Assembly (NCBI RefSeq): GCF_900109555.1
Contig: NZ_FNZV01000009.1
Span: 91,873 to 155,872, forward strand
Direction: 5' to 3'
Source: Pacificibacter marinus
GTDB lineage: Bacteria; Pseudomonadota; Alphaproteobacteria; Rhodobacterales; Rhodobacteraceae
DNA length: 64,000 bases
A program made the translations under genes and the position numbers. The notes below the pieces were generated by a model. It saw only the letters and a program-made list of their open reading frames with translations. It did no database searches and was not told the DNA's origin. Shown one piece after another: positions 1 to 64,000 of the stretch (position 1 is the stretch's first letter; each line of letters opens with the position of its first letter).

Positions 1-500
1 TTGACGGATCAGCAGACGGCGGTTCTGTTGTAGAAGTGACCCAAGGCGACATTCGCGCTATTCAACTTGCCAAATCCGCGCTCTATGCAGGCGCGCGTTT
101 GTTGATGGATGAATTTGGCACCGATACAGTGGACCGTGTGGTGCTGGCTGGCGCGTTTGGCGCACATATTTCGCCCAAACACGCGATGGTTTTGGGCATG
201 ATCCCTGACTGTCCATTGGAACATGTAACCTCTGCGGGCAACGCCGCAGGTACAGGCGCGCAAATCGCACTTTTGAACGTTGCAGCACGGCGCGAGGTCG
301 AAACATTGGTGCAACAAATCACCAAGGTTGAGACCGCGATTGAGCCGCGTTTTCAAGAACATTTCGTTGAAGCCAATGGCATTCCGCATGCAACTGCACC
401 GTTTTCAGGGCTACGGGCGATCGTGCCCCTGCCCGATCCGTCCTTTAACACTGGCGGCGGTGACGGCACACGAGGACGCAGACGCGGGCGGCGCGGATAA
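1..500 (+). CDS. C-terminal part of a RACo-like ASKHA corrinoid-activation/DUF4445 protein (5' end outside window)
   Basis: The frame is open from the first bases of the window, so the gene starts upstream and only about 165 C-terminal residues are seen. A GTG at 36 is internal, not the start. Visible blocks are a TQGDIRAIQLAKSAL helix, VVLAGAFGAHI and GNAAGTGAQIALL. These are typical of the ATPase (ASKHA-fold) domain of RACo/RamA proteins, which reductively reactivate corrinoid proteins of methyltransferase systems. The protein ends in an Arg/Gly-rich tail (GTRGRRRGRRG). Family knowledge gives the role; the corrinoid partner is not in view, so the substrate is unknown. No terminator is obvious before the tRNA that follows. 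Confidence 0.8.
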   Translation, partial: DGSADGGSVVEVTQGDIRAIQLAKSALYAGARLLMDEFGTDTVDRVVLAGAFGAHISPKHAMVLGMIPDCPLEHVTSAGNAAGTGAQIALLNVAARREVETLVQQITKVETAIEPRFQEHFVEANGIPHATAPFSGLRAIVPLPDPSFNTGGGDGTRGRRRGRRG

Positions 501-568
501 ACTTGTATTTCGGGCGCAGCTACAGACTTGACGCTGCGCATGAGAGACCCTAATCAGGTCCAACAGAG

Positions 569-641
569 CGGGTATGGTGAAAAGGTATCACGGCAGCTTC
601 CCAAGCTTTAGTTACGAGTTCAATTCTCGTTACCCGCTCCA
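569..641 (+). tRNA. tRNA-Gly (anticodon CCC)
   Basis: The acceptor stem GCGGGTA pairs with TACCCGC at 631-637. The D arm is GTGA...TCAC, the anticodon loop TTCCCAA places CCC at the anticodon, and the T arm is ACGAG-TTCAATT-CTCGT. Discriminator T is followed by an encoded CCA (639-641). The 3' half runs directly into a decayed integrase frame, so this tRNA was probably an integration site. Confidence 0.93.
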
Positions 642-650
642 ATTTATATA

Positions 651-1178
651 TGTCTGACGTCAGCATATCGTGGCCACAAGTCAAAACACATTGCGCGCTT
701 CATCCTAATTGGCCTGTACACAGGAACGCGCAAAGACGCGATAATCAGAATGGGTTTCTCCAAAAATACAATCGGCGGCTGGTTTGACCTCGAGGCTGGC
801 ATCATGTTTCGCATGTCCGAAAGTGAACGCATCACGAAAAAGCGCCGTACACCTGCCCCGATTCCACGCCAACTATTAGGGCACCTTAAACGATGGCAGT
901 CGCAAGGATGCCGTTGGGCAGTCGAGTACAATGGAGGTATGATCAAAGACCCTAAACGCGGCTTCGCAAAAGCTGCAAAAGAAGCGGGGCTGACAGACGT
1001 ATCGCCACACACCTTAAAGCACACAGCAATCACCTGGGCGCTGCAAAACGGCGTTAAAACATGGGAGGCATCGGGATACTTCGCGACCAGCCAAGAAACC
1101 ATTGAAAAAGTCTATGGGCACCATGCCCCTGACTTCATGGAATCTGCAAAAAGAGCCGTAGAAAGAAGACGGAAATGA
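651..1178 (+). pseudogene. Remnant of a tyrosine recombinase (phage/island integrase), catalytic domain only
   Basis: The frame is open from the 3' edge of tRNA-Gly, with no start codon or N-terminal core-binding domain. It reads ARFILIGLYTGTRKDAI (first catalytic Arg box), then PHTLKHTAITWALQNG and ETIEKVYGHHAPDF (Tyr box, Tyr in VYGHH). In this family the second box is normally HTLRHTA. Here the catalytic arginine is lysine, which together with the missing N-terminus suggests an inactive leftover. The best ATG within the frame is at 750 and would make a 142-residue protein. The context (tRNA-Gly 3' end, next tRNA 60 bp downstream) fits the scar of an old island or prophage that has otherwise been lost. 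Confidence 0.8.
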
Positions 1179-1239
1179 GAGTTTCCGTTACGCGTAACAG
1201 ATCCAAAGAAAATGTGAAATTGCTAAGTCATTGATTTTA

Positions 1240-1316
1240 TGGTGCACCCAGCAGGATTCGAACCTGCGGCCTCTGCCTTCGGAGGGCAGCGCTCTATCCA
1301 GCTGAGCTATGGGTGC
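1240..1316 (-). tRNA. tRNA-Arg (anticodon CCG)
   Basis: Read on the minus strand: acceptor GCACCCA/TGGGTGC, D arm GCTC...GAGC, anticodon stem CTGCC/GGCAG with loop CTCCGAA (anticodon CCG), T arm with GTTCGAATC, discriminator A and an encoded CCA (1240-1242). Confidence 0.95.
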
Positions 1317-1387
1317 GTCTTTGGTCGGTATAGGCCAAGGGTTTGGGGGGTGCAAACGATTTTCGCACCGCCCCTGATTTTCATATT

Positions 1388-2605
1388 TTAGGCAAATAGA
1401 TCGTGGCACAACTCAAGCGCTGAGACCAATGTGTCGACGTCTTCTTTAGTGTTGTACATCGCAAAAGACGCGCGGCAAGTGGCAGTGACGCCCAAGTGTT
1501 CCATCAGCGGCATCGCGCAATGCGACCCTGCCCGCACAGCTACGCCGCGTTTATCGAGCACTGTGGACAGGTCATGCGCATGTGCGCCAGCCATGGTGAA
1601 TGAAAAAATCGCACCTTTGTCAGGAGCCGTGCCTTGGACTTGCAACCAGTTCAGGCTTTGCAGCTTGGCGCTGGCATAACGCGCAATTTCGGCTTCGTGC
1701 TGGGCTATATTTTCCATGCCGATATCCATCAGCCAATCAAGAGCCACACCCATACCGATGGTTTGCACAATGCCAGGCGTGCCAGCTTCGAACTTCATCG
1801 GTGGCTTGTTGTAACACACGGTTTCGCGGGTCACGGTGTCAATCATATCGCCGCCGCCCATAAAGGGACGCATCTCGGCTTGGCGATCTGGGTGGACATA
1901 AATCGCACCAGACCCAGAGGGACCATATAGTTTATGACCCGTGATGGGATAAAAATCACAACCGATATCTTGCACATCGACAGGCCCGTGTACGGCCCCC
2001 TGCGACCCATCGATCATCGTCGCGATGCCTTTTTCACGCGCAGCAGAACAGATGGTTTTCACATCAACCCGCGTGCCTGTGACGTTGGACATATGGGTAA
2101 CAGCAACCAATTTGGTTTTAGGCCCCATCGCGTCAATCACCGCTTGAGCATCCAAGCTGCCATCAGGGGCGCAATCAACCCATTTAATCACAATGCCCAT
2201 GCGTTCGCGCAAGAAATGCCACGGCACGATATTGGCGTGGTGTTCCAAGATCGACAAAACGATCTCATCCCCAGCTTTCAGGCGTGGCATGGCCCAACTG
2301 TAGGCGATCAGATTGATGGCTTCTGTGGTGCCAGATGTGAAAATAATATCGTCTTCGTGTGGGGCATTTAGAAACGTCTTAACAATACCGCGCACGCTTT
2401 CATATTTGTCGGTCGCAAGATTAGACAAAAAGTGTAAGCCACGGTGAACATTTGAATATTCTTCTGAATAAGCCCGCGTGATTGCATCAATCACCACCTG
2501 CGGTTTTTGCGCTGACGCCCCGCTGTCGAGATAGGTCAGCGGCTTGCCATTGACCTCGCGCGACAAGATTGGAAACTGCGCACGGATGGCAGATACATCA
2601 TACAT
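1388..2605 (-). CDS. sufS: SufS cysteine desulfurase (class V, group II)
   Basis: PLP enzyme of 405 residues that takes sulfur from cysteine as a persulfide and feeds the SUF iron-sulfur scaffold. The PLP lysine lies in [15 protein letters not shown] and the catalytic cysteine in [11 protein letters not shown], which is the SufS-type motif and differs from the IscS-type SSGSAC loop. The start at [14 protein letters not shown] (2605) is chosen over the longer frame because an AAAGAGG ribosome-binding site precedes it and homologues begin there. The start overlaps the end of the upstream membrane-protein gene by 8 bp, indicating translational coupling. It is the last gene of the iscR-suf operon. 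Confidence 0.97.
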
Positions 2606-3095
2606 GAGAGGCCTCTTTCGGAAAGGCGACTTCGACCAGCCCCAATCCCCAGAAAAGTGTGAATGCCGCAAAGGCAATAAATCCGATAAGCGTCACCCCT
2701 GCCCCTGTGCCGATAAATCCAACCACAAGACCATAAAGCAACCACAAAGGAGCAGCCGCCAAAAGCGCCCAAAAGGTCGCCATGCGAACCTCATAAGCGG
2801 ATTGTTTACCGCCAACGAGGCGCAACACGAGATGCAGCGCCCCTGCCAAAACATAAAGCACCAAAGGCATTATAAAGACCCATGCCAACAGTGCCCCACC
2901 GATGTGGACTTGGATATCTTGCTCTGCTTCAAACGCGACACGGGCCAAACGGGGCCACTGCGCGACGAAAATCAGACTACAAGCCAACATGACAGTGACC
3001 AAGGCGCCGCTTTCATCAACCTGTGGGCCGATGCGATGCCGCAGCACCGCACGTGGGGTGCGGTACGTGCGTAAAATATCTAAAACGACGCCCAT
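2598..3095 (-). CDS. YIP1-family integral membrane protein in the suf operon
   Basis: Predicted 165-residue membrane protein. After a short cytoplasmic N-terminus (MGVVLDILRTYRTPRAVL) there are about four to five hydrophobic segments: ALVTVMLACSLIFVAQW, GALLAWVFIMPLVLYVLAGAL, FWALLAAAPLWLLYGLVVGFI and ITLIGFIAFAAFTLFWGLGL-like stretches. This pattern and the N-terminal RTPR motif resemble YIP1-domain proteins of Rhodobacteraceae. The ATG at 3095 is preceded by AAGGATAG and follows the sufD stop by 4 bp; its own 3' end overlaps sufS. Its role in Fe-S assembly is unknown; the inference rests only on tight operon placement. Confidence 0.8.
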   Translation of the reverse strand: MGVVLDILRTYRTPRAVLRHRIGPQVDESGALVTVMLACSLIFVAQWPRLARVAFEAEQDIQVHIGGALLAWVFIMPLVLYVLAGALHLVLRLVGGKQSAYEVRMATFWALLAAAPLWLLYGLVVGFIGTGAGVTLIGFIAFAAFTLFWGLGLVEVAFPKEASHV

Positions 3096-3099
3096 ATGA

Positions 3100-4395
3100 C
3101 TATCCTTTACGCCGTGCAAGCCACGCTTCAAGGCGTTGCATCACATCATCAGCAATGTCTTCGCGGGCGATTTCTTCGATGGCTTCGGCCAAAAAGGCCA
3201 AGGTCAGCAAATCTGTCGCTTCTGTGGCCGGAATGCCCCGAGATTTCATATAGAACAGAGCTTCTTCATCAATCGCGCCCGTTGTGGACCCGTGCGAACA
3301 CACCACATCATCAGCGTAGATTTCAAGTTCAGGTTTGGCCAAAAATTGGCTGTCTCCGTCTAGCAAGAGTGATTGAGAAATCTGATACCCATCGGTTTTT
3401 TGCGCACCATCTTTGACCAAGATTTTACCTTGGAACACGCCTGTCGCACCGTTGCGCAGCACCTTTTTAAACACCTGACGTGACTCACAGCGTTCGGCGT
3501 CATGGGTGATAAACACGGTGTCATCGTGCAAGAATTCACCGTCTCCCATGCACACACCCCCCACATGGGCCTGTGCGTCGTCGCCGGTCAATTCGATCAC
3601 CACTTCGTTGCGGGTCAAAATGCCATTGGCCGTCATGGTAAAGGATTTAAACAAGCTTTCCTTGCCCAAGCGGGTGAAGATATGCGTGGCAGCACGGCGT
3701 TCATGATCGCGGCCTTGGGCACGAATATGATGAAAAGATGCGCCATCAGCGATGTCGACTTCCAACACTTTATTGAACCGTGCAGCAGCAGGTCCATTTT
3801 CCAAAAGCGTAAATTCAGCCCCCTCGTCAAGCTTGACCAAGTTGTGCAAAATCGCATCTGAGATCTCGTTTTCGTGCTTGTAAATCAACGAGACAGGTTT
3901 GGTGACCTTGCCCGTCACACGGATCACAACACCATCCGTTGCAAAGGCTGTATTCATCGCCGCCAAAGGACGCTCAACAGGGGTTTGCCCCGCAAGTTCT
4001 AACACGCCGTAAGCGTCTTTTGCCCAGTGAATATCAGCGCTGAGAGCTTGTGACAGGGTCGTGATTTCAATGCCTTCGCCAGACAGATCGTCTGAGGCAG
4101 ACGCATCGAAAACACCATCGACAAACACAATTTTCAAGCGATCAATCGCATTAAAAAACGGTGTTTCATTACCTTCGAATAGCTCAGCTTTAACAGGAAC
4201 AGCAGCCGTCAAACTTGTCGGGTCGGTCCATTTCCAATACTCGTCACGCTTGGTGGGAAGCCCCATCTCAAGCAGGCGTGCAAGGGCCGCTTGGCGCAAT
4301 TCGGTTGCCCAGTCAGCCCCTTTGGGAAGAACAAGTCCCTCAAGACGCGTGACAGTTTCATCGCGTTTACGTTGTTTCATTTGTGCCCGTGTCAT
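3100..4395 (-). CDS. sufD: SufD, Fe-S cluster assembly scaffold subunit
   Basis: 431 residues with the SufB/SufD beta-helix family signature, for example FKKVLRNGATGVFQGKI, QFLAKPELEIYADDV and CSHGSTTGAIDEEALFYMKSRGI. SufD pairs with SufB and the SufC ATPase to form the SufBC2D scaffold on which [Fe-S] clusters are built and transferred to apo-proteins in the cytoplasm. The ATG at 4395 shares one base with the sufC stop (TGATG), so translation is coupled; a TTG one codon earlier is not needed. A YIP1-type gene follows after 4 bp. Confidence 0.97.
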   Translation of the reverse strand: MTRAQMKQRKRDETVTRLEGLVLPKGADWATELRQAALARLLEMGLPTKRDEYWKWTDPTSLTAAVPVKAELFEGNETPFFNAIDRLKIVFVDGVFDASASDDLSGEGIEITTLSQALSADIHWAKDAYGVLELAGQTPVERPLAAMNTAFATDGVVIRVTGKVTKPVSLIYKHENEISDAILHNLVKLDEGAEFTLLENGPAAARFNKVLEVDIADGASFHHIRAQGRDHERRAATHIFTRLGKESLFKSFTMTANGILTRNEVVIELTGDDAQAHVGGVCMGDGEFLHDDTVFITHDAERCESRQVFKKVLRNGATGVFQGKILVKDGAQKTDGYQISQSLLLDGDSQFLAKPELEIYADDVVCSHGSTTGAIDEEALFYMKSRGIPATEATDLLTLAFLAEAIEEIAREDIADDVMQRLEAWLARRKG

Positions 4396-5156
4396 CAAGC
4401 GTTCTCCTGCTCCGCGAGAATATCCGCGTACCCGTTGTGTTCCACTTCCAAAGCCAATTCAGGGCCACCGGATTTGATGATGCGACCATTGGACATGATG
4501 TGCACCACGTCAGGTTTGATGTGGTCCAACAGGCGTTGGTAGTGCGTGATCACAACGAAAGACCGTTTGCCATCGCGCAATGCGTTCACGCCTTCGGCCA
4601 CGAGTTTCATCGCATCAACATCAAGACCGGAATCGGTTTCATCCAAGATGCAAACTTTTGGCTCAAGCATTGCCATTTGCAAAATCTCGTTGCGTTTTTT
4701 CTCGCCGCCAGAAAAGCCAACATTTACAGGACGTTTGAGCATCTCTGCATCGATTTTCAACGCTTTGGCTTTCTCGCGCACGACTTTCAAAAACTCGCCC
4801 GCTGTCAATTCGACTTCGCCGCGCATTTTACGTTGTGCGTTAACCGCTGTGCGCAAGAACGTCATGTTGCCCACGCCGGGGATTTCAACAGGATATTGGA
4901 ACGCCAAGAAAAGGCCCGCTGCGGCGCGCTCTTCTGGTTCCATGTCAAACAGGTCTGCGCCGTCAAGTGTTGCGGACCCTTCGGTCACTTCATAGCCGTC
5001 GCGGCCAGACAGGACATAGGATGTGGTGGATTTACCGGATCCGTTTGGCCCCATAATCGCGTGGACTTTGCCCGGCTCGACAGTCAGGTTTACACCTTTA
5101 AGAATTTGCTTGTCTTCGTCTTGAAGCTTCACGTGGAGGTTTTTAATTTCTAACAT
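4395..5156 (-). CDS. sufC: SufC, ABC-type ATPase of the SufBCD complex
   Basis: 253 residues, the usual SufC length. The Walker A is GPNGSGKSTTS near residue 36, the ABC signature is FSGGEKKRNEI, and the Walker B is CILDETDSGLD. The extra K/R residues in the signature are typical of SufC. The protein hydrolyses ATP to drive rearrangement of the SufB-SufD scaffold; it is soluble despite its ABC-transporter ancestry. It is unusual only in being separated from sufB by six genes (5295-7581). Confidence 0.98.
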   Translation of the reverse strand: MLEIKNLHVKLQDEDKQILKGVNLTVEPGKVHAIMGPNGSGKSTTSYVLSGRDGYEVTEGSATLDGADLFDMEPEERAAAGLFLAFQYPVEIPGVGNMTFLRTAVNAQRKMRGEVELTAGEFLKVVREKAKALKIDAEMLKRPVNVGFSGGEKKRNEILQMAMLEPKVCILDETDSGLDVDAMKLVAEGVNALRDGKRSFVVITHYQRLLDHIKPDVVHIMSNGRIIKSGGPELALEVEHNGYADILAEQENA

Positions 5157-5294
5157 TTTTTATCCTTCATGCGGAAAGGCCAGCGCGCATGTGAACCATG
5201 CGGCAGGCGTCTGTGTGCGTTGTATGTGATGAATTGGCCAATTGGCACCCCAAAGAGCGCGCAATCACTGGCAGTTTAGGGGCGTTAACAGATG

Positions 5295-5546
5295 TTAAAG
5301 ACCCACAAAACGAATGAACACGATAAGACCCGTGCCCAAAATTAGAATTTGTAAGATGGCTGAACGTAGACCTTTGGCCATAATAGCACGGCGAGATGCC
5401 CCGCGCCGTTTTTTGCCCTGCGGCACGTGCTGTTGTTTGGTGGGTTCGGTTTGGACCCCGCACAGCACCGTGCCCGATGTGTTGGCGCTGCCCGCCTGAA
5501 TGCGAGCCATGCGCGCGTCGAACGCTTTTTTCTGCTCGGGGTACAT
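5295..5546 (-). CDS. Small membrane-anchored protein of unknown function in suf operon
   Basis: 83 residues. A basic, soluble N-terminal part starts MYPEQKKAFDARMARIQAG and continues to KKRRGASRRA; one C-terminal hydrophobic segment follows (ILQILILGTGLIVFIRFVGL). A GGAGAG ribosome-binding site precedes the ATG. The PEQKKAFDARMARI block looks conserved in Rhodobacteraceae proteins found near suf genes, but I cannot name a family. It lies 138 bp upstream of sufC and 111 bp after the next gene, in the same direction, so it is probably co-transcribed. The function is unknown. Confidence 0.65.
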   Translation of the reverse strand: MYPEQKKAFDARMARIQAGSANTSGTVLCGVQTEPTKQQHVPQGKKRRGASRRAIMAKGLRSAILQILILGTGLIVFIRFVGL

Positions 5547-5657
5547 GGTGTGTGTCTCTCCGGCTTGGACAGGGTGTTGTATCCTGCCCGAGTTGCGAAG
5601 AGATTAAGGAACGAGAATGGCACTGCGGGGCCAAACTGATGCGTTCAAAAGGTGACG

Positions 5658-6227
5658 TTAGATGCGTGGTTCGGCCTCGCGAAACTGCAACGTTCCGGGT
5701 TGCGTGCTTTGTTTCACATGTTCCACCCATTCCGGAGAAAGCAGACGCGCGAATGAATCTGGTAGTTGATGAACCACATTGTGCATTGTCATTAAGGCTA
5801 GGAAAATCCCCAAGAACTGCGCGCCTATTTGGCGAAAAGCCGACAGAGACACGAGTTCTCTGACCCAAAATCCGATTGCTATGGCTAGAAAAATATCCAA
5901 CGTCAGCCCGATGCTGGGCGATAAATCGACTCCCATGTAGCGGGAGGATTGGAACAGCGTAAAGCGCGCCGCGATAGCAGATATCCCGCCTATTGAGATA
6001 GCAAGAACCACTGAGAACATGTGAGGCCAAGACTTTGTTGTCTTTGGGTCCGCATCGCCATGACGCGTGTGCTTTTTGTCCCACGCGTCTTGCCGTTCCA
6101 TCACCGAGTTGATGCGCTCGCTGCGCTGCGTTCGCAGTGTTTTTGAGAGTCCAACCTGCTGTGTTCGATCGCGGTTGAGGTCCGCAACTCGATTGATACG
6201 ATTTTGAAATTCTGTCCTTTGGTCCAT
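5658..6227 (-). CDS. Unknown membrane protein with basic coiled-coil-like N-terminus
   Basis: 189 residues; I do not recognise the family. Residues 1-65 are strongly charged (DQRTEFQNRINRVADLNRDR), likely helical. They are followed by about three hydrophobic segments: FSVVLAISIGGISAIAARF, GLTLDIFLAIAIGFWV and QFLGIFLALMTMHNVVHQL. The ATG at 6227 is preferred because AAGAGGG lies about 10 bp upstream; a TTG two codons earlier is possible. It sits between two other small membrane genes in the suf operon. Base composition resembles its neighbours, so there is no sign of recent transfer. Confidence 0.65.
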   Translation of the reverse strand: MDQRTEFQNRINRVADLNRDRTQQVGLSKTLRTQRSERINSVMERQDAWDKKHTRHGDADPKTTKSWPHMFSVVLAISIGGISAIAARFTLFQSSRYMGVDLSPSIGLTLDIFLAIAIGFWVRELVSLSAFRQIGAQFLGIFLALMTMHNVVHQLPDSFARLLSPEWVEHVKQSTQPGTLQFREAEPRI

Positions 6228-6334
6228 AAACAAAAGCCCTCTTATACACTAACAATATCATGGTTAATGTACGATTATGGCAAGAGCGGGGCGGCGCCAT
6301 AAAAAGGGTATGTGAGGGACGGGTCATCAAAAAT

Positions 6335-6541
6335 TCAGCCCAGTACCGCACGCATGATGATCACGAAAGCCCATGCAATCATCGACGCGAGAAAGGCTGT
6401 GGCAAACACGGAATCGCGGAACAGGTTTTGACGATTGCCTTTGCGCGCGCGCACATTGAGACCGATAACAACACCGACAAACACCCCAATGGCAACACCA
6501 ATGGATTTCATAGCAAGAAGAGAAAACAGTTCAGGGGTCAT
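6335..6541 (-). CDS. 68-residue two-TM membrane protein
   Basis: Small protein with two hydrophobic segments (SIGVAIGVFVGVVIGLNV and FATAFLASMIAWAFVIIMRAVL) separated by a basic loop (RARKGNRQN), predicted to sit in the inner membrane as a hairpin. It begins 14 bp after the stop of the upstream methyltransferase-like gene and runs in the same direction, which supports it as a real operon member. The family and function are not recognised. Confidence 0.6.
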   Translation of the reverse strand: MTPELFSLLAMKSIGVAIGVFVGVVIGLNVRARKGNRQNLFRDSVFATAFLASMIAWAFVIIMRAVLG

Positions 6542-6555
6542 AAGGTCAATTCTTT

Positions 6556-7173
6556 TCAGTTGGGTTTGCCAAAAGCGGTGATCACATCCAGCAATCGTGT
6601 GGGATCAAGCTGCGTGGGTTCAAGTTTAAATTCCACCATGCGCCCTTGGGTTTGCGTGATTGGTGCAAAGGTTTCACAGATTTGATACTGCTTTTCGCGC
6701 CCTACGTAATCGTCAAACAAAACGGTCACAGGTTTGGTGATCGACAGTAAGGTGGTCAAAAAACACCCCACTCGAAACCGCCCATCAATCAGCACCAAAT
6801 CAGGATGTTGAAAATCGTCACGCTGCCAAACTGACAAAGGGTACTTGGGATATTTACGCCAGTTTGCATCGGTTTCTGGCCAGCCCCATTCACGGGTTTT
6901 TCCAATATTTTGGTAATGCAGCCGAACATCAGACACAGGTGGATTATCATCGAACCAAACCGCCATAGCATGGTGCCATGACGCCGAACTTTCGACCGAA
7001 AACACGGTTTTTCCAGACATCTGCGACGCCATAGCAGTCGATCCGCCTGAACCGTATTCTAAGATTGTAGTGGCCAAATCATAGGCTTCGCGCACCCATA
7101 AAGTGACCTCAAACGGAAAGGTCAATTCTGGTCCCTCTGGGGGAAATGTATGGTGGGGTGCTGCCTGAGACAT
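6556..7173 (-). CDS. SAM-methyltransferase-like protein of unknown substrate
   Basis: 205 residues. The block ILEYGSGGSTAMA looks like the glycine-rich SAM-binding motif I of class I methyltransferases, followed by VFSVESSASW (acidic end of strand 2) and HPDLVLIDGRFR (motif resembling strand 4). A cytoplasmic Rossmann-fold methyltransferase-like role is inferred. The sequence is short for a full enzyme plus substrate domain, and no substrate can be named. The gene starts 4 bp after the stop of the mini-YbjQ gene and continues the suf operon. Confidence 0.7.
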   Translation of the reverse strand: MSQAAPHHTFPPEGPELTFPFEVTLWVREAYDLATTILEYGSGGSTAMASQMSGKTVFSVESSASWHHAMAVWFDDNPPVSDVRLHYQNIGKTREWGWPETDANWRKYPKYPLSVWQRDDFQHPDLVLIDGRFRVGCFLTTLLSITKPVTVLFDDYVGREKQYQICETFAPITQTQGRMVEFKLEPTQLDPTRLLDVITAFGKPN

Positions 7174-7177
7174 CTGA

Positions 7178-7336
7178 TTATGTCAGCTTCACAGCCATGT
7201 CCGATGCAGACACCATCAGCATGTTGTTGATCACTTCGTCATCCAAACCAACGCCCATAATAGCTTCGCCCGAGACGATGCCTTTATAGTCTGTGATGGG
7301 CTGCCCTTCGACAGAAGGCGTTGTGGAGATGATCAT
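7178..7336 (-). CDS. Mini-YbjQ (DUF74-like) protein with the middle of the fold missing
   Basis: 52 residues. The first 26 ([11 protein letters not shown]...[10 protein letters not shown]) match the start of YbjQ/DUF74 proteins. The rest ([10 protein letters not shown]...[13 protein letters not shown]) matches the family's C-terminal strand (GVDLDYE...MLMVSASGTAV). Full-length members are about 105 residues, so roughly 55 central residues are absent without disturbing the frame. The ATG overlaps the stop of the upstream gene (ATGA) and the stop lies 4 bp before the next start, so translation looks maintained. YbjQ family proteins form pentamers; whether this relic still folds is unknown. An in-frame internal deletion of an old yet still translated gene is my inference. 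Confidence 0.75.
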
Positions 7337-7581
7337 TTAGAAGCCTCCTGAGAATGGTTTTGGTCGCGGCGAAACAGAAAAATCGCCCAGATGCATTGAA
7401 TTGCGAAAAACACCGCCGCAAAGCTAAATGTTTTTCGCAAGAAATCTTGGTTGACCCGCATCAGATAAGACATGTCTGATCCGTCCGACAAAGCCGCGGA
7501 CACGAATGGAAAGCAGACCCCAGCAAGAAGCGAGACCATCCATGCGTATCGAAATCGCGGGCTTTGAAGAAAACCAGACAT
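7333..7581 (-). CDS. Small two-TM membrane protein directly after sufB
   Basis: 82 residues with two hydrophobic segments ([21 protein letters not shown] and [19 protein letters not shown]) and a polar C-terminus. The ATG lies 3 bp after the sufB stop (TAA CGC ATG) and the stop overlaps the next ATG (ATGA), so it is embedded in the operon by coupling on both sides. The family is unrecognised. Its position next to sufB suggests, but does not show, a link to Fe-S metabolism. Confidence 0.7.
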
Positions 7582-7584
7582 GCG

Positions 7585-9120
7585 TTACCCCACTGAGCCT
7601 TCCAAAGAAATAGCAACCAAAGCTTGGGCTTCCATCGCGAATTCCATCGGCAGCGCTTGCAGCACTTCCTTACAGAACCCGTTGACGACCAAGGCCACGG
7701 CCTCTTCTTCGCCCATGCCACGTGCGCGGCAGTAGAACAGTTGATCGTCATCGACTTTTGATGTCGTGGCTTCGTGTTCAACGCGCGATGTGTTGTTGCG
7801 CACTTCGATGTACGGCACTGTGTGTGCACCACAATCAGACCCGATCAGCAAGCTGTCACACTGGGTGTAATTGCGGCTGTCTTTGGCACGTGGGTGCATG
7901 GTAACTTGACCACGGTAGGTGTTCTGCGCTTTGCCCGCAGAAATGCCTTTGGACACGATCCGCGACTTGGTGTTTTTACCAAGGTGGATCATTTTGGTGC
8001 CAGTGTCTGCCTGCTGCATGTTGTTGGCGATGGCGATGGAATAGAATTCGCCTTGTGACTCATCACCGCGCAAAATGCAGGACGGGTATTTCCACGTCAC
8101 GGCAGAGCCCGTTTCGACTTGGGTCCACATCACTTTGGAACGATCGCCGCGACAGTCGGCGCGTTTGGTCACAAAGTTATAGATGCCACCCTTGCCTTCT
8201 TCATCGCCAGGGAACCAGTTTTGCACGGTGGAATATTTCACGTCTGCATCTTCTAGCAAAACGATCTCAACCACAGCGGCGTGCAATTGCGCCACGTCGC
8301 GTTTTGGGGCGGTACAGCCCTCAAGGTAGGACACGTATGATTTTTCATCCGCAATGATCAGCGTACGCTCGAACTGGCCGGTGTTTTCCGCGTTGATGCG
8401 GAAGTATGTGGACAGCTCCATCGGGCAACGTGTGTTTGGCGGGATGTAGACAAATGACCCGTCCGAGAACACAGCAGAGTTCAGCGTCGCGTAGTAGTTG
8501 TCCGACACGGGCACAACGGTGCCAAGGTATTTTTTAACCAACTCAGGGTGCTCTTTGATCGCCTCTGAGATGGAACAGAAAATCACGCCTGCAGCAGCGA
8601 GCTCTTTTTTAAAGGTCGTCCCAACAGAGACAGAGTCAAACACCGCATCGACGGCCACTTTACGCTCGCCATCCGCAGGCGTTTCCCCAGCGCCCTCGAC
8701 GCCAGCCAAAATCGCTTGTTCTTTCAAAGAAATGCCAAGCTTTTCGTAGGTCGCCAAAAGTTTGGGATCAACATCGTCCAAAGACTTAGGCTTTTCTTCC
8801 ATCGATTTGGGACGCGCATAGTAATACTGGTCCTGAAAATCGATCTTAGGGTAATCGACCATCGCCCAGTTGGGTTCTTCCAAAGTCAACCAACGGCGGT
8901 ACGCCTCGAGACGCCAATCCAGCATCCATTCAGGTTCGCCGTTTTTCTCGGAAATAAGACGTACGATATCTTCGGATAGGCCTTTTGGGGCGTATTCCAT
9001 TTCGATATCAGTGTCCCAGCCGTATTTGTAAGTTCCAGCAAGCGCTTGAACCGCATCGACTGTGTCTTGCTCAACGCCATCTTTGACTTGAACTTGATCT
9101 TTGACTGCAATGTCATCCAT
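7585..9120 (-). CDS. sufB: SufB, Fe-S cluster scaffold subunit
   Basis: 511 residues, slightly longer than E. coli SufB. Family blocks include [38 protein letters not shown]-like [26 protein letters not shown] and [17 protein letters not shown], with several conserved cysteines. With SufC and SufD it forms the SufBC2D complex, accepts persulfide sulfur from the desulfurase and assembles clusters. The ATG at 9120 is chosen because AAAGGAG lies at good spacing; an upstream in-frame GTG at 9129 overlaps that site. The gene is 96 bp after the cysteine desulfurase gene. Confidence 0.97.
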
Positions 9121-9216
9121 GCGGATCACTCCTTTATGTGCGTCTCATTAGGCTCTTTTGGCCCATTTTATCTTATGCGCCCCATTCGGGGCCTGTAATA
9201 TTTAAGCGACTTATAT

Positions 9217-10269
9217 CTAAGCAGCGCGGTGTTTCCAGCGGGCATATGCTGAAATCCAAGCATTGGCAAACCGCTCTATTTGATCGGTAGTCGTATCTGG
9301 TCCAAGTGATACGCGCATCGCGCAAGATGCCTCAAGATCAGAAAATCCCATGGCACGCAAAACGCGGCTAGATTTCACTTTACCGCTGGAACAGGCCGAT
9401 CCTGCCGACACGGCAAATCCAGCCAAATCCATTTGCATCACTTGTGTTTCGCCCTTCCAATGCGGCATGATCACACTCAGCGTATTGGGCAAACGTTTTA
9501 CATCTTTCCCGACACATATGATGTCATCTGCGCCATCTTCAAGACGTGCTTGCAACAGATCGCGGCGTTCGGCCACTTGATCCCAAACACCGTCAGCCAA
9601 CATCTGAGCACTGGCATGGGCCGCAGCCCCAAAACCAACGATCCCAAGTAGATTTTCCGTGCCAGAGCGACGTCCCATTTCTTGTCCGCCTCCCAATATT
9701 TGCGCCGAAATATCTAGACCTTGTTTGAGCACCAAAGCGCCAACCCCCTTGGGGCCGCCAACTTTATGAGCCGAAATCAGCGCCATATCGCAGCCCAACC
9801 AATTGAACGCGATAGGCAGTTTTCCAAACCCTTGAGTGGCATCCACAACCGCAAGCCCTTCTGGCAACGTTTGTACAATCCCAGTTTCAGAATTCGCCAA
9901 TTGCAACGTGTTTGATCGCGGGTCTGTGCAGGTCACAGCGCCACGCCCATCAACATGCAGGGATGTTTCACACCACGATGACACCGCTTCATGTTCCACA
10001 TCAGCGCAGGCAAAGCCCCGCCCAGACAGCGCCAAAGCCGCAGCTTCGGTCGCGCCAGAGGTAAACACGATATCTGCAGAACTGGCACCAAAAGCGTCGG
10101 ACACTTGCCCGCGCGCCTTTTCGATCAGACCTTTGGCAATTCGGCCTTCGCCGTGCACAGACGACGGGTTGCCCACCACATCCATGGCGGCAATCATCGC
10201 ATCGCGCGCGGCCTGAGCCAGCGGCGCAGTCGCGTTGTAATCCAAATATATGCGAGACGCGCGTGCCAT
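9217..10269 (-). CDS. IscS/NifS-type cysteine desulfurase (group I)
   Basis: 350 residues, class V aminotransferase fold. Visible are IYLDYNATAPL at the N-terminus, the PLP-stacking histidine in ADVEHEAV, the PLP lysine in SAHKVGGPKGVGAL and the active-site loop SAGSACSSGKV with the catalytic cysteine. This loop marks group I (NifS/IscS) enzymes, in contrast to the SufS at the other end of the operon. It is about 50 residues shorter than E. coli IscS. It follows iscR after 6 bp. Having both a group I and a group II desulfurase in one suf operon is usual in Rhodobacteraceae. Confidence 0.93.
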   Translation of the reverse strand: MARASRIYLDYNATAPLAQAARDAMIAAMDVVGNPSSVHGEGRIAKGLIEKARGQVSDAFGASSADIVFTSGATEAAALALSGRGFACADVEHEAVSSWCETSLHVDGRGAVTCTDPRSNTLQLANSETGIVQTLPEGLAVVDATQGFGKLPIAFNWLGCDMALISAHKVGGPKGVGALVLKQGLDISAQILGGGQEMGRRSGTENLLGIVGFGAAAHASAQMLADGVWDQVAERRDLLQARLEDGADDIICVGKDVKRLPNTLSVIMPHWKGETQVMQMDLAGFAVSAGSACSSGKVKSSRVLRAMGFSDLEASCAMRVSLGPDTTTDQIERFANAWISAYARWKHRAA

Positions 10270-10275
10270 CTTAGG

Positions 10276-10746
10276 TCAGTCCACCTTTACGTCATCAACG
10301 ACTTCGAACAAATTCGGAACCGCAGGACAAGGGCGCAAGCCATTTTCAGTAATGTCAGACAAGCGGGTTTGGTGCAAAAATACGTAAACATGCGCCGACA
10401 AACCTTCCCACAACCGATTGGTCATAGATTGCGCACGACTGCCAGACACGCCGCCAGACGCCCCTGCCCCTGTGTGCATCGCCGACACCGTTTCATCGAC
10501 AGCTTCCAAAATATCAGACACACGAATTTCTGATGGCATCTTCGCCAATTTATACCCGCCACCGGGGCCACGCACAGAGACCACAAGTTCGGCGCGGCGC
10601 AGCTTGACGAAAAGTTGCTCAAGATACGGCAACGAGATATCTTGGCGCTTGGAAATATCGGACAAAGACAGCAAAGCTCCGTCTTTTTGCAGTGCCAGAT
10701 CCGCCAAAGCGGCCATCGCATAGCGCCCTTTTGTTGATAGCTTCAT
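10276..10746 (-). CDS. iscR: IscR-type Rrf2 regulator lacking the usual cluster-binding cysteines
   Basis: 156 residues. The Rrf2 winged helix is clear: MKLSTKGRYAMAALADLAL, LPYLEQLFVKLRRAELV and VRGPGGGYKLA. The start at MKLSTKG (10746) is the family's standard start. In E. coli IscR three cysteines (92, 98, 104) and His107 hold a [2Fe-2S] cluster. Here the corresponding loop (about residues 90-108, AMHTGAGASGG... ) has no cysteine; the only cysteine in the protein is Cys140 near the C-terminus. It heads the suf operon and probably regulates it. How it senses Fe-S status is open; R. sphaeroides IscR is also reported to bind a cluster with a single cysteine. Confidence 0.9.
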   Translation of the reverse strand: MKLSTKGRYAMAALADLALQKDGALLSLSDISKRQDISLPYLEQLFVKLRRAELVVSVRGPGGGYKLAKMPSEIRVSDILEAVDETVSAMHTGAGASGGVSGSRAQSMTNRLWEGLSAHVYVFLHQTRLSDITENGLRPCPAVPNLFEVVDDVKVD

Positions 10747-10923
10747 GTATCGATCTCCCAATCGGTGGCGGTCCAAACGACCTATCGGCCTTACCTGTCT
10801 CAGTTTTGCCCCGTTTTCACGATAATTCCCCCGCAAAGAGGGTAATTCTTGAGCAAAATCATTGACGTTAGCGCTTTGGCGGCTTAACTCCATAGCAACT
10901 CGTACGCCATTTTGACCAGTAAG

Positions 10924-10940
10924 TTTAGAATGCTTCTAAA
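10924..10940. promoter_or_regulatory. Irr box (iron control element) upstream of iscR-suf
   Basis: Perfect palindrome TTTAGAA-TGC-TTCTAAA, matching the ICE/Irr-box pattern known for the Fur-family regulator Irr in alphaproteobacteria. It lies about 180 bp upstream of iscR and overlaps the inferred -10 element of the minus-strand promoter, a position that suits repression under low iron. The function is inferred from the motif and position. Confidence 0.8.
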
Positions 10941-10961
10941 GTTCCTGATCTAATTCGTCAA
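10933..10961 (-). promoter_or_regulatory. Inferred sigma70-type promoter for the iscR-suf operon
   Basis: On the minus strand TTGACG (10956-10961) and TAGAAG (10933-10938) are separated by 17 bp. The -35 is a good match and the -10 a weak one. The Irr box covers the -10. About 190 bp of leader would separate it from the iscR start. No other clear feature is seen in the 10747-11085 gap. Confidence 0.45.
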
Positions 10962-11085
10962 CAATAGCCGAAACTGGTGCACAAAACGAGCGTAAAACGA
11001 CACCCCATAATGGGAGTCCCAGACCGCGCGCCCCGCATCCTGCGGGCCGAAAGCAGTTATGGCTTCTAAGGAGACAGGGACCTCA

Positions 11086-11739
11086 ATGCCCGAAGTGATT
11101 TTTCCAGGCCCAGAAGGCCGCCTCGAAGGCCGCTACCATCCACAACGCGCCAAAGATGCTCCGATTGCAATCATCTTGCATCCTCATCCGCAGTTTGGCG
11201 GCACGATGAACAACAAAGTCGTGTACAACATGCACTACGCCTTTCACAAAATGGGCTTTACTGTGCTGCGCTTTAACTTTCGCGGTGTTGGACGTTCTCA
11301 GGGTGAATATGATCAAGGTATCGGCGAATTGTCAGATGCAGCTTCCGCGCTGGATTACCTGCAATCTCTGAACCCGAATGCGAAACATTGCTGGGTCGCT
11401 GGCTTTAGCTTTGGCGCTTGGATCGGTATGCAACTTTTGATGCGCCGCCCTGAAATCACCGGATTTATTTCCGTAGCGCCCCCCGCCAATATGTATGATT
11501 TCTCATTCTTGGCGCCTTGCCCGTCTTCCGGTTTGGTCATCAACGGCACAGCCGACCGCGTGGCACCGCCCAAAGACACCCATACGCTTGTGAACAAATT
11601 GCACGAGCAAAAGGGCATCACCATCACCCACACCGAAATCGAGGGTGCCGGCCACTTCTTTGAAGAACCGTATATGGATGAGATGATCGGCCACGTGGAC
11701 ACTTATGTCCGCCGCCGTTTGACAGAAAACACACGCTAG
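11086..11739 (+). CDS. Alpha/beta hydrolase (small dienelactone-hydrolase-like group)
   Basis: 217 residues. HPHPQFGGTMNNKVV is the oxyanion region, NFRGVGRSQGEYD follows, and the nucleophile elbow is GFSFGAW (Ser in G-F-S-F-G). The late acid and histidine are likely in NGTADRVAPP and EGAGHFF. The fold is cytoplasmic with no signal peptide; the substrate is unknown. The start at MPEVIFPGPEGRLEG (11086) matches homologues and has AAGGAG upstream, with rather long spacing (12 bp); an ATG at 11059 would add nine residues. It is followed after 12 bp by an 89-residue gene, so the two are co-transcribed. Confidence 0.88.
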   Translation: MPEVIFPGPEGRLEGRYHPQRAKDAPIAIILHPHPQFGGTMNNKVVYNMHYAFHKMGFTVLRFNFRGVGRSQGEYDQGIGELSDAASALDYLQSLNPNAKHCWVAGFSFGAWIGMQLLMRRPEITGFISVAPPANMYDFSFLAPCPSSGLVINGTADRVAPPKDTHTLVNKLHEQKGITITHTEIEGAGHFFEEPYMDEMIGHVDTYVRRRLTENTR

Positions 11740-11751
11740 AGGACGTCGCAC

Positions 11752-12021
11752 ATGGGGATCATGGATGATCTGGCAGATGACCTTGCCAAAGATGCGATCA
11801 AAGCTATGGACGCAATAGGTGACGATCAGTTCATTCAACAAGTGTCCCAAGTGATCGGCGCGACATCGACAACCACGCAGGAGGCGTTTAATACCGCCGC
11901 CCGCGTGCGTTTGGCCGAACGTCGTGCTCGCGATTATATTATACAGCGCGTGAAAGAATATAAAGCGGGGCAAGCTCCAACAGCTCCGCCACCAAGTGCA
12001 GAAGATGACATTGACATTTAA
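11752..12021 (+). CDS. Conserved small helical protein, unknown function
   Basis: 89 residues, acidic N-terminus (MGIMDDLADDLAKDAI), predicted mostly helical, with a basic middle (RVRLAERRARDYIIQRVKEY) and a Pro-rich/acidic tail. An AGAGGA site lies upstream. It sits between the hydrolase (12 bp gap) and the tandem-HD gene (17 bp overlap), so it belongs to this three-gene operon. I do not recognise a named domain. Confidence 0.75.
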   Translation: MGIMDDLADDLAKDAIKAMDAIGDDQFIQQVSQVIGATSTTTQEAFNTAARVRLAERRARDYIIQRVKEYKAGQAPTAPPPSAEDDIDI

Positions 12022-13222
12022 CGTATCTCCCTCAATTTCTACGATCAGCGACATACAAGACACCACACGCCTAGACGCGCAGTTCGCTTTTTTGCTGGAA
12101 TCCGACAAGCTCAAATCAATAGATCGCGCCAATCAAGTGATGGACCGCGCTCGGTTTGAAAACTCAGCAGAACATTCATGGCACGCCGCACTTTTGGCCG
12201 TGCTCTGCGCCCCTTTAGCAGGGCCAGATGTCGATATAGCGCAAGCCATCGAAATGCTGATTTTGCATGACATCGTTGAAATCGATGCAGGCGATCATCC
12301 GATCCACATCACCCACAACCCGCAAGATATCGAAGACGCCGAAGCCTTGGCCGCGACACGAATTTTTGGCCTGCTGCCAACCGATCTTGAGCTGAAATAC
12401 ACAGCGATTTGGCGCGCGTTTGAAGACATGCAAAGCCCCACCGCACGCTATGCCAAGGCCATCGATTTTCTTGCCCCTGCGCTGCAATGTCTTGGCGCGC
12501 CAATCCAACTGGCCGAAGAACGCGACATTGTAGAGAGCAATTTGAAACATGGCCGCGCATCGAAAATAAAAGACATTCTGCCAGAACTTTACGAGTTCAC
12601 ATTAGCCCTGTTTGAAAACCGTCCCTGTGACCCCGTGATGGCGCAGCGCTATGCCTATTGGTGCGAAGCAGACCGGTTGAAAGCCGTCTTGCGCGCCACG
12701 CCGATCATGGATGGCTCGCGCCGTGAAAATTCGGGCGAACATTCGTGGCATGTGATGCTTTATGCGCTGGTTCTGTCAGATCATGCACGCGGCGATATAG
12801 ATGTCTCTCGCGCGATTTTGATGATGATCTTGCATGATATTGTCGAAGTGGACGCCGGCGACAACCCGATCCACGGCACGGTAACGACCGAGGCGCAAAA
12901 AGCCCAAGAAGTCGCTGAAATCAAAGCGGCTGATCGCCTGTTTGGCCTATTGCCCACGGATCAAAACCAACAGTTGCGCAGCATTTGGGAAGAATTTGAA
13001 GCAGCGCAGACCGCAACAGCGCTCTATGCCAAATCCATCGACCGCGCGCAGCCTGTGTTACACAATTTGGCCAATGATGGCGGTTCGTGGCGCACTTACG
13101 ATGTGAAACTGCATCAACTGGACGTACGCGTTGGCGATAAAATCAACCGTGGCAGCCCTGCCCTGTGGCCGTTTATTCGTGCGCGCGTGGCCCCGTGGTT
13201 TGTTGTCCAAAATGCGCTTTGA
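12005..13222 (+). CDS. Tandem HD-domain phosphohydrolase (two YfbR/HDDC2-like domains fused)
   Basis: 405 residues made of two homologous HD domains. Domain 1 has RFENSAEHSWHAAL (about 50) and LHDIVEIDAGDHP (about 85). Domain 2 has RRENSGEHSWHVML (about 240) and LHDIVEVDAGDNP. Both keep the H...HD metal ligands, so both may be active. The sequence around them (RIFGLLPTD, RLFGLLPTD; ARYAKAIDFLAPAL, ALYAKSIDRAQPVL) is also duplicated, indicating an internal gene duplication. Single-domain relatives are 5'-deoxynucleotidases/phosphohydrolases of about 190 residues. The ATG at 12005 overlaps the previous stop by 17 bp; a GTG three codons earlier is possible. The substrate is unknown. Confidence 0.88.
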   Translation: MTLTFNVSPSISTISDIQDTTRLDAQFAFLLESDKLKSIDRANQVMDRARFENSAEHSWHAALLAVLCAPLAGPDVDIAQAIEMLILHDIVEIDAGDHPIHITHNPQDIEDAEALAATRIFGLLPTDLELKYTAIWRAFEDMQSPTARYAKAIDFLAPALQCLGAPIQLAEERDIVESNLKHGRASKIKDILPELYEFTLALFENRPCDPVMAQRYAYWCEADRLKAVLRATPIMDGSRRENSGEHSWHVMLYALVLSDHARGDIDVSRAILMMILHDIVEVDAGDNPIHGTVTTEAQKAQEVAEIKAADRLFGLLPTDQNQQLRSIWEEFEAAQTATALYAKSIDRAQPVLHNLANDGGSWRTYDVKLHQLDVRVGDKINRGSPALWPFIRARVAPWFVVQNAL

Positions 13223-13234
13223 AACCTGTGGGGA

Positions 13235-13660
13235 TCAGTCTCTTTTGGGCGAAATAGCATAGGTCATTGATGCCTGCGCCAAAACATCATCACGCCCCGG
13301 ATTGCGCATCAAAACCTGTCCCACGGCCAAAGTACGGCCCAATTTATGCACCGTGGCCGTGCCCAAAACGGGCAATTTACCATTAGGCTTGCGCATAAAG
13401 TCGATAGAGGCATTGGTGGTCACGGCCATTTCCACAGACCCAAGCCGCGCCAATATAGCAAAATAAAACGCCACATCTGCCAGTAAAAACAGGCTTGGAC
13501 CAGACACAGTGCCGCCCAAACGGATGTGGCCACCGTGCGGAGTCAGTCGCAACGTGAGACTGGTTTCAGTCACCGTTTCAATGCTTAAATCCGCACCGAT
13601 GGGACCAAAATCCCGTTCCAAATGCGCAGACAACGCAGCTTTGGTCATGGCAAGTGTCAT
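13235..13660 (-). CDS. PaaI-like hotdog-fold thioesterase
   Basis: 141 residues. The pattern GGHIRLGGTVSGPSLFLLAD-VAFYFAIL, TTNASIDFMRKPNGK and GTATVHKLGRTLAVGQVLM is that of hotdog acyl-CoA thioesterases of the PaaI/DUF4442 type. The likely catalytic acid in the central helix is the Asp of LLADVAF. The acyl-CoA substrate is unknown. The start lies 3 bp after the carboxypeptidase stop, so it is the last gene of the ctaA-M32-thioesterase operon. Confidence 0.85.
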   Translation of the reverse strand: MTLAMTKAALSAHLERDFGPIGADLSIETVTETSLTLRLTPHGGHIRLGGTVSGPSLFLLADVAFYFAILARLGSVEMAVTTNASIDFMRKPNGKLPVLGTATVHKLGRTLAVGQVLMRNPGRDDVLAQASMTYAISPKRD

Positions 13661-13663
13661 GGT

Positions 13664-15139
13664 TTATAACCCGTAGATGCCGTTGAATTTCTCTTCGAGG
13701 TACTCCAGCAATGGCACTTCATTTGGCTTAAATCCGCAAGCATGGCTGATCGTGTCATTCGGGGTGCGCAAACCGCCAAACTGTTGCAGGTTCTCGCGCA
13801 ACCAATCTGTCGCGGGAGCCGTGTTGCCTGTGCGCAAAGCCGTGTCCAAATCCGGCACATCACCGCGCAACGCTTGGTTCAAACAGCCCGCATAGACATT
13901 GCCCAAAGAGTATGTCGGGAAATATCCGAACAAACCAACAGGCCAGTGCACATCTTGCAAACAGCCATTTGACACCTTGTCGACTTTAACGCCAAAATCC
14001 GCCTCAAACCGTGCATTCCATGCCTCGGGCAGATCGGCAATTTCAAGCGAACCATTGATGATTTTCTGTTCCAAATCAAAGCGCAAAAGCACGTGCAGAT
14101 TGTACTGAATTTCATCGCTTTCCGTGCGGATAAAGCCTTGGGTGACGCGGTTCACAGCGGCGTAAAACCCTTCGGCGCTTTCAATGCCAAAGTCACCAAA
14201 GCTGTCACGCATTTTACCGTACAGATATTCGGTATAAGCGCGCGAGCGGCCCAGCTGGTTTTCATAGATGCGCGATTGGCTTTCATGCACGCCCATCGAC
14301 ACGCCCGCGCCAAGTGGCGTGAACATGTGCTGATCATCGATGCCCAACTCGTAACAGGCATGGCCGACTTCGTGGATCGTGGAATACAAACAGTTGAACG
14401 GATCATCGTCAGAAGTGCGCGTGGTGATGCGCACGTCCGCGCCTGAGCCGCTAGAAAACGGATGCACGGCCTTGTCGATACGTCCGCGATTAAAGTCATA
14501 GCCAAAGCTTTTGGCCACCTCACGGGTCAGCGCCATTTGCGCGTCTGCATCGAATGTGCCGCTGACACCTTTGGGTTGATCTGCGCCCAAAACCTTGTCG
14601 CGCAAGGCCGTCAAACGGGGGCGCAACGCTCCAAACATCGCAGACAATTCCGCCGCAGATGACCCGGGTTCATAGTCTTGCAACATCGCGTCATACAGAT
14701 CGCCGCCATCAGCCAAGGCTGATGCTTCTTCGCGTTTGAGGGCCACAACCCGTTCAAATGTCGGGGCAAAATGGGCGAAATTATCTGTAGCACGAGCTTC
14801 GGCCCAGACGCCTTGTGCCATAGAAGTAACTTTGGCAATTTCAGCCGCAAGTGCTGCTGGCACTTTGGTATTGCGCGCATAAGATTTCGTAATGTGACGC
14901 AAATTGGCTTTGCCCACCTGATCCAATGAGTTTACATCAATAGCCGCCAACCAGTCGCCCACACGGGGGTCCGTGCGACGCGCGTGCAACACAGTTTCCA
15001 TCGCAGACAACTCTTCACCGCGCTGCGCAGAGGCGCCTTCGGGCATGATGGTTTCTTGATCCCAATTGAGCCGCCCAGCGACGGACCCAAGCGCTTCTGT
15101 GGTTTTTTGAAACCCCATCAAGTCGTTATATGCACTCAT
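13664..15139 (-). CDS. M32 metallocarboxypeptidase (carboxypeptidase Taq family)
   Basis: 491 residues, a normal M32 length. The zinc motif is HEVGH in STIHEVGHACYELGI. Other family blocks are LNWDQETIMP, GVSMGVHESQSRIYENQLGRS (M32 signature HESQS) and YNLHVLLRFDLE. It removes C-terminal residues from peptides, probably in the cytoplasm since no signal peptide is seen. The ATG overlaps the ctaA stop by 4 bp (ATGA), so it is coupled to the haem A synthase gene, although no functional link is known. Confidence 0.95.
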   Translation of the reverse strand: MSAYNDLMGFQKTTEALGSVAGRLNWDQETIMPEGASAQRGEELSAMETVLHARRTDPRVGDWLAAIDVNSLDQVGKANLRHITKSYARNTKVPAALAAEIAKVTSMAQGVWAEARATDNFAHFAPTFERVVALKREEASALADGGDLYDAMLQDYEPGSSAAELSAMFGALRPRLTALRDKVLGADQPKGVSGTFDADAQMALTREVAKSFGYDFNRGRIDKAVHPFSSGSGADVRITTRTSDDDPFNCLYSTIHEVGHACYELGIDDQHMFTPLGAGVSMGVHESQSRIYENQLGRSRAYTEYLYGKMRDSFGDFGIESAEGFYAAVNRVTQGFIRTESDEIQYNLHVLLRFDLEQKIINGSLEIADLPEAWNARFEADFGVKVDKVSNGCLQDVHWPVGLFGYFPTYSLGNVYAGCLNQALRGDVPDLDTALRTGNTAPATDWLRENLQQFGGLRTPNDTISHACGFKPNEVPLLEYLEEKFNGIYGL

Positions 15140-16296
15140 TTTGACGTCCCTCGCACGGATTGAGGTTTGGGGTAATGGCTTAGAAAACGGGCCCGCAAGA
15201 TCGTAATGAACAACGCCACAGCGCCAATTTGGTGTGCCAGCCCAAGATGCATCGGCGCACCGTTAAGCACTGTGACGATGCCCAAGGCCACTTGCAAAAA
15301 CAACACCGAGGCCATCATGTTAAACGACGCTTGAGTTGTGCGATTGGCAGATTTGCGACCACGGGTCCAAACCACAAGACCAAAGGCGAACAAAAGATAT
15401 CCCGCCATACGGTGCATGAATTGCACAAGGCCCGCGTCTTCAAAGAAATTGCGCCACAGCGGCGTGATGCCAAAGGGATCGGGCGGAAAGACCTGCCCGC
15501 CCATCAGTGGCCAATCCGTAAATCCACGCCCAGCATCAATGCCCGCGACCAAAGCGCCCAGCAAGATTTGCAGGAATGCAAAATGCAGCAGCCCCGTGGA
15601 CAGACCAAATAATTTTGCGTCTTTGTTGCGCCGTGCCTGCATCAATTCCGCGTCTGAGCGGCTGAGTTCAAAAACGTACCACGCGATAAATCCTAAGATC
15701 ACAAAGGCAAGCCCCAGATGTGTGGCCAAGCGATAGGATGCCACATCCAAACGATCGCCAGTCAAACCAGACGAGACCATCCACCAGCCGATTGCGCCCT
15801 GTACGCCGCCCAAAGTGCCAACAAGCAGTAGTTTTTTGGTCCAACCTGTGGGGATTTTCCGTGCCAATGCAAACCCCGCAAAGCCGATAAACCACACAAG
15901 ACCGATGGTGCGGCCAAGCTGACGGTGGCCCCATTCCCACCAATATATTGATTTGAACTCAGACAAAGACATGCCGTCGTTTTGCAACTTATATTCTGGA
16001 ATTTGTTGGTATTTTTCGAACTCTGATGCCCAGTGTTCTGCGCTCATCGGCGGCATTGCCCCTGTTACAGGTTTCCACTCTGTGATCGACAGACCTGAGT
16101 CCGTCAACCGCGTCATGCCCCCCACGGCAATCATCACCATGACCATGGCAAACAGCACCAAAAGCCATGCACGAATGCCTTTGCGCGCCCCTGCGCGCCC
16201 CGTGTCGATCAACCCACCTTTGGGGGCTGCGGGGGTTTTGGTGTCCGTGCCGACCTCTTGAAAGATGCTGCGTTTGCTATTTGTTTTTTGAGCCAT
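15136..16296 (-). CDS. ctaA: Haem A synthase (COX15/CtaA)
   Basis: 386-residue inner-membrane protein with about eight TM helices. It oxidises the methyl group of haem O to give haem A for aa3-type cytochrome oxidase. Conserved haem-ligand regions are visible: MTRLTDSGLSITEWKPVTGA, EFKSIYWWEWGHRQLGRTIG, ATHLGLAF, MHRMAGYLLF and GLAHQIGAV. The N-terminal 35 residues (TKTPAAPKGG region) are a cytoplasmic extension typical of alphaproteobacteria. It is the first gene of a three-gene operon; the oxidase genes are not nearby. Confidence 0.96.
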   Translation of the reverse strand: MAQKTNSKRSIFQEVGTDTKTPAAPKGGLIDTGRAGARKGIRAWLLVLFAMVMVMIAVGGMTRLTDSGLSITEWKPVTGAMPPMSAEHWASEFEKYQQIPEYKLQNDGMSLSEFKSIYWWEWGHRQLGRTIGLVWFIGFAGFALARKIPTGWTKKLLLVGTLGGVQGAIGWWMVSSGLTGDRLDVASYRLATHLGLAFVILGFIAWYVFELSRSDAELMQARRNKDAKLFGLSTGLLHFAFLQILLGALVAGIDAGRGFTDWPLMGGQVFPPDPFGITPLWRNFFEDAGLVQFMHRMAGYLLFAFGLVVWTRGRKSANRTTQASFNMMASVLFLQVALGIVTVLNGAPMHLGLAHQIGAVALFITILRARFLSHYPKPQSVRGTSK

Positions 16297-16436
16297 GGGT
16301 GTGAGCCCCTTAATTGTGCGCTATAGTGCAGTGTTTGCAGGGGAAACTAGGCAGCACCCCGCCCGAGGGCAAGCGTTCACACGCACCTAAGGCGCTTTGC
16401 CGCGGCAAAAAATGAATAAACGCCATCAAAAGGCCG

Positions 16437-17213
16437 CTATCCGCGTTCTTTCCAACGTTTCATTTGCCGCATCATGCCGTGCATCATCTGCACATCCATT
16501 TTTGTCATCGGCATCCGCGACCAAAGATTGCGCAGGTTCAGTTTCATGCTGGCCGCTTTGGCTTCGGGGTAAAAGAAACCCGCTTTTTCCAGCGTCTCTT
16601 CGTAGTGATCGCCCATCTTTTCCACCTCGATATGACCCGCCCAATCGGTGCCCGCCATTTCGACCACTTCAGGCACGATATCTGCGGTTTGACGACGCCA
16701 TTCATAGGCGGTGAGCAACACACATTGCGCCAAATTCAATGAAGGAAATTGGGGATTAATCGGCACGGTGATCAAAGCGTTGGCGTGGATCACGTCTTCG
16801 TTCTCAAGCCCGGCACGTTCAGGGCCAAACATCACGCCGACCTTACCGCCATTGGCGATAATTGCACGGGCATGTTCCATAGCGCGCTCGGGCGACATCA
16901 CGGGTTTGGTGATGTCACGCATCCGCGCTGTGGTGGCAAACACATAGTCGCAATCGGCCAAAGCATCAGGCACAGTATCGAACATACCAGCCTCGTCCAA
17001 AAGACGCCCCGCCCCCGACGCCATGGCGATAGCTTTTTGGCTGGGCCAGCCATCACGCGGATCAACAATGCGCATCCGGTCTAGGCCAAAATTCCACATC
17101 GCACGCGCTGCGCCACCGATGTTTTCACCCATTTGCGGGCGCACCAAAACGAACACAGGTGTCGGACCTGAGAGGTCAAAATCTGGGGCATCTGGGCTGG
17201 TGTTGATGGGCAT
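16437..17213 (-). CDS. trmJ: tRNA (cytidine/uridine-32-2'-O-)-methyltransferase TrmJ-like SPOUT enzyme
   Basis: 258 residues, SPOUT (trefoil-knot) fold. Motifs seen are FVLVRPQMGENIGGAARAM (motif 1), GKVGVMFGPERAGLENEDV (motif 2) and FPSLNLAQCVLLTAYEW (motif 3 with the conserved SLNLAQ). These are diagnostic of the TrmH/TrmJ group that 2'-O-methylates tRNA, usually at position 32. The C-terminus (LWSRMPMTKMDVQMMHGMMR) matches the TrmJ extension. It is transcribed away from the TenI-like gene on the other strand. Confidence 0.93.
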   Translation of the reverse strand: MPINTSPDAPDFDLSGPTPVFVLVRPQMGENIGGAARAMWNFGLDRMRIVDPRDGWPSQKAIAMASGAGRLLDEAGMFDTVPDALADCDYVFATTARMRDITKPVMSPERAMEHARAIIANGGKVGVMFGPERAGLENEDVIHANALITVPINPQFPSLNLAQCVLLTAYEWRRQTADIVPEVVEMAGTDWAGHIEVEKMGDHYEETLEKAGFFYPEAKAASMKLNLRNLWSRMPMTKMDVQMMHGMMRQMKRWKERG

Positions 17214-17358
17214 CTGTGCGGACCTTTACTTATATCAAGCGCTTGCTTTGGCGGGTAATAGGCGCAAGCGTGTGAAATCGCAAGGCGCGGGGCATTGTGA
17301 AGCCTTTCATAGGGCCATTAAACCCGCTATATCGGGCAAAACGCCAAAGGAGTCACCC

Positions 17359-17988
17359 ATGTCCGATCAAGACCAATCCGAAGTGCCGCAAATCTATTTG
17401 CTAACGCCTTCGGCTTTCGATGTCGCAACATTTCCCGCGCAGTTGGCGCAGATTTTGGATGATCACGACATTGCATGTGTGCGCTTGGCGCTTGCCAGCA
17501 AAGATGAGATTGACCTTGGCCGTGCGGCTGATGCTGTGCGCGAAATCTGCCATGCGCGTGATGTGGCGGTTGTCATCGACTCCCATGTGGCCTTGGTCGA
17601 AAAACACGGGCTTGATGGCGTGCATCTGTTGGATGGCGCGCGCTCGGTACGTGATGTGCGCAAAACGCTGGGTGCGGATGCGATTGTCGGCGCATACTGC
17701 GGATCCACCCGTCATGATGGCATGACAGCTGGCGAAATTGGTGCTGATTACGTCGCCTTTGGTCCAGCGGGCACGAGCGGTTTGGGCACAGGCACACAAG
17801 CAGAAAAAGAACTGTTTGAATGGTGGTCTGCGATGATCGAAGTGCCCGTCGTGGCCGAGGGCGCGCTGGACGTGGACACCATCAAGGCATTGTCTCCACA
17901 CACAGATTTCTTTGCCATTGGGGATGAAATTTGGACCAAAGACAACCCAAGCGCCGCCTTAGGGGCTTTGATCGCAGCGATGACATAA
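17359..17988 (+). CDS. ThiE/TenI-like TIM-barrel protein (thiamine phosphate synthase family)
   Basis: 209 residues. The blocks ACVRLALASKDEIDLGRAAD, VAVVIDSHVALVEKHGLDGVHL, GADAIVGAYCGSTRHDGMTAGEIGADYVAFGP and VPVVAEGALDVDTI follow the order of ThiE/TenI barrels. The normal ThiE phosphate-binding and pyrophosphate motifs are altered (for example HGLDGVHLLDGARS in place of the GADGVHLGQ pattern). Enzymatic thiamine synthesis is therefore not certain; a TenI-like role is equally possible. The ATG at 17359 has AAAGGAG at good spacing; the longer frame starting at 17023 is antisense to trmJ and not used. No other thiamine genes or TPP riboswitch are seen. Confidence 0.82.
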   Translation: MSDQDQSEVPQIYLLTPSAFDVATFPAQLAQILDDHDIACVRLALASKDEIDLGRAADAVREICHARDVAVVIDSHVALVEKHGLDGVHLLDGARSVRDVRKTLGADAIVGAYCGSTRHDGMTAGEIGADYVAFGPAGTSGLGTGTQAEKELFEWWSAMIEVPVVAEGALDVDTIKALSPHTDFFAIGDEIWTKDNPSAALGALIAAMT

Positions 17989-18010
17989 AGATTTGCTTCA
18001 TAACCGATTT

Positions 18011-18033
18011 AAGGGGCCTTATGGCCCCTTTTT
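18011..18033 (+). terminator. Rho-independent terminator between the TenI-like gene and olsA
   Basis: Stem AAGGGGCC/GGCCCCTT with a 4-nt loop, followed by T residues on the plus strand and preceded by A residues. It could serve both converging genes. Confidence 0.85.
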
Positions 18034-18049
18034 CATGTCAATTTATATG

Positions 18050-18895
18050 TCAATCTTCGATGTATTTCTCGGGAATATCTGGCAGTCCAGACCGCACAGC
18101 TTTTTCGCACAAAAGCGCCATATCTTTACGGTTGGGCACATCATTCACCGCGATGGGATCATGAAATACAATCGTAATGGTGCCTTGTATACGCGCCTTG
18201 AGAAACTTGACCAAAGACGGTCCAAATTCCATATCACCCCACCAGCCATAAAAGCGCGGATCAGCGCCCTCAGGCGATGTATAGCGCACAGTCACCGGCT
18301 GAATTGACAACTCATTGCGCAGCTCAGGGGCAAAAAAGGCCGCGAACAACGTCGGCTTGAACGGCAAAACTCGCAAGCTGTCAGTGGATGTGCCTTCGGG
18401 GAAAAACAAAAGCTTGTGCCCCATGTGCAGACGCTCTTCGAACAGGGCCTTTTGACGCCCCGCTTCTTTGCGATCCCGTGCAATAAACACGGTACCAGCG
18501 GCGCGGGCGAGCGGGCCTATACCTGCCCACTTGGCCACCTCGGCCTTTGAGACGAAAAACACGCGTTGGCAGGCGTTTAGCGAAAAAATATCAAGCCATG
18601 AGCAATGATTTGCGACAACGGCCCCATGGCTTTTCATCGGCGTGCCGACCGTGTGCAAGGGAATGCCCATGATGCGCAAAGACACCCGCGAGACAAATCT
18701 TGGAAACTGTGACGACCAAGGCCGCCTTGCGCCGACGACAAGTCGCTCAATAGCCCGCGTCAGCAACATCAACACCAAGCACACAACAATCAGCGCAATA
18801 ATGCTAGAGCCACGCAGAACCATCCGCACCATATCAAACCGCTCAGTGCCCGTTTCAGTTGGTGGAATTTTGCTGTCCCATAAAGGCGCGCTCAT
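18050..18895 (-). CDS. olsA: OlsA lyso-ornithine lipid O-acyltransferase (PlsC family)
   Basis: 281 residues with an N-terminal TM segment (SIIALIVVCLVLMLLTRAI) anchoring it to the inner membrane. The acyltransferase motifs are NHCSWLDIF (HX4D-type catalytic box) and FPEGTSTDSLRVLPFKP. It adds the second acyl chain to lyso-ornithine lipid. The start at MSAPLWDSKIPP (18895) overlaps the olsB stop by 4 bp (ATGA), which fits coupled translation and the shared pathway. A longer frame to 18964 is antisense-free but lacks a good start. The pairing with olsB makes the OlsA call much stronger than PlsC alone. Confidence 0.93.
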   Translation of the reverse strand: MSAPLWDSKIPPTETGTERFDMVRMVLRGSSIIALIVVCLVLMLLTRAIERLVVGARRPWSSQFPRFVSRVSLRIMGIPLHTVGTPMKSHGAVVANHCSWLDIFSLNACQRVFFVSKAEVAKWAGIGPLARAAGTVFIARDRKEAGRQKALFEERLHMGHKLLFFPEGTSTDSLRVLPFKPTLFAAFFAPELRNELSIQPVTVRYTSPEGADPRFYGWWGDMEFGPSLVKFLKARIQGTITIVFHDPIAVNDVPNRKDMALLCEKAVRSGLPDIPEKYIED

Positions 18896-19671
18896 CGAAT
18901 ACGCTCGCGGGTGTACATTTCTTTTTGACGTGGTGACACTTGCGCGATGTCCAAAATCAAGCACACATCAATGGTGTTAAATGCGTGATCAATAAAGGCG
19001 CCCTCGCCCACAGTGCCCCCAAGACGCAAGTAAGCTTTGATCAGAGCAGGCACCAACAACATGGTCTTGCGCCTATCAATGTCTGCCTCTGGGATCAAAT
19101 TCATATCTTGGAACTGGTCTTCTACAGCGCGCACCCGCAACGCTTTTGGGGCCAAGTGGCGATGGTGCAATAAAGACAAAGGTTCGGCCAGTTTGGACAT
19201 ATCGGTGCCATGAAACGAGGCCACGCCAAACAAGACATCAAACCCGCCTTCAAACACGTATTTCGCAAGACCCGCCCACATATGATACAGCGCTGTGCCT
19301 CCGCGATATTCAGGGGCCACACAGGATCTGCCCAGCTCCAAAAGCCGCTTTCCAGAGGCTTTGAGCACGGTCAAATCATATTCGTCTTCGGTGTAAAATC
19401 CGCCAATCTCTTTGGCCTTTTCATCAGTCAAAAGACGGTACACGCCAACACATTGTTCTAGCGGGTCTGGCGAACGGTTTTTATCGATCAGCATCAAGTG
19501 GTCATAAGCGGGATCAAAAGCGTCAGCTTCAAGTTCGGCCTCGTGATCAACCATTTCGCCACTCGACCCCAATTCTTGCACAAAAACCCGATAGCGAAGC
19601 CGCTGCGCCGCGCGCAAATCTTGAGCGCTCGTCGCAAAACGCAGTTCGAACTTAGGATCGAGGTCACTCAT
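18892..19671 (-). CDS. olsB: OlsB L-ornithine N-alpha-acyltransferase
   Basis: 259 residues, GNAT-like hemolysin/OlsB family. Visible blocks are LRYRVFVQELGSSGEMVDHE, DEYDLTVL, LELGRSCVAPEYRGGTALYHMW, DVLFGVASFHGTD and LPALIKAYLRLGG-like LVPALIKAYLRLGGTVGEGA. It transfers a 3-hydroxyacyl group from ACP to ornithine, the first step in making ornithine lipids, phosphorus-free membrane lipids common in Roseobacters. It is first in the olsBA operon. The 239-bp gap upstream holds nothing I recognise. Confidence 0.95.
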   Translation of the reverse strand: MSDLDPKFELRFATSAQDLRAAQRLRYRVFVQELGSSGEMVDHEAELEADAFDPAYDHLMLIDKNRSPDPLEQCVGVYRLLTDEKAKEIGGFYTEDEYDLTVLKASGKRLLELGRSCVAPEYRGGTALYHMWAGLAKYVFEGGFDVLFGVASFHGTDMSKLAEPLSLLHHRHLAPKALRVRAVEDQFQDMNLIPEADIDRRKTMLLVPALIKAYLRLGGTVGEGAFIDHAFNTIDVCLILDIAQVSPRQKEMYTRERIR

Positions 19672-19910
19672 GTGGGGTCTTTTTAAAAAGGATGTGGTGG
19701 ACGGGTTCTACGGGGTTCGCGGTATCAATGCAACACAGCACACCAAAGGAACATCGAGAGCACACTCTATAGTTGTAAATCAAAGTCAAATCGCCACCAT
19801 AGGGATAACAGGCGATCTAAATCAAACCTTAACCACAAGCAGATTACCCTAAACGCCCGAACTTGAACCGTACAATTCCTGCATGGTCAAACGACTTAAA
19901 AATAGGTCCG

Positions 19911-20093
19911 CTATTCAAACACCGCAAGGAGCGCAACACGGCGACTGTCAATGACGATTTTTCCAACCTGTTCAAACATAACGGTTAATTTCCCGTTAAT
20001 ATTAGATTGCACCTGCCCTTTGCCCCAATCCGGTTGGCTTGGATGGCGGACAATCTGTCCAGGTTCGAACATTGCATTTAAATCATCTTTCAC
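19911..20093 (-). CDS. DUF3553 small protein
   Basis: 60 residues: MKDDLNAMFEPGQIVRHPSQ, DWGKGQVQSNINGKLTVMFE, then VIDSRRVALLAVF. This matches the DUF3553 pattern (PGxxVRHPxxPDWGxGQVQS), a beta-barrel-like domain also found fused to DNA helicases. The exact role is unknown. The gene is divergent from chpT with 38 bp between the starts, so the two promoters must overlap. Confidence 0.85.
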   Translation of the reverse strand: MKDDLNAMFEPGQIVRHPSQPDWGKGQVQSNINGKLTVMFEQVGKIVIDSRRVALLAVFE

Positions 20094-20131
20094 TGCGCAT
20101 TCCTTATGTTCACCCCACTTCAGGAGATAAA

Positions 20132-20731
20132 ATGACCAAAGATTTGACCCGGGACATCGCCGCCATGATCGGTTCTCGTATTTGCCACGACCTGATCAGT
20201 CCTGTCGGTGCAATTTCCAATGGCGTTGAATTGCTGACCATGTCAACTGGCGATACAAGCCCTGAGTTGAGCCTTATCGCGGAGAGTGTCGAAAATGCAA
20301 ATGCACGTGTGAAGTTTTTTCGCATTGCCTTTGGGATGGCGTCCCCTGGTCAAATGACCGGACGAAAAGAAATGTTGTCTATTTTCAATGCGATGGCCAC
20401 CGCACGCTTAACATATGAATGGCTGCCTGAAACAGACATGCTGCGCGAAGAAGTGAAACTTGCTTGCCTGATGATGCTGTGTATTGAAACCGCTTTGCCG
20501 CGTGGTGGGATCATTCGCATCAGCAATGACGATGGACAATGGAAAATCTGCGCAAACTCGGATCGGCTTGATCCTTCACCGGATTTATGGGCGCGTTTGG
20601 GCGCAGTCACCACCACCGAAGGCCTGAAACCTTCAGAAGTTCAGTTTATTTTGGCACCTTTACAAGCAGACAGTCTCAATCGTCGTATTTCGACACACAC
20701 GGATGATAGTATGTTGCGCTTGATCGCATAG
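20132..20731 (+). CDS. chpT: ChpT histidine phosphotransferase
   Basis: 199 residues. The phosphoacceptor region SRICHDLISPVGAISNGVEL is the ChpT DHp-like helix with the phosphorylatable His in RICHDL. The rest resembles a degenerate HATPase fold (CLMMLCIETALPRGG) without ATP-binding boxes. In alphaproteobacteria ChpT relays phosphate from CckA to CtrA and CpdR; in Rhodobacteraceae this controls motility and gene transfer agents. The ATG at 20132 has CAGGAG upstream. It is monocistronic, ending at a strong terminator. Confidence 0.93.
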   Translation: MTKDLTRDIAAMIGSRICHDLISPVGAISNGVELLTMSTGDTSPELSLIAESVENANARVKFFRIAFGMASPGQMTGRKEMLSIFNAMATARLTYEWLPETDMLREEVKLACLMMLCIETALPRGGIIRISNDDGQWKICANSDRLDPSPDLWARLGAVTTTEGLKPSEVQFILAPLQADSLNRRISTHTDDSMLRLIA

Positions 20732-20767
20732 AGGTTTGTGGCCTTTTCCCTCCCAAGAGGTCACACA

Positions 20768-20797
20768 AAAGGCGCGCCACATCGGGCGCGCCTTTTT
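20768..20797 (+). terminator. Rho-independent terminator after chpT (bidirectional)
   Basis: Stem AAAGGCGCGCC/GGCGCGCCTTT with a 6-nt loop followed by TTTTT. It lies between converging chpT and proA and is AT-flanked on both sides. Confidence 0.9.
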
Positions 20798-20834
20798 AAG
20801 TAACGTTCCGTCATTTCTGCCAGAACAGCCAAAC

Positions 20835-22093
20835 CTAAGACCGCGTGGCCCCGTTTGATGTCACCAAATACTTGAACGATGTCAATTGTTCCGCCCCAAC
20901 AGGCCCGCGTGCGTGCATCTTGCCTGTTGCGATTCCAATCTCGCCCCCCATGCCAAATTCACCGCCATCGGCAAATTGCGTGGACGAATTGTGCATCAAA
21001 ATGGCGCTGTCGATACGTTCAAAAAACCGTGCCACATGGTCGGGCGTCTCGGAAATAATGCAATCCGTGTGCGATGATGAATACTCGTGGATATGCGCAA
21101 TTGCGCCATCAATATCATCGACAACCTTGGCTGCAATGATGCTATCAAGATACTCACAGCCCCAATCATCATCCGTGGCCAGCACAACACCTTTGATAGC
21201 TTGCAGGGCCTTATCCCCACGCACTTCAATCCCAGCCGCGATCAGTGCTTTGATCACATCTACACCAAGAGTGTCCGCTATACCTTTGTGAATCAACAAA
21301 CATTCGGCAGCGCCGCAAATGCCAGTCCGCCGTGTTTTGGCGTTGATTACCACATCCATCGCTTTTTTCGGATCGCTAGAGGCATCCAAGAATATGTGGA
21401 CGATCCCCTCAAGATGGGCAAAAACAGGCACGCGAGCCTCTCGTTGCACCAATCCGACAAGACCCTTGCCGCCGCGCGGTACGATCACGTCGATATAGTC
21501 GGTCATGGTCAGCATTTCTTTCACGGCTTCGCGGTCCCGCGTCGGCACGCGTTGAATTGCATCAGCTGGCAGACCAGCCGAGACAAGCCCCTCAACAAGG
21601 CATTCATGGATCAAACCAGAAGAATGAAAGCTCTCAGATCCACCGCGCAAAATCACCGCATTGCCCGCTTTCAAGCACAAAGCACCAGCGTCAGCCGTCA
21701 CATTCGGGCGCGATTCATAGATCACACCAATCACCCCAAGCGGTGTGCGTGTCCGCTTGATGTGAATACCAGAAGGCATGTCCCATTCGGCAATCACGTC
21801 GCCGACTGGGTCTTTTTGCTCGGCGACGGTGCGCAGCGCATCCATGATGCCGCGAATACGGTCTTCGTCTAGTTTAAGCCGGTCGAGCATGGCATCGGTC
21901 AGACCTTTGTCGTGCCCGAATGCCATGTCTTTATCGTTGGCAGTCATGATTTCAGCGCGGCGGGCCCAAATCGCATCAGCCGCCCCAATCAAGGCCGCAT
22001 ATTTGCGTTCAGCAGAGGCATAGCCCAACTCAGCCGCAGCCGCTTTTGCACGTTTACCGATGTCTTGCATCAGCTCGGAAATGTTCACATCTG

Positions 22094-22097
<4 letters not shown>
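20835..22097 (-). CDS. proA: Gamma-glutamyl phosphate reductase
   Basis: 420 residues, ALDH superfamily. The catalytic cysteine lies in [16 protein letters not shown]. Other blocks are [44 protein letters not shown] and [22 protein letters not shown]. It reduces gamma-glutamyl phosphate to the semialdehyde in proline synthesis using NADPH. The start overlaps the proB stop (ATGA), so the two steps are translated together. Confidence 0.98.
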
Positions 22098-24240
<2,143 letters not shown>

Positions 24241-24523
24241 TCAGACCCGAGACTTAACGTGCGGGCGCGGCAATTTCAATGTGCCTTATGCGCGTGATAG
24301 CGGTCGGGCGTAAGAGTTAAAATGCGGGATTTGGTCTGTTTGCCCCGCAGTTTCGATAATTTTAGTTGTTTTATTGCGGTCCGTTGCCAAAGGCTTCGAC
24401 TGGTACCTACCTTTGCGCACTCAAAGTCAAACCAGAGCGGCAAAACTATGTGCAAATCCCAGCGCACATTCGCGTTGATCAAGGGCGCCTATAACGGGAT
24501 GCCCTTGATCTTATCACATGGGA

Positions 24524-25081
24524 TCAATCGAGTTTACGCACATAAGTCCATGTCGGCACACGCGCTCCACGCGCCACACTAAAGGTTTCCGCATCGCCCA
24601 AGTATTCAAAGCCTGCGTTGGTCACAACACGTGCCGAGGCTTGGTTGTCTTGGAAAATTTCCGCAAACATAGTCTTGTCTCCCAAAGGATTGGCAGCGAC
24701 CAGCGCGTTGAGTGCAGATGACGCAATACCGGTGCCCCAAAAAGACGGCGCAACCCAAAAGCTGACCTCGGATTGACCACGCTCAAGCGGCTTAAGTTGC
24801 ATCACACCAAGCACTTCGGACAAGCCGGCAGTTTCGCCATCGAGAATATAGGTGTGAAGCTCAACTTTGGGGTCAAGCGATCTGGCAATGAAGGCTTCGG
24901 TCGCGCCCGGCGGCAAGGGGTGCGGCAAAGACCGCGACGCCATGGCAACGCGTTTATCACCCGCATAGAGTGACAACAGCCCAACGTCAGACGTCTTAGG
25001 CGCGCGCAGTGTAAAACGATCCGCTTTAATCGGAACTTGTGTCACAGCAATGTCGCGCACGATGGTATGGTCCAATTTCAT
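24524..25081 (-). CDS. GNAT-family N-acetyltransferase (RimJ-like)
   Basis: 185 residues. The motif order is ADRFTLRAPKTSDVGLL, GVMQLKPLERGQSEVSFWV, SFWGTGIASSALNALV (acetyl-CoA pyrophosphate loop) and FAEIFQDNQASARVVTNAGFEYLG. This is the RimJ/RimL-like GNAT group that acetylates amino termini or small amines. The substrate is unknown. The ATG at 25081 is preferred over one nine codons earlier. It lies between obgE and the L27/L21 genes, an arrangement common in Rhodobacteraceae. Confidence 0.88.
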   Translation of the reverse strand: MKLDHTIVRDIAVTQVPIKADRFTLRAPKTSDVGLLSLYAGDKRVAMASRSLPHPLPPGATEAFIARSLDPKVELHTYILDGETAGLSEVLGVMQLKPLERGQSEVSFWVAPSFWGTGIASSALNALVAANPLGDKTMFAEIFQDNQASARVVTNAGFEYLGDAETFSVARGARVPTWTYVRKLD

Positions 25082-25233
25082 ATCTCTCCTCCTCGAAGAG
25101 TAACTCATAATAGCGTCCCCCTCCCAAGGGGCGCTGGCAACAGTCCCTAGACAAGGAAACTGTCGATATTTTTAACATGTTCACTGTTTACATAAGGTCA
25201 GTAGATGACCCTACCAAGACACGGGGCATCACA

Positions 25234-25266
25234 AAATAAAAGGGACCGGCCTAATGGCCGATCCCT
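25234..25266 (-). terminator. Rho-independent terminator of the rplU-rpmA operon
   Basis: On the minus strand AGGGATCGGCC pairs with GGCCGGTCCCT (one G-T wobble) around a 4-nt loop, followed by TTTTATTTT. It lies 25 bp after the rpmA stop. Confidence 0.88.
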
Positions 25267-25290
25267 AGATTTTAAACCATCAAGGTCGGC

Positions 25291-25560
25291 TTATTCAGCG
25301 GCCTCAGCCACTGGAAGCACGGAAATGAAGGTACGTTTTTTAAGACCCTTGTGGAATTTCACATTACCTTCGACTGTTGCGAAGATTGTGTGATCCTTGC
25401 CAAGGCCTACGCCTTCACCTGGGTAAAACTTTGTGCCGCGCTGACGCACGATGATGTTGCCTGCGATTGCAGCCTGACCACCGTAGAGTTTAACGCCGAG
25501 ACGACGACCAGCTGAGTCGCGACCGTTGCGGGATGAACCGCCTGCTTTTTTATGTGCCAT
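25291..25560 (-). CDS. rpmA: 50S ribosomal protein L27
   Basis: 89 residues beginning [20 protein letters not shown], the standard L27 start without a cleavable leader, then [20 protein letters not shown]. The N-terminus reaches the peptidyl-transferase centre. It is co-transcribed with rplU 22 bp upstream. Confidence 0.99.
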
Positions 25561-25582
25561 GGTGTGCTCTCCTTAACTCTAC

Positions 25583-26185
25583 TTACTTCGCCAAAGCTTT
25601 GGCTTGATCAACCCAGTCCGCTTTCACTTTGACTGCGTCAAATGTGTCAACGTCTACGGCTGCGAGTGCTGCGAAAGATGTGATACCAGCTTCAACCAAT
25701 TTCTTGGCAGCAGCAGGACCCACACCGTTGATTGCAGTCAGATCGTCTGCACCAGCGGCAGCTGCAGGAGCAGCTTTTTTCGCGGCTGCAGCTTTTGGAG
25801 CCGCAGTTGAACCAGCACCGTGTGCTTCTTTACGTGCAAGGCTTGCACCTACAGCGGCTTTTACACCAGAAGCGTCGGCACCTTTTTCAAGGATATCCGT
25901 GATACGCAACAATGTGAGTTGCTGACGGTGGCCTTTGGTCCGTTTGGAAGAGTGCTTACGACGACGCTTAACGAAGTTGATAAGCTTTTCGCCTTTGATC
26001 TGGTCGATCACTTCGGCTTGAACGGCAGCGCCTTCAACCAAAGGGGCACCAACAGTGGAACCAACCATGAGAATCTCGTTGAACTGGATTTTTTCACCAG
26101 CTGCGACAGCGAGCTTTTCAACGCGCAAAACGTCACCGCTTTGTACTTTGTATTGCTTACCGCCAGTTTTCAGAACTGCGAACAT
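25583..26185 (-). CDS. rplU: 50S ribosomal protein L21 with C-terminal helix-hairpin-helix extension
   Basis: Residues 1-103 are L21 (MFAVLKTGGKQYKVQSGDVL; VKRRRKHSSKRTKGHRQQLT). The protein continues for about 95 residues more than E. coli L21: an Ala/Lys-rich linker (PKAAAAKKAAPAAAAG) and a helix-hairpin-helix domain (DLTAINGVGPAAAKKLVEAG, FAALAAVDVDTFD). Such extensions are seen in Rhodobacteraceae; the tail probably binds rRNA, by inference. An AAAGGAC site precedes the ATG. The 300 bp upstream contain the presumed promoter and a GTCCC/GGGAC hairpin near 26272-26289 of unknown meaning. Confidence 0.97.
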   Translation of the reverse strand: MFAVLKTGGKQYKVQSGDVLRVEKLAVAAGEKIQFNEILMVGSTVGAPLVEGAAVQAEVIDQIKGEKLINFVKRRRKHSSKRTKGHRQQLTLLRITDILEKGADASGVKAAVGASLARKEAHGAGSTAAPKAAAAKKAAPAAAAGADDLTAINGVGPAAAKKLVEAGITSFAALAAVDVDTFDAVKVKADWVDQAKALAK

Positions 26186-26486
26186 GCAGTCGTCCTTTCA
26201 ATATACCCGCGTTCTTTGGCCCTTTTGCATCTAGGTTGCCCCAATGCGCCAGTGTTTGATGCCTCGAACAGCGCGTCCCTCAGTGGGGACGAGATTTTTC
26301 AAAACCTATTGAATGAGATCTGCAAAACAGGATTTCCCAAATCAATAGCCCTCGGCTGCACCTATGGTACGCCAAGTGGCGCGTGTATCAAGTTTTCAGG
26401 GCAACATGTCAAGACTGCAATGGGCGTTTGGCAAGGTTTCTTTAGATATCACCGCAAAACGCCCGAACCCGAACAGCTTAAAGGCC

Positions 26487-27323
26487 TTATAACTCTTCGC
26501 CTTCGAAATTTTTCAGCAATGTCGCAGTTCCCGCACCGAGGCCGCGCGCCAAATCTGCGTAGACATTATCGAATGCCGCAAACATAGCGAGATTAAGTGC
26601 CCGACCAGCTTCGGACCGACCAAAATCAACATAAGCGCCAAAATCGGCTTCATTCAGGGGCTCATACGCCAAGGCGGAAAAGCCATACACCCATTCACTT
26701 ACGTGCGCACGAGCCTCAGGCTCACCGGCCCACACTTCGCGCATGATTTCGGATTCATCCAGAGCAAGATCGCCAGGAGAGCCCGCGCTGAACCCGCGAT
26801 AATAGGCAATATCAGAGTTGAGTGAGCCAACAATGTTGAGTTCGATCAAGTCATTTACTGTGACGTAGTCTTCTATCAATTGTGCGCGTTTGCTTTGCGG
26901 ATCAAGTTCGGCCCAAAGATCACCTGCGGCCGCCAAAACGGCCTCATCTGCAATGGCTTTGCGGGCGTTTAATTCAAGATCAGCGATTTGACGCCCCAGA
27001 TCGGTTTCAAAAAACGCAACGATTGGGGTCAAATCGGTTGTTCCCAAAGCATCGTTTAACTCAGCCCGAAAGGCATCTTTCATCGTCGCCTCGTCGTAAA
27101 GGCGGACCATCATTTGGTCCCATGCAAATCGCGGCACACCAAGGTCCGCATCAGCGGTTTCATCCGCCATGCTGCGGCCTTCTTCGGCCAGAACTTCAAT
27201 CACCTCTTCAAACTTCATCAAGTCCATAAGCCGATCGATTGGAGCGGCAGATACGGGTAAAACCCCAAGAGTGCCGATCAAGACGGACACACAAAAGGCA
27301 CGCAGCGGTAGATGTTTGATCAT
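26487..27323 (-). CDS. Periplasmic DUF2059 protein
   Basis: 278 residues with a signal peptide (MIKHLPLRAFCVSVLIGTLG...VSAAPI; cleavage likely after SA-A near residue 26). The rest is helical with two related halves (LMDLMKFEEVIEVLAEEG; FETDLGRQIADLELN; YVDFGRSEAGRALNLAMF). The 'F.s..Gr.i' patterns match DUF2059 proteins, which are periplasmic and of unknown function. It appears monocistronic. It has an acidic character typical of exported Roseobacter proteins. Confidence 0.82.
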   Translation of the reverse strand: MIKHLPLRAFCVSVLIGTLGVLPVSAAPIDRLMDLMKFEEVIEVLAEEGRSMADETADADLGVPRFAWDQMMVRLYDEATMKDAFRAELNDALGTTDLTPIVAFFETDLGRQIADLELNARKAIADEAVLAAAGDLWAELDPQSKRAQLIEDYVTVNDLIELNIVGSLNSDIAYYRGFSAGSPGDLALDESEIMREVWAGEPEARAHVSEWVYGFSALAYEPLNEADFGAYVDFGRSEAGRALNLAMFAAFDNVYADLARGLGAGTATLLKNFEGEEL

Positions 27324-27477
27324 GGTGAATCCAAAGTTAAGAATTGAAGTCCATTTTAAGGCCTATTCCCATATAACATAAGCAGACCATCGGACATATC
27401 CAAGAGCCACACAGGTTTGTGATAAATGATGCGCTTTATTGCCGAAAGTTTGCCACACGCATCACTCGGCGAAGGCC

Positions 27478-28545
27478 TTATAGGTTTTTATGAAACCCGA
27501 TCAGTTCCACTTGGCTGTTCACCTGCACCTTTTCAAAAATTTGTTTCAATCGTTGGCGCACAGTTGACACTTTAAGACTGAGAATATCCGCGATCATATT
27601 TGGGGTGTTGCCATCCACCAGCAGATCGATAGCGATGATTTCTGATACGGTCAGGCTGTAATCTTCGCGAAGTCGCGTGTGTTTCAAACCTGTGGCGACG
27701 CTGCATTCAGTCCGGATGGCACACACTTTAAAGTGCATGAAAAAATGGCGCAAACTTGGGGGGATTTGGATGATCAAAACGTTGGTACTGACTTTGCCCG
27801 TATCAAACTGATAGGCGCGACTGATCGATAAGCTGGGGTCACTGACGCAAAGTTCACGAATTTCGGTGGCAATCTTTTCGCTGGTTTCTTCAGGCAGCAA
27901 ATATCCTATGCGGTTTTGTTTTCGCAGTTTTCCTTGGCTATTAATGCTAAAACACTCAGCCCCATCCACATCCAGCACAAAAACCTCAGATTCCGTTCCT
28001 TTGAAAAATTGGGCGAACTGGGCAATTTTTTTATGAGCGATCTCATCTGCGCGGGTGGTTGCTTTGTCAAACATCGCCTGAATGCGTTCGATAAGAATTT
28101 TATCTGCTGCGCTGATGGCCGGATGGTCGTTGTCAAAATGGATCGCCATCGCCCAATAGCCGTTTGGCGTCAGAATACGTACACAATAGCTTACCCCGAA
28201 ATTAAGCGGATAAAGGTAGTCGCGAAAGATCGGGATCAGGTCTTTTTGAGCACGGTCAGGAAAGACATCATGATCACAAGCACTCCCCTTTTGCATCATA
28301 AGCTTTAGAACTTTTTCACGCGGATCGTTCTTGAACCACCCTTCCTTGAGATAGGCAGGCAAAGCGTCTTTCATCTCTTTGGTGCCAGCCATCCACATAC
28401 CGCGAAAAAAAGGATCAATCGCGGGCATAAGCGCGCCCCGAGCCCCTAAAATTTCAACGACAATATCAAGTGCGGGATCCCAATACTGGGCGTCGTCAAC
28501 GGCCAAAGCAAGAGTCGTTTCAAGCGTTTCAAGCAGATTTTGCAT
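27478..28545 (-). CDS. LuxR-type HTH transcriptional regulator with unknown N-terminal sensor
   Basis: 355 residues. The C-terminal 60 form a LuxR/GerE helix-turn-helix (LTVSEIIAIDLLVDGNTPNM, ADILSLKVSTVRQRLKQIFE, KVQVNSQVELI). The N-terminal 280 residues resemble a PAS/GAF-like sensor region in length but show no motif I can name, and there is no receiver-domain aspartate pattern. The start at MQNLLETLETTL (28545) has GAGG upstream; the frame extends 14 codons further. It is divergent from the large vWA secreted-protein gene across about 310 bp, so it may control that cluster. Confidence 0.82.
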   Translation of the reverse strand: MQNLLETLETTLALAVDDAQYWDPALDIVVEILGARGALMPAIDPFFRGMWMAGTKEMKDALPAYLKEGWFKNDPREKVLKLMMQKGSACDHDVFPDRAQKDLIPIFRDYLYPLNFGVSYCVRILTPNGYWAMAIHFDNDHPAISAADKILIERIQAMFDKATTRADEIAHKKIAQFAQFFKGTESEVFVLDVDGAECFSINSQGKLRKQNRIGYLLPEETSEKIATEIRELCVSDPSLSISRAYQFDTGKVSTNVLIIQIPPSLRHFFMHFKVCAIRTECSVATGLKHTRLREDYSLTVSEIIAIDLLVDGNTPNMIADILSLKVSTVRQRLKQIFEKVQVNSQVELIGFHKNL

Positions 28546-28856
28546 GGACGGATACCTCATAAAACTGGGCGAGCAACATGGTAACAAAGCCTACCTAGGC
28601 GATGTGATGACTTAAACATTTTCCCATCCACAAGTCATGGGCTTAAATGGTATGGATATCCAGACCATTACTATAATGCACTGCTAAATAACGATTTAAT
28701 TGAAAATATTCATAGATCAAATGGTCAAATTTATCAAAAATGAACCTGAACTACCAAATGGTAGTTCGCATAGAGTGACCTGAGGCCTATTCGTATTTCT
28801 AGTCCGCCGCACAAGCTGGTGGTTTGTTTGAAGTATTTGAATTGGAATGTCGCCCA

Positions 28857-31800
28857 ATGACCGCATCTTTCCCAGTCCCTTCAATTTTGCGCGTTATAAC
28901 AATTGTTATATGCGTCACGCTGATTGCTCCGACATACGCACAGGCGCAAAACCTATTGGTCGATAGCGGGTTTGATGCAGCGCCACAAACCGCCCTTGGA
29001 AACGCTGGTCCCAAAGACCTGACCCCATGGTCATTTGCCACCCTCATGAACACAGGCGGCATCATTCAAAATGCCCACAATCTTGTAACGGTTGATGGTG
29101 CGGGCGGATACAATTACAGCAATTTAGGGCCAGAATCCGACGCCTCGGGCGCAGTTGCAGGAACCAATCAATACTATATCGACAGCGGCACCATTCCAAT
29201 GCTGGGTTGGCAATATGTCACGCCAAGTTGTTCAGGTACGGCAACGGCAACCCTCTATGTGACCAACCGCGAAGACCACGGTCTCAGTGGTCCGACAGTG
29301 ATCGGAAACGGAGCACCTACACCTGCCGATCCAAGTCAATTTTTCGCCACAGAGGGCGGATTGGCAGTTTTCCCTGTCTCATCTCAAGTGCCCCCCTTTC
29401 CTGCGGGGTTTGCGGTTGAAACGGGTCCCAATGCGCAGCTTGTCTCAGCGTTAAAAACGCAATTCGACAACGAAGAACTGCGATTTGTCTTGGGCGCGGG
29501 GTCAACTCAGGCCTACCCATGGACCCCCATCTCAACCCAAGTGCCCGTCACCGCAGGGCAAGTCTATGCCTATATGGTCGAACTGGGGCACAGCGTGAAC
29601 ATGGACAACGCGTCGCTTGAAATAGCTTGCGAAGATCCTGTCCCCCAAAAAGATCCCGTCGATTTTGGATTAAAAAAGGGCTGCCGCGCCATGGGCGTTG
29701 AAAATGGAACGGCGCACTATCTGTGTTCAATCTACGTCAGCCCGCCCAGCAGTGGCACGCTCACGTCTCCATTGACGCTTGATGAATTGTTCACAACCGT
29801 CTCTGGCGCACCTGCCACGACTTACATCCAAGCACTACAAGGCACGCCTGCCGCTCCGAATGGGTGGCTCTGTCAGCAGCCTGCATTTGCGAACGGCGCG
29901 TCTTGCACCATTTCAGCAGCGGATTTCAACGGCAACACGAACCACCGGATTGACGCGCAAATTTCGATTCCAACCGCAGCTTTGGTCAAAGAAGGTTTTA
30001 AAAACTGCGCCCAAGTGCGCATCGGCGACAAAGTTGTCGGGTCATCCGAATGCATCGATATCGAGCGTGACGTCGAGCCGACGTTTGACATCGAAAAAAC
30101 ATGCGGGCCTTCGGGCGACCGAATGACCTTTAGTCCAACATTTTGGGTGCAGCCCTACCAATGCACACTGACGGTCACAACGAACGGCGCGCCCCTTACA
30201 GGGACGCTGTGGATGACCGAAAACCTTAGCTTTGGTCAAAACCCAGGCGCAGCGCAAATTCAAAACCTAACCTCGGCCGATCCTTGGGTTTGCGCGACAC
30301 CGCCTTTCGCGGCACCGGGGCAAGGCACCCAACCCAATTGCAGCATTCAAGGCAGCCAATTCCCCGCATCAGGCACGTCAACACTGACGGTCGATCTTTT
30401 GATGAATGCGTCAATGGATCTTTTCGGCGCGCAGAACTGTGCCTCGCTTTTGTTGGGTAAAGAACATGCCAATGGTCTTGAAGTGGCCAATGATTGCGAT
30501 GTGATCGCAGGCCCACCTGCCCCACAAACGCCAAGTCTTGATATCTCAAAAAATTGCGCTGCGGGTGTGCGTGGAAGTGATGGAATTTGGACCGTTGATT
30601 GCGAAATTATCGTTGAACTTGAAGGATTTGACCCTCAACAGCCGCATCAAATTTATCTGCGCGACGAATTGCAACTTGATGGCATTCACACCCCGTTGAC
30701 CTCATTAATGCCATTCCCAACGATGGGCATGGGCAGTTGGGGGCCGACGACAGGAACCCCTGCAGGCTACAACTCAGGCAGCGGTATGAGCCATAACTAC
30801 ATTGGTTCAGATGGCAGCGGCACAATTACCGTGCCCTATACCGCAACATTTTCTGGTTCAGGCGGACGTCCTCTTTCAGGACCGCAGGCGATGAATTGCA
30901 CGTGGGTCTACATTACAACGCTCAACTTACGTGCCCCATCAGGTCCACTTGGAACCGAAAAACTATGTGTGCCGCTTAATTTCCCATTGTCCGCCGTTGT
31001 CGGCAGTAAACCCGTCATTGCAGATCCAGCACAGCCCAGCGAGCCTATTTTGGGAACTGGCGAAGCCCATCCGGGACCGATCATCGACCATGTTGCCCCA
31101 CCATTGACCCCAACGCCAGGCACAGGAAGCATCAGTGTGGATACGGACATTCCCGTGACTGTCGTATCCCCTGCGGGCTGTGGTTTTGATACATTGTTTG
31201 TGATTGATCGGTCTGGGTCGATGAATACACACAACCGTTTGCAGTTGACCAAACAGGCCGTACTTTCCGCCCTGCATATTTTTGAAGGCGGTGGTTCAAA
31301 ATCAGGTGCCATTGCTTTTAGCACAACCGCCGCACCTATAGGCGCAAGTTCGGCTGTGCTGCCATCACAAGCTTTGGACGCCGCGATTTCAAACTTAAGT
31401 GCTTTGGGTCTAACAAATTGGCAATCGGGCTTTGAAATGGCCAATCTGGTTGTCTCACCGCTGACCGACAAGCCTTTGGTCTTGTTCATCACGGATGGAC
31501 TTCCCAATAGACCATCTCCCGCGACTGGCCCTGTAGGAAACTACCCCATCACTCAAGCCGTTCCTGCGTTAAATGCCTTGCGCGCGCAAGGCAGCCGTGT
31601 TGTGGGGATTACCATCGGTGGTGCGGGGGTCGCGACGCGCCTCACTCAGTTTCTTGGACACAATCTTGTCGTTGCAGGCGGCAATGTGGCCATTGATCCG
31701 CAAAGCACCGACGTTATTTCCATTCCATCCTCTGATTTGATCATTCCCGCGTTTGAAGCCATCGCACAGGCCTATTGTCCAAGCCGAGGCAAAATGACGG

Positions 31801-33011
31801 GCGCGCAAAAGCTTTCATTGATGACAGCGTTGCAAGCGATACCCAAATCGGCAGGTGTCTATATGGGCGACGATGAAATGCCCCCAGAACCACAACAAGA
31901 AGCCGAGGTTCAACCGCAAGTAACGCCCGTAATCACCCCAAACCTAACAATCGTCAAATCGCAAACCTCGGCCTGCGAACCCAATCGTGCCAGCCAAACC
32001 TATGACTGTGGTTTCCGTCTTTCAGTGACGAACACCGGCACCACAACATATTTGGGGCGACTTGTGATGACAGACACGGGCGGCACACCGCAAATGCACG
32101 CGGCAACGGCACTTTCAAACAATGGTTGGCGCTGTGGCCCAGTTGTGCGCAATGCGATGTCTTGCACCAAATCTGCCGCCAATTTGGCCCCCGGTGCATC
32201 AACACATATTGATCTGCGCGTTCAAGTGAACGGTCTGCGTAATGGCGGCAGTTATCAAAACTGCGCCACAACTGGGGTCACTGAAGATCGCAGGCAGCGT
32301 GTGGCTTTGGTCCAAAAAATCATGAATGATCGCGGTCTGAATGCAGGCCCTGTTGATGGAGCTGCCGGCAGCAAAACATATGCTGCTTTAGCGGTATTGC
32401 AAAAACAACTTGGCCTGCCGGTTGGACGAGATTTTGATGACGCATTGTTTGCAGCTTTGGGTCTGCCATTGGCGCGCGCAGGTGCGCAATCTTGTGTGAC
32501 GGCCAATTTGCCAGATATGCCAGCGCCCTCTTTGCAATGCGAGCCTGCAACAACGGTGAAACAAGGCGAATCCTGTGCGTGTCGGTTTGACAATATGGAA
32601 CGCCGCACCGCAACGTCTTGTCAGTGTGGTGGTGGGTTCACATTCGTTCGCGGCAAAGGCTGTGTGGTTGACGCAGTCCCTGCCCCACAACCTGTGCCTG
32701 CGCCCAATCCCGATCCAGAACCTGCCCCAGATACACCCGATGCACCCGCGTTGGTCTGTGATGCGGCGACCACACGTTTGCGTGGTGATCAATGTGTTTG
32801 CCTTGATCCAAAGAACGCGCAAAACGTCTCGCCGACTCAGTGTCGTTGCACCAATGGACTGCCGATGATTGGCGGGAAATGCCTGCCTGTGGAGATCAAT
32901 CCAACGCCAAAACCTGCCCCAGATACGGGCAGTGTTCCGCGCCCCACAGATGAGGCAGCCGAGGCTGACAAATGCAAGATACTACTCAACGGTATTTGCA
33001 TAAAAAAATAG
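28857..33011 (+). CDS. Large secreted protein: DUF11-like repeats, vWA domain, peptidoglycan-binding domain, Cys-rich tail
   Basis: 1384 residues with a signal peptide (ILRVITIVICVTLIAPTYAQA). Residues 30-270 form a lectin-like/unknown region (LLVDSGFDAAPQT). Then come several repeats each with paired cysteines and an NCA/NCAS...LLLG-type close (about 275-680), resembling DUF11-like surface repeats. A vWA domain starts near 775 with the MIDAS motif FVIDRSGSM and continues to VLFITDGLPNRP. One more DUF11-like repeat (about 1040-1140), a peptidoglycan-binding-1-type domain (RVALVQKIMNDRG, AAGSKTYAALAVLQKQLGL; about 1145-1200) and a Pro- and Cys-rich tail with CACR/CQCGGGF motifs follow. A cell-envelope adhesin or sensor role is inferred. 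Confidence 0.85.
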   Translation: MTASFPVPSILRVITIVICVTLIAPTYAQAQNLLVDSGFDAAPQTALGNAGPKDLTPWSFATLMNTGGIIQNAHNLVTVDGAGGYNYSNLGPESDASGAVAGTNQYYIDSGTIPMLGWQYVTPSCSGTATATLYVTNREDHGLSGPTVIGNGAPTPADPSQFFATEGGLAVFPVSSQVPPFPAGFAVETGPNAQLVSALKTQFDNEELRFVLGAGSTQAYPWTPISTQVPVTAGQVYAYMVELGHSVNMDNASLEIACEDPVPQKDPVDFGLKKGCRAMGVENGTAHYLCSIYVSPPSSGTLTSPLTLDELFTTVSGAPATTYIQALQGTPAAPNGWLCQQPAFANGASCTISAADFNGNTNHRIDAQISIPTAALVKEGFKNCAQVRIGDKVVGSSECIDIERDVEPTFDIEKTCGPSGDRMTFSPTFWVQPYQCTLTVTTNGAPLTGTLWMTENLSFGQNPGAAQIQNLTSADPWVCATPPFAAPGQGTQPNCSIQGSQFPASGTSTLTVDLLMNASMDLFGAQNCASLLLGKEHANGLEVANDCDVIAGPPAPQTPSLDISKNCAAGVRGSDGIWTVDCEIIVELEGFDPQQPHQIYLRDELQLDGIHTPLTSLMPFPTMGMGSWGPTTGTPAGYNSGSGMSHNYIGSDGSGTITVPYTATFSGSGGRPLSGPQAMNCTWVYITTLNLRAPSGPLGTEKLCVPLNFPLSAVVGSKPVIADPAQPSEPILGTGEAHPGPIIDHVAPPLTPTPGTGSISVDTDIPVTVVSPAGCGFDTLFVIDRSGSMNTHNRLQLTKQAVLSALHIFEGGGSKSGAIAFSTTAAPIGASSAVLPSQALDAAISNLSALGLTNWQSGFEMANLVVSPLTDKPLVLFITDGLPNRPSPATGPVGNYPITQAVPALNALRAQGSRVVGITIGGAGVATRLTQFLGHNLVVAGGNVAIDPQSTDVISIPSSDLIIPAFEAIAQAYCPSRGKMTGAQKLSLMTALQAIPKSAGVYMGDDEMPPEPQQEAEVQPQVTPVITPNLTIVKSQTSACEPNRASQTYDCGFRLSVTNTGTTTYLGRLVMTDTGGTPQMHAATALSNNGWRCGPVVRNAMSCTKSAANLAPGASTHIDLRVQVNGLRNGGSYQNCATTGVTEDRRQRVALVQKIMNDRGLNAGPVDGAAGSKTYAALAVLQKQLGLPVGRDFDDALFAALGLPLARAGAQSCVTANLPDMPAPSLQCEPATTVKQGESCACRFDNMERRTATSCQCGGGFTFVRGKGCVVDAVPAPQPVPAPNPDPEPAPDTPDAPALVCDAATTRLRGDQCVCLDPKNAQNVSPTQCRCTNGLPMIGGKCLPVEINPTPKPAPDTGSVPRPTDEAAEADKCKILLNGICIKK

Positions 33012-33144
33012 ATTTTTATCAAGGTGTTATTGGATATAAAACACCTGATATCGCATAATCTTCACCGATACGTCATCGATTGTGAGCCGATGATTTAGGC
33101 AAATAAGTTAACCGAATTAGTTTGTAACAAGGACCCAAAATTTG

Positions 33145-33435
33145 ATGCGTAAACGTCAATTTACGGCTCATGCCGCAGCTCTTGCCACCGCGTTGATGTT
33201 TACCACCGCGCCGAGTTTTTCTGCGAGCGGAAATGATCCGATCGGTGGCATCGATATCATTATTAATGAAGACCCCGGCTCTCATCCGATCAAACCATTT
33301 TCTTTGGATCAAGACGAATTCAAAACCTTTAACGGCCTAAAAGATACGGCGGGCTTAGACCTTGTTCTTTCGACCGTGTCCAAACGTATTGATGCAGACG
33401 ACGCGCGACACACTTCAATTAAAATTCAACTCTGA
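33145..33435 (+). CDS. Small secreted protein, unknown function
   Basis: 96 residues starting MRKRQFTAHAAALATALMF, a signal peptide with likely cleavage after FSA (near 28), then an acidic mature part (DPIGGIDIIINEDPGSHP; FNGLKDTAGLDLVLSTVSKRI). The ATG at 33145 is used; a TTG one codon earlier is in frame. AAGGAC lies upstream. No domain is recognised. It lies 133 bp after the large vWA gene in the same direction. Confidence 0.7.
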   Translation: MRKRQFTAHAAALATALMFTTAPSFSASGNDPIGGIDIIINEDPGSHPIKPFSLDQDEFKTFNGLKDTAGLDLVLSTVSKRIDADDARHTSIKIQL

Positions 33436-33527
33436 AGCCATCGCACGTCCGACGAAAATGAGCGTGACTGCGCCACGAAAACCATGCCCGAAACTCAAAG
33501 AACTGCCTAAACAGTAAGGACATAACA

Positions 33528-33905
33528 ATGACCCACATTAGGAACATCGCATTTGCCATCGCGTTGCCATTGGGCGCACTTTTCAGTGCCCCCGCTTCGG
33601 CAAATGATTTGGATTGGATTGTTGGCTGTTGTCTCAGTCCAAACCCCATTGAATGCTTTAAGGAAGGCAGTGCGGAAGTCAAATTCAAGGATGAAGAACG
33701 GCTTGCATCACTCACAGAGCGCATGACGAAATTGTCCCGATCTGGTGCCTTTGATGAAGCGCGCAAAACCAAAGATGCGCTGGGCCTTAAAAAGGGCCCC
33801 TACACATCATCCTGCGGCATCGAAAAAACGCTGACCCTGTTCGAAAAGCGCGTTCCATTTGAAAAAATTCAGGCCGAATGTGACGTAAAATCGGTCCGAA
33901 AATAA
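33528..33905 (+). CDS. Small secreted Cys-containing protein A (paralogue of next gene)
   Basis: 125 residues. The signal peptide is IAFAIALPLGALFSAPASAN. The mature part carries paired cysteines near the N-terminus (GCCLSPNPIECFKEG) and a C-terminal motif SCGIEKTLTLFEKRVPFEKI ending in a cysteine. The same arrangement (SCETGKILDMIEKKVAPADI...C) is found in the next gene, so the two are distant paralogues that share the N-terminal Cys pair and C-terminal helix. The function is unknown. A TAAGGA site precedes the ATG. Confidence 0.72.
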   Translation: MTHIRNIAFAIALPLGALFSAPASANDLDWIVGCCLSPNPIECFKEGSAEVKFKDEERLASLTERMTKLSRSGAFDEARKTKDALGLKKGPYTSSCGIEKTLTLFEKRVPFEKIQAECDVKSVRK

Positions 33906-33968
33906 CCCTTTATTCTAACCTCTGGCGATGATTGTCAGTGCATTTCCACTTATAAAAAGGCTATCAAA

Positions 33969-34418
33969 ATGACTCACTTCAATCTCAAAACACTCTTTGC
34001 AGCGACCCTCTTTGCAGGTGCCGCCACACTTTCAGCAGCTCCAGCACACGCAAGTTTTGAAGGCTGTATGGCACGCAACGCTGACTATATCGGTTGCTGG
34101 TTGTCCGAAAAACTGGACGGAGACTATATTCATGGCGGACAATTGGACCTGACCGGAGAAGACACCAATCGCATCGATAAGCTGATGTCCGCAGGCTATA
34201 TGAAAATTGATGCCGTCAAAGGCGAACAGCAGGTCGGCAAAGTAAAAGGCGCGCAAGCTATGGCCAAAGCCAAGGCTGCGCCAAGTCTTGCAAAAGCCAA
34301 AAGCGTCGAATCCGTCGCGAAAGGCACACATATACAAAGCTGTGAAACAGGCAAAATTCTTGACATGATCGAGAAAAAAGTCGCCCCGGCAGACATCGCA
34401 AAGTCTTGTTACAAATAA
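33969..34418 (+). CDS. Small secreted Cys-containing protein B with Ala/Lys-rich middle
   Basis: 149 residues with a signal peptide (LFAATLFAGAATLSAAPAHA). The mature N-terminus holds two cysteines (FEGCMARNADYIGCWLSEKL). A low-complexity Lys/Ala/Ser/Val segment follows (about residues 85-115, KVKGAQAMAKAKAAPSLAKA), then the C-terminal Cys...Cys helix shared with the preceding gene. The low-complexity insert is the main difference from its paralogue. A periplasmic or cell-surface location is inferred; the function is unknown. Confidence 0.72.
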   Translation: MTHFNLKTLFAATLFAGAATLSAAPAHASFEGCMARNADYIGCWLSEKLDGDYIHGGQLDLTGEDTNRIDKLMSAGYMKIDAVKGEQQVGKVKGAQAMAKAKAAPSLAKAKSVESVAKGTHIQSCETGKILDMIEKKVAPADIAKSCYK

Positions 34419-34522
34419 AAATGTCGATCTCTGCATAAAACCGACATATCAGGCCCGCGCGCGACGTGGGCCTGACCAAATATCTTAAAATAACGTCCCC
34501 TTTTCAAACCATGAGGCCCTTC

Positions 34523-35641
34523 ATGCTCTGTTCTTTTATGCCCAAATCTTTCACATTTATCACAGCAAGTGCCCTAAGCTTGTGGGCGGGTATTTGCAGT
34601 GCTGAAATGATGCAAGTCGTTGATATTGCTGATGGAGATACCTTGAATGTCCGCCAAGGGCCGTCTGCGTCCGCACTAGATATCGGTGACCTTGATGAGC
34701 ACACGTATATCGACGTGATTGGGTACAACATTGATCAAACATGGGCCCGTATTCAATATGGTGAAACGGCGGGTTGGGTCTTTGCCAAACACCTGTTACG
34801 CGGCGACATGCCTAAGGCCACCATTGGCACAAATATCGTCACGGGCATCGCCGCTGATGACCCCGATGGCGGTCTGGTTGTGCGCAGTGGCGCAGGGACT
34901 GAATTTGCAGCAATCGGGGCGCTGCGCAATGACACAATGGTGCATGTAATTCAACAAAGCCGTGATGGAAAATGGGCCATGATTGGCTTTGGTGGTGATG
35001 CAGGATGGGTCAGCACATCCTATCTCAAGGGGCAGACCGCGACGCCAACACCGATGCCCTCTGCCAGTCCGCAGATTGCCTCGGATGGTGGGGTATTACC
35101 CGCTGTGTTCACCGTGACCGGCGTGGCTGCAAATGACCGTCTTTGGGTGCGAGATGCGCCCCAGCCAACAGGCGGTCGCATTGGCAGCTTGGAGCCGGGC
35201 GAATTGGTGGGCGTTGATGGCACAGCTTCGGGAGATTGGGTGCAAATCACGCTCAACGGTCAGATTGGGTACATCAATTCCAGCTATCTGACACGGGCTA
35301 ACGAAAGCAGTGCGGGCACCACTCCAGACGGGTTTCCACTTGGGATCATCTGTCGTGGCACCGAACCTTTTTGGACACTTACCATCGCAGAAGATCGCTC
35401 TGTACAGTATACATCTTTAATCAATGGGCCTGATCCGATCACGGCGTTGAAGCAAACGACACCTGCCATAGGTGGCGGATACCCCTATGATTTCGCTGCA
35501 CAATCCTACACCGGAACCTTAAACTCACAAATGTGTTCCGACGGAATGTCTGACATATCGTATTCAATGGCCCTTCAATTGCTAAAGCCAAACGGACAAG
35601 GCGGTGTTGAAACACTCCATGGGTGCTGCAACTTGAATTGA
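34523..35641 (+). CDS. Secreted triple-SH3b protein with COG3650-like C-terminal domain
   Basis: 372 residues with a signal peptide (FITASALSLWAGICSAEMM). Three bacterial SH3 domains follow: DGDTLNVRQGPSASALDIG...AGWVFAKHLL, GGLVVRSGAGTEFAAIGAL...AGWVSTSYL, and DRLWVRDAPQPTGGRIGSL...GYINSSYL. The C-terminal part (IICRGTEPFWTLTIAED, about 275-372) resembles the COG3650 domain found in periplasmic lipoproteins. SH3b domains commonly bind cell-wall peptides. The start at 34523 has GAGG 6 bp upstream; ATGs at 34511 and 34538 are alternatives. It is the last gene of the secreted cluster. Confidence 0.82.
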   Translation: MLCSFMPKSFTFITASALSLWAGICSAEMMQVVDIADGDTLNVRQGPSASALDIGDLDEHTYIDVIGYNIDQTWARIQYGETAGWVFAKHLLRGDMPKATIGTNIVTGIAADDPDGGLVVRSGAGTEFAAIGALRNDTMVHVIQQSRDGKWAMIGFGGDAGWVSTSYLKGQTATPTPMPSASPQIASDGGVLPAVFTVTGVAANDRLWVRDAPQPTGGRIGSLEPGELVGVDGTASGDWVQITLNGQIGYINSSYLTRANESSAGTTPDGFPLGIICRGTEPFWTLTIAEDRSVQYTSLINGPDPITALKQTTPAIGGGYPYDFAAQSYTGTLNSQMCSDGMSDISYSMALQLLKPNGQGGVETLHGCCNLN

Positions 35642-35712
35642 TCCGCTGATTACGCGCACTCAAGGCATTTCCCACATCCCAGCTCAGCGCCGTTGCACAA
35701 TTTGCGACGGCG

Positions 35713-36624
35713 TTAGCAGGTGATGTAGCGCTCAGCCAAATCATTGCGCCGCTGCACAGTTCGCGGGGTCCAACGTCTGTCATTTTTGAAACTGTTGAGC
35801 AGTTCCACACCCAAAAATACGGGCAAAAGACGATCAAGTTCGCCCTCGGGTAAGATACTGCGAAACGGCGCAATCACGCTTTCATCAAAGCCAAAGATCG
35901 TGCCTGCGGTTTGGCATTTGGCGTTGGTTTTGATGAGAAAATGCGCCACATCACGCACCACGATCCCAATGTTCTTGGCTTGAAAATCTATACCGTAGAT
36001 ATAATCTTGGCTGATCAATAGGTTACCCAAGTGGAAATCACCATGGATAACAGATTTTGTGACCAACCCTGCGGCCCCTTGCAGATGGATGAGCGCCTTT
36101 TGCAAAATGGCGTCATAAAGCTGCTGTGCAGTGTCATTTACCAACTCAAAATGAGTCTGTGCGCTCATCACATCACGCCAATAATTTGAAGTTATCATAT
36201 TGGTTTTACTTGTTTTTTTCACCAACACCCCCAACCACAGCGCAGCGCGGGGCACTAAAAACGGCAAAGGGTCTTCATCTGGGATCAAGAGCGCATCCCC
36301 CGAAATTCCGGGGCATTTTTCCAGACAATAAAAGCCAAGATCAGGACGCGACAACAGCAGTTTCGGCCCCCGCGCGGGGGTGTCTGATCCCAAAATATCT
36401 GCAATATTTCGAACAAGAAATGACTCTTCTTCAACCTGAGAAAAAGCACCTAAGCCACTGTAATACTTTAAAATAACATCTTCGCCATCAAGCGTACAGT
36501 GCCAGACAGATTTGCTAGGTTTATCTTTAAGACAATCACCAAGCGTGATGCGATTGCCCACACCACGGTCCGCGTCGATCGCAGCTTGCAGATTGGTTTT
36601 GGTGTTGGTGTTGGATGTGTGCAT
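35713..36624 (-). CDS. Aminoglycoside-phosphotransferase-like kinase (APH family)
   Basis: 303 residues. A kinase-like fold is indicated by VWHCTLDGEDVILKYYSG (ATP-lysine strand), SVIHGDFHLGNLLISQD (catalytic loop HGDFHxxN) and YGIDFQAKNIG (metal-binding Asp). The family phosphorylates small hydroxylated substrates such as choline, homoserine or aminoglycosides; none can be chosen here. The start at MHTSNTNTKTN is taken. The gene ends 71 bp from the converging SH3b gene. Confidence 0.78.
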   Translation of the reverse strand: MHTSNTNTKTNLQAAIDADRGVGNRITLGDCLKDKPSKSVWHCTLDGEDVILKYYSGLGAFSQVEEESFLVRNIADILGSDTPARGPKLLLSRPDLGFYCLEKCPGISGDALLIPDEDPLPFLVPRAALWLGVLVKKTSKTNMITSNYWRDVMSAQTHFELVNDTAQQLYDAILQKALIHLQGAAGLVTKSVIHGDFHLGNLLISQDYIYGIDFQAKNIGIVVRDVAHFLIKTNAKCQTAGTIFGFDESVIAPFRSILPEGELDRLLPVFLGVELLNSFKNDRRWTPRTVQRRNDLAERYITC

Positions 36625-36803
36625 GCGCAATCAATTTCAGGGTATTTTTTCAAACAAATCTATCACTGGATGCTGCGTCAAAGTACACCAAAAGGCAACG
36701 ACGCGTTGCCGTTTTGGGCGGTATGTTTGGCGTCGGCTATTGGTATGGCAACTGTCGGATTTGCGTCTGCTATGTGTGCCGCATATTTGAGATGCGCGTG
36801 GGC

Positions 36804-38138
36804 CTATCGTGCGATGACCAAATCGACCTTTAATCCGCCCAATTCCACACTGTCGCCCAAACGTAAACTGCCGCCATGTTTTCGGGCAATATCGGTTGCA
36901 ATGGCCAACCCTAGCCCAACCCCAGACCCGCGATTTTGATTGCGGGCTTCATCTAGACGCACAAAAGGTTGCAATGCCTTTTCGCGGTCTGATGCAACAA
37001 TCCCCGGACCATCATCTTCGACGCTAAACACCACAGAGCGCTCGTGCACAGTCAATGACAGACGCGCGCGTTTGCCATATCTTAGAGCGTTGGAAATCAG
37101 ATTGTCCAAAGCCCGCGCCAAAGCGTCAGGGCGCGCCGACATCATAGTTTCACCCAGATCGCAGGCATACAGTTCAACCTGCCCGCCTGCCCGCACAGCC
37201 CGCGTGTGCGCGGCAGATAAAATCACATTGGCATCGACCGTTTGCGGCGCATCCAACGCATCTGCGCGGGTAAAGGCCAAGAACTCGTCCAAGAGCCGCT
37301 CCATTTCCAACAAATCCTCTTGCATGGCGGCAATATCGTCGTCCAAACTTGGATCGACTTGCAAAAGTGACAGGCTTAGTTTCATCCGCGTCAACGGCGT
37401 GCGCAGGTCATGGGACACCCCTGATAAAATCAAAGTACGCTGTTCAAGGTGGCGTTCAATGCGCGCGCGCATGTCAACGAAAGCGGCCCCTGCGGCACGT
37501 ACTTCTAAAGCGCCAGCCAACCTGTACGGTTCATTGCGTCCGCGACCAAATGCTTCGGCGGCGCGCGCCAAACGCCGGATCGGGCGCAGTTGATTGCGCA
37601 AGAAAATAGACGCGACAAAGGCCATGATCACACTGGTCACAGTGGTCATCAAGATTAACTGGTGCGGATTTCTGGCCGAGGCACGCTCACGCGGGATCGC
37701 CAACCCAAGGCGCCCCGCACGTGTGGCAATGCTCAGCTGCACAAGACGATCATTTGTGGTTAAATCGACCCCTTCGATATTTGGAACATTTTCGATTAAA
37801 GTGCTCGTAATCAAGATGCCTGAAAAATCATACCACGGCCTGCGGGTTTGCACGGGCGCCACATCATCGCCAAAGGACGAGGTGAACCCAAGCTTCATAT
37901 CAAGCGCAACCAGCACTTCTGGCAGCACGGCAGCATCAAGATTTTCCAAGCCATCGGTGTAAAACGACACTTCGGCTTGCACACCGCGCATCAATTGTCG
38001 GGTCACATCGCTAAAATAGCGTTGCGAAAAGGCGATCAAAACCACAAGTTGCAATACAACGATTGGCACCAACAAGATGAGCACAGCACGGCCATACAAT
38101 CCGCGCGGCATATATTTTTTGAGCCATGAAAATACCAT
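36804..38138 (-). CDS. Membrane sensor histidine kinase (EnvZ/RisS-like)
   Basis: 444 residues. TM1 is AVLILLVPIVVLQLVVLIAF, a periplasmic region of about 125 residues follows, then TM2 (LMTTVTSVIMAFVASIFL) and a HAMP domain. The phosphoacceptor is in SGVSHDLRTPLTRMKLSL (about residue 241), the N-box is NLISNALRYGKRA, and the G boxes are VEDDGPGI and GSGVGLGLAI. The RTPLTRMKL form is typical of EnvZ-class OmpR-partner kinases. No response-regulator gene is adjacent in the window, so this may be an orphan. A much longer in-frame extension (to 38678) is antisense to the next gene and rejected. Confidence 0.92.
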   Translation of the reverse strand: MVFSWLKKYMPRGLYGRAVLILLVPIVVLQLVVLIAFSQRYFSDVTRQLMRGVQAEVSFYTDGLENLDAAVLPEVLVALDMKLGFTSSFGDDVAPVQTRRPWYDFSGILITSTLIENVPNIEGVDLTTNDRLVQLSIATRAGRLGLAIPRERASARNPHQLILMTTVTSVIMAFVASIFLRNQLRPIRRLARAAEAFGRGRNEPYRLAGALEVRAAGAAFVDMRARIERHLEQRTLILSGVSHDLRTPLTRMKLSLSLLQVDPSLDDDIAAMQEDLLEMERLLDEFLAFTRADALDAPQTVDANVILSAAHTRAVRAGGQVELYACDLGETMMSARPDALARALDNLISNALRYGKRARLSLTVHERSVVFSVEDDGPGIVASDREKALQPFVRLDEARNQNRGSGVGLGLAIATDIARKHGGSLRLGDSVELGGLKVDLVIAR

Positions 38139-38186
38139 AGGCCATTGGTAGCTGCGTGCGCGTGGCTTGCAAAGAGGAAACACACG

Positions 38187-39092
38187 ATGCAACGCCCAGA
38201 CACCATCACCCAGCTTGCCGCAGATCTTGTGCGGGTGATTGCCCCCAACCCATCGCCGATGACGTTTTGGGGCACCAACAGTTATATTTTGGGCATGGGA
38301 CGAGAGCGCGTGTTGATTGATCCGGGTCCGATCAGCGGGCCGCATGCGGATGCGTTGCACAGCGTGCTGCCAGACGGGGCGCGGGTGTCGCATATTTTGG
38401 TGACCCATGCGCACAAAGATCACAGCGCAGGCGCACGGCACATGGCGCAGGCCACAGGCGCGCCGATTTATGCCTTTGGCGATGCTTTGGCAGGCCGGTC
38501 TGATACGATGAAGGCTTTGGCTGAGACATTCAATTTGGGGGGTGGCGAAGGTGTTGATCTGGATTTCACGCCTGACATTTGTCTTGGGGATGGTGAGACG
38601 CTTCACACCGCCGCAGGTCAGATCACTGCGCTGCACACCCCTGGGCATATGGGCAATCATTTGTGCTTTGCGTGGCAAGGTCGTTTGTTCAGCGGCGATT
38701 TGATTATGGGCTGGTCCAGTTCGTTGATTTCACCCCCCGATGGAGACGCCGAAACGTTTCGCAGCAGTTGCCAAGCGCTTTTGGCGCGCCGTGACGGCCC
38801 GCTCTATCCTGGGCATGGGGACGCGCTAGAAACCGCCCACGCAAGGATCACATCATTGCTGGATCACCGTGCCCAACGCGAGACCCAAGTTTTACAGGCT
38901 TTGAGCAGCAAAAACAGCACGCTGCCAGAGATCACCCAAGCGGTCTACGGCGATTTAAACCCGTTCACGTTTCAGGCAGCTATGCGCAACACATTCGCCC
39001 ACCTCATTGATCTGCAACAACAATACAAGGTTTCAGCCACACCAAGCTTAAGCGAAACCGCTGTATTTTCCTTGGTAAATGACAAAGTTTAA
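38187..39092 (+). CDS. MBL-fold hydrolase (LACTB2/glyoxalase II-like)
   Basis: 301 residues. The metal motif is THAHKDHSAGARHM (HxHxDH). Further ligands are in LHTPGHMGNH, FSGDLIMG and YPGHGDAL. A C-terminal winged-helix-like part (STLPEITQAVYGDLNPFTFQ) is typical of the LACTB2-type ribonuclease/hydrolase group. The substrate is unknown. AGAGGAA precedes the ATG. It is divergent from the sensor kinase with about 48 bp between starts. Confidence 0.88.
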   Translation: MQRPDTITQLAADLVRVIAPNPSPMTFWGTNSYILGMGRERVLIDPGPISGPHADALHSVLPDGARVSHILVTHAHKDHSAGARHMAQATGAPIYAFGDALAGRSDTMKALAETFNLGGGEGVDLDFTPDICLGDGETLHTAAGQITALHTPGHMGNHLCFAWQGRLFSGDLIMGWSSSLISPPDGDAETFRSSCQALLARRDGPLYPGHGDALETAHARITSLLDHRAQRETQVLQALSSKNSTLPEITQAVYGDLNPFTFQAAMRNTFAHLIDLQQQYKVSATPSLSETAVFSLVNDKV

Positions 39093-39160
39093 AAAAAGTC
39101 GAATTTTGTCACAAATTCCTCTTGCGGCCTCCAAACCCCATGGCTATACAGCCCACACAT

Positions 39161-39235
39161 TCCGGCGTAGCTCAGCGGTAGAGCAGTTGACTGTTAATCA
39201 ATTTGTCGTAGGTTCGATCCCTACCGCCGGAGCCA
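39161..39235 (+). tRNA. tRNA-Asn (anticodon GTT)
   Basis: Acceptor TCCGGCG/CGCCGGA, D arm GCTC...GAGC, anticodon stem-loop TTGACTGTTAATCAA with GTT, T arm with GTTCGATCC, discriminator G and an encoded CCA (39233-39235). The integrase gene starts 133 bp downstream in the same direction, so the 3' end of this tRNA is the likely attB core of the island. Confidence 0.95.
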
Positions 39236-39237
39236 TA

Positions 39238-39299
39238 AACAACTTAAGTTGTTGATATGGATGAGAAAACGAAAGTGGCTCCAACCACTTTCGTTTCTC
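39238..39299 (+). promoter_or_regulatory. Island left end: 16-bp palindrome and long hairpin next to tRNA-Asn
   Basis: AACAACTTAAGTTGTT (39238-39253) is a perfect palindrome. GAGAAAACGAAAGTGG (39263-39278) pairs with CCACTTTCGTTTCTC (39285-39299) with one bulged A and a 6-nt loop. The hairpin may terminate tRNA transcription. The palindrome is a plausible arm-type or excisionase site by position. Both assignments are inference. Confidence 0.55.
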
Positions 39300-39368
39300 C
39301 CCTTAAATTCGTCTCACTGGCGTCTCACAAAGGGTTCACAGGGTACCGATTTTTAGTATTCGTAAGCG

Positions 39369-41426
39369 ATGGCCTCAAATTTGAGGTCCACAGTGACAAA
39401 TCAAAAATACCTCTACTGCAAACGCAATCGCTTCTACTTTCGCCGCCGCATCCCAGGGTTATCCACATTTTTCTCGCCAGTATGCATCACATTGGGGACG
39501 ACAGATCAAAATCTTGCACTTAAATGGATTGAGTGCCTTAAGATGGAGTTCGACCAAATGTTTGATAGTTTTCTTTTGCTTAAACCAGCTTTACCAGACG
39601 ATATTGTGTCTCGGTATTTCGAGCATTACCTCAAAAATTGCATCTCGGAACTGAATCGTCAGGTTAATTTCTCTCGGATGAAGGGTCGGTACTCAGATTT
39701 CAATGAGCGCATACTAAATCTGCTTCCCATTATCTATCAGAGTTTTCTTGAACGCGGTATTCGTAAAAAGTTTCCGATGAATGACATTGATCCAACTTGG
39801 GACAAAGAGACCTTAGATACACTCTTGCATTTGTATGCTGTTGAAGCTCGCAAGGCCTTTTCAAAACCAACTACCGATCGACTGTGCTCCACCTTCACGG
39901 ATTTAACAAATGAAGTCATCAATGACCAAGAACATCTGGCGCAGCTTCGTGGGTCACATTTTCGCGCACGCCTGCAGGCATTGCAAAAGTTTCAATTGGG
40001 ATCCGAGTCCCACGTTGATAATGGTGAACTTAAGACGGTAAGTCATACTAAACATCTGGCAACAGCGTGCGTGGGCACCACCCCCGAAGAGAATCCTGCT
40101 CTGAGTGCCTCACTGCCTGCTGCGCCCTCAGCCATAAGCACCAAAACACCAGAAATACCGCAAAACTTTGGGGCATCCGCCACTTCAAAAAATATATGTA
40201 AGACCATGAAAACTCTTGAAGAGTATTTTTATGACGAACAGGAATACGCTGAACTTGCCACACCAGAAGAATGGTCAAATAATATCGCACATATCTTCTG
40301 GCGATCTGCAGTCGATAACAACATGAGTAATGACGTCAAAAAACAGCGAGGATCAGATATCCGTCGTTTTATGTTTATTACCGGCATTGCCAATGTCACC
40401 GATATTCGTCAGGCGCACTTGGCCCACTGGTCTGATAGCTTGAAGAAGTTCCCTAAAAACTTCTTACGTTCTTCTAAAGATGCACACCGCACAGTTGAAG
40501 AGGTGTACTTGAATGGCAAGCATATGGCAGCCAATGAGCTTGGCTTAGACGCAAGCACGCGTCGGCGTCATGTGAAATCAGTTGAATTGGTGATTGCACG
40601 CGCAAAGGCAGAAGGAATTCCGCTGCCTGATCTCGACACGAAAAACCTGAAGCCGAAAAAGAAATCTTCACGCAACAAACATAAAGCACGTGCTGTTTTT
40701 CGTATAGATGAAGCCCGTAAACTGTTTTCCCACACGATTTGGACAGGAGCGCACTCGGCGGGGCGCCGCCACGAGCAGGGCACAACCGTTGTGCAAGATG
40801 GAAAATACTGGATTCCGCTCATCTTGGCTTATACTGGCGCAAGACGGGCTGAGATTTCGGGTATGTTGGCGTCAGACGTTCAGGTCATAGAAGGCATCCC
40901 TGCCCTCGTGATCCAGTCCAACGTCTACCGCGGCATCAAAGGTGAAGCGGCGGACATCAACGAAGATGATAAGTTGACGCGCGTCGTGCCTATTCATTCC
41001 CATCTGATAGAACTTGGCTTTCTTGAATATGCCGGTTCAATCGCCAAGAAGGGTCACAAGCTACTATTTCCCGATGTTGTACCTGTACCACGAAAAGGAT
41101 CTAAGCGCTCAAAAGCCGAAGATCCTGCATTGTCGGTAGAAAAATTCGGGGAACGTTTTGATGACGCTTGGCGCAAAGCAATGAATATTTCATTAGATGA
41201 TAACCCGCGCAAACTTTGCATTCATAGCCTCAGACATTACGTCAACCACACCTTGTTGCACTGCAATGATGTACTTGGGGTTACGCGGACTGACTTGGTG
41301 GGCCACATCGATAATGATGAGAAAGAAGGGACCAACACATCCACATATCGCGACGAAACACCACTCAGCGTTAAGCGGGAGGCAATTGAGAAACTGCCGC
41401 GGTTAATGTCAGTATATCACACGTAG
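39369..41426 (+). CDS. Tyrosine site-specific integrase of the tRNA-Asn island
   Basis: 685 residues. The N-terminus (SNLRSTVTNQKYLYCKRNRF, YFRRRIP) resembles the DUF6538-type start of large Rhodobacteraceae integrases. The middle holds a SAM-like core-binding region (about 305-400). The catalytic domain has YTGARRAEISGM (first Arg, about 490), HSLRHYVNHTLL (H-x-x-R, about 618) and a terminal Tyr in STYRDET (about 658). All catalytic residues expected are present, so it is probably active. It inserts the element at the adjacent tRNA-Asn. The matching right-hand tRNA fragment is not in the window, so the island is longer than 24 kb. Confidence 0.92.
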   Translation: MASNLRSTVTNQKYLYCKRNRFYFRRRIPGLSTFFSPVCITLGTTDQNLALKWIECLKMEFDQMFDSFLLLKPALPDDIVSRYFEHYLKNCISELNRQVNFSRMKGRYSDFNERILNLLPIIYQSFLERGIRKKFPMNDIDPTWDKETLDTLLHLYAVEARKAFSKPTTDRLCSTFTDLTNEVINDQEHLAQLRGSHFRARLQALQKFQLGSESHVDNGELKTVSHTKHLATACVGTTPEENPALSASLPAAPSAISTKTPEIPQNFGASATSKNICKTMKTLEEYFYDEQEYAELATPEEWSNNIAHIFWRSAVDNNMSNDVKKQRGSDIRRFMFITGIANVTDIRQAHLAHWSDSLKKFPKNFLRSSKDAHRTVEEVYLNGKHMAANELGLDASTRRRHVKSVELVIARAKAEGIPLPDLDTKNLKPKKKSSRNKHKARAVFRIDEARKLFSHTIWTGAHSAGRRHEQGTTVVQDGKYWIPLILAYTGARRAEISGMLASDVQVIEGIPALVIQSNVYRGIKGEAADINEDDKLTRVVPIHSHLIELGFLEYAGSIAKKGHKLLFPDVVPVPRKGSKRSKAEDPALSVEKFGERFDDAWRKAMNISLDDNPRKLCIHSLRHYVNHTLLHCNDVLGVTRTDLVGHIDNDEKEGTNTSTYRDETPLSVKREAIEKLPRLMSVYHT

Positions 41427-41714
41427 ATATGAGCGAGCGCCCCTTTCCTGCCTTTCACTGATGGCGCCTACGGTAGTGTGGCTGCGGTTTCCCATGTGTG
41501 AGACGAGGATCGGAGCTGTCCAAATGACCGGCTTGAACCTTATCAAAAGTGGGGGCTTTCAGGCGTTGCCTGAGCCCGATTGATTTGGTGTGTACACGTC
41601 CAATGGAACTTTGTTAGAATCGTCGGATAAAACACTGAAAAAATTACGCAATAACATTCACACCACTTGCGTCTTCTGAATTGGAAAAGCAAAGTGGATT
41701 AACAGACCTGATTT

Positions 41715-44700
41715 TTGAGATATGCAATGACAGGACCTCTCGACGCTATCTTGTGCTATTGGCGCACATCTCTTGCAGATGGAGCTCTTGGAGAGGGCAG
41801 TTACAGCCATCGAGATCGAAATCGCTTTATAGAGGTGTCGCCCGAAAGTTTGCGTGATGGACGCTTGCCAACCACCTCAATCAATAAGCTTTTCAAGGAT
41901 CGGCCGCGCGCACAAACAATCGGTGTTCGCTTATGGCCCCTTGTCGTGGCACGGCGCACATCCCACGGTTCTGGTGTCCGAGATGGTCGTCCCGATCTTG
42001 TCGGCCCAGTCGTGACCGAAGCCGTGATCGATCGAGAGGGATGCATTCTTCCTCAGCGCAGCACCATCGCCCGAGATGTTCTGACGCCGCTGCCCTCCGA
42101 TGCATTTTCAATTGGACAGGTCGCAACACTAGACGATTTTCTGACGACTGATCCACTGCATCTGCAAAACCCATATGACTGGGCAGGATATTTGGCCCAC
42201 AGTCGTAAGATGCTCGACGCCGTAACGCAGGGATGGCCAGAGGGCGATGAACATTACCGACCCGCAGGATATGGTTTTTTGGAACCAGCGGAGGATGCCG
42301 CTGTGACTGTGCGCAGCAACCTTGATCTCTACGATAAAGTTCTCACAGACAAGCCCAACACCCCTTTGCTTGAGAATTTTGCAGCCCCACGAAAAACTTC
42401 TGCCGTCGACCCTATGGTTGAACGGGCACTGTCTAGGCGTCTTGGCCATTCGAATCCAGATTTCCCACTGGCGGCACAACAAAGACAAGTTTTGGCTTGG
42501 CTCGATGCAGCACAGACAGGTGAAGTGATCGCGGTCAATGGCCCACCAGGCACAGGCAAGACAACCATGCTCTTGTCGGCTGTGGCGGGGCTTTGGGTAC
42601 GTGCAGCCCTCGAAGGTGGCGCCCCACCTGTGATTGTGGCCGCCTCCTCAAACAATCAGGCGGTCACGAATATCATTGATGCCTTTGGTCAAGACTTTGC
42701 GACAGGCGCAGGACCTTTTGCAGGCCGTTGGCTTCCTGAAGTTGATAGCTACGGAATTTTTCTTCCCGCGAACTCGCGCAGACGGGAGGCCGCAGAAAAA
42801 TATCAAACCGAGGAGTTCCAAACCCGTATGGAAACCGTCGATGTCTTCGAGGCGTCGAAAGTGGCGTGGCTGACCTCGGCCCGTGCTGCGTTCCCAGATA
42901 TAATCGGGGGCATCACAGAGTTCGTTGAGGCCCTACGACAGTCCATAATGGCCTCTGTTAAAAAACTTAACGATGCGGACCTCAGCCTCGAGCGTTTGGT
43001 CGAGGCCACAGTCATGGCTAACCCCCTCGGCCCTGACCCGCAGGCCACAGAGCAACATGCAAAAGCGCTGGTTGAAGAAAAATCTGTGGAAGCTCACGCA
43101 TTGCGCAACTATCGCGCCGCATTTGATCACCACATTGCAGCGGAATCGAGTTTGACTGCAGTCTTCAGCTTTATTCCTTCTGTTGAACGAAAGCGTACCC
43201 TGAGAACACGGATAGCCTTGTCAGGGCTTCAAGGAATTGAAAACCTTAACCGCGTCGAAGACATTGATCGCCATCTTTTAAAACAGACATCAACCGCAGA
43301 CGCAGACCTTGCAACCAGTGAGGATACTCTCAGGAAAATCAAGTCGCTGCGTGCGGCATTCGCCTGTGCCGAAGCGGAAAATCAGGCAATGCTGGAGAGG
43401 TTGGGCGGAGAAGATGGGCTTGAGGATCATCTCGACCTTGGCATGCGGTTCGACATGTTCCGCCTTGCCACCCATTATTGGGAAGGGCGTTGGCTCTTGG
43501 CAATGGAAGAGGATCTTGCTGAGATTGCCGTCTCGGCCAACAAAAGAGGCAAAGCAACACTCGTGCCCCGCTGGCATCGACGTATGATGCTCACGCCTTG
43601 CGCTGTTTCTACATTTGCGACCCTACCGACAAAACTTGCTTACAGCAGGCGCAGTGGTGGGAAATGGGCCAACGAATATCTTTATAATTTCATCGACCTG
43701 TTGATAATAGATGAGGCGGGACAAGTCCTGCCCGAGGTTGCAGGTGCGGCCTTTTCGCTTGCAAAGCGCGCTCTGGTGATCGGAGACACACGACAAATCG
43801 AACCCATCTCATCCCTGCCCCGATCGGTCGACATTGGAAATCTGCGCAAAACGAAATTCTTGTCTGAAACCGAAGGGTTTCAATCGCTAAAGTCCACCGC
43901 CTTTTGCAGCACGTCAGGAAGCGCAATGCGCTTAGCCCAAGCGGCTTGCCAAGTTTCGCCATGGCCGGACCTAGATCAGGGGCTTTGGCTATTTGAGCAT
44001 CGACGCTGCCACGACGAAATCATCAGCTTTAGCAATGCCCTTTGTTACAAAGGGAAACTGCGCCCAATGCGAGGTGCGGTCCCGAGTGATGCCCTTTTGC
44101 CCGCTATGGGCTATGTCCATGTCGACGGGCGTGCGATCCGTTCAGGGAACAGTCGCATCAACCCAACAGAAGCGCAGACGATCGCTGCTTGGATCGCCGA
44201 AAATCGCGAAGCTCTTGAAGAAAAATACAACCGCCCCATCGAACAGATCGTCGGGATTGTCACACCATTTGGTGCGCAAGTCCGCACATTACGTGCGGCC
44301 TGTTCCGCTCAGAAAATCTCAACTTTGGGTCGCGACGGTATGACGATTGGCACAGTCCATGCCCTGCAAGGTGCAGAAAGGCCTGTCGTGATCTTTTCTT
44401 CTGTTTATTCGAAACACGCCGATGGTGGTTTTATCGATGCCTCACCCAGCATGTTGAACGTGACTGTATCACGAGCGAAAGACAGCTTCTTGCTGTTTGG
44501 GGATATGGATCTTTTGGCCAGCGCCACACCTGGCTCTCCGCGTGCGCTGCTGTCCGCGTTTCTGGATCGCCCGGGACGGGATCTCGACTTTGAGCCCATG
44601 CCACGACTTGATCTGCAAGAACGCAACAGCGAGATTCAAAGCCTGCGTGATGCTGTCGAACACGATGCCTTTATTCAAAAAATACTCTCGGGCGAGGGAC

Positions 44701-45098
44701 AAAAATATTTAATCGTAAGCCCTTGGATAAAACTGCGCACAATGAAGCGCACCGGTATCCTAAAGGCTCTGAAAACGGCCACTGAACGTGGCGCAACCAT
44801 CGATATTTATGCCGACCCTCTGCTCAATGCCAGCCTGACAGCAAGTGGTGCAACTCAGATCGACGAAGCTGACAGTGCACTTAGAGATATTGGCGTCTCA
44901 CTTCACCGCCTCGAAAAATTACACAGCAAGATTGTGGCAGTAGATGATGATCTTCTTTGCGTAGGGTCCTTCAACTGGCTCAGCGCAGACCGCGAAGGGC
45001 AATACATGCGCCATGAAACCTCATATGTTTACCGTGGAGCACACGTTGAAGAAGAAATCCGCGTCACTACAGATGACCTAAAGCGGCGGAAAAAATAG
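41715..45098 (+). CDS. mkoC: UPF1-like SF1 helicase fused to a PLD nuclease: MkoC-like (Mokosh type II defence)
   Basis: 1127 residues. An unassigned N-terminal 240 residues precede a split COG1112-type helicase: Walker A NGPPGTGKTTM (about 275), a long helical insert (about 350-620), IDLLIIDEAGQVLPEV (Walker B, about 660), GDTRQIEPISS (motif III) and MLNVTVSRAKDSFLLFGD (motif VI region, about 910). The C-terminus carries one phospholipase-D half-site, LHSKIVAVDDD...GSFNWLS (HxK...GSxN, about 1070). Helicase plus PLD in one chain is the layout described for Mokosh type II, an anti-phage system. Activity here is inferred. It stands alone in a 288-bp-flanked slot and overlaps the convergent KfrA-like gene by 70 bp. 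Confidence 0.82.
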   Translation: MRYAMTGPLDAILCYWRTSLADGALGEGSYSHRDRNRFIEVSPESLRDGRLPTTSINKLFKDRPRAQTIGVRLWPLVVARRTSHGSGVRDGRPDLVGPVVTEAVIDREGCILPQRSTIARDVLTPLPSDAFSIGQVATLDDFLTTDPLHLQNPYDWAGYLAHSRKMLDAVTQGWPEGDEHYRPAGYGFLEPAEDAAVTVRSNLDLYDKVLTDKPNTPLLENFAAPRKTSAVDPMVERALSRRLGHSNPDFPLAAQQRQVLAWLDAAQTGEVIAVNGPPGTGKTTMLLSAVAGLWVRAALEGGAPPVIVAASSNNQAVTNIIDAFGQDFATGAGPFAGRWLPEVDSYGIFLPANSRRREAAEKYQTEEFQTRMETVDVFEASKVAWLTSARAAFPDIIGGITEFVEALRQSIMASVKKLNDADLSLERLVEATVMANPLGPDPQATEQHAKALVEEKSVEAHALRNYRAAFDHHIAAESSLTAVFSFIPSVERKRTLRTRIALSGLQGIENLNRVEDIDRHLLKQTSTADADLATSEDTLRKIKSLRAAFACAEAENQAMLERLGGEDGLEDHLDLGMRFDMFRLATHYWEGRWLLAMEEDLAEIAVSANKRGKATLVPRWHRRMMLTPCAVSTFATLPTKLAYSRRSGGKWANEYLYNFIDLLIIDEAGQVLPEVAGAAFSLAKRALVIGDTRQIEPISSLPRSVDIGNLRKTKFLSETEGFQSLKSTAFCSTSGSAMRLAQAACQVSPWPDLDQGLWLFEHRRCHDEIISFSNALCYKGKLRPMRGAVPSDALLPAMGYVHVDGRAIRSGNSRINPTEAQTIAAWIAENREALEEKYNRPIEQIVGIVTPFGAQVRTLRAACSAQKISTLGRDGMTIGTVHALQGAERPVVIFSSVYSKHADGGFIDASPSMLNVTVSRAKDSFLLFGDMDLLASATPGSPRALLSAFLDRPGRDLDFEPMPRLDLQERNSEIQSLRDAVEHDAFIQKILSGEGQKYLIVSPWIKLRTMKRTGILKALKTATERGATIDIYADPLLNASLTASGATQIDEADSALRDIGVSLHRLEKLHSKIVAVDDDLLCVGSFNWLSADREGQYMRHETSYVYRGAHVEEEIRVTTDDLKRRKK

Positions 45099-45739
45099 AC
45101 GACGATCGGTACACAACGAGACAGGAACAGGAGCCTTACGGGCATGTCATCCTCGTCATAAGGAACCCAATAGTTCAGGCCATCGCTATAGGCCTTCTGA
45201 GCAATTTTCATACATGATTTTTGATGCTTGGCTTTCATGCGCGTCATCTGCTCGCCTGCAGCATTTTGTGCAGTGGCTGTTGCCTCATGAGCTGCCCCGA
45301 TAGCTTTCTCATGCTTGGTGACCTCATCGCGTGCCGAAATCAATTCAGTTTTAAGTTCAGTGACATGTGCTTTAAGTGCAGATACTTCTTCCTCCTGAGC
45401 ATGCAGCGCCTGAGTGATTGCCTTGTGTATCATTGAAATTAGAGGAACCAACACCTCTTCGCGACCAGGAATAAGCTTCTCAATATCCGCCAAGAGAGCG
45501 CTGGCGAAGTTCTGCGTTTTCGTCATATCCGTTTCCTGATGTCCCACAGATCCAGATGCGGATTCAGGCTCGCTTGAAGCGCGCACCAATTTAAACGCAG
45601 CTGCAATCCTGTCATTTCCAGCACCACCAGGGAGTGCCGCCCGCACTTCGCGATAGATCGGTTTCTTGCCCATCTGCTGGGTGAGTTTCTTGATCGTCTC
45701 CGCGATATATTGAAGGCTATGATTGTAATTCCGCGCCAT
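45029..45739 (-). CDS. KfrA-like DNA-binding coiled-coil protein
   Basis: 236 residues. Residues 1-55 (ETIKKLTQQMGKKPIYREVRAAL, DRIAAAFKLVR) match the KfrA_N pattern of plasmid coiled-coil DNA-binding proteins. Residues 80-190 are helical with a heptad-rich stretch (EVSALKAHVTELKTELISAR). The last about 25 residues are antisense to the mkoC 3' end and unlike the rest, so the native C-terminus may have been replaced when mkoC arrived. KfrA-type proteins help plasmid maintenance. The ATG lies one base after the stop of a truncated upstream gene. Confidence 0.7.
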   Translation of the reverse strand: MARNYNHSLQYIAETIKKLTQQMGKKPIYREVRAALPGGAGNDRIAAAFKLVRASSEPESASGSVGHQETDMTKTQNFASALLADIEKLIPGREEVLVPLISMIHKAITQALHAQEEEVSALKAHVTELKTELISARDEVTKHEKAIGAAHEATATAQNAAGEQMTRMKAKHQKSCMKIAQKAYSDGLNYWVPYDEDDMPVRLLFLSRCVPIVVYFFRRFRSSVVTRISSSTCAPR

Positions 45740-45740
45740 T

Positions 45741-46007
45741 TCAAACTCCCTGTTTCGTTATCGATGTAGCTAAATATGTCTTAATTTTCTCAAACAAAGG
45801 AAAATCTGCAGCATCGGGAAAGTTATCCACATTTGCGTGGTCTGCTTCGAATTTCTGGGGTTTTATCCTCCCGTGATCATTTTGCGCCTCGAACACGGGG
45901 CCGACATCAAGATCGATTACTTGCGCCCTCGCCCAGTTTTGTGAACTTTCAGGGCAGTCAAAAGTTCTCGCATAGAGCTCAGCGGTGAGAGGCTGGTAAG
46001 GCCAAGG
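45741..46007 (-). pseudogene. 5'-truncated gene upstream of the KfrA-like gene
   Basis: An 89-codon open frame on the minus strand reads PWPYQPLTAELYARTFDCPE, then QNWARAQVIDLDVGPVFEAQ and a tail ending ATSITKQGV. Its stop is one base before the KfrA-like ATG, as in an operon. It has no start codon; a TAA at 46008-46010 and the foreign primase-helicase fragment mark the break. It is the C-terminal end of a lost larger gene, family not recognised. Confidence 0.6.
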
Positions 46008-46009
46008 TT

Positions 46010-46047
46010 ACGGTCCGACCACACCGGCGTCGGAATGAACGACGTCA
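46010..46047 (-). pseudogene. 38-bp scar copied from the helicase-like gene at 53316-55256
   Basis: This stretch (beginning ACGGTCCGACC) matches about 53970-54007 inside the helicase-like gene with three mismatches in 38 bases. In that gene the region encodes TTPVWSDRVLG on the minus strand. It sits exactly between the truncated gene and the left copy of the 103-bp repeat, so it marks a recombination junction. Confidence 0.75.
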
Positions 46048-46149
46048 AGGTGTAGTACTGTAGTGATTTAGTGTTTTTGAGGGATAAGAAAAATTAAATA
46101 AGTTTAGATGAAGTGGGACCGTGACTGAAAACCACTGCATCACCTCCCT
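46047..46149 (+). repeat. 103-bp direct repeat, left copy
   Basis: Starts AAGGTGTAGTACTGTAGTGA and runs through AGTTTAGATGAAGTGGGACC to TCCCT. It matches 56215-56317 in the same orientation with about ten mismatches. It encodes nothing obvious and is AT-rich. It could be an IS end, an attachment site or a non-autonomous element; see the findings. Confidence 0.85.
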
Positions 46150-46189
46150 GCTATTCATTCCCCTGCCGCATCCAACAAGGGGCAGTTCA

Positions 46190-46370
46190 GACACCAGATT
46201 TTGCGTCGAGGCATCAAAGGAATCCATCGCGAAATACGGCAGGCCCGAAACCGAGAATGCCGAACAAGGATCCCTGTTCGCTGATGCAGCTTGGATCGCG
46301 CCTTTAACCCAGACGGCTGCTAAGACCCTAGATGGATGGCCGAAATTGATATCTCAACGACATCTGCGCC
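46190..46370 (+). pseudogene. Degenerate IS3-family transposase fragment (plus strand)
   Basis: Translated, the region reads CVEASKESIAKYGRPETENA, EQGSLFADAAW and, after a frameshift near 46330, MDGRN-stop-YLNDICAEQAW. This parallels the IS3 OrfB stretch EAIAKYG.PEI.NTDQGSQFT.FAW ... MDGRGR.LDNIF.ERLW, including the second catalytic Asp region. Frameshift and stop codon show it is dead. Confidence 0.78.
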
Positions 46371-46560
46371 GAACAGGCGTGGTTTGTGGATGACGTGAAC
46401 TTAGTCACATCCTGACGCCTGCAATGCGAGGTCCCGCGCATTTATCACACATTGCTCGTCATGTCGGAGCAAAGCTTCCATAAGATGATGTAGCGGCTGT
46501 AGTCATCCACGATTGTGCTGAGATAGAACCAACCCCATAGGGACAACCTTTGAGACCGAG
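46371..46560 (-). pseudogene. Degenerate integrase-core transposase fragment (minus strand)
   Basis: The minus-strand translation reads LSLWGWFYLSTIVDDYSRYI, ILWKLCSDMTSNV, then (frameshift) ARDLALQASGCD-stop-VHVIHKPR. This is the rve-domain signature WGWYYLST.LDDYSRYI..W of IS3-like transposases. It abuts the plus-strand fragment head-to-head at about 46370, so two different IS relics meet here. Confidence 0.78.
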
Positions 46561-46580
46561 CGCAGCGGTATTGGGCCGGC

Positions 46581-46930
46581 GTCACAGAAAATGTCACAGG
46601 CGACCATTTTTGAAAATATTCGTAAGTGTCTGATATATATAGTATATTTTTTAATTTAAAACTTAGATAAAAGCCACTGTGACACGGTAATTGTTTAATA
46701 TCAATGAGTTAACCGTTGTCACATGTCACACCAAAATATGAGTTCATGTGCGTGCGCGTGTATGCGTGTGTACATGCGCGCGCGTGTGTGTATGCGTGCA
46801 TGAACACTATTCTGTATTTCTTGTAATACTGTGACAAACATATAAATATATATAATTTTCATATAGTTACGTGTCACAAAATTTGTCACAACGATGTCAC
46901 AGAGCGTGACAAAACACCCAAAACTGTGAC
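46581..46930. repeat. Iteron-like cluster of TGTCAC/GTGACA sites
   Basis: TGTCAC or its complement occurs at about 46593, 46680, 46717, 46724, 46831, 46872, 46884, 46895, 46906 and 46925, with GTCACA also at 46581. The sites at 46872, 46884, 46895 and 46906 are 11-12 bp apart, one helical turn. The region is AT-rich between sites and contains no gene. It resembles a replication origin with iterons or an operator array. It lies between IS relics and a small ORF and is not coding (stop-rich in all frames apart from an unconvincing 73-codon frame). Confidence 0.7.
46745..46802. repeat. 58-bp perfect alternating purine-pyrimidine tract
   Basis: Every step from 46745 to 46802 is pyrimidine-purine (CATGTGCGTGCGCGTG and so on, rich in CG and TG/CA). 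Such tracts readily form left-handed Z-DNA under negative supercoiling. It lies in the centre of the TGTCAC cluster and is flanked by AT-rich DNA. Confidence 0.9.
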
Positions 46931-47174
46931 GTTTCGCCAAAAAACGGGCGGAATTTTCAAAAAATAGGTCGGGTTTATAGGCCCATCTGAAATCGCATTA
47001 CATCTCAGCTAAGCCGACAACCTGATCAGGTTTGCGGAACCACCTTAAGTCCTTGGCCTAAAGTCACACATAATATCGATGTATTATGTGGATAACTCCC
47101 ATACTGAATTTGAACTTTCAGAAAAAGCGCATCAATTGAAATCAGATGTTCACAAACACGAAAGGTCAAAGAAC

Positions 47175-47450
47175 ATGACAAAAGACACAACGATAATCAC
47201 GGTCAATTCTGTCCGCTGCATCGACAAATTTTTCTATACGATGGACGTATCTATCGAAGCGCATGGCGTGACTGAAGGGATTCAGATTATATTCGAATAT
47301 TTCGGTGCGAATGTGGGCCTGCATATAGACCGGGTCAATGGTAAGCATGGCCTAATTGAAGCACACCATCTGTTCCACGCGCACGAAGACGAACTGACTG
47401 AAAAACTGCACGACTTCTGTTTCGAATTGGAGGTTGCGTGGGCCTCGTGA
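47175..47450 (+). CDS. Small unknown protein of the island
   Basis: 91 residues from the ATG at 47175 (MTKDTTIITVNSVRCIDKFF); an ATG at 47079 in the same frame would give 123 residues. AAAGGTCAAAGAAC precedes the shorter start. The protein has an alternating hydrophobic pattern (TMDVSIEAHGVTEGIQIIFE; VGLHIDRVNGKHGLIEAHHL) suggesting a beta-rich fold, and an acidic helical end. I do not recognise the family. It is isolated, between the iteron-like region and IS relics. Confidence 0.55.
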   Translation: MTKDTTIITVNSVRCIDKFFYTMDVSIEAHGVTEGIQIIFEYFGANVGLHIDRVNGKHGLIEAHHLFHAHEDELTEKLHDFCFELEVAWAS

Positions 47451-47649
47451 TGTTGCTCCCCCCCCGCGACCGAGAGGCAGAAAGTGCATGCACAGGGCAT
47501 GAACGCAGGTTTATGCAACGGCATCAATAAGGTTGCTTCCTTCGTCCATCAATCCAAAGCGTTCGACGGGCCACATCTTCAATGCGGCCCCTATTCCGTG
47601 TTGAAGATCACAGGCATGGGAACACCCGAGAGAAGAAGAGTTCGAGCAG

Positions 47650-47735
47650 TGTAGATATGTCGTTACTCGCGAGGCATTTCCGTTAACCTCCCAGACTTGG
47701 GAAGAAGGAGATGTTCATGAACAAGGATCAACGCG
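47650..47735 (+). repeat. Left end of an IS481-like element, copy A
   Basis: TGTAGATATGTCGTTACTCG through GGCATTT, TTAAC and the transposase ribosome-binding site. It aligns with 47831-47909 (copy B) at roughly 70% identity, so two diverged members of one IS type left their left ends here. Confidence 0.65.
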
Positions 47736-47839
47736 AGATTCAACGTAAGCTGCGGATTTTGCGCTACGCTGAAGAGATTGGCCATGTTGCGAAGGCTTGC
47801 CGCTATTTTGGGGTTGGATGCTGTCTCTCATGTAGATGA
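47717..47839 (+). pseudogene. N-terminal fragment of an IS481-like transposase (HTH part)
   Basis: 40 codons: MNKDQREIQRKLRILRYAEE, IGHVAKACRYFGVG, then the frame runs into the second IS end and stops. The HVAKACRYFGVG block is the helix-turn-helix of IS481-type transposases found in many Rhodobacteraceae. A good GAAGGAG ribosome-binding site remains. The catalytic part has been lost after copy B was inserted. Confidence 0.75.
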
Positions 47840-47909
47840 CGTTATTCGCGGGGGCATTTGTTTAACATCTCAGATCTGGAGGGCGAAGAAACTCTTCATG
47901 AATTGAGAT
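47831..47909 (+). repeat. Left end of an IS481-like element, copy B, inserted in copy A
   Basis: TGTAGATGACGTTATTCGCG and the following sequence parallel copy A, including the CTTCATGAA around the former transposase start. It begins directly after codon 34 or so of the copy A transposase fragment. Beyond it, to 48021, I see no further feature. Confidence 0.6.
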
Positions 47910-48021
47910 CGGGTGCCGAACACAGGCCGCCACAGAAAGCGCATACATCTCGGCTCATACCAGCAAGTCGCCACCCGTGCTGCGACATACATTGAGTGCG
48001 AAAGACCATCGCATCCATTGC

Positions 48022-48888
48022 CTATCGAGACGAAAGTTTGCGTTCACGCAAGAACGTAAATAATCCCGTTCCAATAATGATTGCAGCTCCGAGAAGTGTC
48101 AAAGCATCGGGGCGTTCGTTAAAGACAATTACACCGACGACAATCGAAAATAATAAGCGTGTGTAGCGAAACGGGGTAACGGTTGAGGCATCCCCAATCC
48201 GTGTGGCCGTGACGAGGCCGTAGTATCCTGCCACGCCAAACACAATTCCACCTGCAAAGTACGCGACTTCCAATTTTGAAACTTGAACCATCGTATCTGA
48301 ACTCAGAACAAGCAGGAGTGCTCCGGCGAAAATCAGCGATGCAAAGGCTTGGAATGAAATGACCGTCGATGCGATATTGGTTGGGATGCGCCGGGTGAGA
48401 AGATCGCGTGCGGAGATACACACAACTGCGACAAGGACGTAAAGCACGGCGGGATCAAACCCGCTAAGACCTGGTCTGATAATGACAATCACCCCGAAAA
48501 ACCCAACAGCGATAGCAGTCCAACGTCTCCACCCGACTTGTTCGCCTAAAAACAATGCAGCGCCCATAGTGATAGCCAGCGGCGTGACCTGAAAAACTGC
48601 GGCAACGGTGGAAATCGGAACCAATGAAAGTGACGTTACAAACGCTATCGCCCCCATCGCTTCAACGACTGCCCGGGCAATCATTGTCTTAGAGTAAGAC
48701 TGCGCTGCAAAAACATTATGGCCCTTATTGAACGCCATTGCCGCGAAGATAGAAGAACTGGCGAGCCCCATGACGATCAGAATTTGAGCCGTCGAGATAC
48801 TGCTGGATAGCAACTTCACAAACAAGTCTTCGAGCGCAAATCCGGCCATAGCTAAGATCATCAGCAATATGCCGTTGACGTTGTTCAT
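48022..48888 (-). CDS. DMT-superfamily transporter (EamA, RhaT/YdcZ-like exporter)
   Basis: 288 residues, ten predicted TM helices in two EamA repeats. Repeat 1 is GILLMILAMAGFALEDLFVKLL to GVIVIIRPGLSGF, repeat 2 is AVLYVLVAVVCISARDLLTRRI to AAIIIGTGLFTFLRER. The SARDLLTRR loop and RPG motif at the end of repeat 1 are family-typical. It probably exports a small metabolite; the substrate is unknown. It is a cargo gene among mobile-element debris and has no operon partner. Confidence 0.88.
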   Translation of the reverse strand: MNNVNGILLMILAMAGFALEDLFVKLLSSSISTAQILIVMGLASSSIFAAMAFNKGHNVFAAQSYSKTMIARAVVEAMGAIAFVTSLSLVPISTVAAVFQVTPLAITMGAALFLGEQVGWRRWTAIAVGFFGVIVIIRPGLSGFDPAVLYVLVAVVCISARDLLTRRIPTNIASTVISFQAFASLIFAGALLLVLSSDTMVQVSKLEVAYFAGGIVFGVAGYYGLVTATRIGDASTVTPFRYTRLLFSIVVGVIVFNERPDALTLLGAAIIIGTGLFTFLRERKLSSR

Positions 48889-49024
48889 TTCAGTATTTCC
48901 AATGAGTTACTGTTTTTCGGCAGTATTGCCTAAAGTGGTGAGATGCATGGCTGTGATCCGGTACAGCGACACATCCATTTAAAACCTGCCAGTGGGCTTC
49001 CTGAAGCTTACCTGCTGCGCGCAC

Positions 49025-49201
49025 TCAACTGTCGCCTGAATGTTCTCGCAACCACGTATCAATCATCCTGCGGATCATTTCGGGTCTTGTGGGCAGATCG
49101 TCTTGTTGCTTTCGCGCTGCGTCTATCTCGGCGATGACCTCAGTTGGCAGGCGGACCATGACGGGTTGCGTATCTGTTTTTGGCCGTCCTCGCGCTGTCA
49201 C
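49025..49201 (-). CDS. Small ribbon-helix-helix DNA-binding protein (GTG start)
   Basis: 58 residues starting at GTG (49201) with CGGAG 8 bp upstream. The sequence begins VTARGRPKTDTQPVMVRLPT, continues EVIAEIDAARKQQDDLPTRP, and ends EMIRRMIDTWLREHSGDS. This is the classic RHH layout: a basic N-terminus, the beta strand PVMVRLP, and two helices with the turn at PTRPEMIRR. The gene is divergent from the three-gene helical/GIY-YIG/AAA-M41 operon with a 121-bp AT-rich shared promoter region, so it probably regulates that operon. An antitoxin-like role is an alternative. Confidence 0.82.
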   Translation of the reverse strand: MTARGRPKTDTQPVMVRLPTEVIAEIDAARKQQDDLPTRPEMIRRMIDTWLREHSGDS

Positions 49202-49322
49202 GATGTTGACTCCGAATGATTACTTGATTTCTTAATATCAATTATTATATAGATACACATGAGGAAAGGAGCGGGAACTCCAATCCACATGCTGACCACA
49301 ACGATCTGCCAAGGAGATCACT

Positions 49323-49808
49323 ATGGATAATGTTGTATCTATCACGCCAAAAGGCGTTCTTGTAACCCCAAAATCCAATTGGAATTCTGAACAATCCATC
49401 GATGCTTTGGAAGCTGTCTGCGATGCACTTTTGGTCGCTATGACAGCCGATTATCAACATTGCATTGTGAAAGACCACGAAGCCCGTATCGAAAAACATG
49501 TGGAGGCTTTTGAGGCTTGGGCGCGCGTTAAGCTGTGCCTGTCGACTTTTGCCCCTGTCGCACTCACACACACCACACTGGTGAATGTCGCGTTCCAACT
49601 CACGGCGATGCTTCAGAACCGTCTGCAGGGTAAAAAACGCGCGAGTCTCAATATGACAGTGATGGACAATGCTGTCGCAGCGTTTCAGACGGGCGCCACT
49701 CCAAACGACCGCATTGCTGAGCTGATCGATATGGCTGCGATTTATGGGCTTTGCCAGAGTGAGGACAACTTACCACGGCCTGATGTCAGCGACCTTCTGA
49801 TCACCTGA
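49323..49808 (+). CDS. Unknown helical protein, first gene of the GIY-YIG/AAA-protease operon
   Basis: 161 residues, predicted mainly alpha-helical (ALEAVCDALLVAMTADYQHC; HVEAFEAWARVKLCLSTFAP; NVAFQLTAMLQNRLQGKKRA). No known domain, signal peptide or TM segment is seen. CAAGGAGAT precedes the ATG. It starts the operon that contains the zinc-finger/GIY-YIG gene (87 bp later) and the AAA+/M41 gene. Being first behind the RHH-controlled promoter suggests it is an integral component; its function cannot be assigned. Confidence 0.75.
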   Translation: MDNVVSITPKGVLVTPKSNWNSEQSIDALEAVCDALLVAMTADYQHCIVKDHEARIEKHVEAFEAWARVKLCLSTFAPVALTHTTLVNVAFQLTAMLQNRLQGKKRASLNMTVMDNAVAAFQTGATPNDRIAELIDMAAIYGLCQSEDNLPRPDVSDLLIT

Positions 49809-49895
49809 TTTCAAACACACTCAGTCTTCGAAAGCCGGGCCTTAGCTGCGCCCGACCCTTTGGTGCGATCAATTTCAGGTTACAGAAAGAGTTTC

Positions 49896-50882
49896 ATGTC
49901 CAAATCTAAGCCCGACCTTTCGTCTCAGCGTTCTTCTTGTCAGTCTCAGACCAGCATTCGCTCTGGGGCGCACAGCTACCCCATTCATCGGGGCAAAGTT
50001 CCGCCACACTGGCAAAAAGCAGCACAGTCTAAAGACTTCACAATCATTGCGAGAGTCATCGATCGACTGCATGTCTTGATCCGCTGTCATCACTGTGATG
50101 GGACGCAGCCCAAACGCATAAACGTCGTCCTGAATAACATTCCGGAATGTCCGCATTGCATCCGGAAAGCCAGAACTGCGCAGGCCAAAACCGTGGGCGC
50201 TACATATCTTGGCGTTGATCCAAAGTCTGCGCAAATTTCTGTTATTAAACTGGCCTGCGGGCACACGGTCAAACGGCAGCATCATCGCATGAAAGCCGCA
50301 GCTGAAGGGGGCCACGCCCTGAGCTGCGATATCTGCCGCGAAGCGCGCTATAAACAAGAAGCCTTGCGCTTTGATTGGGAGCTGATCGGCCCTGCCCAAA
50401 GTGGCAAACGCGGATATCGCCAGTACCGCCATAGCTGCGGTCAACTGCAGGATGTCATGATCGGCAACATGCTCTGGGGAGATTGTAAATGTTCAGGCTG
50501 TTGGACTGGACGCACAGCACAGCCATCGTTCATTTATCTCTTCCGGATTGATCTTCCTGATCTCCCCGTCATCAAACTGGGGTACGGCGTACGGCCTCAA
50601 AAACGCCTGCGTCATCAATTGGGCATCGCCATCACAGTTCCAACGGAGATCATTCGCACAGTTCCGATGCCTACGGGCCACCTGGCGCGTCAGGAGGAGG
50701 AGCGCTGTCATCGCACGTTGAAACAGGAGTATCCGGAATGGGCCATCCCGAAAGCCGCTTACGGCGATGCGATCAACACGGCCTCCGAGATTTATGATCC
50801 CGCAGCAGAGCCGACCATTCACGCGATGCTTGATGACATCGAGGACCGGCTTGGGCATAGCAATGAGGACATTCCGGAATGA
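49896..50882 (+). CDS. Zinc-finger protein with C-terminal GIY-YIG-type nuclease domain
   Basis: 328 residues. Four Cys clusters (RCHHCDGT about 62, ECPHCIRK about 85, SCDICRE about 142, then SCG and CKCSGC about 178-200) look like zinc knuckles in a DNA- or RNA-binding region. Residues 210-328 (FIYLFRIDLPDLPVIKLGYG, RPQKRLRHQL, ARQEEERCHRTLK) resemble the GIY-YIG/T5orf172/MUG113 nuclease fold, with YLFRI and KLGYG as the two signature strands, Arg in RLRHQ and Glu in EEE as likely catalytic residues. The stop overlaps the next start by 4 bp (ATGA). It probably cuts nucleic acid; the target is unknown. Confidence 0.78.
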   Translation: MSKSKPDLSSQRSSCQSQTSIRSGAHSYPIHRGKVPPHWQKAAQSKDFTIIARVIDRLHVLIRCHHCDGTQPKRINVVLNNIPECPHCIRKARTAQAKTVGATYLGVDPKSAQISVIKLACGHTVKRQHHRMKAAAEGGHALSCDICREARYKQEALRFDWELIGPAQSGKRGYRQYRHSCGQLQDVMIGNMLWGDCKCSGCWTGRTAQPSFIYLFRIDLPDLPVIKLGYGVRPQKRLRHQLGIAITVPTEIIRTVPMPTGHLARQEEERCHRTLKQEYPEWAIPKAAYGDAINTASEIYDPAAEPTIHAMLDDIEDRLGHSNEDIPE

Positions 50883-53020
50883 GCCAATCTGACGACAGCT
50901 TCTCTCTGCAGTTTCAACGCGATCTTTTACGTGCGCTATACACTTCGCCTCTCTCCACCGGCCCCGCGTTTGAGGTGCCCCTGCCCTTGGCGCCCACTCT
51001 GACCCTCGCCGACTACTCAACCTGCATTGGGCAACAGATCGATCCATGGGCACAGGGCGTCGATCGCCAGCCGCCGCGTCGACGGGTTGAGTTTTCTCTC
51101 AGCTTAATGATCATTGGGGCTCAGTTTTCTGCCGCGTTTCCCAACCGAGCCAATTTGGAGGCGGTTGTGGCGCCGCAAGCCTTGACCTTGATTGAGATTG
51201 GCGATGCCGAGGAACGCAAACGTGTCGCGGGGGTCATGGACCGTATTCTGGCCAAAGTCGGACAGCTGTTTCCGGAATTGCCTCCGCATCGCCACATCAA
51301 GTCCATTGCTTACGGTGATCCCCACGACAGTGTTTCTGACGCGGATCGCACAGCGCGCAGCTTTAATATTGACCTGGGGTTGCAGACCGCCAAGGGGCAA
51401 AGCGCGCTTGTCTATGTGCCCAGTGCGGACTGCCTGCCAAAACCATTTCAACCTCTGGTCACAGGCCATCTTGTATTACCGCCCGTGTCGCGCGATCTTT
51501 TGATCGAAGTGCTGCGGCAAACACATTCTTGCACCGAACAGCTCGCGGAACGAGAAATTCGTGATCGCTTGCCAAAGGATGCGGATCTAGCAGAGATGTC
51601 CTTTCCTGCTTTGCGCGCGGCGCTTCACGCGGACACATCGCTCGCGGTTGCCACGCGCCTGCAAGCTTATGTCCGAAAGGCCCAAGACCTGCGGAAACGC
51701 TCAAGCATCACCCTCGACAGCATGTCCCTCCCTGCCCTCACCCGTGATGCATTCGATCAGCTCCTGGCCGACTTATCGGCGTGGAGAGCCAAAGAGTTGG
51801 ATTGGTCCGAGGTTACTGCGTCGTTCTTGCTCTACGGGCCTCCGGGCAATGGCAAGACCCTGCTGGCAGAGGCATTGTCTGGGACCGCCAATATCCCATT
51901 AATCTCAACAAGCTACGCCGAATGCCAAAAAGCGGGACATCAAGGTGACATGCTGTTGGCCCTCTCGAATGCAGTCGACCATGCCATCCGCCGTGCTCCA
52001 TCGATCTTTTTTATCGACGAACTCGATAGTTTTTCTCGCCGCGACAAACCCAGTCGGAACTCTGACTATATCAAAGGCGTTGTGAACGCCCTGTTGGAAC
52101 ACCTGACACGTCTGGCGAGCACATCTGGCGTTATCATTCTTGGGGCAACAAACTATCCTGAAATGATTGATCCAGCCATCATTCGGCCTGGTCGTTTTGA
52201 TCGAAAGATCGAGTTTGGAAATCCGGATCATTCCGGAATTCTCCGCATTCTTGAAATTGCTATCGGGGGTGACATTTGTACCGGAGAGCTCATCCCGATT
52301 GCAGATCAACTTGTTGGTGTGTCTGCTGCCCAAGTCACGGCCATTGTGCGAGATGCCCGTGGTCGCGCGCGACACCGAGGCGAGACGCTTGATGACACAC
52401 ATCTGCGCGATTCAGCACAGACACTCTGCCCTGCAATGGCGCCAGAATTGGAGCACCGCGTCGCTGTTCATGAAGCCAGCCATGCGGTTGTGGGGCATGC
52501 TCTGGGTGCACTGAGCCTCGAAAAATTACGCATCACCCAGACAGGCGGTGAACTTCTGTCCACACCAAAAGGCCCACTCACGTTGGCATCAGCCAAGGCG
52601 CATCTCGCTGTATTACTCGCAGGGCGTGCCGCGGAAATGCTGTGCTTTGGGGACGTGTCTACCGGCGCGGAAACCGATCTGCGTATGGCAACTGACTTGG
52701 CGTTTAAAATGCGCCATGCTTGGGGATTCTACCCAGACACCCTCCTCCACGCAGAAGAATTGCATCTTCGTATTCCCAGTCATTACCTCGTGTCTGACTT
52801 GAACCGAGAGATTCTGCATGCCGAAGCACGGGCCACAGAGATCATCTCAAATCAACGCGATGTCATTGATCGGGTTGCGCGGGAACTCATCCGTAAGCGG
52901 GAGTTGACGCGCGAGGATTTGTTCGGAATTTTGAATGGGGAGGCGTCCGGACAGGATGCGAAGGTTTCCGTCTCGACAGGGGCATCCTCTGGTACATCAA
53001 GTGCATCGTTTCAGAAATGA
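50879..53020 (+). CDS. Soluble FtsH-like AAA+ ATPase/M41 zinc protease
   Basis: 713 residues without TM segments. An unassigned N-terminal 270 residues are followed by AAA+: Walker A LLYGPPGNGKTLLAEAL (about 320), Walker B SIFFIDELDS (about 376) and FtsH-like second region GATNYPEMIDPAIIRPGRFD. The peptidase has HEASHAVVGHAL (HExxH, about 530) and TGAETDLRMATDLAFKM (third zinc ligand Asp, about 597), both as in FtsH. Loss of the FtsH N-terminal membrane part makes it cytoplasmic. It presumably unfolds and degrades protein targets; the partners are the GIY-YIG and helical proteins of the same operon. Confidence 0.9.
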   Translation: MSQSDDSFSLQFQRDLLRALYTSPLSTGPAFEVPLPLAPTLTLADYSTCIGQQIDPWAQGVDRQPPRRRVEFSLSLMIIGAQFSAAFPNRANLEAVVAPQALTLIEIGDAEERKRVAGVMDRILAKVGQLFPELPPHRHIKSIAYGDPHDSVSDADRTARSFNIDLGLQTAKGQSALVYVPSADCLPKPFQPLVTGHLVLPPVSRDLLIEVLRQTHSCTEQLAEREIRDRLPKDADLAEMSFPALRAALHADTSLAVATRLQAYVRKAQDLRKRSSITLDSMSLPALTRDAFDQLLADLSAWRAKELDWSEVTASFLLYGPPGNGKTLLAEALSGTANIPLISTSYAECQKAGHQGDMLLALSNAVDHAIRRAPSIFFIDELDSFSRRDKPSRNSDYIKGVVNALLEHLTRLASTSGVIILGATNYPEMIDPAIIRPGRFDRKIEFGNPDHSGILRILEIAIGGDICTGELIPIADQLVGVSAAQVTAIVRDARGRARHRGETLDDTHLRDSAQTLCPAMAPELEHRVAVHEASHAVVGHALGALSLEKLRITQTGGELLSTPKGPLTLASAKAHLAVLLAGRAAEMLCFGDVSTGAETDLRMATDLAFKMRHAWGFYPDTLLHAEELHLRIPSHYLVSDLNREILHAEARATEIISNQRDVIDRVARELIRKRELTREDLFGILNGEASGQDAKVSVSTGASSGTSSASFQK

Positions 53021-53056
53021 AACCCGAAAACCGTCGAGAGATCCTTCGTTAATTTG

Positions 53057-53106
53057 TTGATCGTTTAACAACCATGAGGTTCGCCACTTAATTATTAAAC
53101 GATCAA
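53057..53106. repeat. 12-bp perfect inverted repeat between converging genes
   Basis: TTGATCGTTTAA (53057-53068) and TTAAACGATCAA (53095-53106) are perfect complements with a 26-bp spacer, followed by a T-rich run. It lies just after the AAA/M41 stop. It is too AT-rich for a classical terminator but may act as a weak one, or be a protein-binding or recombination site. The rest of the 295-bp gap (to 53315) shows no feature. Confidence 0.6.
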
Positions 53107-53315
53107 TAAATTTGATTTTTTTAAGTTTCTTTCAGAGAACGAACAACCGCACGCCCTATAAGCCGCCATTGCTATCACATGTGTCATGCTCACCTTTCTC
53201 ATGGTGTACGCCAATTGCAGAGGCAGTATGCGCATACCCGTAGCAAATTGAGGTAAACTGGACGCCCTGACATGCCGGCCTGCGAGTCCTTGGCAATGGT
53301 ACTCCAAGGCCCACC

Positions 53316-55256
53316 TCACTCCAGCCCTTCAATCTTCCACAGGTTGCGTCCGGCGCGTTTCTTCGACGTGAGGCGCACCCCATTAAGGTTGAGGCCACGC
53401 AGCTTTCCGAGGATCGCGGCAACGCTGCGGTTCGAAAGCGTCGGCTCTGACGTTGATATCTCAAAGACCAAATCCTTGATATCTACCTTTTCAGCAATGA
53501 CGGTGCGAGCTTGATCTGCCTCAAACTCCTCACCCCCAACATGCTTAAAGAGTTTCTCGAGGAACGTTCTATAGATTTCATCATCAACGGCATTGCTCAT
53601 CGCCTCGACAAACAGGTCGAGTGGGTCACAAAGATGAATGTCAGGAACTTCTCTCATCAGGTGCAAAATCGGATCGCGGACAAGACGTGTCCACGTCTCG
53701 AACGATCCCAATGTCCTACCATAATGCGTTTCAGGACGCGCAGCGACGGCGATGCCCAATGCGGCAGCAATAATGTCGGGACGGTGCAGTTTGGCCTCGC
53801 CATGTGGCGTGAACCCGAAGTCAGCCGTGATGTGATTGTCACAGGGCGGGCGCAGGTCGATGAGAAGATAGCGGCGGCTCATGCCGCGCGGAAAGGACAT
53901 GTTCACACCGTTGGTGACCAGAAGCGCCGTATTGCGAATACTGCCGCCTGTCCTGCTTTCTCCAAGAACACGGTCCGACCATACCGGTGTCGTAATGAAC
54001 GACGTCAGCACTTCATTCCTGAACGCGCCGTCCATGTTGTCGTAAACCATCACTGGGTTCTGCTCGAGCAGGTCCGCAAACAAAAGTTTGCGCATTTCTG
54101 ATGAGTTTGACCGCTCCACGGATTTCATCTTGGGCAGGTCTCCCGTCGCAATAATGCCAAGAGCCTGAGCGATGAAACTCTTTCCAACGCCAATTTCAGG
54201 GCTCGTCACGGCGATCATGGGCGCAGTCTCCATCGCAGGGCGCAAAACAGCTGTGAGAACAGCTGCAAGCATGGCGGTGCGCCCCTTGCGGTGGTCTGCA
54301 AAGCGGTACTCGCGAAACGGCTTGAGACAGGTTTTGACAAGCTCTTCGATGCGCTCAGGGTCGAACTCTGTTTCAATTTTTGGAAAGCGAGAGACACCAT
54401 TATTAACGTAGACACCCGTCGCAGCATCATAACCTGCACTTTTGATCAACGTCCCGTCAGGACGCAGCACAGGATGGTACACGACGGCCGAAAGCTTGGG
54501 CAAATGGTCGATAAGGAGTTCATGGATTTGATTGAGTGACCTTGGCGAAAGCTGGACTGACTTTTGTGTCTCAAAACCTTTCGTCTCAACAGCCGCATAC
54601 GGTGCGACAATCCTCGACAATTCATAATCAAGGCGGCTCACAGACAATGGTCGCGATGCACCATTGCTAATGGTGAGCACTGTTTGCCCAGACATGTAAA
54701 ACTTTCCAGCACCAGCTAAAGCCTCCACACAGCGGTCCACCGTTGATGCGGGATCACAACGAGACACTTCCACCGCCACACGCTTGGCCTCGTGTGCGTC
54801 GATGTCCTTTTGCAGGCGATATCTACAAGCACCACTGGAAAAACTATCAAGATGCGGTGCCTTGCCCTTCAGGCGGAGTTTTCCAGAAACCTTTGCCTCC
54901 GAAGAATTAATGTCGATCGGGTCAAGCGCATCCCAACCATCGAACGCGCCCGTGTTCGTCAAAACTTCGGACACGGAGTGATGGCGCAGCGATCCGGTTT
55001 TCGGACAGCGCAAGCTCAGCACAAAAGCCCCCGACAACACTTGATCGTCAATCGCACGCTCCAACGTTTCAATTGCAACCGCCTCTGGCACATCAGGCAT
55101 GTCTTTTGCCCGTGCGGAAATCCATGCATCGCGCATCTTCATTGCAGCGTCTGCCTCGGCGTTGACGGCCTCGTCCATGTTCTGTTGAGCAAGGTCCAAG
55201 GTTTCTTGGTCTACGGTGACCTTTTCGGCGTCGAGAAATTTATCTGAATGTTTCAT
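53316..55256 (-). CDS. Primase-associated helicase-like protein (phage/plasmid type)
   Basis: 646 residues. A P-loop-like segment VTSPEIGVGKSFIAQALGII lies near 357, with a Walker B-like NPVMVYDNMDG about 50 residues later and TALLVTNGVNMSF further on (sensor-1-like Asn). This layout resembles the SF3/DUF927-type helicases that pair with PrimPol primases in integrative elements. The canonical GxxxxGK[ST] is imperfect (PEIGVGKS). The start overlaps the upstream primase stop (ATGA). A 38-bp scrap of this gene occurs at 46010-46047. The N-terminal 300 residues are unassigned. Confidence 0.75.
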   Translation of the reverse strand: MKHSDKFLDAEKVTVDQETLDLAQQNMDEAVNAEADAAMKMRDAWISARAKDMPDVPEAVAIETLERAIDDQVLSGAFVLSLRCPKTGSLRHHSVSEVLTNTGAFDGWDALDPIDINSSEAKVSGKLRLKGKAPHLDSFSSGACRYRLQKDIDAHEAKRVAVEVSRCDPASTVDRCVEALAGAGKFYMSGQTVLTISNGASRPLSVSRLDYELSRIVAPYAAVETKGFETQKSVQLSPRSLNQIHELLIDHLPKLSAVVYHPVLRPDGTLIKSAGYDAATGVYVNNGVSRFPKIETEFDPERIEELVKTCLKPFREYRFADHRKGRTAMLAAVLTAVLRPAMETAPMIAVTSPEIGVGKSFIAQALGIIATGDLPKMKSVERSNSSEMRKLLFADLLEQNPVMVYDNMDGAFRNEVLTSFITTPVWSDRVLGESRTGGSIRNTALLVTNGVNMSFPRGMSRRYLLIDLRPPCDNHITADFGFTPHGEAKLHRPDIIAAALGIAVAARPETHYGRTLGSFETWTRLVRDPILHLMREVPDIHLCDPLDLFVEAMSNAVDDEIYRTFLEKLFKHVGGEEFEADQARTVIAEKVDIKDLVFEISTSEPTLSNRSVAAILGKLRGLNLNGVRLTSKKRAGRNLWKIEGLE

Positions 55257-55996
55257 TCTACGAGCTCCGGCATTCCGCGTTTCTGAATGATACCTTTTCC
55301 TGTGCTGGCACCGGCGGCGAAATCAAGACGTGAGGGCTGATAGACCGACTTGTCAAAAAAGGTCCTCTTGAGGATCTGTCCAGCTTTACTCACCAAAATG
55401 GATCCATGTCCTGACGCCCACGCTCGCTTCCACAGAGCATCCGCGAGTTCAGGGATTTTTCTGGCATCCAAAACAGGCACATAAAGACGCTGTCCGCGCA
55501 GACCACTCTGCTCGCTGCCGTCGTCAGCAAAAATGTAACTACTGGATGAGGGGAACCAAAGCATTGGTACATTTCTCAGCTCGGGAGCGACACTGCGGAC
55601 ACTTGCGATCGCATCTTCTTTGGTCAGCGCCGAGCCCTGTTTTGGCGGATCGATATCAATCATGAAAATACCAGGTCCACTGGACCATTCAAAACAGTCA
55701 TTTGACCGCGCAATGTGCCCCTGACGTTTGTCCTCAGGCATGTTCTCAAGTGCAGACTTCGTCACGACGACTCCTGCAGCAGCGCCCTTCGGAACACCAT
55801 AAACCAGTGCTTCGTTCGAGCGAAGCGATGCCAGAATTTCCGAGAAATCCTCGAGTGTTTCAAGCTGGCGCACGGCATATGTGCCACGCGTCATATAGCC
55901 ACCCGCCTCCGTAATGAGCTCCTTATTCTGGAGCGTGATGTGTTTCGTCAACCGACGCGGCTCATCACTTGCAATCACCGTTAAATTAATCTTCAT
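55253..55996 (-). CDS. Archaeo-eukaryotic-type primase (PrimPol-like) protein
   Basis: 247 residues. The block PGIFMIDIDPPKQG contains the DxD metal-binding motif (Asp114, Asp116) expected of the AEP fold. WFPSSSSYIFADDG and GLRGQRLYVPVLDA follow, matching the second and third conserved strands of plasmid/phage PrimPols. A GGAGAAAT site precedes the ATG. With the downstream helicase-like gene it forms a two-gene replication module, presumably replicating the excised element. The region upstream (55997-56214) is strongly AT-rich with A/T runs and may hold its promoter. Confidence 0.78.
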   Translation of the reverse strand: MKINLTVIASDEPRRLTKHITLQNKELITEAGGYMTRGTYAVRQLETLEDFSEILASLRSNEALVYGVPKGAAAGVVVTKSALENMPEDKRQGHIARSNDCFEWSSGPGIFMIDIDPPKQGSALTKEDAIASVRSVAPELRNVPMLWFPSSSSYIFADDGSEQSGLRGQRLYVPVLDARKIPELADALWKRAWASGHGSILVSKAGQILKRTFFDKSVYQPSRLDFAAGASTGKGIIQKRGMPELVE

Positions 55997-56214
55997 CTGC
56001 TATTTCTCCAATTCGGTTTCTACAACTATTGGAGGAGATATGGCTTTTTCCTGCAAAATGTTTTTTTAGCCAAATGCACAAAAGTATATGGTATAAAAAA
56101 TTATCCAATTGATTTTTATGCATAATTTTACATCGACCATTTGAAACTTTTTTGTGCACTTCGAAGTAAGCAACGCTGGAGTAAAGTTTTAGGATAATTT
56201 ATTTCGCATAAAGT

Positions 56215-56317
56215 AAGGTGTAGTACTGTAGTGATTTAGTGTTTTTGGAAGATGAGAAAAATTAAAGAAGTTTAGATGAAGTGGGACCGTGATTGAAAAT
56301 CGTTGCATCACTTCCCT
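56215..56317 (+). repeat. 103-bp direct repeat, right copy
   Basis: Same orientation as 46047-46149. It starts AAGGTGTAGTACTGTAGTGA and includes TTTAGATGAAGTGGGACCGT. The spacing from copy to copy is 10,168 bp. It lies just outside the PrimPol/helicase pair, so the repeats bracket the segment from the iteron-like region to the primase. Between 56318 and 56428 nothing else is seen. Confidence 0.85.
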
Positions 56318-56428
56318 TGTTTCAAAATGGACCTGTCGCGTTTTCGTGCCACCAAACGCGCTCGTTTAAGACATCCCTTTTGAAAGACCCGACCAAAATT
56401 TCATCAATGAAGGCATTTAGCTTATCGC

Positions 56429-56656
56429 TCACCTGGTCAGATCCATGTCAAAATACCAACCGTTAATTTCGCCTAAATATTCTTCTGCCTCGGGCTTGAG
56501 CTCGACTGCCTCAAGCAGCTTTACTCGATGTGCCATGTGGTTTGGGACCACCATAAGAGAGAACCCGAGGCCGTTTAGGAGTGTCAGGATGGTCGAGAGT
56601 TTCGAATCCAAGCGGCCAGTTTCCGTATCTACAATGGTGTAACTACTGACGCGGTT
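56429..56656 (-). pseudogene. Truncated XRE/HipB-like regulator (C-terminal part)
   Basis: Codons read VSSYTIVDTETGRLDSKLST, ILTLLNGLGFSLMVVP, then an acidic tail ending GWYFDMDLTR. The VSSYTI..IE.G....LST...L...LG pattern is the second half of a Cro/CI-type HTH as in HipB. Upstream of about 56656 the frame runs into unrelated DNA, so the recognition half is partly missing. A longer reading frame to 57043 exists but its N-terminal half looks like noise. Confidence 0.6.
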
Positions 56657-56868
56657 TAGCCCTGCAGGTCCTCCTGAGCGGCCTTCAAGCCTTGCAAGGC
56701 GAAGACATCCCGGTGATAGAAACCCAGCGCGGCACTTACGGGCAATCCAAAGTGCTTGCCCCAAAGTATCGCCCTGCCCCAATGGCCACCCGCGTTGGTC
56801 TCTGGTTGGTTGAACGGGCAGCACGCATGCGGCAACACTTGGTTTGTTTGCAAGAGCAGCGGTAATCC
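56650..56868 (+). other. Unassigned open frame with protein-like sequence
   Basis: On the plus strand the frame LSGLQALQGEDIPVIETQRG, TYGQSKVLAPKYRPAPMATR, VGLWLVERAARMRQHL ends at a TAA near 56868. It has no start of its own and looks like the C-terminal end of a broken gene. The family is not recognised. The rest of 56869-57120 shows only the promoter region of the next operon. Confidence 0.4.
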
Positions 56869-57120
56869 CACCGAACAGAAATGCCCCAAGCATATGGTCC
56901 AAAATGGTCTGGTTACAGGCTGATCTAAAAAGTCTGGCTTCATGCGGCAACGCACTCGGTGGACCATACGAAGCATCAATACCTGATGCGTCTTCATGTC
57001 GTTGCCCAATAGTAGTGCAAAAAAAACAGAATGAGTATATCAAGCCGTTTCCTCCCTGCCTTGTAAAGATCAGGATAGGTGATAGGAATGAATTATTAAC
57101 TAAATTAAGAGGTCCGTTTA

Positions 57121-58740
57121 GTGCTTGGTTATTTCAGCCGCAAAGGCATCAAGTTTGATCCGAGTCTTCATCGTTTCCCTGACATCAATGTCGATTCTAT
57201 TGCTAAGAATCTGCGACTTGAGAAACGGGGGCGAGAAGATGGAAAGAAAAATATTCCAACCTCCGAACAGACCACGCTTACTCGCGCAGAATTGGATGCG
57301 GTCCAAGAAATCTCTAACCTTCGCAAGGAAGCGCTCAATAATTTTGATGATGAGATGGCTACCTATCGCACCCGAATTTCTGACGCCCAATCCGATAGCA
57401 CCGAGATAAAACTAAAAATTGCTGACGGTGTCTCTAAGCTTCAACAATTGGAGGACCAGGAGGATAACCACCTCGATACCTCCCGTGATCGGGTTCAGGG
57501 TTTCCAGATGAAGCTAAAACACTTCCAGACAAAGAACCAACTTGTTGGCCCTCCTAGAGATAGGACACCATTATATTTTACAGCCTCACTAATTTTGTTT
57601 TTGTTTTTTATTGAAGGTATTATCAATGGACAGTTTTTTGCAGAACGTCATGACCTCGGACTTGTAGGCGGTGTAGGTCAAGCCTTGATGATTTCACTGG
57701 TCAACATCGCAATCGGTTTTCTATCCGGCATCATGACACGTTATAAAAACCTCAAGGGCCTCTTTCATAGGATCATCGGCCTTCTATCGCTGTCACTTTG
57801 GCTCGCAGTTGTATTAGCTTTTAATCTGGCAGTTGCTCATTTTCGTGATGCGCTCGAATATGAAAGCTGGAACGGCGCTTTGTCATCGGCAGTGGCTAAT
57901 ACGCTTACAGCGCCATTAAACATAGGATCCCTTGAATCCTGGATGTTATTTCTAGTCGGGTGTTTCATCACTGGGGTGAGTTTTTTGAAGGGGTATTCGC
58001 AACTTGATCCCGTTCCAGGATATAATAATCTTTGGAATTCTGTGGAAAATTCAATTTCTGAATACGCTGAACTATATGAAGAAGCTGCAGAGACACTGAA
58101 CAATCAATTTCAATCCCAGAAAGATGAATTGCGTCAAGAAGTCGAAGCTCGACGTTCAAATTTACGCTCTGCCGTAGCGGCAGTTAACAGCCGTGGATCC
58201 CTTTCCAACAATCTCACCACATTCTTAAATAGCATCGAAAATTGTGCAAACCAGCTTATCCGAATTTACCGCGAAGCAAATACCGTAGCCCGCAGTGAGC
58301 CTGTTCCAAGCTATTTCAATACGGACCATAAATTTGAGTTTGTTGACTTTTCCGTCTCCAAAGAAGACGGGCTAAAAACGGGTTTTGTCGAAGCTGAGAT
58401 TCATAAGATGGAAGCCCTCATGAACATGGGGGTAGAACGACTGACACGTGCGCAAAAACGTTCTCTCCAAGCATTCTCAACGGTTCAGGACGTAAAAGCA
58501 GGTCGAACTGATAGAAAGTCTCGTGAAAGCAACCAAGAATTGGAAAATCTGCTTTCTGAAATTAATGCCCCCTCTCTTAGGGCATCAAAAAACACTGAAG
58601 TTTTAACGCCAGAGGACACTGAGAAAGAGAAACCAAAGAAGACGCGCAAAACTCCCGCCGCAAAAACTAAAATTACAAAAAAACGAGCCGAGAAAATGCC
58701 TCTATTTGATGACGAATCCGAAGAAAAAGGTGAATTGTGA
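57121..58740 (+). CDS. Four-TM coiled-coil membrane protein, first gene of the Zorya-like operon
   Basis: 539 residues from a GTG start, with AAGAGG 9 bp upstream. Residues 60-145 are charged and helical (AVQEISNLRKEALNNFDDEM). Four TM segments follow: LYFTASLILFLFFIEGIING (about 151), ALMISLVNIAIGFLSGIM, LLSLSLWLAVVLAFNLAVA and WMLFLVGCFITGVSFLKGY (about 280). A second coiled coil (about 305-400) and a Lys-rich tail (EKPKKTRKTPAAKTKITKKR) close the protein. I know no family for it. It is coupled to the vWA-like gene by a TGATG overlap and is probably a structural or sensing partner of the ZorA/ZorB-like pair. Confidence 0.8.
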   Translation: MLGYFSRKGIKFDPSLHRFPDINVDSIAKNLRLEKRGREDGKKNIPTSEQTTLTRAELDAVQEISNLRKEALNNFDDEMATYRTRISDAQSDSTEIKLKIADGVSKLQQLEDQEDNHLDTSRDRVQGFQMKLKHFQTKNQLVGPPRDRTPLYFTASLILFLFFIEGIINGQFFAERHDLGLVGGVGQALMISLVNIAIGFLSGIMTRYKNLKGLFHRIIGLLSLSLWLAVVLAFNLAVAHFRDALEYESWNGALSSAVANTLTAPLNIGSLESWMLFLVGCFITGVSFLKGYSQLDPVPGYNNLWNSVENSISEYAELYEEAAETLNNQFQSQKDELRQEVEARRSNLRSAVAAVNSRGSLSNNLTTFLNSIENCANQLIRIYREANTVARSEPVPSYFNTDHKFEFVDFSVSKEDGLKTGFVEAEIHKMEALMNMGVERLTRAQKRSLQAFSTVQDVKAGRTDRKSRESNQELENLLSEINAPSLRASKNTEVLTPEDTEKEKPKKTRKTPAAKTKITKKRAEKMPLFDDESEEKGEL

Positions 58741-59543
58741 TGGCAAAACGTAGACGCACAAATCGAAACGGCGGGTCTGCGGCACTAAAAATAGGATCAT
58801 TGTTACTAACCATTTTAGCTCTATTATTGGCCAGCGGGATTGTTTGGTTTCTATACTCAGCAAAAACCCAAGACAAAATCGATCAAGTTTCACTTTGTCC
58901 AGAACGAGGCTCTATGGGGAATCTAGTGTTTTTGATTGATCAGACAGATCCCGTTTCGATGACACAACTCACCTTCGCGAAGACAAAAGTAGAACGGATG
59001 ATAAATGATGTGCAAACCGGAACACGTATTAGCATCGGTGTTGTTGCACCGAACTCCTTAGAAAGAGAAAAATCCTTTTTGTCTCTCTGTAAGCCAGCTT
59101 CTGAAGCAAATGCATTAACTCAAAATGTAATGCGTGTGGCTGCGACCTATCGGGAGAACTTTGAGAAGCCGATGGAAACCATTCTCGCGTCACTAATGGT
59201 AGTATCAACTGCAGATAGTTCACCCATCATTGAAAACTTACAAGAGTTGCTGTCACGCGTTCCAGACTTTCTTGCCAATGAGAAACCCACAACACTCGTT
59301 ATCTTTTCAAACCTCGCCCAACACAGTGATACCTTGAGCTTTTACAAAGGCGATGATTGGGATGCCTTCACTGAATCTGGCGCGGTCAATCGTCTTTCAA
59401 GAGCTTTGATGGGTATGGAAGTTTTTCTACTTCAACTTCCAGTGCGAGAAACATTCCAGCCTGACCTTGAGAATTTTTGGGCCCGATATTTCGATGCACA
59501 AGGCGTCACATCTTTGCACTATGAACTCGTGGGAGATTTATGA
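58740..59543 (+). CDS. Membrane-anchored vWA-like protein of the Zorya-like operon
   Basis: 267 residues. A single N-terminal TM segment (IGSLLLTILALLLASGIVWFLY) is followed by a Rossmann-type domain that starts GNLVFLIDQTDPVSMTQLTF, resembling the vWA MIDAS strand D-x-[TS]-x-[ST]. It continues with TRISIGVVAPNS and PTTLVIFSNLAQHSD at the positions of further central strands. The metal-binding set is imperfect, so metal binding is uncertain. The start at 58740 shares one base with the previous stop (TGATG); the stop overlaps the next start. It is likely cytoplasmic-membrane anchored with the domain outside. Confidence 0.75.
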   Translation: MAKRRRTNRNGGSAALKIGSLLLTILALLLASGIVWFLYSAKTQDKIDQVSLCPERGSMGNLVFLIDQTDPVSMTQLTFAKTKVERMINDVQTGTRISIGVVAPNSLEREKSFLSLCKPASEANALTQNVMRVAATYRENFEKPMETILASLMVVSTADSSPIIENLQELLSRVPDFLANEKPTTLVIFSNLAQHSDTLSFYKGDDWDAFTESGAVNRLSRALMGMEVFLLQLPVRETFQPDLENFWARYFDAQGVTSLHYELVGDL

Positions 59544-60844
59544 TGGCGGCTGTTTCACGCAGGCAAACGTTCCGTATTCAAGGACGTGACAATGCAGATA
59601 AGTATCTGTTGGGTACGGTTTTTGTGCTAGGCATATGCGGAAGTCTTATACTGAAAGAAATTAACACACCTGTCTGGCTTCCTGCCCTTTATTCGGGGTT
59701 ATTAATTGTCTTTTACGCCATTATCGTTTCCGTCCTGCCGAGAACACAACTTGAGAGTGACCAGATTGGCGACAACGCTTACTATCTCGGCTTTGTCCTG
59801 ACGCTCACATCGTTAGCACATACACTCTATCAATTGGCTGGTCACTCAGGCCAAACGGAGTTCATCAGCGATGTCATTTCGGGTTTTGGAGTTGCGCTAA
59901 GCTCTACGATTGTCGGTGTTACTGTTCGCGTTGTCTGTCTTCAGTTTCGATTGGATCTTGTCGCACGGGATCGAGAAGCGCGCTTAGCGCTTAACGATGC
60001 AATGCGCTTATTTCGCTCTGAAATCGCAGATGCTATTCGGGGTGTGAGATATTTAGGCGTCGAGATCCGCCAAACATTGAATGAGCACCATACTGAATTA
60101 TCCGACGATCGTGCTAAAATGTCTGAGAAAATTCATGCCGAAATCCTTGAAGCGTTCAATCGTGGCCTTGATCCTATAAGTGGCCGCCTTGGGACTATCA
60201 CTCATGAGATCTTTGAAAATACGGATTCTGCTCTAAAAAGTTCAAAGGATGCCAGAATTGCCGCACAAGTGTCATTGAAGGAGGCATTCGAAGATACGGT
60301 AAGTGATCTGTCTGAAACGGTGACCAAAATTTCAGCTCAGACCCAACAAAGTTTGGCTATGACATCAACACAAATTTCCGATTTGAATGCTACGATCAAA
60401 ACCCATCTCGAAACCGCAATTTTGAACGTTCAAAAGAATAGTAATGGAATAATTGAGGTTGTCCGAGACGCGAACGAAAAAATGCTTGATGCGTCAAAGC
60501 AATCACTCTCTCAAGCATCTATGGCAGTCCTAACCGACAGCGAAAAGCTGACTGTTGCCTTTTCTCTTAACGCTGAAAGGCTCCAAAAAGACTCAGACCG
60601 AACTTCAAAAGCACTCGATACCTTTTCAAATTCCATTGAAGCGCAAGTCAAACGCATCAATGAAATGCCCGATTTCACCCAACGTTTGGAAACTGATCTT
60701 GGGAAACAAATACGAGGCCTTTCTGAAACTATATTAAAGTTGCAAGCCGAAGTCCGTAGCGCAAAAGACACAAGCTCGGCACCTCAAGAACGTCCAATTG
60801 TGTCGGAAGACAAAGTGCCTTCACTCGGCCCTGTGAATACGTGA
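59540..60844 (+). CDS. ZorA-like MotA/TolQ/ExbB-family channel protein with long coiled-coil tail
   Basis: 434 residues. TM segments lie at about 20-38, 45-67, 80-100 and 112-135. The third and fourth include YYLGFVLTLTSLAHTLYQLA and SGFGVALSSTIVGVTVRVV, the latter matching the MotA/TolQ/ExbB helix G.G.AL..T..G. Residues 150-425 form a long coiled coil (EAFEDTVSDLSETVTKISAQ) reaching into the cytoplasm. ZorA of Zorya has exactly this layout: a proton-channel stator with a long intracellular tail. Translation is coupled to the vWA-like gene (ATGA; a second ATG at 59543). It pairs with the ZorB-like gene 4 bp downstream. Confidence 0.85.
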   Translation: MMAAVSRRQTFRIQGRDNADKYLLGTVFVLGICGSLILKEINTPVWLPALYSGLLIVFYAIIVSVLPRTQLESDQIGDNAYYLGFVLTLTSLAHTLYQLAGHSGQTEFISDVISGFGVALSSTIVGVTVRVVCLQFRLDLVARDREARLALNDAMRLFRSEIADAIRGVRYLGVEIRQTLNEHHTELSDDRAKMSEKIHAEILEAFNRGLDPISGRLGTITHEIFENTDSALKSSKDARIAAQVSLKEAFEDTVSDLSETVTKISAQTQQSLAMTSTQISDLNATIKTHLETAILNVQKNSNGIIEVVRDANEKMLDASKQSLSQASMAVLTDSEKLTVAFSLNAERLQKDSDRTSKALDTFSNSIEAQVKRINEMPDFTQRLETDLGKQIRGLSETILKLQAEVRSAKDTSSAPQERPIVSEDKVPSLGPVNT

Positions 60845-60848
60845 TTAA

Positions 60849-62447
60849 ATGAGCCTTCCTCCGCCAAGAGAAGCAAATTACCGACGCGGAACCGTCATGG
60901 GACTGACGGCAGCCGAAGCCTTTATGCTCATATGTTTTATTTTACTTTTACTTCTAAGTTTGTGGATGGAAACAACCCGAGAAGCTACAAAGTTCAATGA
61001 CGAATTCACCCCGGGTCAACGAGCTGCAGCGGTGTTATATCGTGAACAACTGCAAAGTTTTGGACAGAAACTTGAGGATAGTAAAAGCTTCGAGCAGTTG
61101 GTCGTCGCTGCCGGTGGTGAAGGCCGACTGCGCGATGCACTTATTGTATTGCAAGAGTTCTCTGGCATACCCGTTCAAGAGGTTGCGGACAGAATACGCC
61201 TTCTGGACGAGGATGTTGTTAAGCGTATTTCGGAAGCTGCGGTTGAACTCGAACCAAATACAAAATTGAGCTTGGCAGAGTTGACAGAGCTTGAGGCTTT
61301 TCCCGCTATCATAGATGTTGCAAATAATGCGCCAAATGAACTGTTGGATTCGATAAAGAAATTGCGCGAATATCAAGCCACAGGTCTGAGTGCTGAAGAA
61401 ATGCAAGGTTTGCTAGCCTCAATTGAACATCTACGTGACGCTGAATTAATAAGTGGAGAACGGGTTGCCAGTGAAATTCGAAAGCGGGCCGGCAGTCTAA
61501 TCTCGTCGATGGGTGGGGAAATACTCGACAACGGTAACGTTGTGTTTCCGGAAAGCCTTCTATTTGACCCAGGACGATCCAATATTAAACCTGTTTTTGA
61601 AGAGGTTTTATCCAACTTTTGCGTTCCGTGGCTTGAGGTTTTATATGGCTTTGACACATCACTACGAAATATTCAGATTGAGGGTCATGCTTCATCGGAA
61701 TGGAATGGCACTAACACAGATGGTGCATTCCGAAACAACTTGGATTTAAGCCAAGCACGTGCCGCAAACGTATACAAACGTTGCCTTGATTTCGCTGATG
61801 CCACAGAATTTAAGGATTGGGCCAAATCTCGTCTTGCCGCAGTCGGTTATTCTTCAGCTCGGCCCGTCCTCGATACGAATAGTAAAGAAGATCGTGTATT
61901 ATCGCGAAGAGTTGTCTTCGCCGTTGATCTGAAAACACTTGATGACATGGTGATTGAGAATTTCCTCGACGTGGATGCCGAGCATGACGTGCCTATCTTC
62001 GGCGAAGACGTGAAGTCGACAGTGACTGTTGAACCGGAATTTGACCTCCATAGCTTGCCTACACCAAGCCTTTACATCGACCTTGGTTACAAAACGTTGC
62101 AAGGGACTGTCGACAGTGTCACTGATGGAGATACCATTACAGTTGCAGCACAGAAAGTGCGCATTCAAGGTCTTCATGCACCCGAGCTCTCTGATCCGTT
62201 CGGCGAAGATGCGCGACGCTTCATGGAAAATCATTATCTTGACCAACCCATTGAGTGCTTGATGAGTGGTGAGAGGACCTTCGACCGACTTGTAGGTGTC
62301 TGCTTCGTCGATGAGATCGATATTGCAGGAGAGCTTGTGAGGGCAGGACTTGGATTGGATTGCCCATCATTTTCATTTGGTCGTTATGCTTTACTTGAAC
62401 AGAAGTCAGCTCAGAGTTCTATGGAATTGCCAAGTTACTGCCAATAA
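60849..62447 (+). CDS. ZorB-like MotB/OmpA protein fused to a C-terminal staphylococcal nuclease domain
   Basis: 532 residues. A single TM helix (LTAAEAFMLICFILLLLLSL, about 18-40) precedes a helical linker. An OmpA/MotB-like peptidoglycan-binding domain (about 215-355) shows FPESLLFDPGRSNIKP, IQIEGHASSEW, LSQARAANVYKRC and LSRRVVFAV. Residues 415-532 form an SNase-like domain: GTVDSVTDGDTITV (Asp pair as in nuclease D19/D21), VRIQGLHAPEL (Arg35 and Glu43 equivalents) and FDRLVGVCFV (Arg87 equivalent). The Asp40 equivalent is His (LHAPE for VDTPE). The nuclease lies on the far side of the OmpA domain, so it would face the periplasm if topology follows MotB. I know no earlier description of this fusion. 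Confidence 0.85.
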   Translation: MSLPPPREANYRRGTVMGLTAAEAFMLICFILLLLLSLWMETTREATKFNDEFTPGQRAAAVLYREQLQSFGQKLEDSKSFEQLVVAAGGEGRLRDALIVLQEFSGIPVQEVADRIRLLDEDVVKRISEAAVELEPNTKLSLAELTELEAFPAIIDVANNAPNELLDSIKKLREYQATGLSAEEMQGLLASIEHLRDAELISGERVASEIRKRAGSLISSMGGEILDNGNVVFPESLLFDPGRSNIKPVFEEVLSNFCVPWLEVLYGFDTSLRNIQIEGHASSEWNGTNTDGAFRNNLDLSQARAANVYKRCLDFADATEFKDWAKSRLAAVGYSSARPVLDTNSKEDRVLSRRVVFAVDLKTLDDMVIENFLDVDAEHDVPIFGEDVKSTVTVEPEFDLHSLPTPSLYIDLGYKTLQGTVDSVTDGDTITVAAQKVRIQGLHAPELSDPFGEDARRFMENHYLDQPIECLMSGERTFDRLVGVCFVDEIDIAGELVRAGLGLDCPSFSFGRYALLEQKSAQSSMELPSYCQ

Positions 62448-62544
62448 ACTTGATTGAGCTAGGCCGATTTTTCTAAGCCGTTAAACATTTCCTGAGCATT
62501 CTGTAGCATTTTGTTTTTGTGCAATAGCCTCCACGGGGAAAAAA

Positions 62545-62796
62545 ATGTTCAAGTTTGGTGAAGAAATTGGCGAGGAACACGTTAAAGATATAATTCCGGT
62601 CGCAGTCGCAATCGTATCAATCATTATAGGATTTTCTCTAATTGTGTGTGTTTTCATTGCTCGCCACGAGTTAAATGGCGGCCTGTCAGCTTCCGTAATT
62701 TCGTTGGTAGCAATTTCACTATTCTCGATCTCCCCTAGAAGGGCCTTTAAAGGCATCCTTGCAGACACCAGTGATTGCCGTAAGATTTCTCGGTAA
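62545..62796 (+). CDS. Small two-TM membrane protein after the ZorB-like gene
   Basis: 83 residues with two hydrophobic stretches (IIPVAVAIVSIIIGFSLIVCVFI and LSASVISLVAISLFSI) and a basic end (SPRRAFKGIL). CACGGGGAAAAA precedes the ATG, 97 bp after the ZorB-like stop. The same direction suggests it may belong to the operon, but the gap is larger than between the other genes. The function is unknown. Confidence 0.55.
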   Translation: MFKFGEEIGEEHVKDIIPVAVAIVSIIIGFSLIVCVFIARHELNGGLSASVISLVAISLFSISPRRAFKGILADTSDCRKISR

Positions 62797-62923
62797 TCCA
62801 CTATTTTTAAAGCAAACATGCAACGCAGGATCATTTGCATTTTTAGCAGGGCTTACCACCGTTGACCTGAGCCCCAAGTCTCCTCCAGCCTTGCGCGGAG
62901 TCCTTGGGGTTAAATCTTTGGCG

Positions 62924-63763
62924 TTAGGCCGCCATCTTGTCCATTGCCTTTCTCTGCAAAAATTCCATCGGGGTGAGGTTGCCCAATGCTGAATGTGGTC
63001 TGCGCCAGTTGTAATCCTCCTGCCATTCTTCAAGCGTGTTGCGGGCATCGCGCAATGTGCCAAACAGCGTTTCGTTGAGACATTCGTCTCGAAGCTTGCC
63101 GTTGAAGCTTTCGATAAAGCCGTTCTGCTGGGGCTTTCCAGGCGCGATGTAATGCCAATCGATACCCGTTTCCTGAACCCATTTGAGGATCGCCATACTG
63201 GTGAACTCAGTGCCGTTGTCTGAAACTATTGTCTTCGGCATGCCTCGTTCTGCGATCACCTTGTCCAGTTCACGAGCAACGCGGTGTCCGGACAGCGATG
63301 TATCAGCAACCAGAACCAAGTTCTCACGACTGAAGTCATCGACGACTGCCAAGATGCGAAACCTGCGCCCGTCTGTCAGCGCGTCTGACACGAAGTCCAA
63401 GCTCCAGCGTTGGTTCGGGCCATCCGGCAGCACCATTGGCTTCCTTGTGCCCAAAGCACGCTTTCTGCCACCTCTGCGGCGCACCTGCAGCTTCTCTTCG
63501 GTATAGATGCGCCTGACTTTCTTGTGGTTCACAGTAAAACCTTCCCGCGTGATCATCACGTGGACACGACGACAACCAAACCGTCGCCGTTCCCTCGAAA
63601 CCCGCTTGATGGCATCCCTTAGCTCGGCATCATCACCCCGTCGCGACAGATACCGCACCGAAGAACGATCAACCTGAAGCACTTCACACGCCCGCCGCTG
63701 ACTGACCTGATGAGCGTCCATCAGATGCGCCACCGCTTTCCGCTTTCCAACGGGCGTCACCAT
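62924..63763 (-). CDS. IS3-family transposase OrfB (DDE integrase core)
   Basis: 279 residues. The HTH_21 region ([20 protein letters not shown]) is followed by [18 protein letters not shown] and the rve core: Asp in SLDFVSDAL, Asp in IVSDNGTEF and Glu in [17 protein letters not shown], so the DDE triad is intact. It ends [15 protein letters not shown], typical of IS407-type OrfB. It overlaps orfA by 7 bp in another frame, as expected for production of an OrfAB fusion by programmed frameshifting. Confidence 0.95.
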
Positions 63764-64000
63764 TTTTTTGAATTGATGTCTCGCAACATTGCGTTGTCCA
63801 ACATCTGTTCTGCCAACAGCTTCTTCAGCTTGCCGTTCTCGTCTTCCAACGCTCGCAACCGCTTCGCGTCAGACGGCTCCATGCCGCCATACTTCGATTT
63901 GTATTTATAGAACGTCGCCGAACTGATCCCGTGCCGCCGACACACATCAGCGGTCTTCTCGCCAGCTTCCTGCTCCTTGATCATCGCAATGATCTGTTCG
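63757..64000 (-). CDS. IS3-family transposase OrfA (N-terminus outside window)
   Basis: The visible part reads [40 protein letters not shown], then a leucine-zipper-like helix ([20 protein letters not shown]) and a C-terminal KKW. This is the HTH_Tnp_1 DNA-binding protein of IS3 elements. The frame continues past base 64000, so the start is not visible. Confidence 0.92.

Follow-up and report, generated by a model that had tools for sequence, protein, structure and literature searches.

A Zorya-like stator operon with an exchangeable, predicted periplasmic nuclease head as a candidate defence system in Pacificibacter marinus and other proteobacteria

Zorya is a motor-based defence built on a ZorA and ZorB stator pair, accompanied by ZorC and ZorD or by ZorE in types I and II and by ZorF and ZorG in type III. 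In the excerpts available of two reports, Zorya is thought to sense the displacement of peptidoglycan through ZorB and then to open a channel, and to recruit a cytoplasmic nuclease via the tail of ZorA (PMC11890865; PMC12904381). The first of these excerpts places an acidic residue in the ZorB helix (D24 in type I and D21 in type II), packed against a ring of Ser and Thr residues (PMC11890865). SNIPE, as presented in the excerpted report, is a membrane nuclease combining DUF4041 and GIY-YIG domains that works on the cytoplasmic side without a motor (PMC13190303). We analysed an operon from Pacificibacter marinus that resembles these systems in part, and we file it as a variant of motor-based defence outside Zorya types I–III. 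Neither a nuclease-headed ZorB nor an accessory gene pair like the one reported here was described in the titles, abstract openings and passages of open-licence PMC full text that were searched.

The operon lies near a contig end, within a stretch of 64,000 nucleotides (the window, which ends at base 155872 of its contig), and all of its features are on the plus strand. Gene A (57121..58740, 539 aa) encodes a protein with coiled coils, four transmembrane (TM) helices and a Lys-rich C-terminal tail; gene B (58737..59543, 268 aa) encodes a single N-terminal TM helix followed by a vWA-fold domain that is predicted to be periplasmic; gene C (59540..60844, 434 aa) encodes a MotA/TolQ/ExbB-like, or ZorA-like, channel subunit; and gene D (60849..62447, 532 aa) encodes a MotB/ZorB-like protein consisting of a TM helix, a linker, an OmpA domain and a C-terminal SNase domain. 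Genes A and B overlap by 4 bp, as do B and C, and a gap of 4 bp separates C from D. A small hydrophobic ORF of uncertain role (62545..62796, 83 aa) follows; ORFs of the same size and position are found downstream of D in two other loci (L002 and L003), without sequence similarity to that of the window. This layout had been proposed in a first-pass annotation made from the sequence alone, and its description of the four coupled genes with tight junctions and the trailing small ORF was confirmed throughout. Hydropathy gives four TM helices in A, one each in B and D, and three clear regions in C, and the long coiled coils of A and the vWA fold in the predicted structure of B likewise agree with that annotation.

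The surroundings of the operon are island-like. A tRNA-Asn gene (39161-39235) is directly followed by an integrase-like ORF (39369-41426; PHROG integrase, E 1.9e-12), which supports the suggested tRNA island, although its borders are not fixed. The Mokosh-like neighbour noted earlier proved to be an MkoC gene (41715-45098; PADLOC, 1194 bits). An integrase-core ORF of IS type (62924-63763) adjoins the operon, and the region also encodes an AAA/M41 protein with an IetA-like ATPase as well as primase-like ORFs.

Beyond the window, 59 non-redundant loci, chromosomal as well as plasmid-borne, carry B and D with C between them, and C and D are adjacent in these loci. Gene A was matched in all except L040, where B begins at the edge of the stretch examined, and in L043 the match was partial. 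Because the arrangement recurs in this many other places, it is beyond chance; the expectation that the same gene order would be found elsewhere thus held, with strong co-occurrence. Divergent A-B pairs in which C and D were not detected occur in L115 and L124-L127, which suggests that A and B may have another role. A search of 50,697 phage records gave no copy of B, which counts against the reading favoured below.

The 59-locus set comprises the loci from a D-alignment scan of named bacterial genomes, which yielded 56 loci, together with plasmid loci and loci reached through A in further genomes. Thirteen loci were dropped as duplicates on the basis of B DNA sharing >30% of 20-mers with an earlier locus (L091, L095, L098, L101, L102, L103, L105, L109, L111, L113, L114, L116 and L119). 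The D finder demanded a Glu-containing TM motif; it missed L012 although A-D are present there, and it found no D in L115, L121 and L124-L127. Local HMM and phmmer searches of 64 sequences, with the window and repeats included, recovered 42 ORFs matching A, 35 matching B and 37 matching C. Model sets were PADLOC 2023 and NCBIfam 2026.

The C and D proteins were proposed to be a Zorya-like stator pair, and domain matches agree. Residues 75-136 of C match MotA_ExbB (PF01618) at 24.2 bits against a Pfam cut-off of 22.9, and D matches OmpA (PF00691) at 32.5 bits against a cut-off of 27.2. Protein C is divergent, with PF01618 seen in 13 of 36 C members at E<=0.01, and PADLOC finds it weakly ZorA-like (best 3.4e-5, to the ZorA3 model, with the match on the coiled coil). 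PADLOC assigns D to ZorB2 (E 4.5e-31), and its OmpA-like peptidoglycan-binding domain (residues 238-350; 61560..61898) aligns to type II ZorB (8vvi) at E 1.5e-29. The TM helix of D (residues 18-36; 60900..60956) carries Glu23 where ZorB of Zorya I and II has Asp. This Glu is present in all 44 rows that have a letter at the position in D alignment A1, from which the count was taken because the D finder's own TM motif contains Glu. The TM3/TM4 core of C is highly conserved: across 60 sequences T88 and T123 never vary, and position 122 holds Ser in 58 and Thr in 2. The long coiled-coil tail of C is presumably cytoplasmic. From these features we infer that C and D may form a functional stator driven by ions, in which the acidic residue differs from that of Zorya.

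The operon therefore shares with Zorya I and II a MotA-like and MotB-like pair encoded together, the ZorB-like OmpA domain of D, a long tail on the MotA-like subunit, an accessory and patchy occurrence, and coupling to a nuclease. It differs in adding the membrane genes A and B, and in having its nuclease fused to or located beside the periplasmic end, whereas Zorya effectors are cytoplasmic. PADLOC, applied to 17 of the proteins encoded in the window, matched no ZorC-G, which agrees with the earlier statement that Zorya effectors are absent, and none was present among the 25 commonest of 86 PADLOC families in the flanks of other loci. The further proposal that the nuclease replaces the effector stands insofar as a nuclease is present and ZorC-G were not found, but the expected periplasmic location of this nuclease does not fit the cytoplasmic effectors of Zorya. 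The operon is also like Zorya III in having a stator pair with two extra proteins and in the ZorA3 model being the best PADLOC match of C; however, PADLOC has no model that matches A or B, and ZorF and ZorG are, in the excerpt available, DUF3348 and DUF2894 proteins (PMC11890865).

The same domains also invite a different explanation. MotA_ExbB and OmpA domains and conserved Thr/Ser residues in TM3/TM4 are common to MotAB, TolQR-Pal and ExbBD, and these generic matches would suit an envelope machine of the Tol-Pal/MotAB kind that maintains the outer membrane or peptidoglycan, or scavenges DNA, rather than taking part in defence, with the SNase degrading extracellular DNA for nutrients or uptake. 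SNase genes are present in 43 of 61 genomes of the family sampled, as this explanation might lead one to expect. To our knowledge, those motors lack A, B and the nuclease head. Against it, the NCBIfam ZorB2 model scores D at 102.9 bits, compared with 45.4 for the best flagellar MotB/MotS or Pal-like model, even though the NCBIfam cut-offs for Zorya are not reached (ZorB2, 102.9 of 400 bits; ZorA_1, 14.3 of 190; ZorA2, 9.4 of 700).

Distribution bears on the same question. By record title, the hosts are mainly Rhodobacterales, and also include Halomonas, Vreelandella, an Oceanospirillaceae MAG, Hyphomonadaceae and Rhodospirillaceae; the distribution is patchy, covering alphaproteobacteria and a few gammaproteobacteria. 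Gene A was present in 1 of 61 close relatives, namely the window's own genome; at the level of the order it was detected in 14 of 390 genomes and at that of the class in 15 of 385, again with the window's genome counted, and the operon is thus accessory. Such scarcity argues against an envelope machine, as do the presence of the operon on plasmids of Rhizobium, Sinorhizobium, Paracoccus and Tistrella and its flanks, which by inspection are mostly unrelated between loci. The patchy distribution also sets the operon apart from MotAB, TolQR-Pal and ExbBD. The exception is Jannaschia, whose species keep the operon with shared neighbours; this points to vertical keeping there and favours the envelope explanation. 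Homologues residing mainly in fixed housekeeping loci, which the first-pass annotation had named as evidence against defence, were thus not seen outside this genus. On balance, an envelope machine without a defence function appears unlikely to us.

We then considered the nuclease. The claim that D carries a C-terminal SNase was upheld: the domain (residues ~415-532; 62091..62444) matches PF00565 over residues 436-501 at 22.9 bits against a cut-off of 21.0. The DGD, Arg, Glu and Arg residues of the active site are retained in the window and invariant in 11 aligned members, and the SNase profile, which was built from the fused domains of 13 loci and the window, retrieves staphylococcal nuclease at 8.1e-13. 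The position of the second acidic metal ligand, which we take to be D40 of staphylococcal nuclease, is His in the window, L002 and L007 (GLHAPE for GIDAPE) and Asp in the other aligned rows; activity may therefore be altered or lost. We read the domain as probably active, with its use of metal perhaps altered. A Cys pair is common to fused and separate SNases and invariant in 11 of 11 aligned. In its domain, its active-site pattern and this Cys pair, which occurs in the aligned fused and stand-alone forms, the head resembles secreted thermonucleases (PF00565), but it differs from them in being tethered to a peptidoglycan-binding stator subunit and in the GLHAPE of the window's subfamily.

Within D, the nuclease is C-terminal to the OmpA domain, and RRG precedes the single TM helix, as would suit a cytoplasmic N-terminus. 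Because a domain that follows the peptidoglycan-binding domain in a protein of MotB/ZorB-type topology should be periplasmic, the SNase is predicted to lie outside the inner membrane, a call made by analogy with MotB/ZorB and from signs read by eye. Four results fit a periplasmic SNase: the separate SNase genes close to the operon with their exported-looking starts (hydrophobic and signal-like by eye in 10 of 11, with L015 unclear and L034 weak), the SNase Cys pair, a Cys pair in B, and an OmpA insert in B. Protein B has nothing above the Pfam cut-off and no PADLOC or NCBIfam match. Its vWA domain lacks DxSxS, which we take to be the canonical MIDAS motif, and the equivalent stretch is D-x-T-D, with D68, T70 and D71 invariant. 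Cys54 and Cys118 are invariant (31 of 31 aligned), and in three of 117 B homologues (P0233-P0235) the vWA domain is interrupted by an OmpA domain that bears a GHTD motif, so that B should sit on the peptidoglycan side. From the Cys pair and this insert, B is probably periplasmic.

To characterize the nuclease across the family, we assigned a nuclease state to each of the 59 loci. A fused SNase was found in 21, a fused HNH in 4 and a separate SNase within 2 kb in 11, with none detected in 23; the last group includes L035, in which D is broken, and L056, in which D is cut by the contig end, and neither was placed on the tree described below. The near flanks, 215 kb in total, hold 11 separate SNases, whereas 510 kb of more distant flank contain 1 (binomial p 1.4e-5); this comparison is independent of the detection of fused copies. 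Separate SNase ORFs <120 aa were uncounted; one such ORF, of 78 aa, lies upstream of A in L118. On Rhizobium pRL11 a separate SNase gene, encoded on the other strand, directly adjoins the end of D, and on an R. leguminosarum TA1 plasmid the record annotation places an SNase 36 bp before A on the same strand. Among the four near-copies of L090 dropped as duplicates, the adjacent SNase is kept in L095 and L098, and none was found in L101 and L102, which are near-copies of the pRL11 operon. The HNH head is of GmrSD_C type (Pfam GmrSD_C, 3.9e-9 in P0103 of A1). Pfam alone, applied to the 45 D sequences of A1, finds SNase in 16 and GmrSD_C in 1; of the database homologues of D, 120 of which were listed, 51 are matched by the SNase profile and 1 by the HNH profile, which was built from L030, L033 and P0103, and loci that served as profile sources match by construction because the profiles were built from them.

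A tree of 58 D cores requires at least 16 changes between the fused and not-fused states and 21 changes of the four-state nuclease label, compared with a mean of 28.3 and a minimum of 21 for shuffled labels. Interconversion of fused and separate SNase is illustrated by the sister loci L026 (fused) and L038 (separate). The nuclease head is thus exchangeable, with the SNase fused, split, or replaced by an HNH domain. The nuclease is not universal: given the 23 of 59 loci in which no SNase or HNH was detected, it is either not obligatory or acts from elsewhere.

These loci without a detected nuclease would be expected if the operon were a Zorya-type defence that signals to the cytoplasm via the tails of C and A, with SNase and HNH as accessories and the effector residing in A or acting in trans. 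The long coiled coils and Lys-rich tail of A would suit such signalling, as would the position of the weak ZorA matches of C in its tail, and Zorya I and II require the tail of ZorA according to the excerpt available (PMC11890865). However, Pfam, NCBIfam and PADLOC recognize no catalytic domain in A, which has nothing above the Pfam cut-off, only sub-threshold NCBIfam matches and no PADLOC model match, and its predicted model gave no significant Foldseek match (best E 0.035). Inspection of the flanks of 42 loci showed no recurring fifth gene outside the Jannaschia neighbours, and the repeated acquisition of nuclease heads argues that the heads matter. We consider a cytoplasmic effector of this kind rather improbable.

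Genomic context lends moderate support to a role in defence. PADLOC, applied to 115 of 197 flank proteins, matched 86 families at E<=1e-10, and those among the 25 families listed include HEC-05 (2e-187), PD-Lambda-1, a type II restriction enzyme, AbiEii, Cas1, Cas6 and an RT-associated helicase; as a control, 115 of 200 proteins from elsewhere in 15 genomes matched 11 families, the best at 5.6e-37. Non-helicase names at E<1e-50 numbered 6 of 115 in the flanks versus 0 of 115 in the control (Fisher p 0.015, as a tally of families and not of proteins). A Sinorhizobium fredii copy adjoins a thermonuclease gene and a DUF4041 gene, DUF4041 being the SNIPE domain in the excerpt available (PMC13190303), and L007 is close to a Mu-like prophage gene. 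Many other flanks are metabolic. The inference of defence from location, as drawn in the first-pass annotation, therefore keeps its patchy spread and some defence-gene neighbours in its favour and is weakened by those metabolic flanks.

Together, these observations lead us to favour, as an even call, a Zorya-like motor-based barrier to DNA entry whose periplasmic nuclease would cut phage or other foreign DNA. In this proposal, C and D would assemble as an ion-driven complex like MotAB or ZorAB, in which ions would follow a putative path formed by Glu23 of D together with the ring of invariant Thr/Ser residues in C. Disturbance of the envelope by a phage tail or DNA-transfer machine would lead the OmpA domain of D to grip peptidoglycan and the channel to open, which could position or unleash the tethered nuclease at the site of entry. 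The periplasmic vWA protein B and the membrane coiled-coil protein A may act as a sensor or scaffold linking envelope damage to the motor. Where D is short, B or D might capture an exported, separately encoded SNase, and at some loci an HNH head would take the place of the SNase. A nuclease acting in the periplasm would leave the chromosome untouched. A membrane-anchored nuclease that cuts DNA during injection is shown in SNIPE, in the excerpt available, and proposed here; the SNIPE nuclease is on the cytoplasmic side and has no motor, whereas that of the operon is predicted to be periplasmic (PMC13190303). DUF4041 and GIY-YIG domains were not found by Pfam in A-D.

Gene transfer agents are common in Rhodobacterales, and a nonspecific periplasmic nuclease would hit any entering DNA, so the barrier might be directed at conjugation, transformation or gene transfer agents rather than at phages. 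The operon is plasmid-borne in many hosts, as would suit such a role, but among the 22 B-carrying plasmids 11 are themselves typed as conjugative, and we judge this target very improbable.

A broader claim can be advanced only tentatively, and we hold it to be somewhat doubtful: that the barrier to DNA entry favoured here represents a new class of motor-driven immunity, in which a peptidoglycan-gripping, ion-powered stator would carry an exchangeable periplasmic nuclease head that destroys DNA before it passes the inner membrane, with a vWA and coiled-coil sensor. Zorya and SNIPE, the membrane-linked DNA-cutting defences compared here, work from the cytoplasmic side and have to leave the chromosome of their own cell uncut. 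If the claim is true, a motor-tethered periplasmic nuclease would solve the problem of self and non-self by compartment alone, and the split, fused and swapped heads make it testable whether a ZorAB-type motor directs an effector located beyond the inner membrane.

In the window, the operon shares its surroundings with several other genes. A tRNA-Asn, an integrase-like ORF (685 aa) and an MkoC-type protein (1194 bits) adjoin one another at 39161-45098. A two-gene unit at 49860-53020 encodes a protein with an endonuclease-like PHROG match (340 aa) and an AAA/peptidase M41 protein, the ATPase part of which resembles IetA (8e-25); this unit is possibly another defence or proteolysis system. Two ORFs on the minus strand at 53316-55996 have hits in primase-type or related phage families (phrog_16593, E 2e-53; phrog_29234, E 6e-35), and this pair probably belongs to a mobile element.

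The genes for the four-TM coiled-coil protein (A) and the anchored vWA-fold protein (B) also occur as divergent pairs in which neither C nor D was detected (loci L115, L124, L125, L126 and L127). The neighbouring genes of the L125 and L127 pairs read as housekeeping, and B of L127 opens with a signal-peptide-like stretch, as judged by eye. In three B homologues of 422-423 aa, P0233-P0235, the vWA domain is interrupted by an OmpA peptidoglycan-binding domain; 43 contigs are listed for P0233.

In the window's clade, small hydrophobic ORFs of 82-84 aa lie immediately 3' of D (window 62545-62796; L002 11755-12009; L003 6364-6612), and comparison of these three found no sequence similarity. In Pseudooceanicola marinus (L035, 5130-6254), D is divided between two ORFs, reflecting either a frameshift or a sequencing error.

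The nuclease head of D is swapped in L030, L033, L104 and L106, where a GmrSD_C/DUF1524-type HNH domain takes the place of SNase at the end of the protein. Nuclease genes are also found beside the operon. The operon copy on a Sinorhizobium fredii plasmid (L093, 12709-14942) is followed by genes for a thermonuclease and for a protein with DUF4041, the SNIPE domain. L118, otherwise scored as lacking a nuclease, has a 78-aa SNase-like fragment immediately 5' of A (7684-7920). The Rhizobium operons L101 and L102 are near-identical to L090, yet differ from it in the presence of the adjacent SNase gene, a difference that represents recent nuclease loss or gain.
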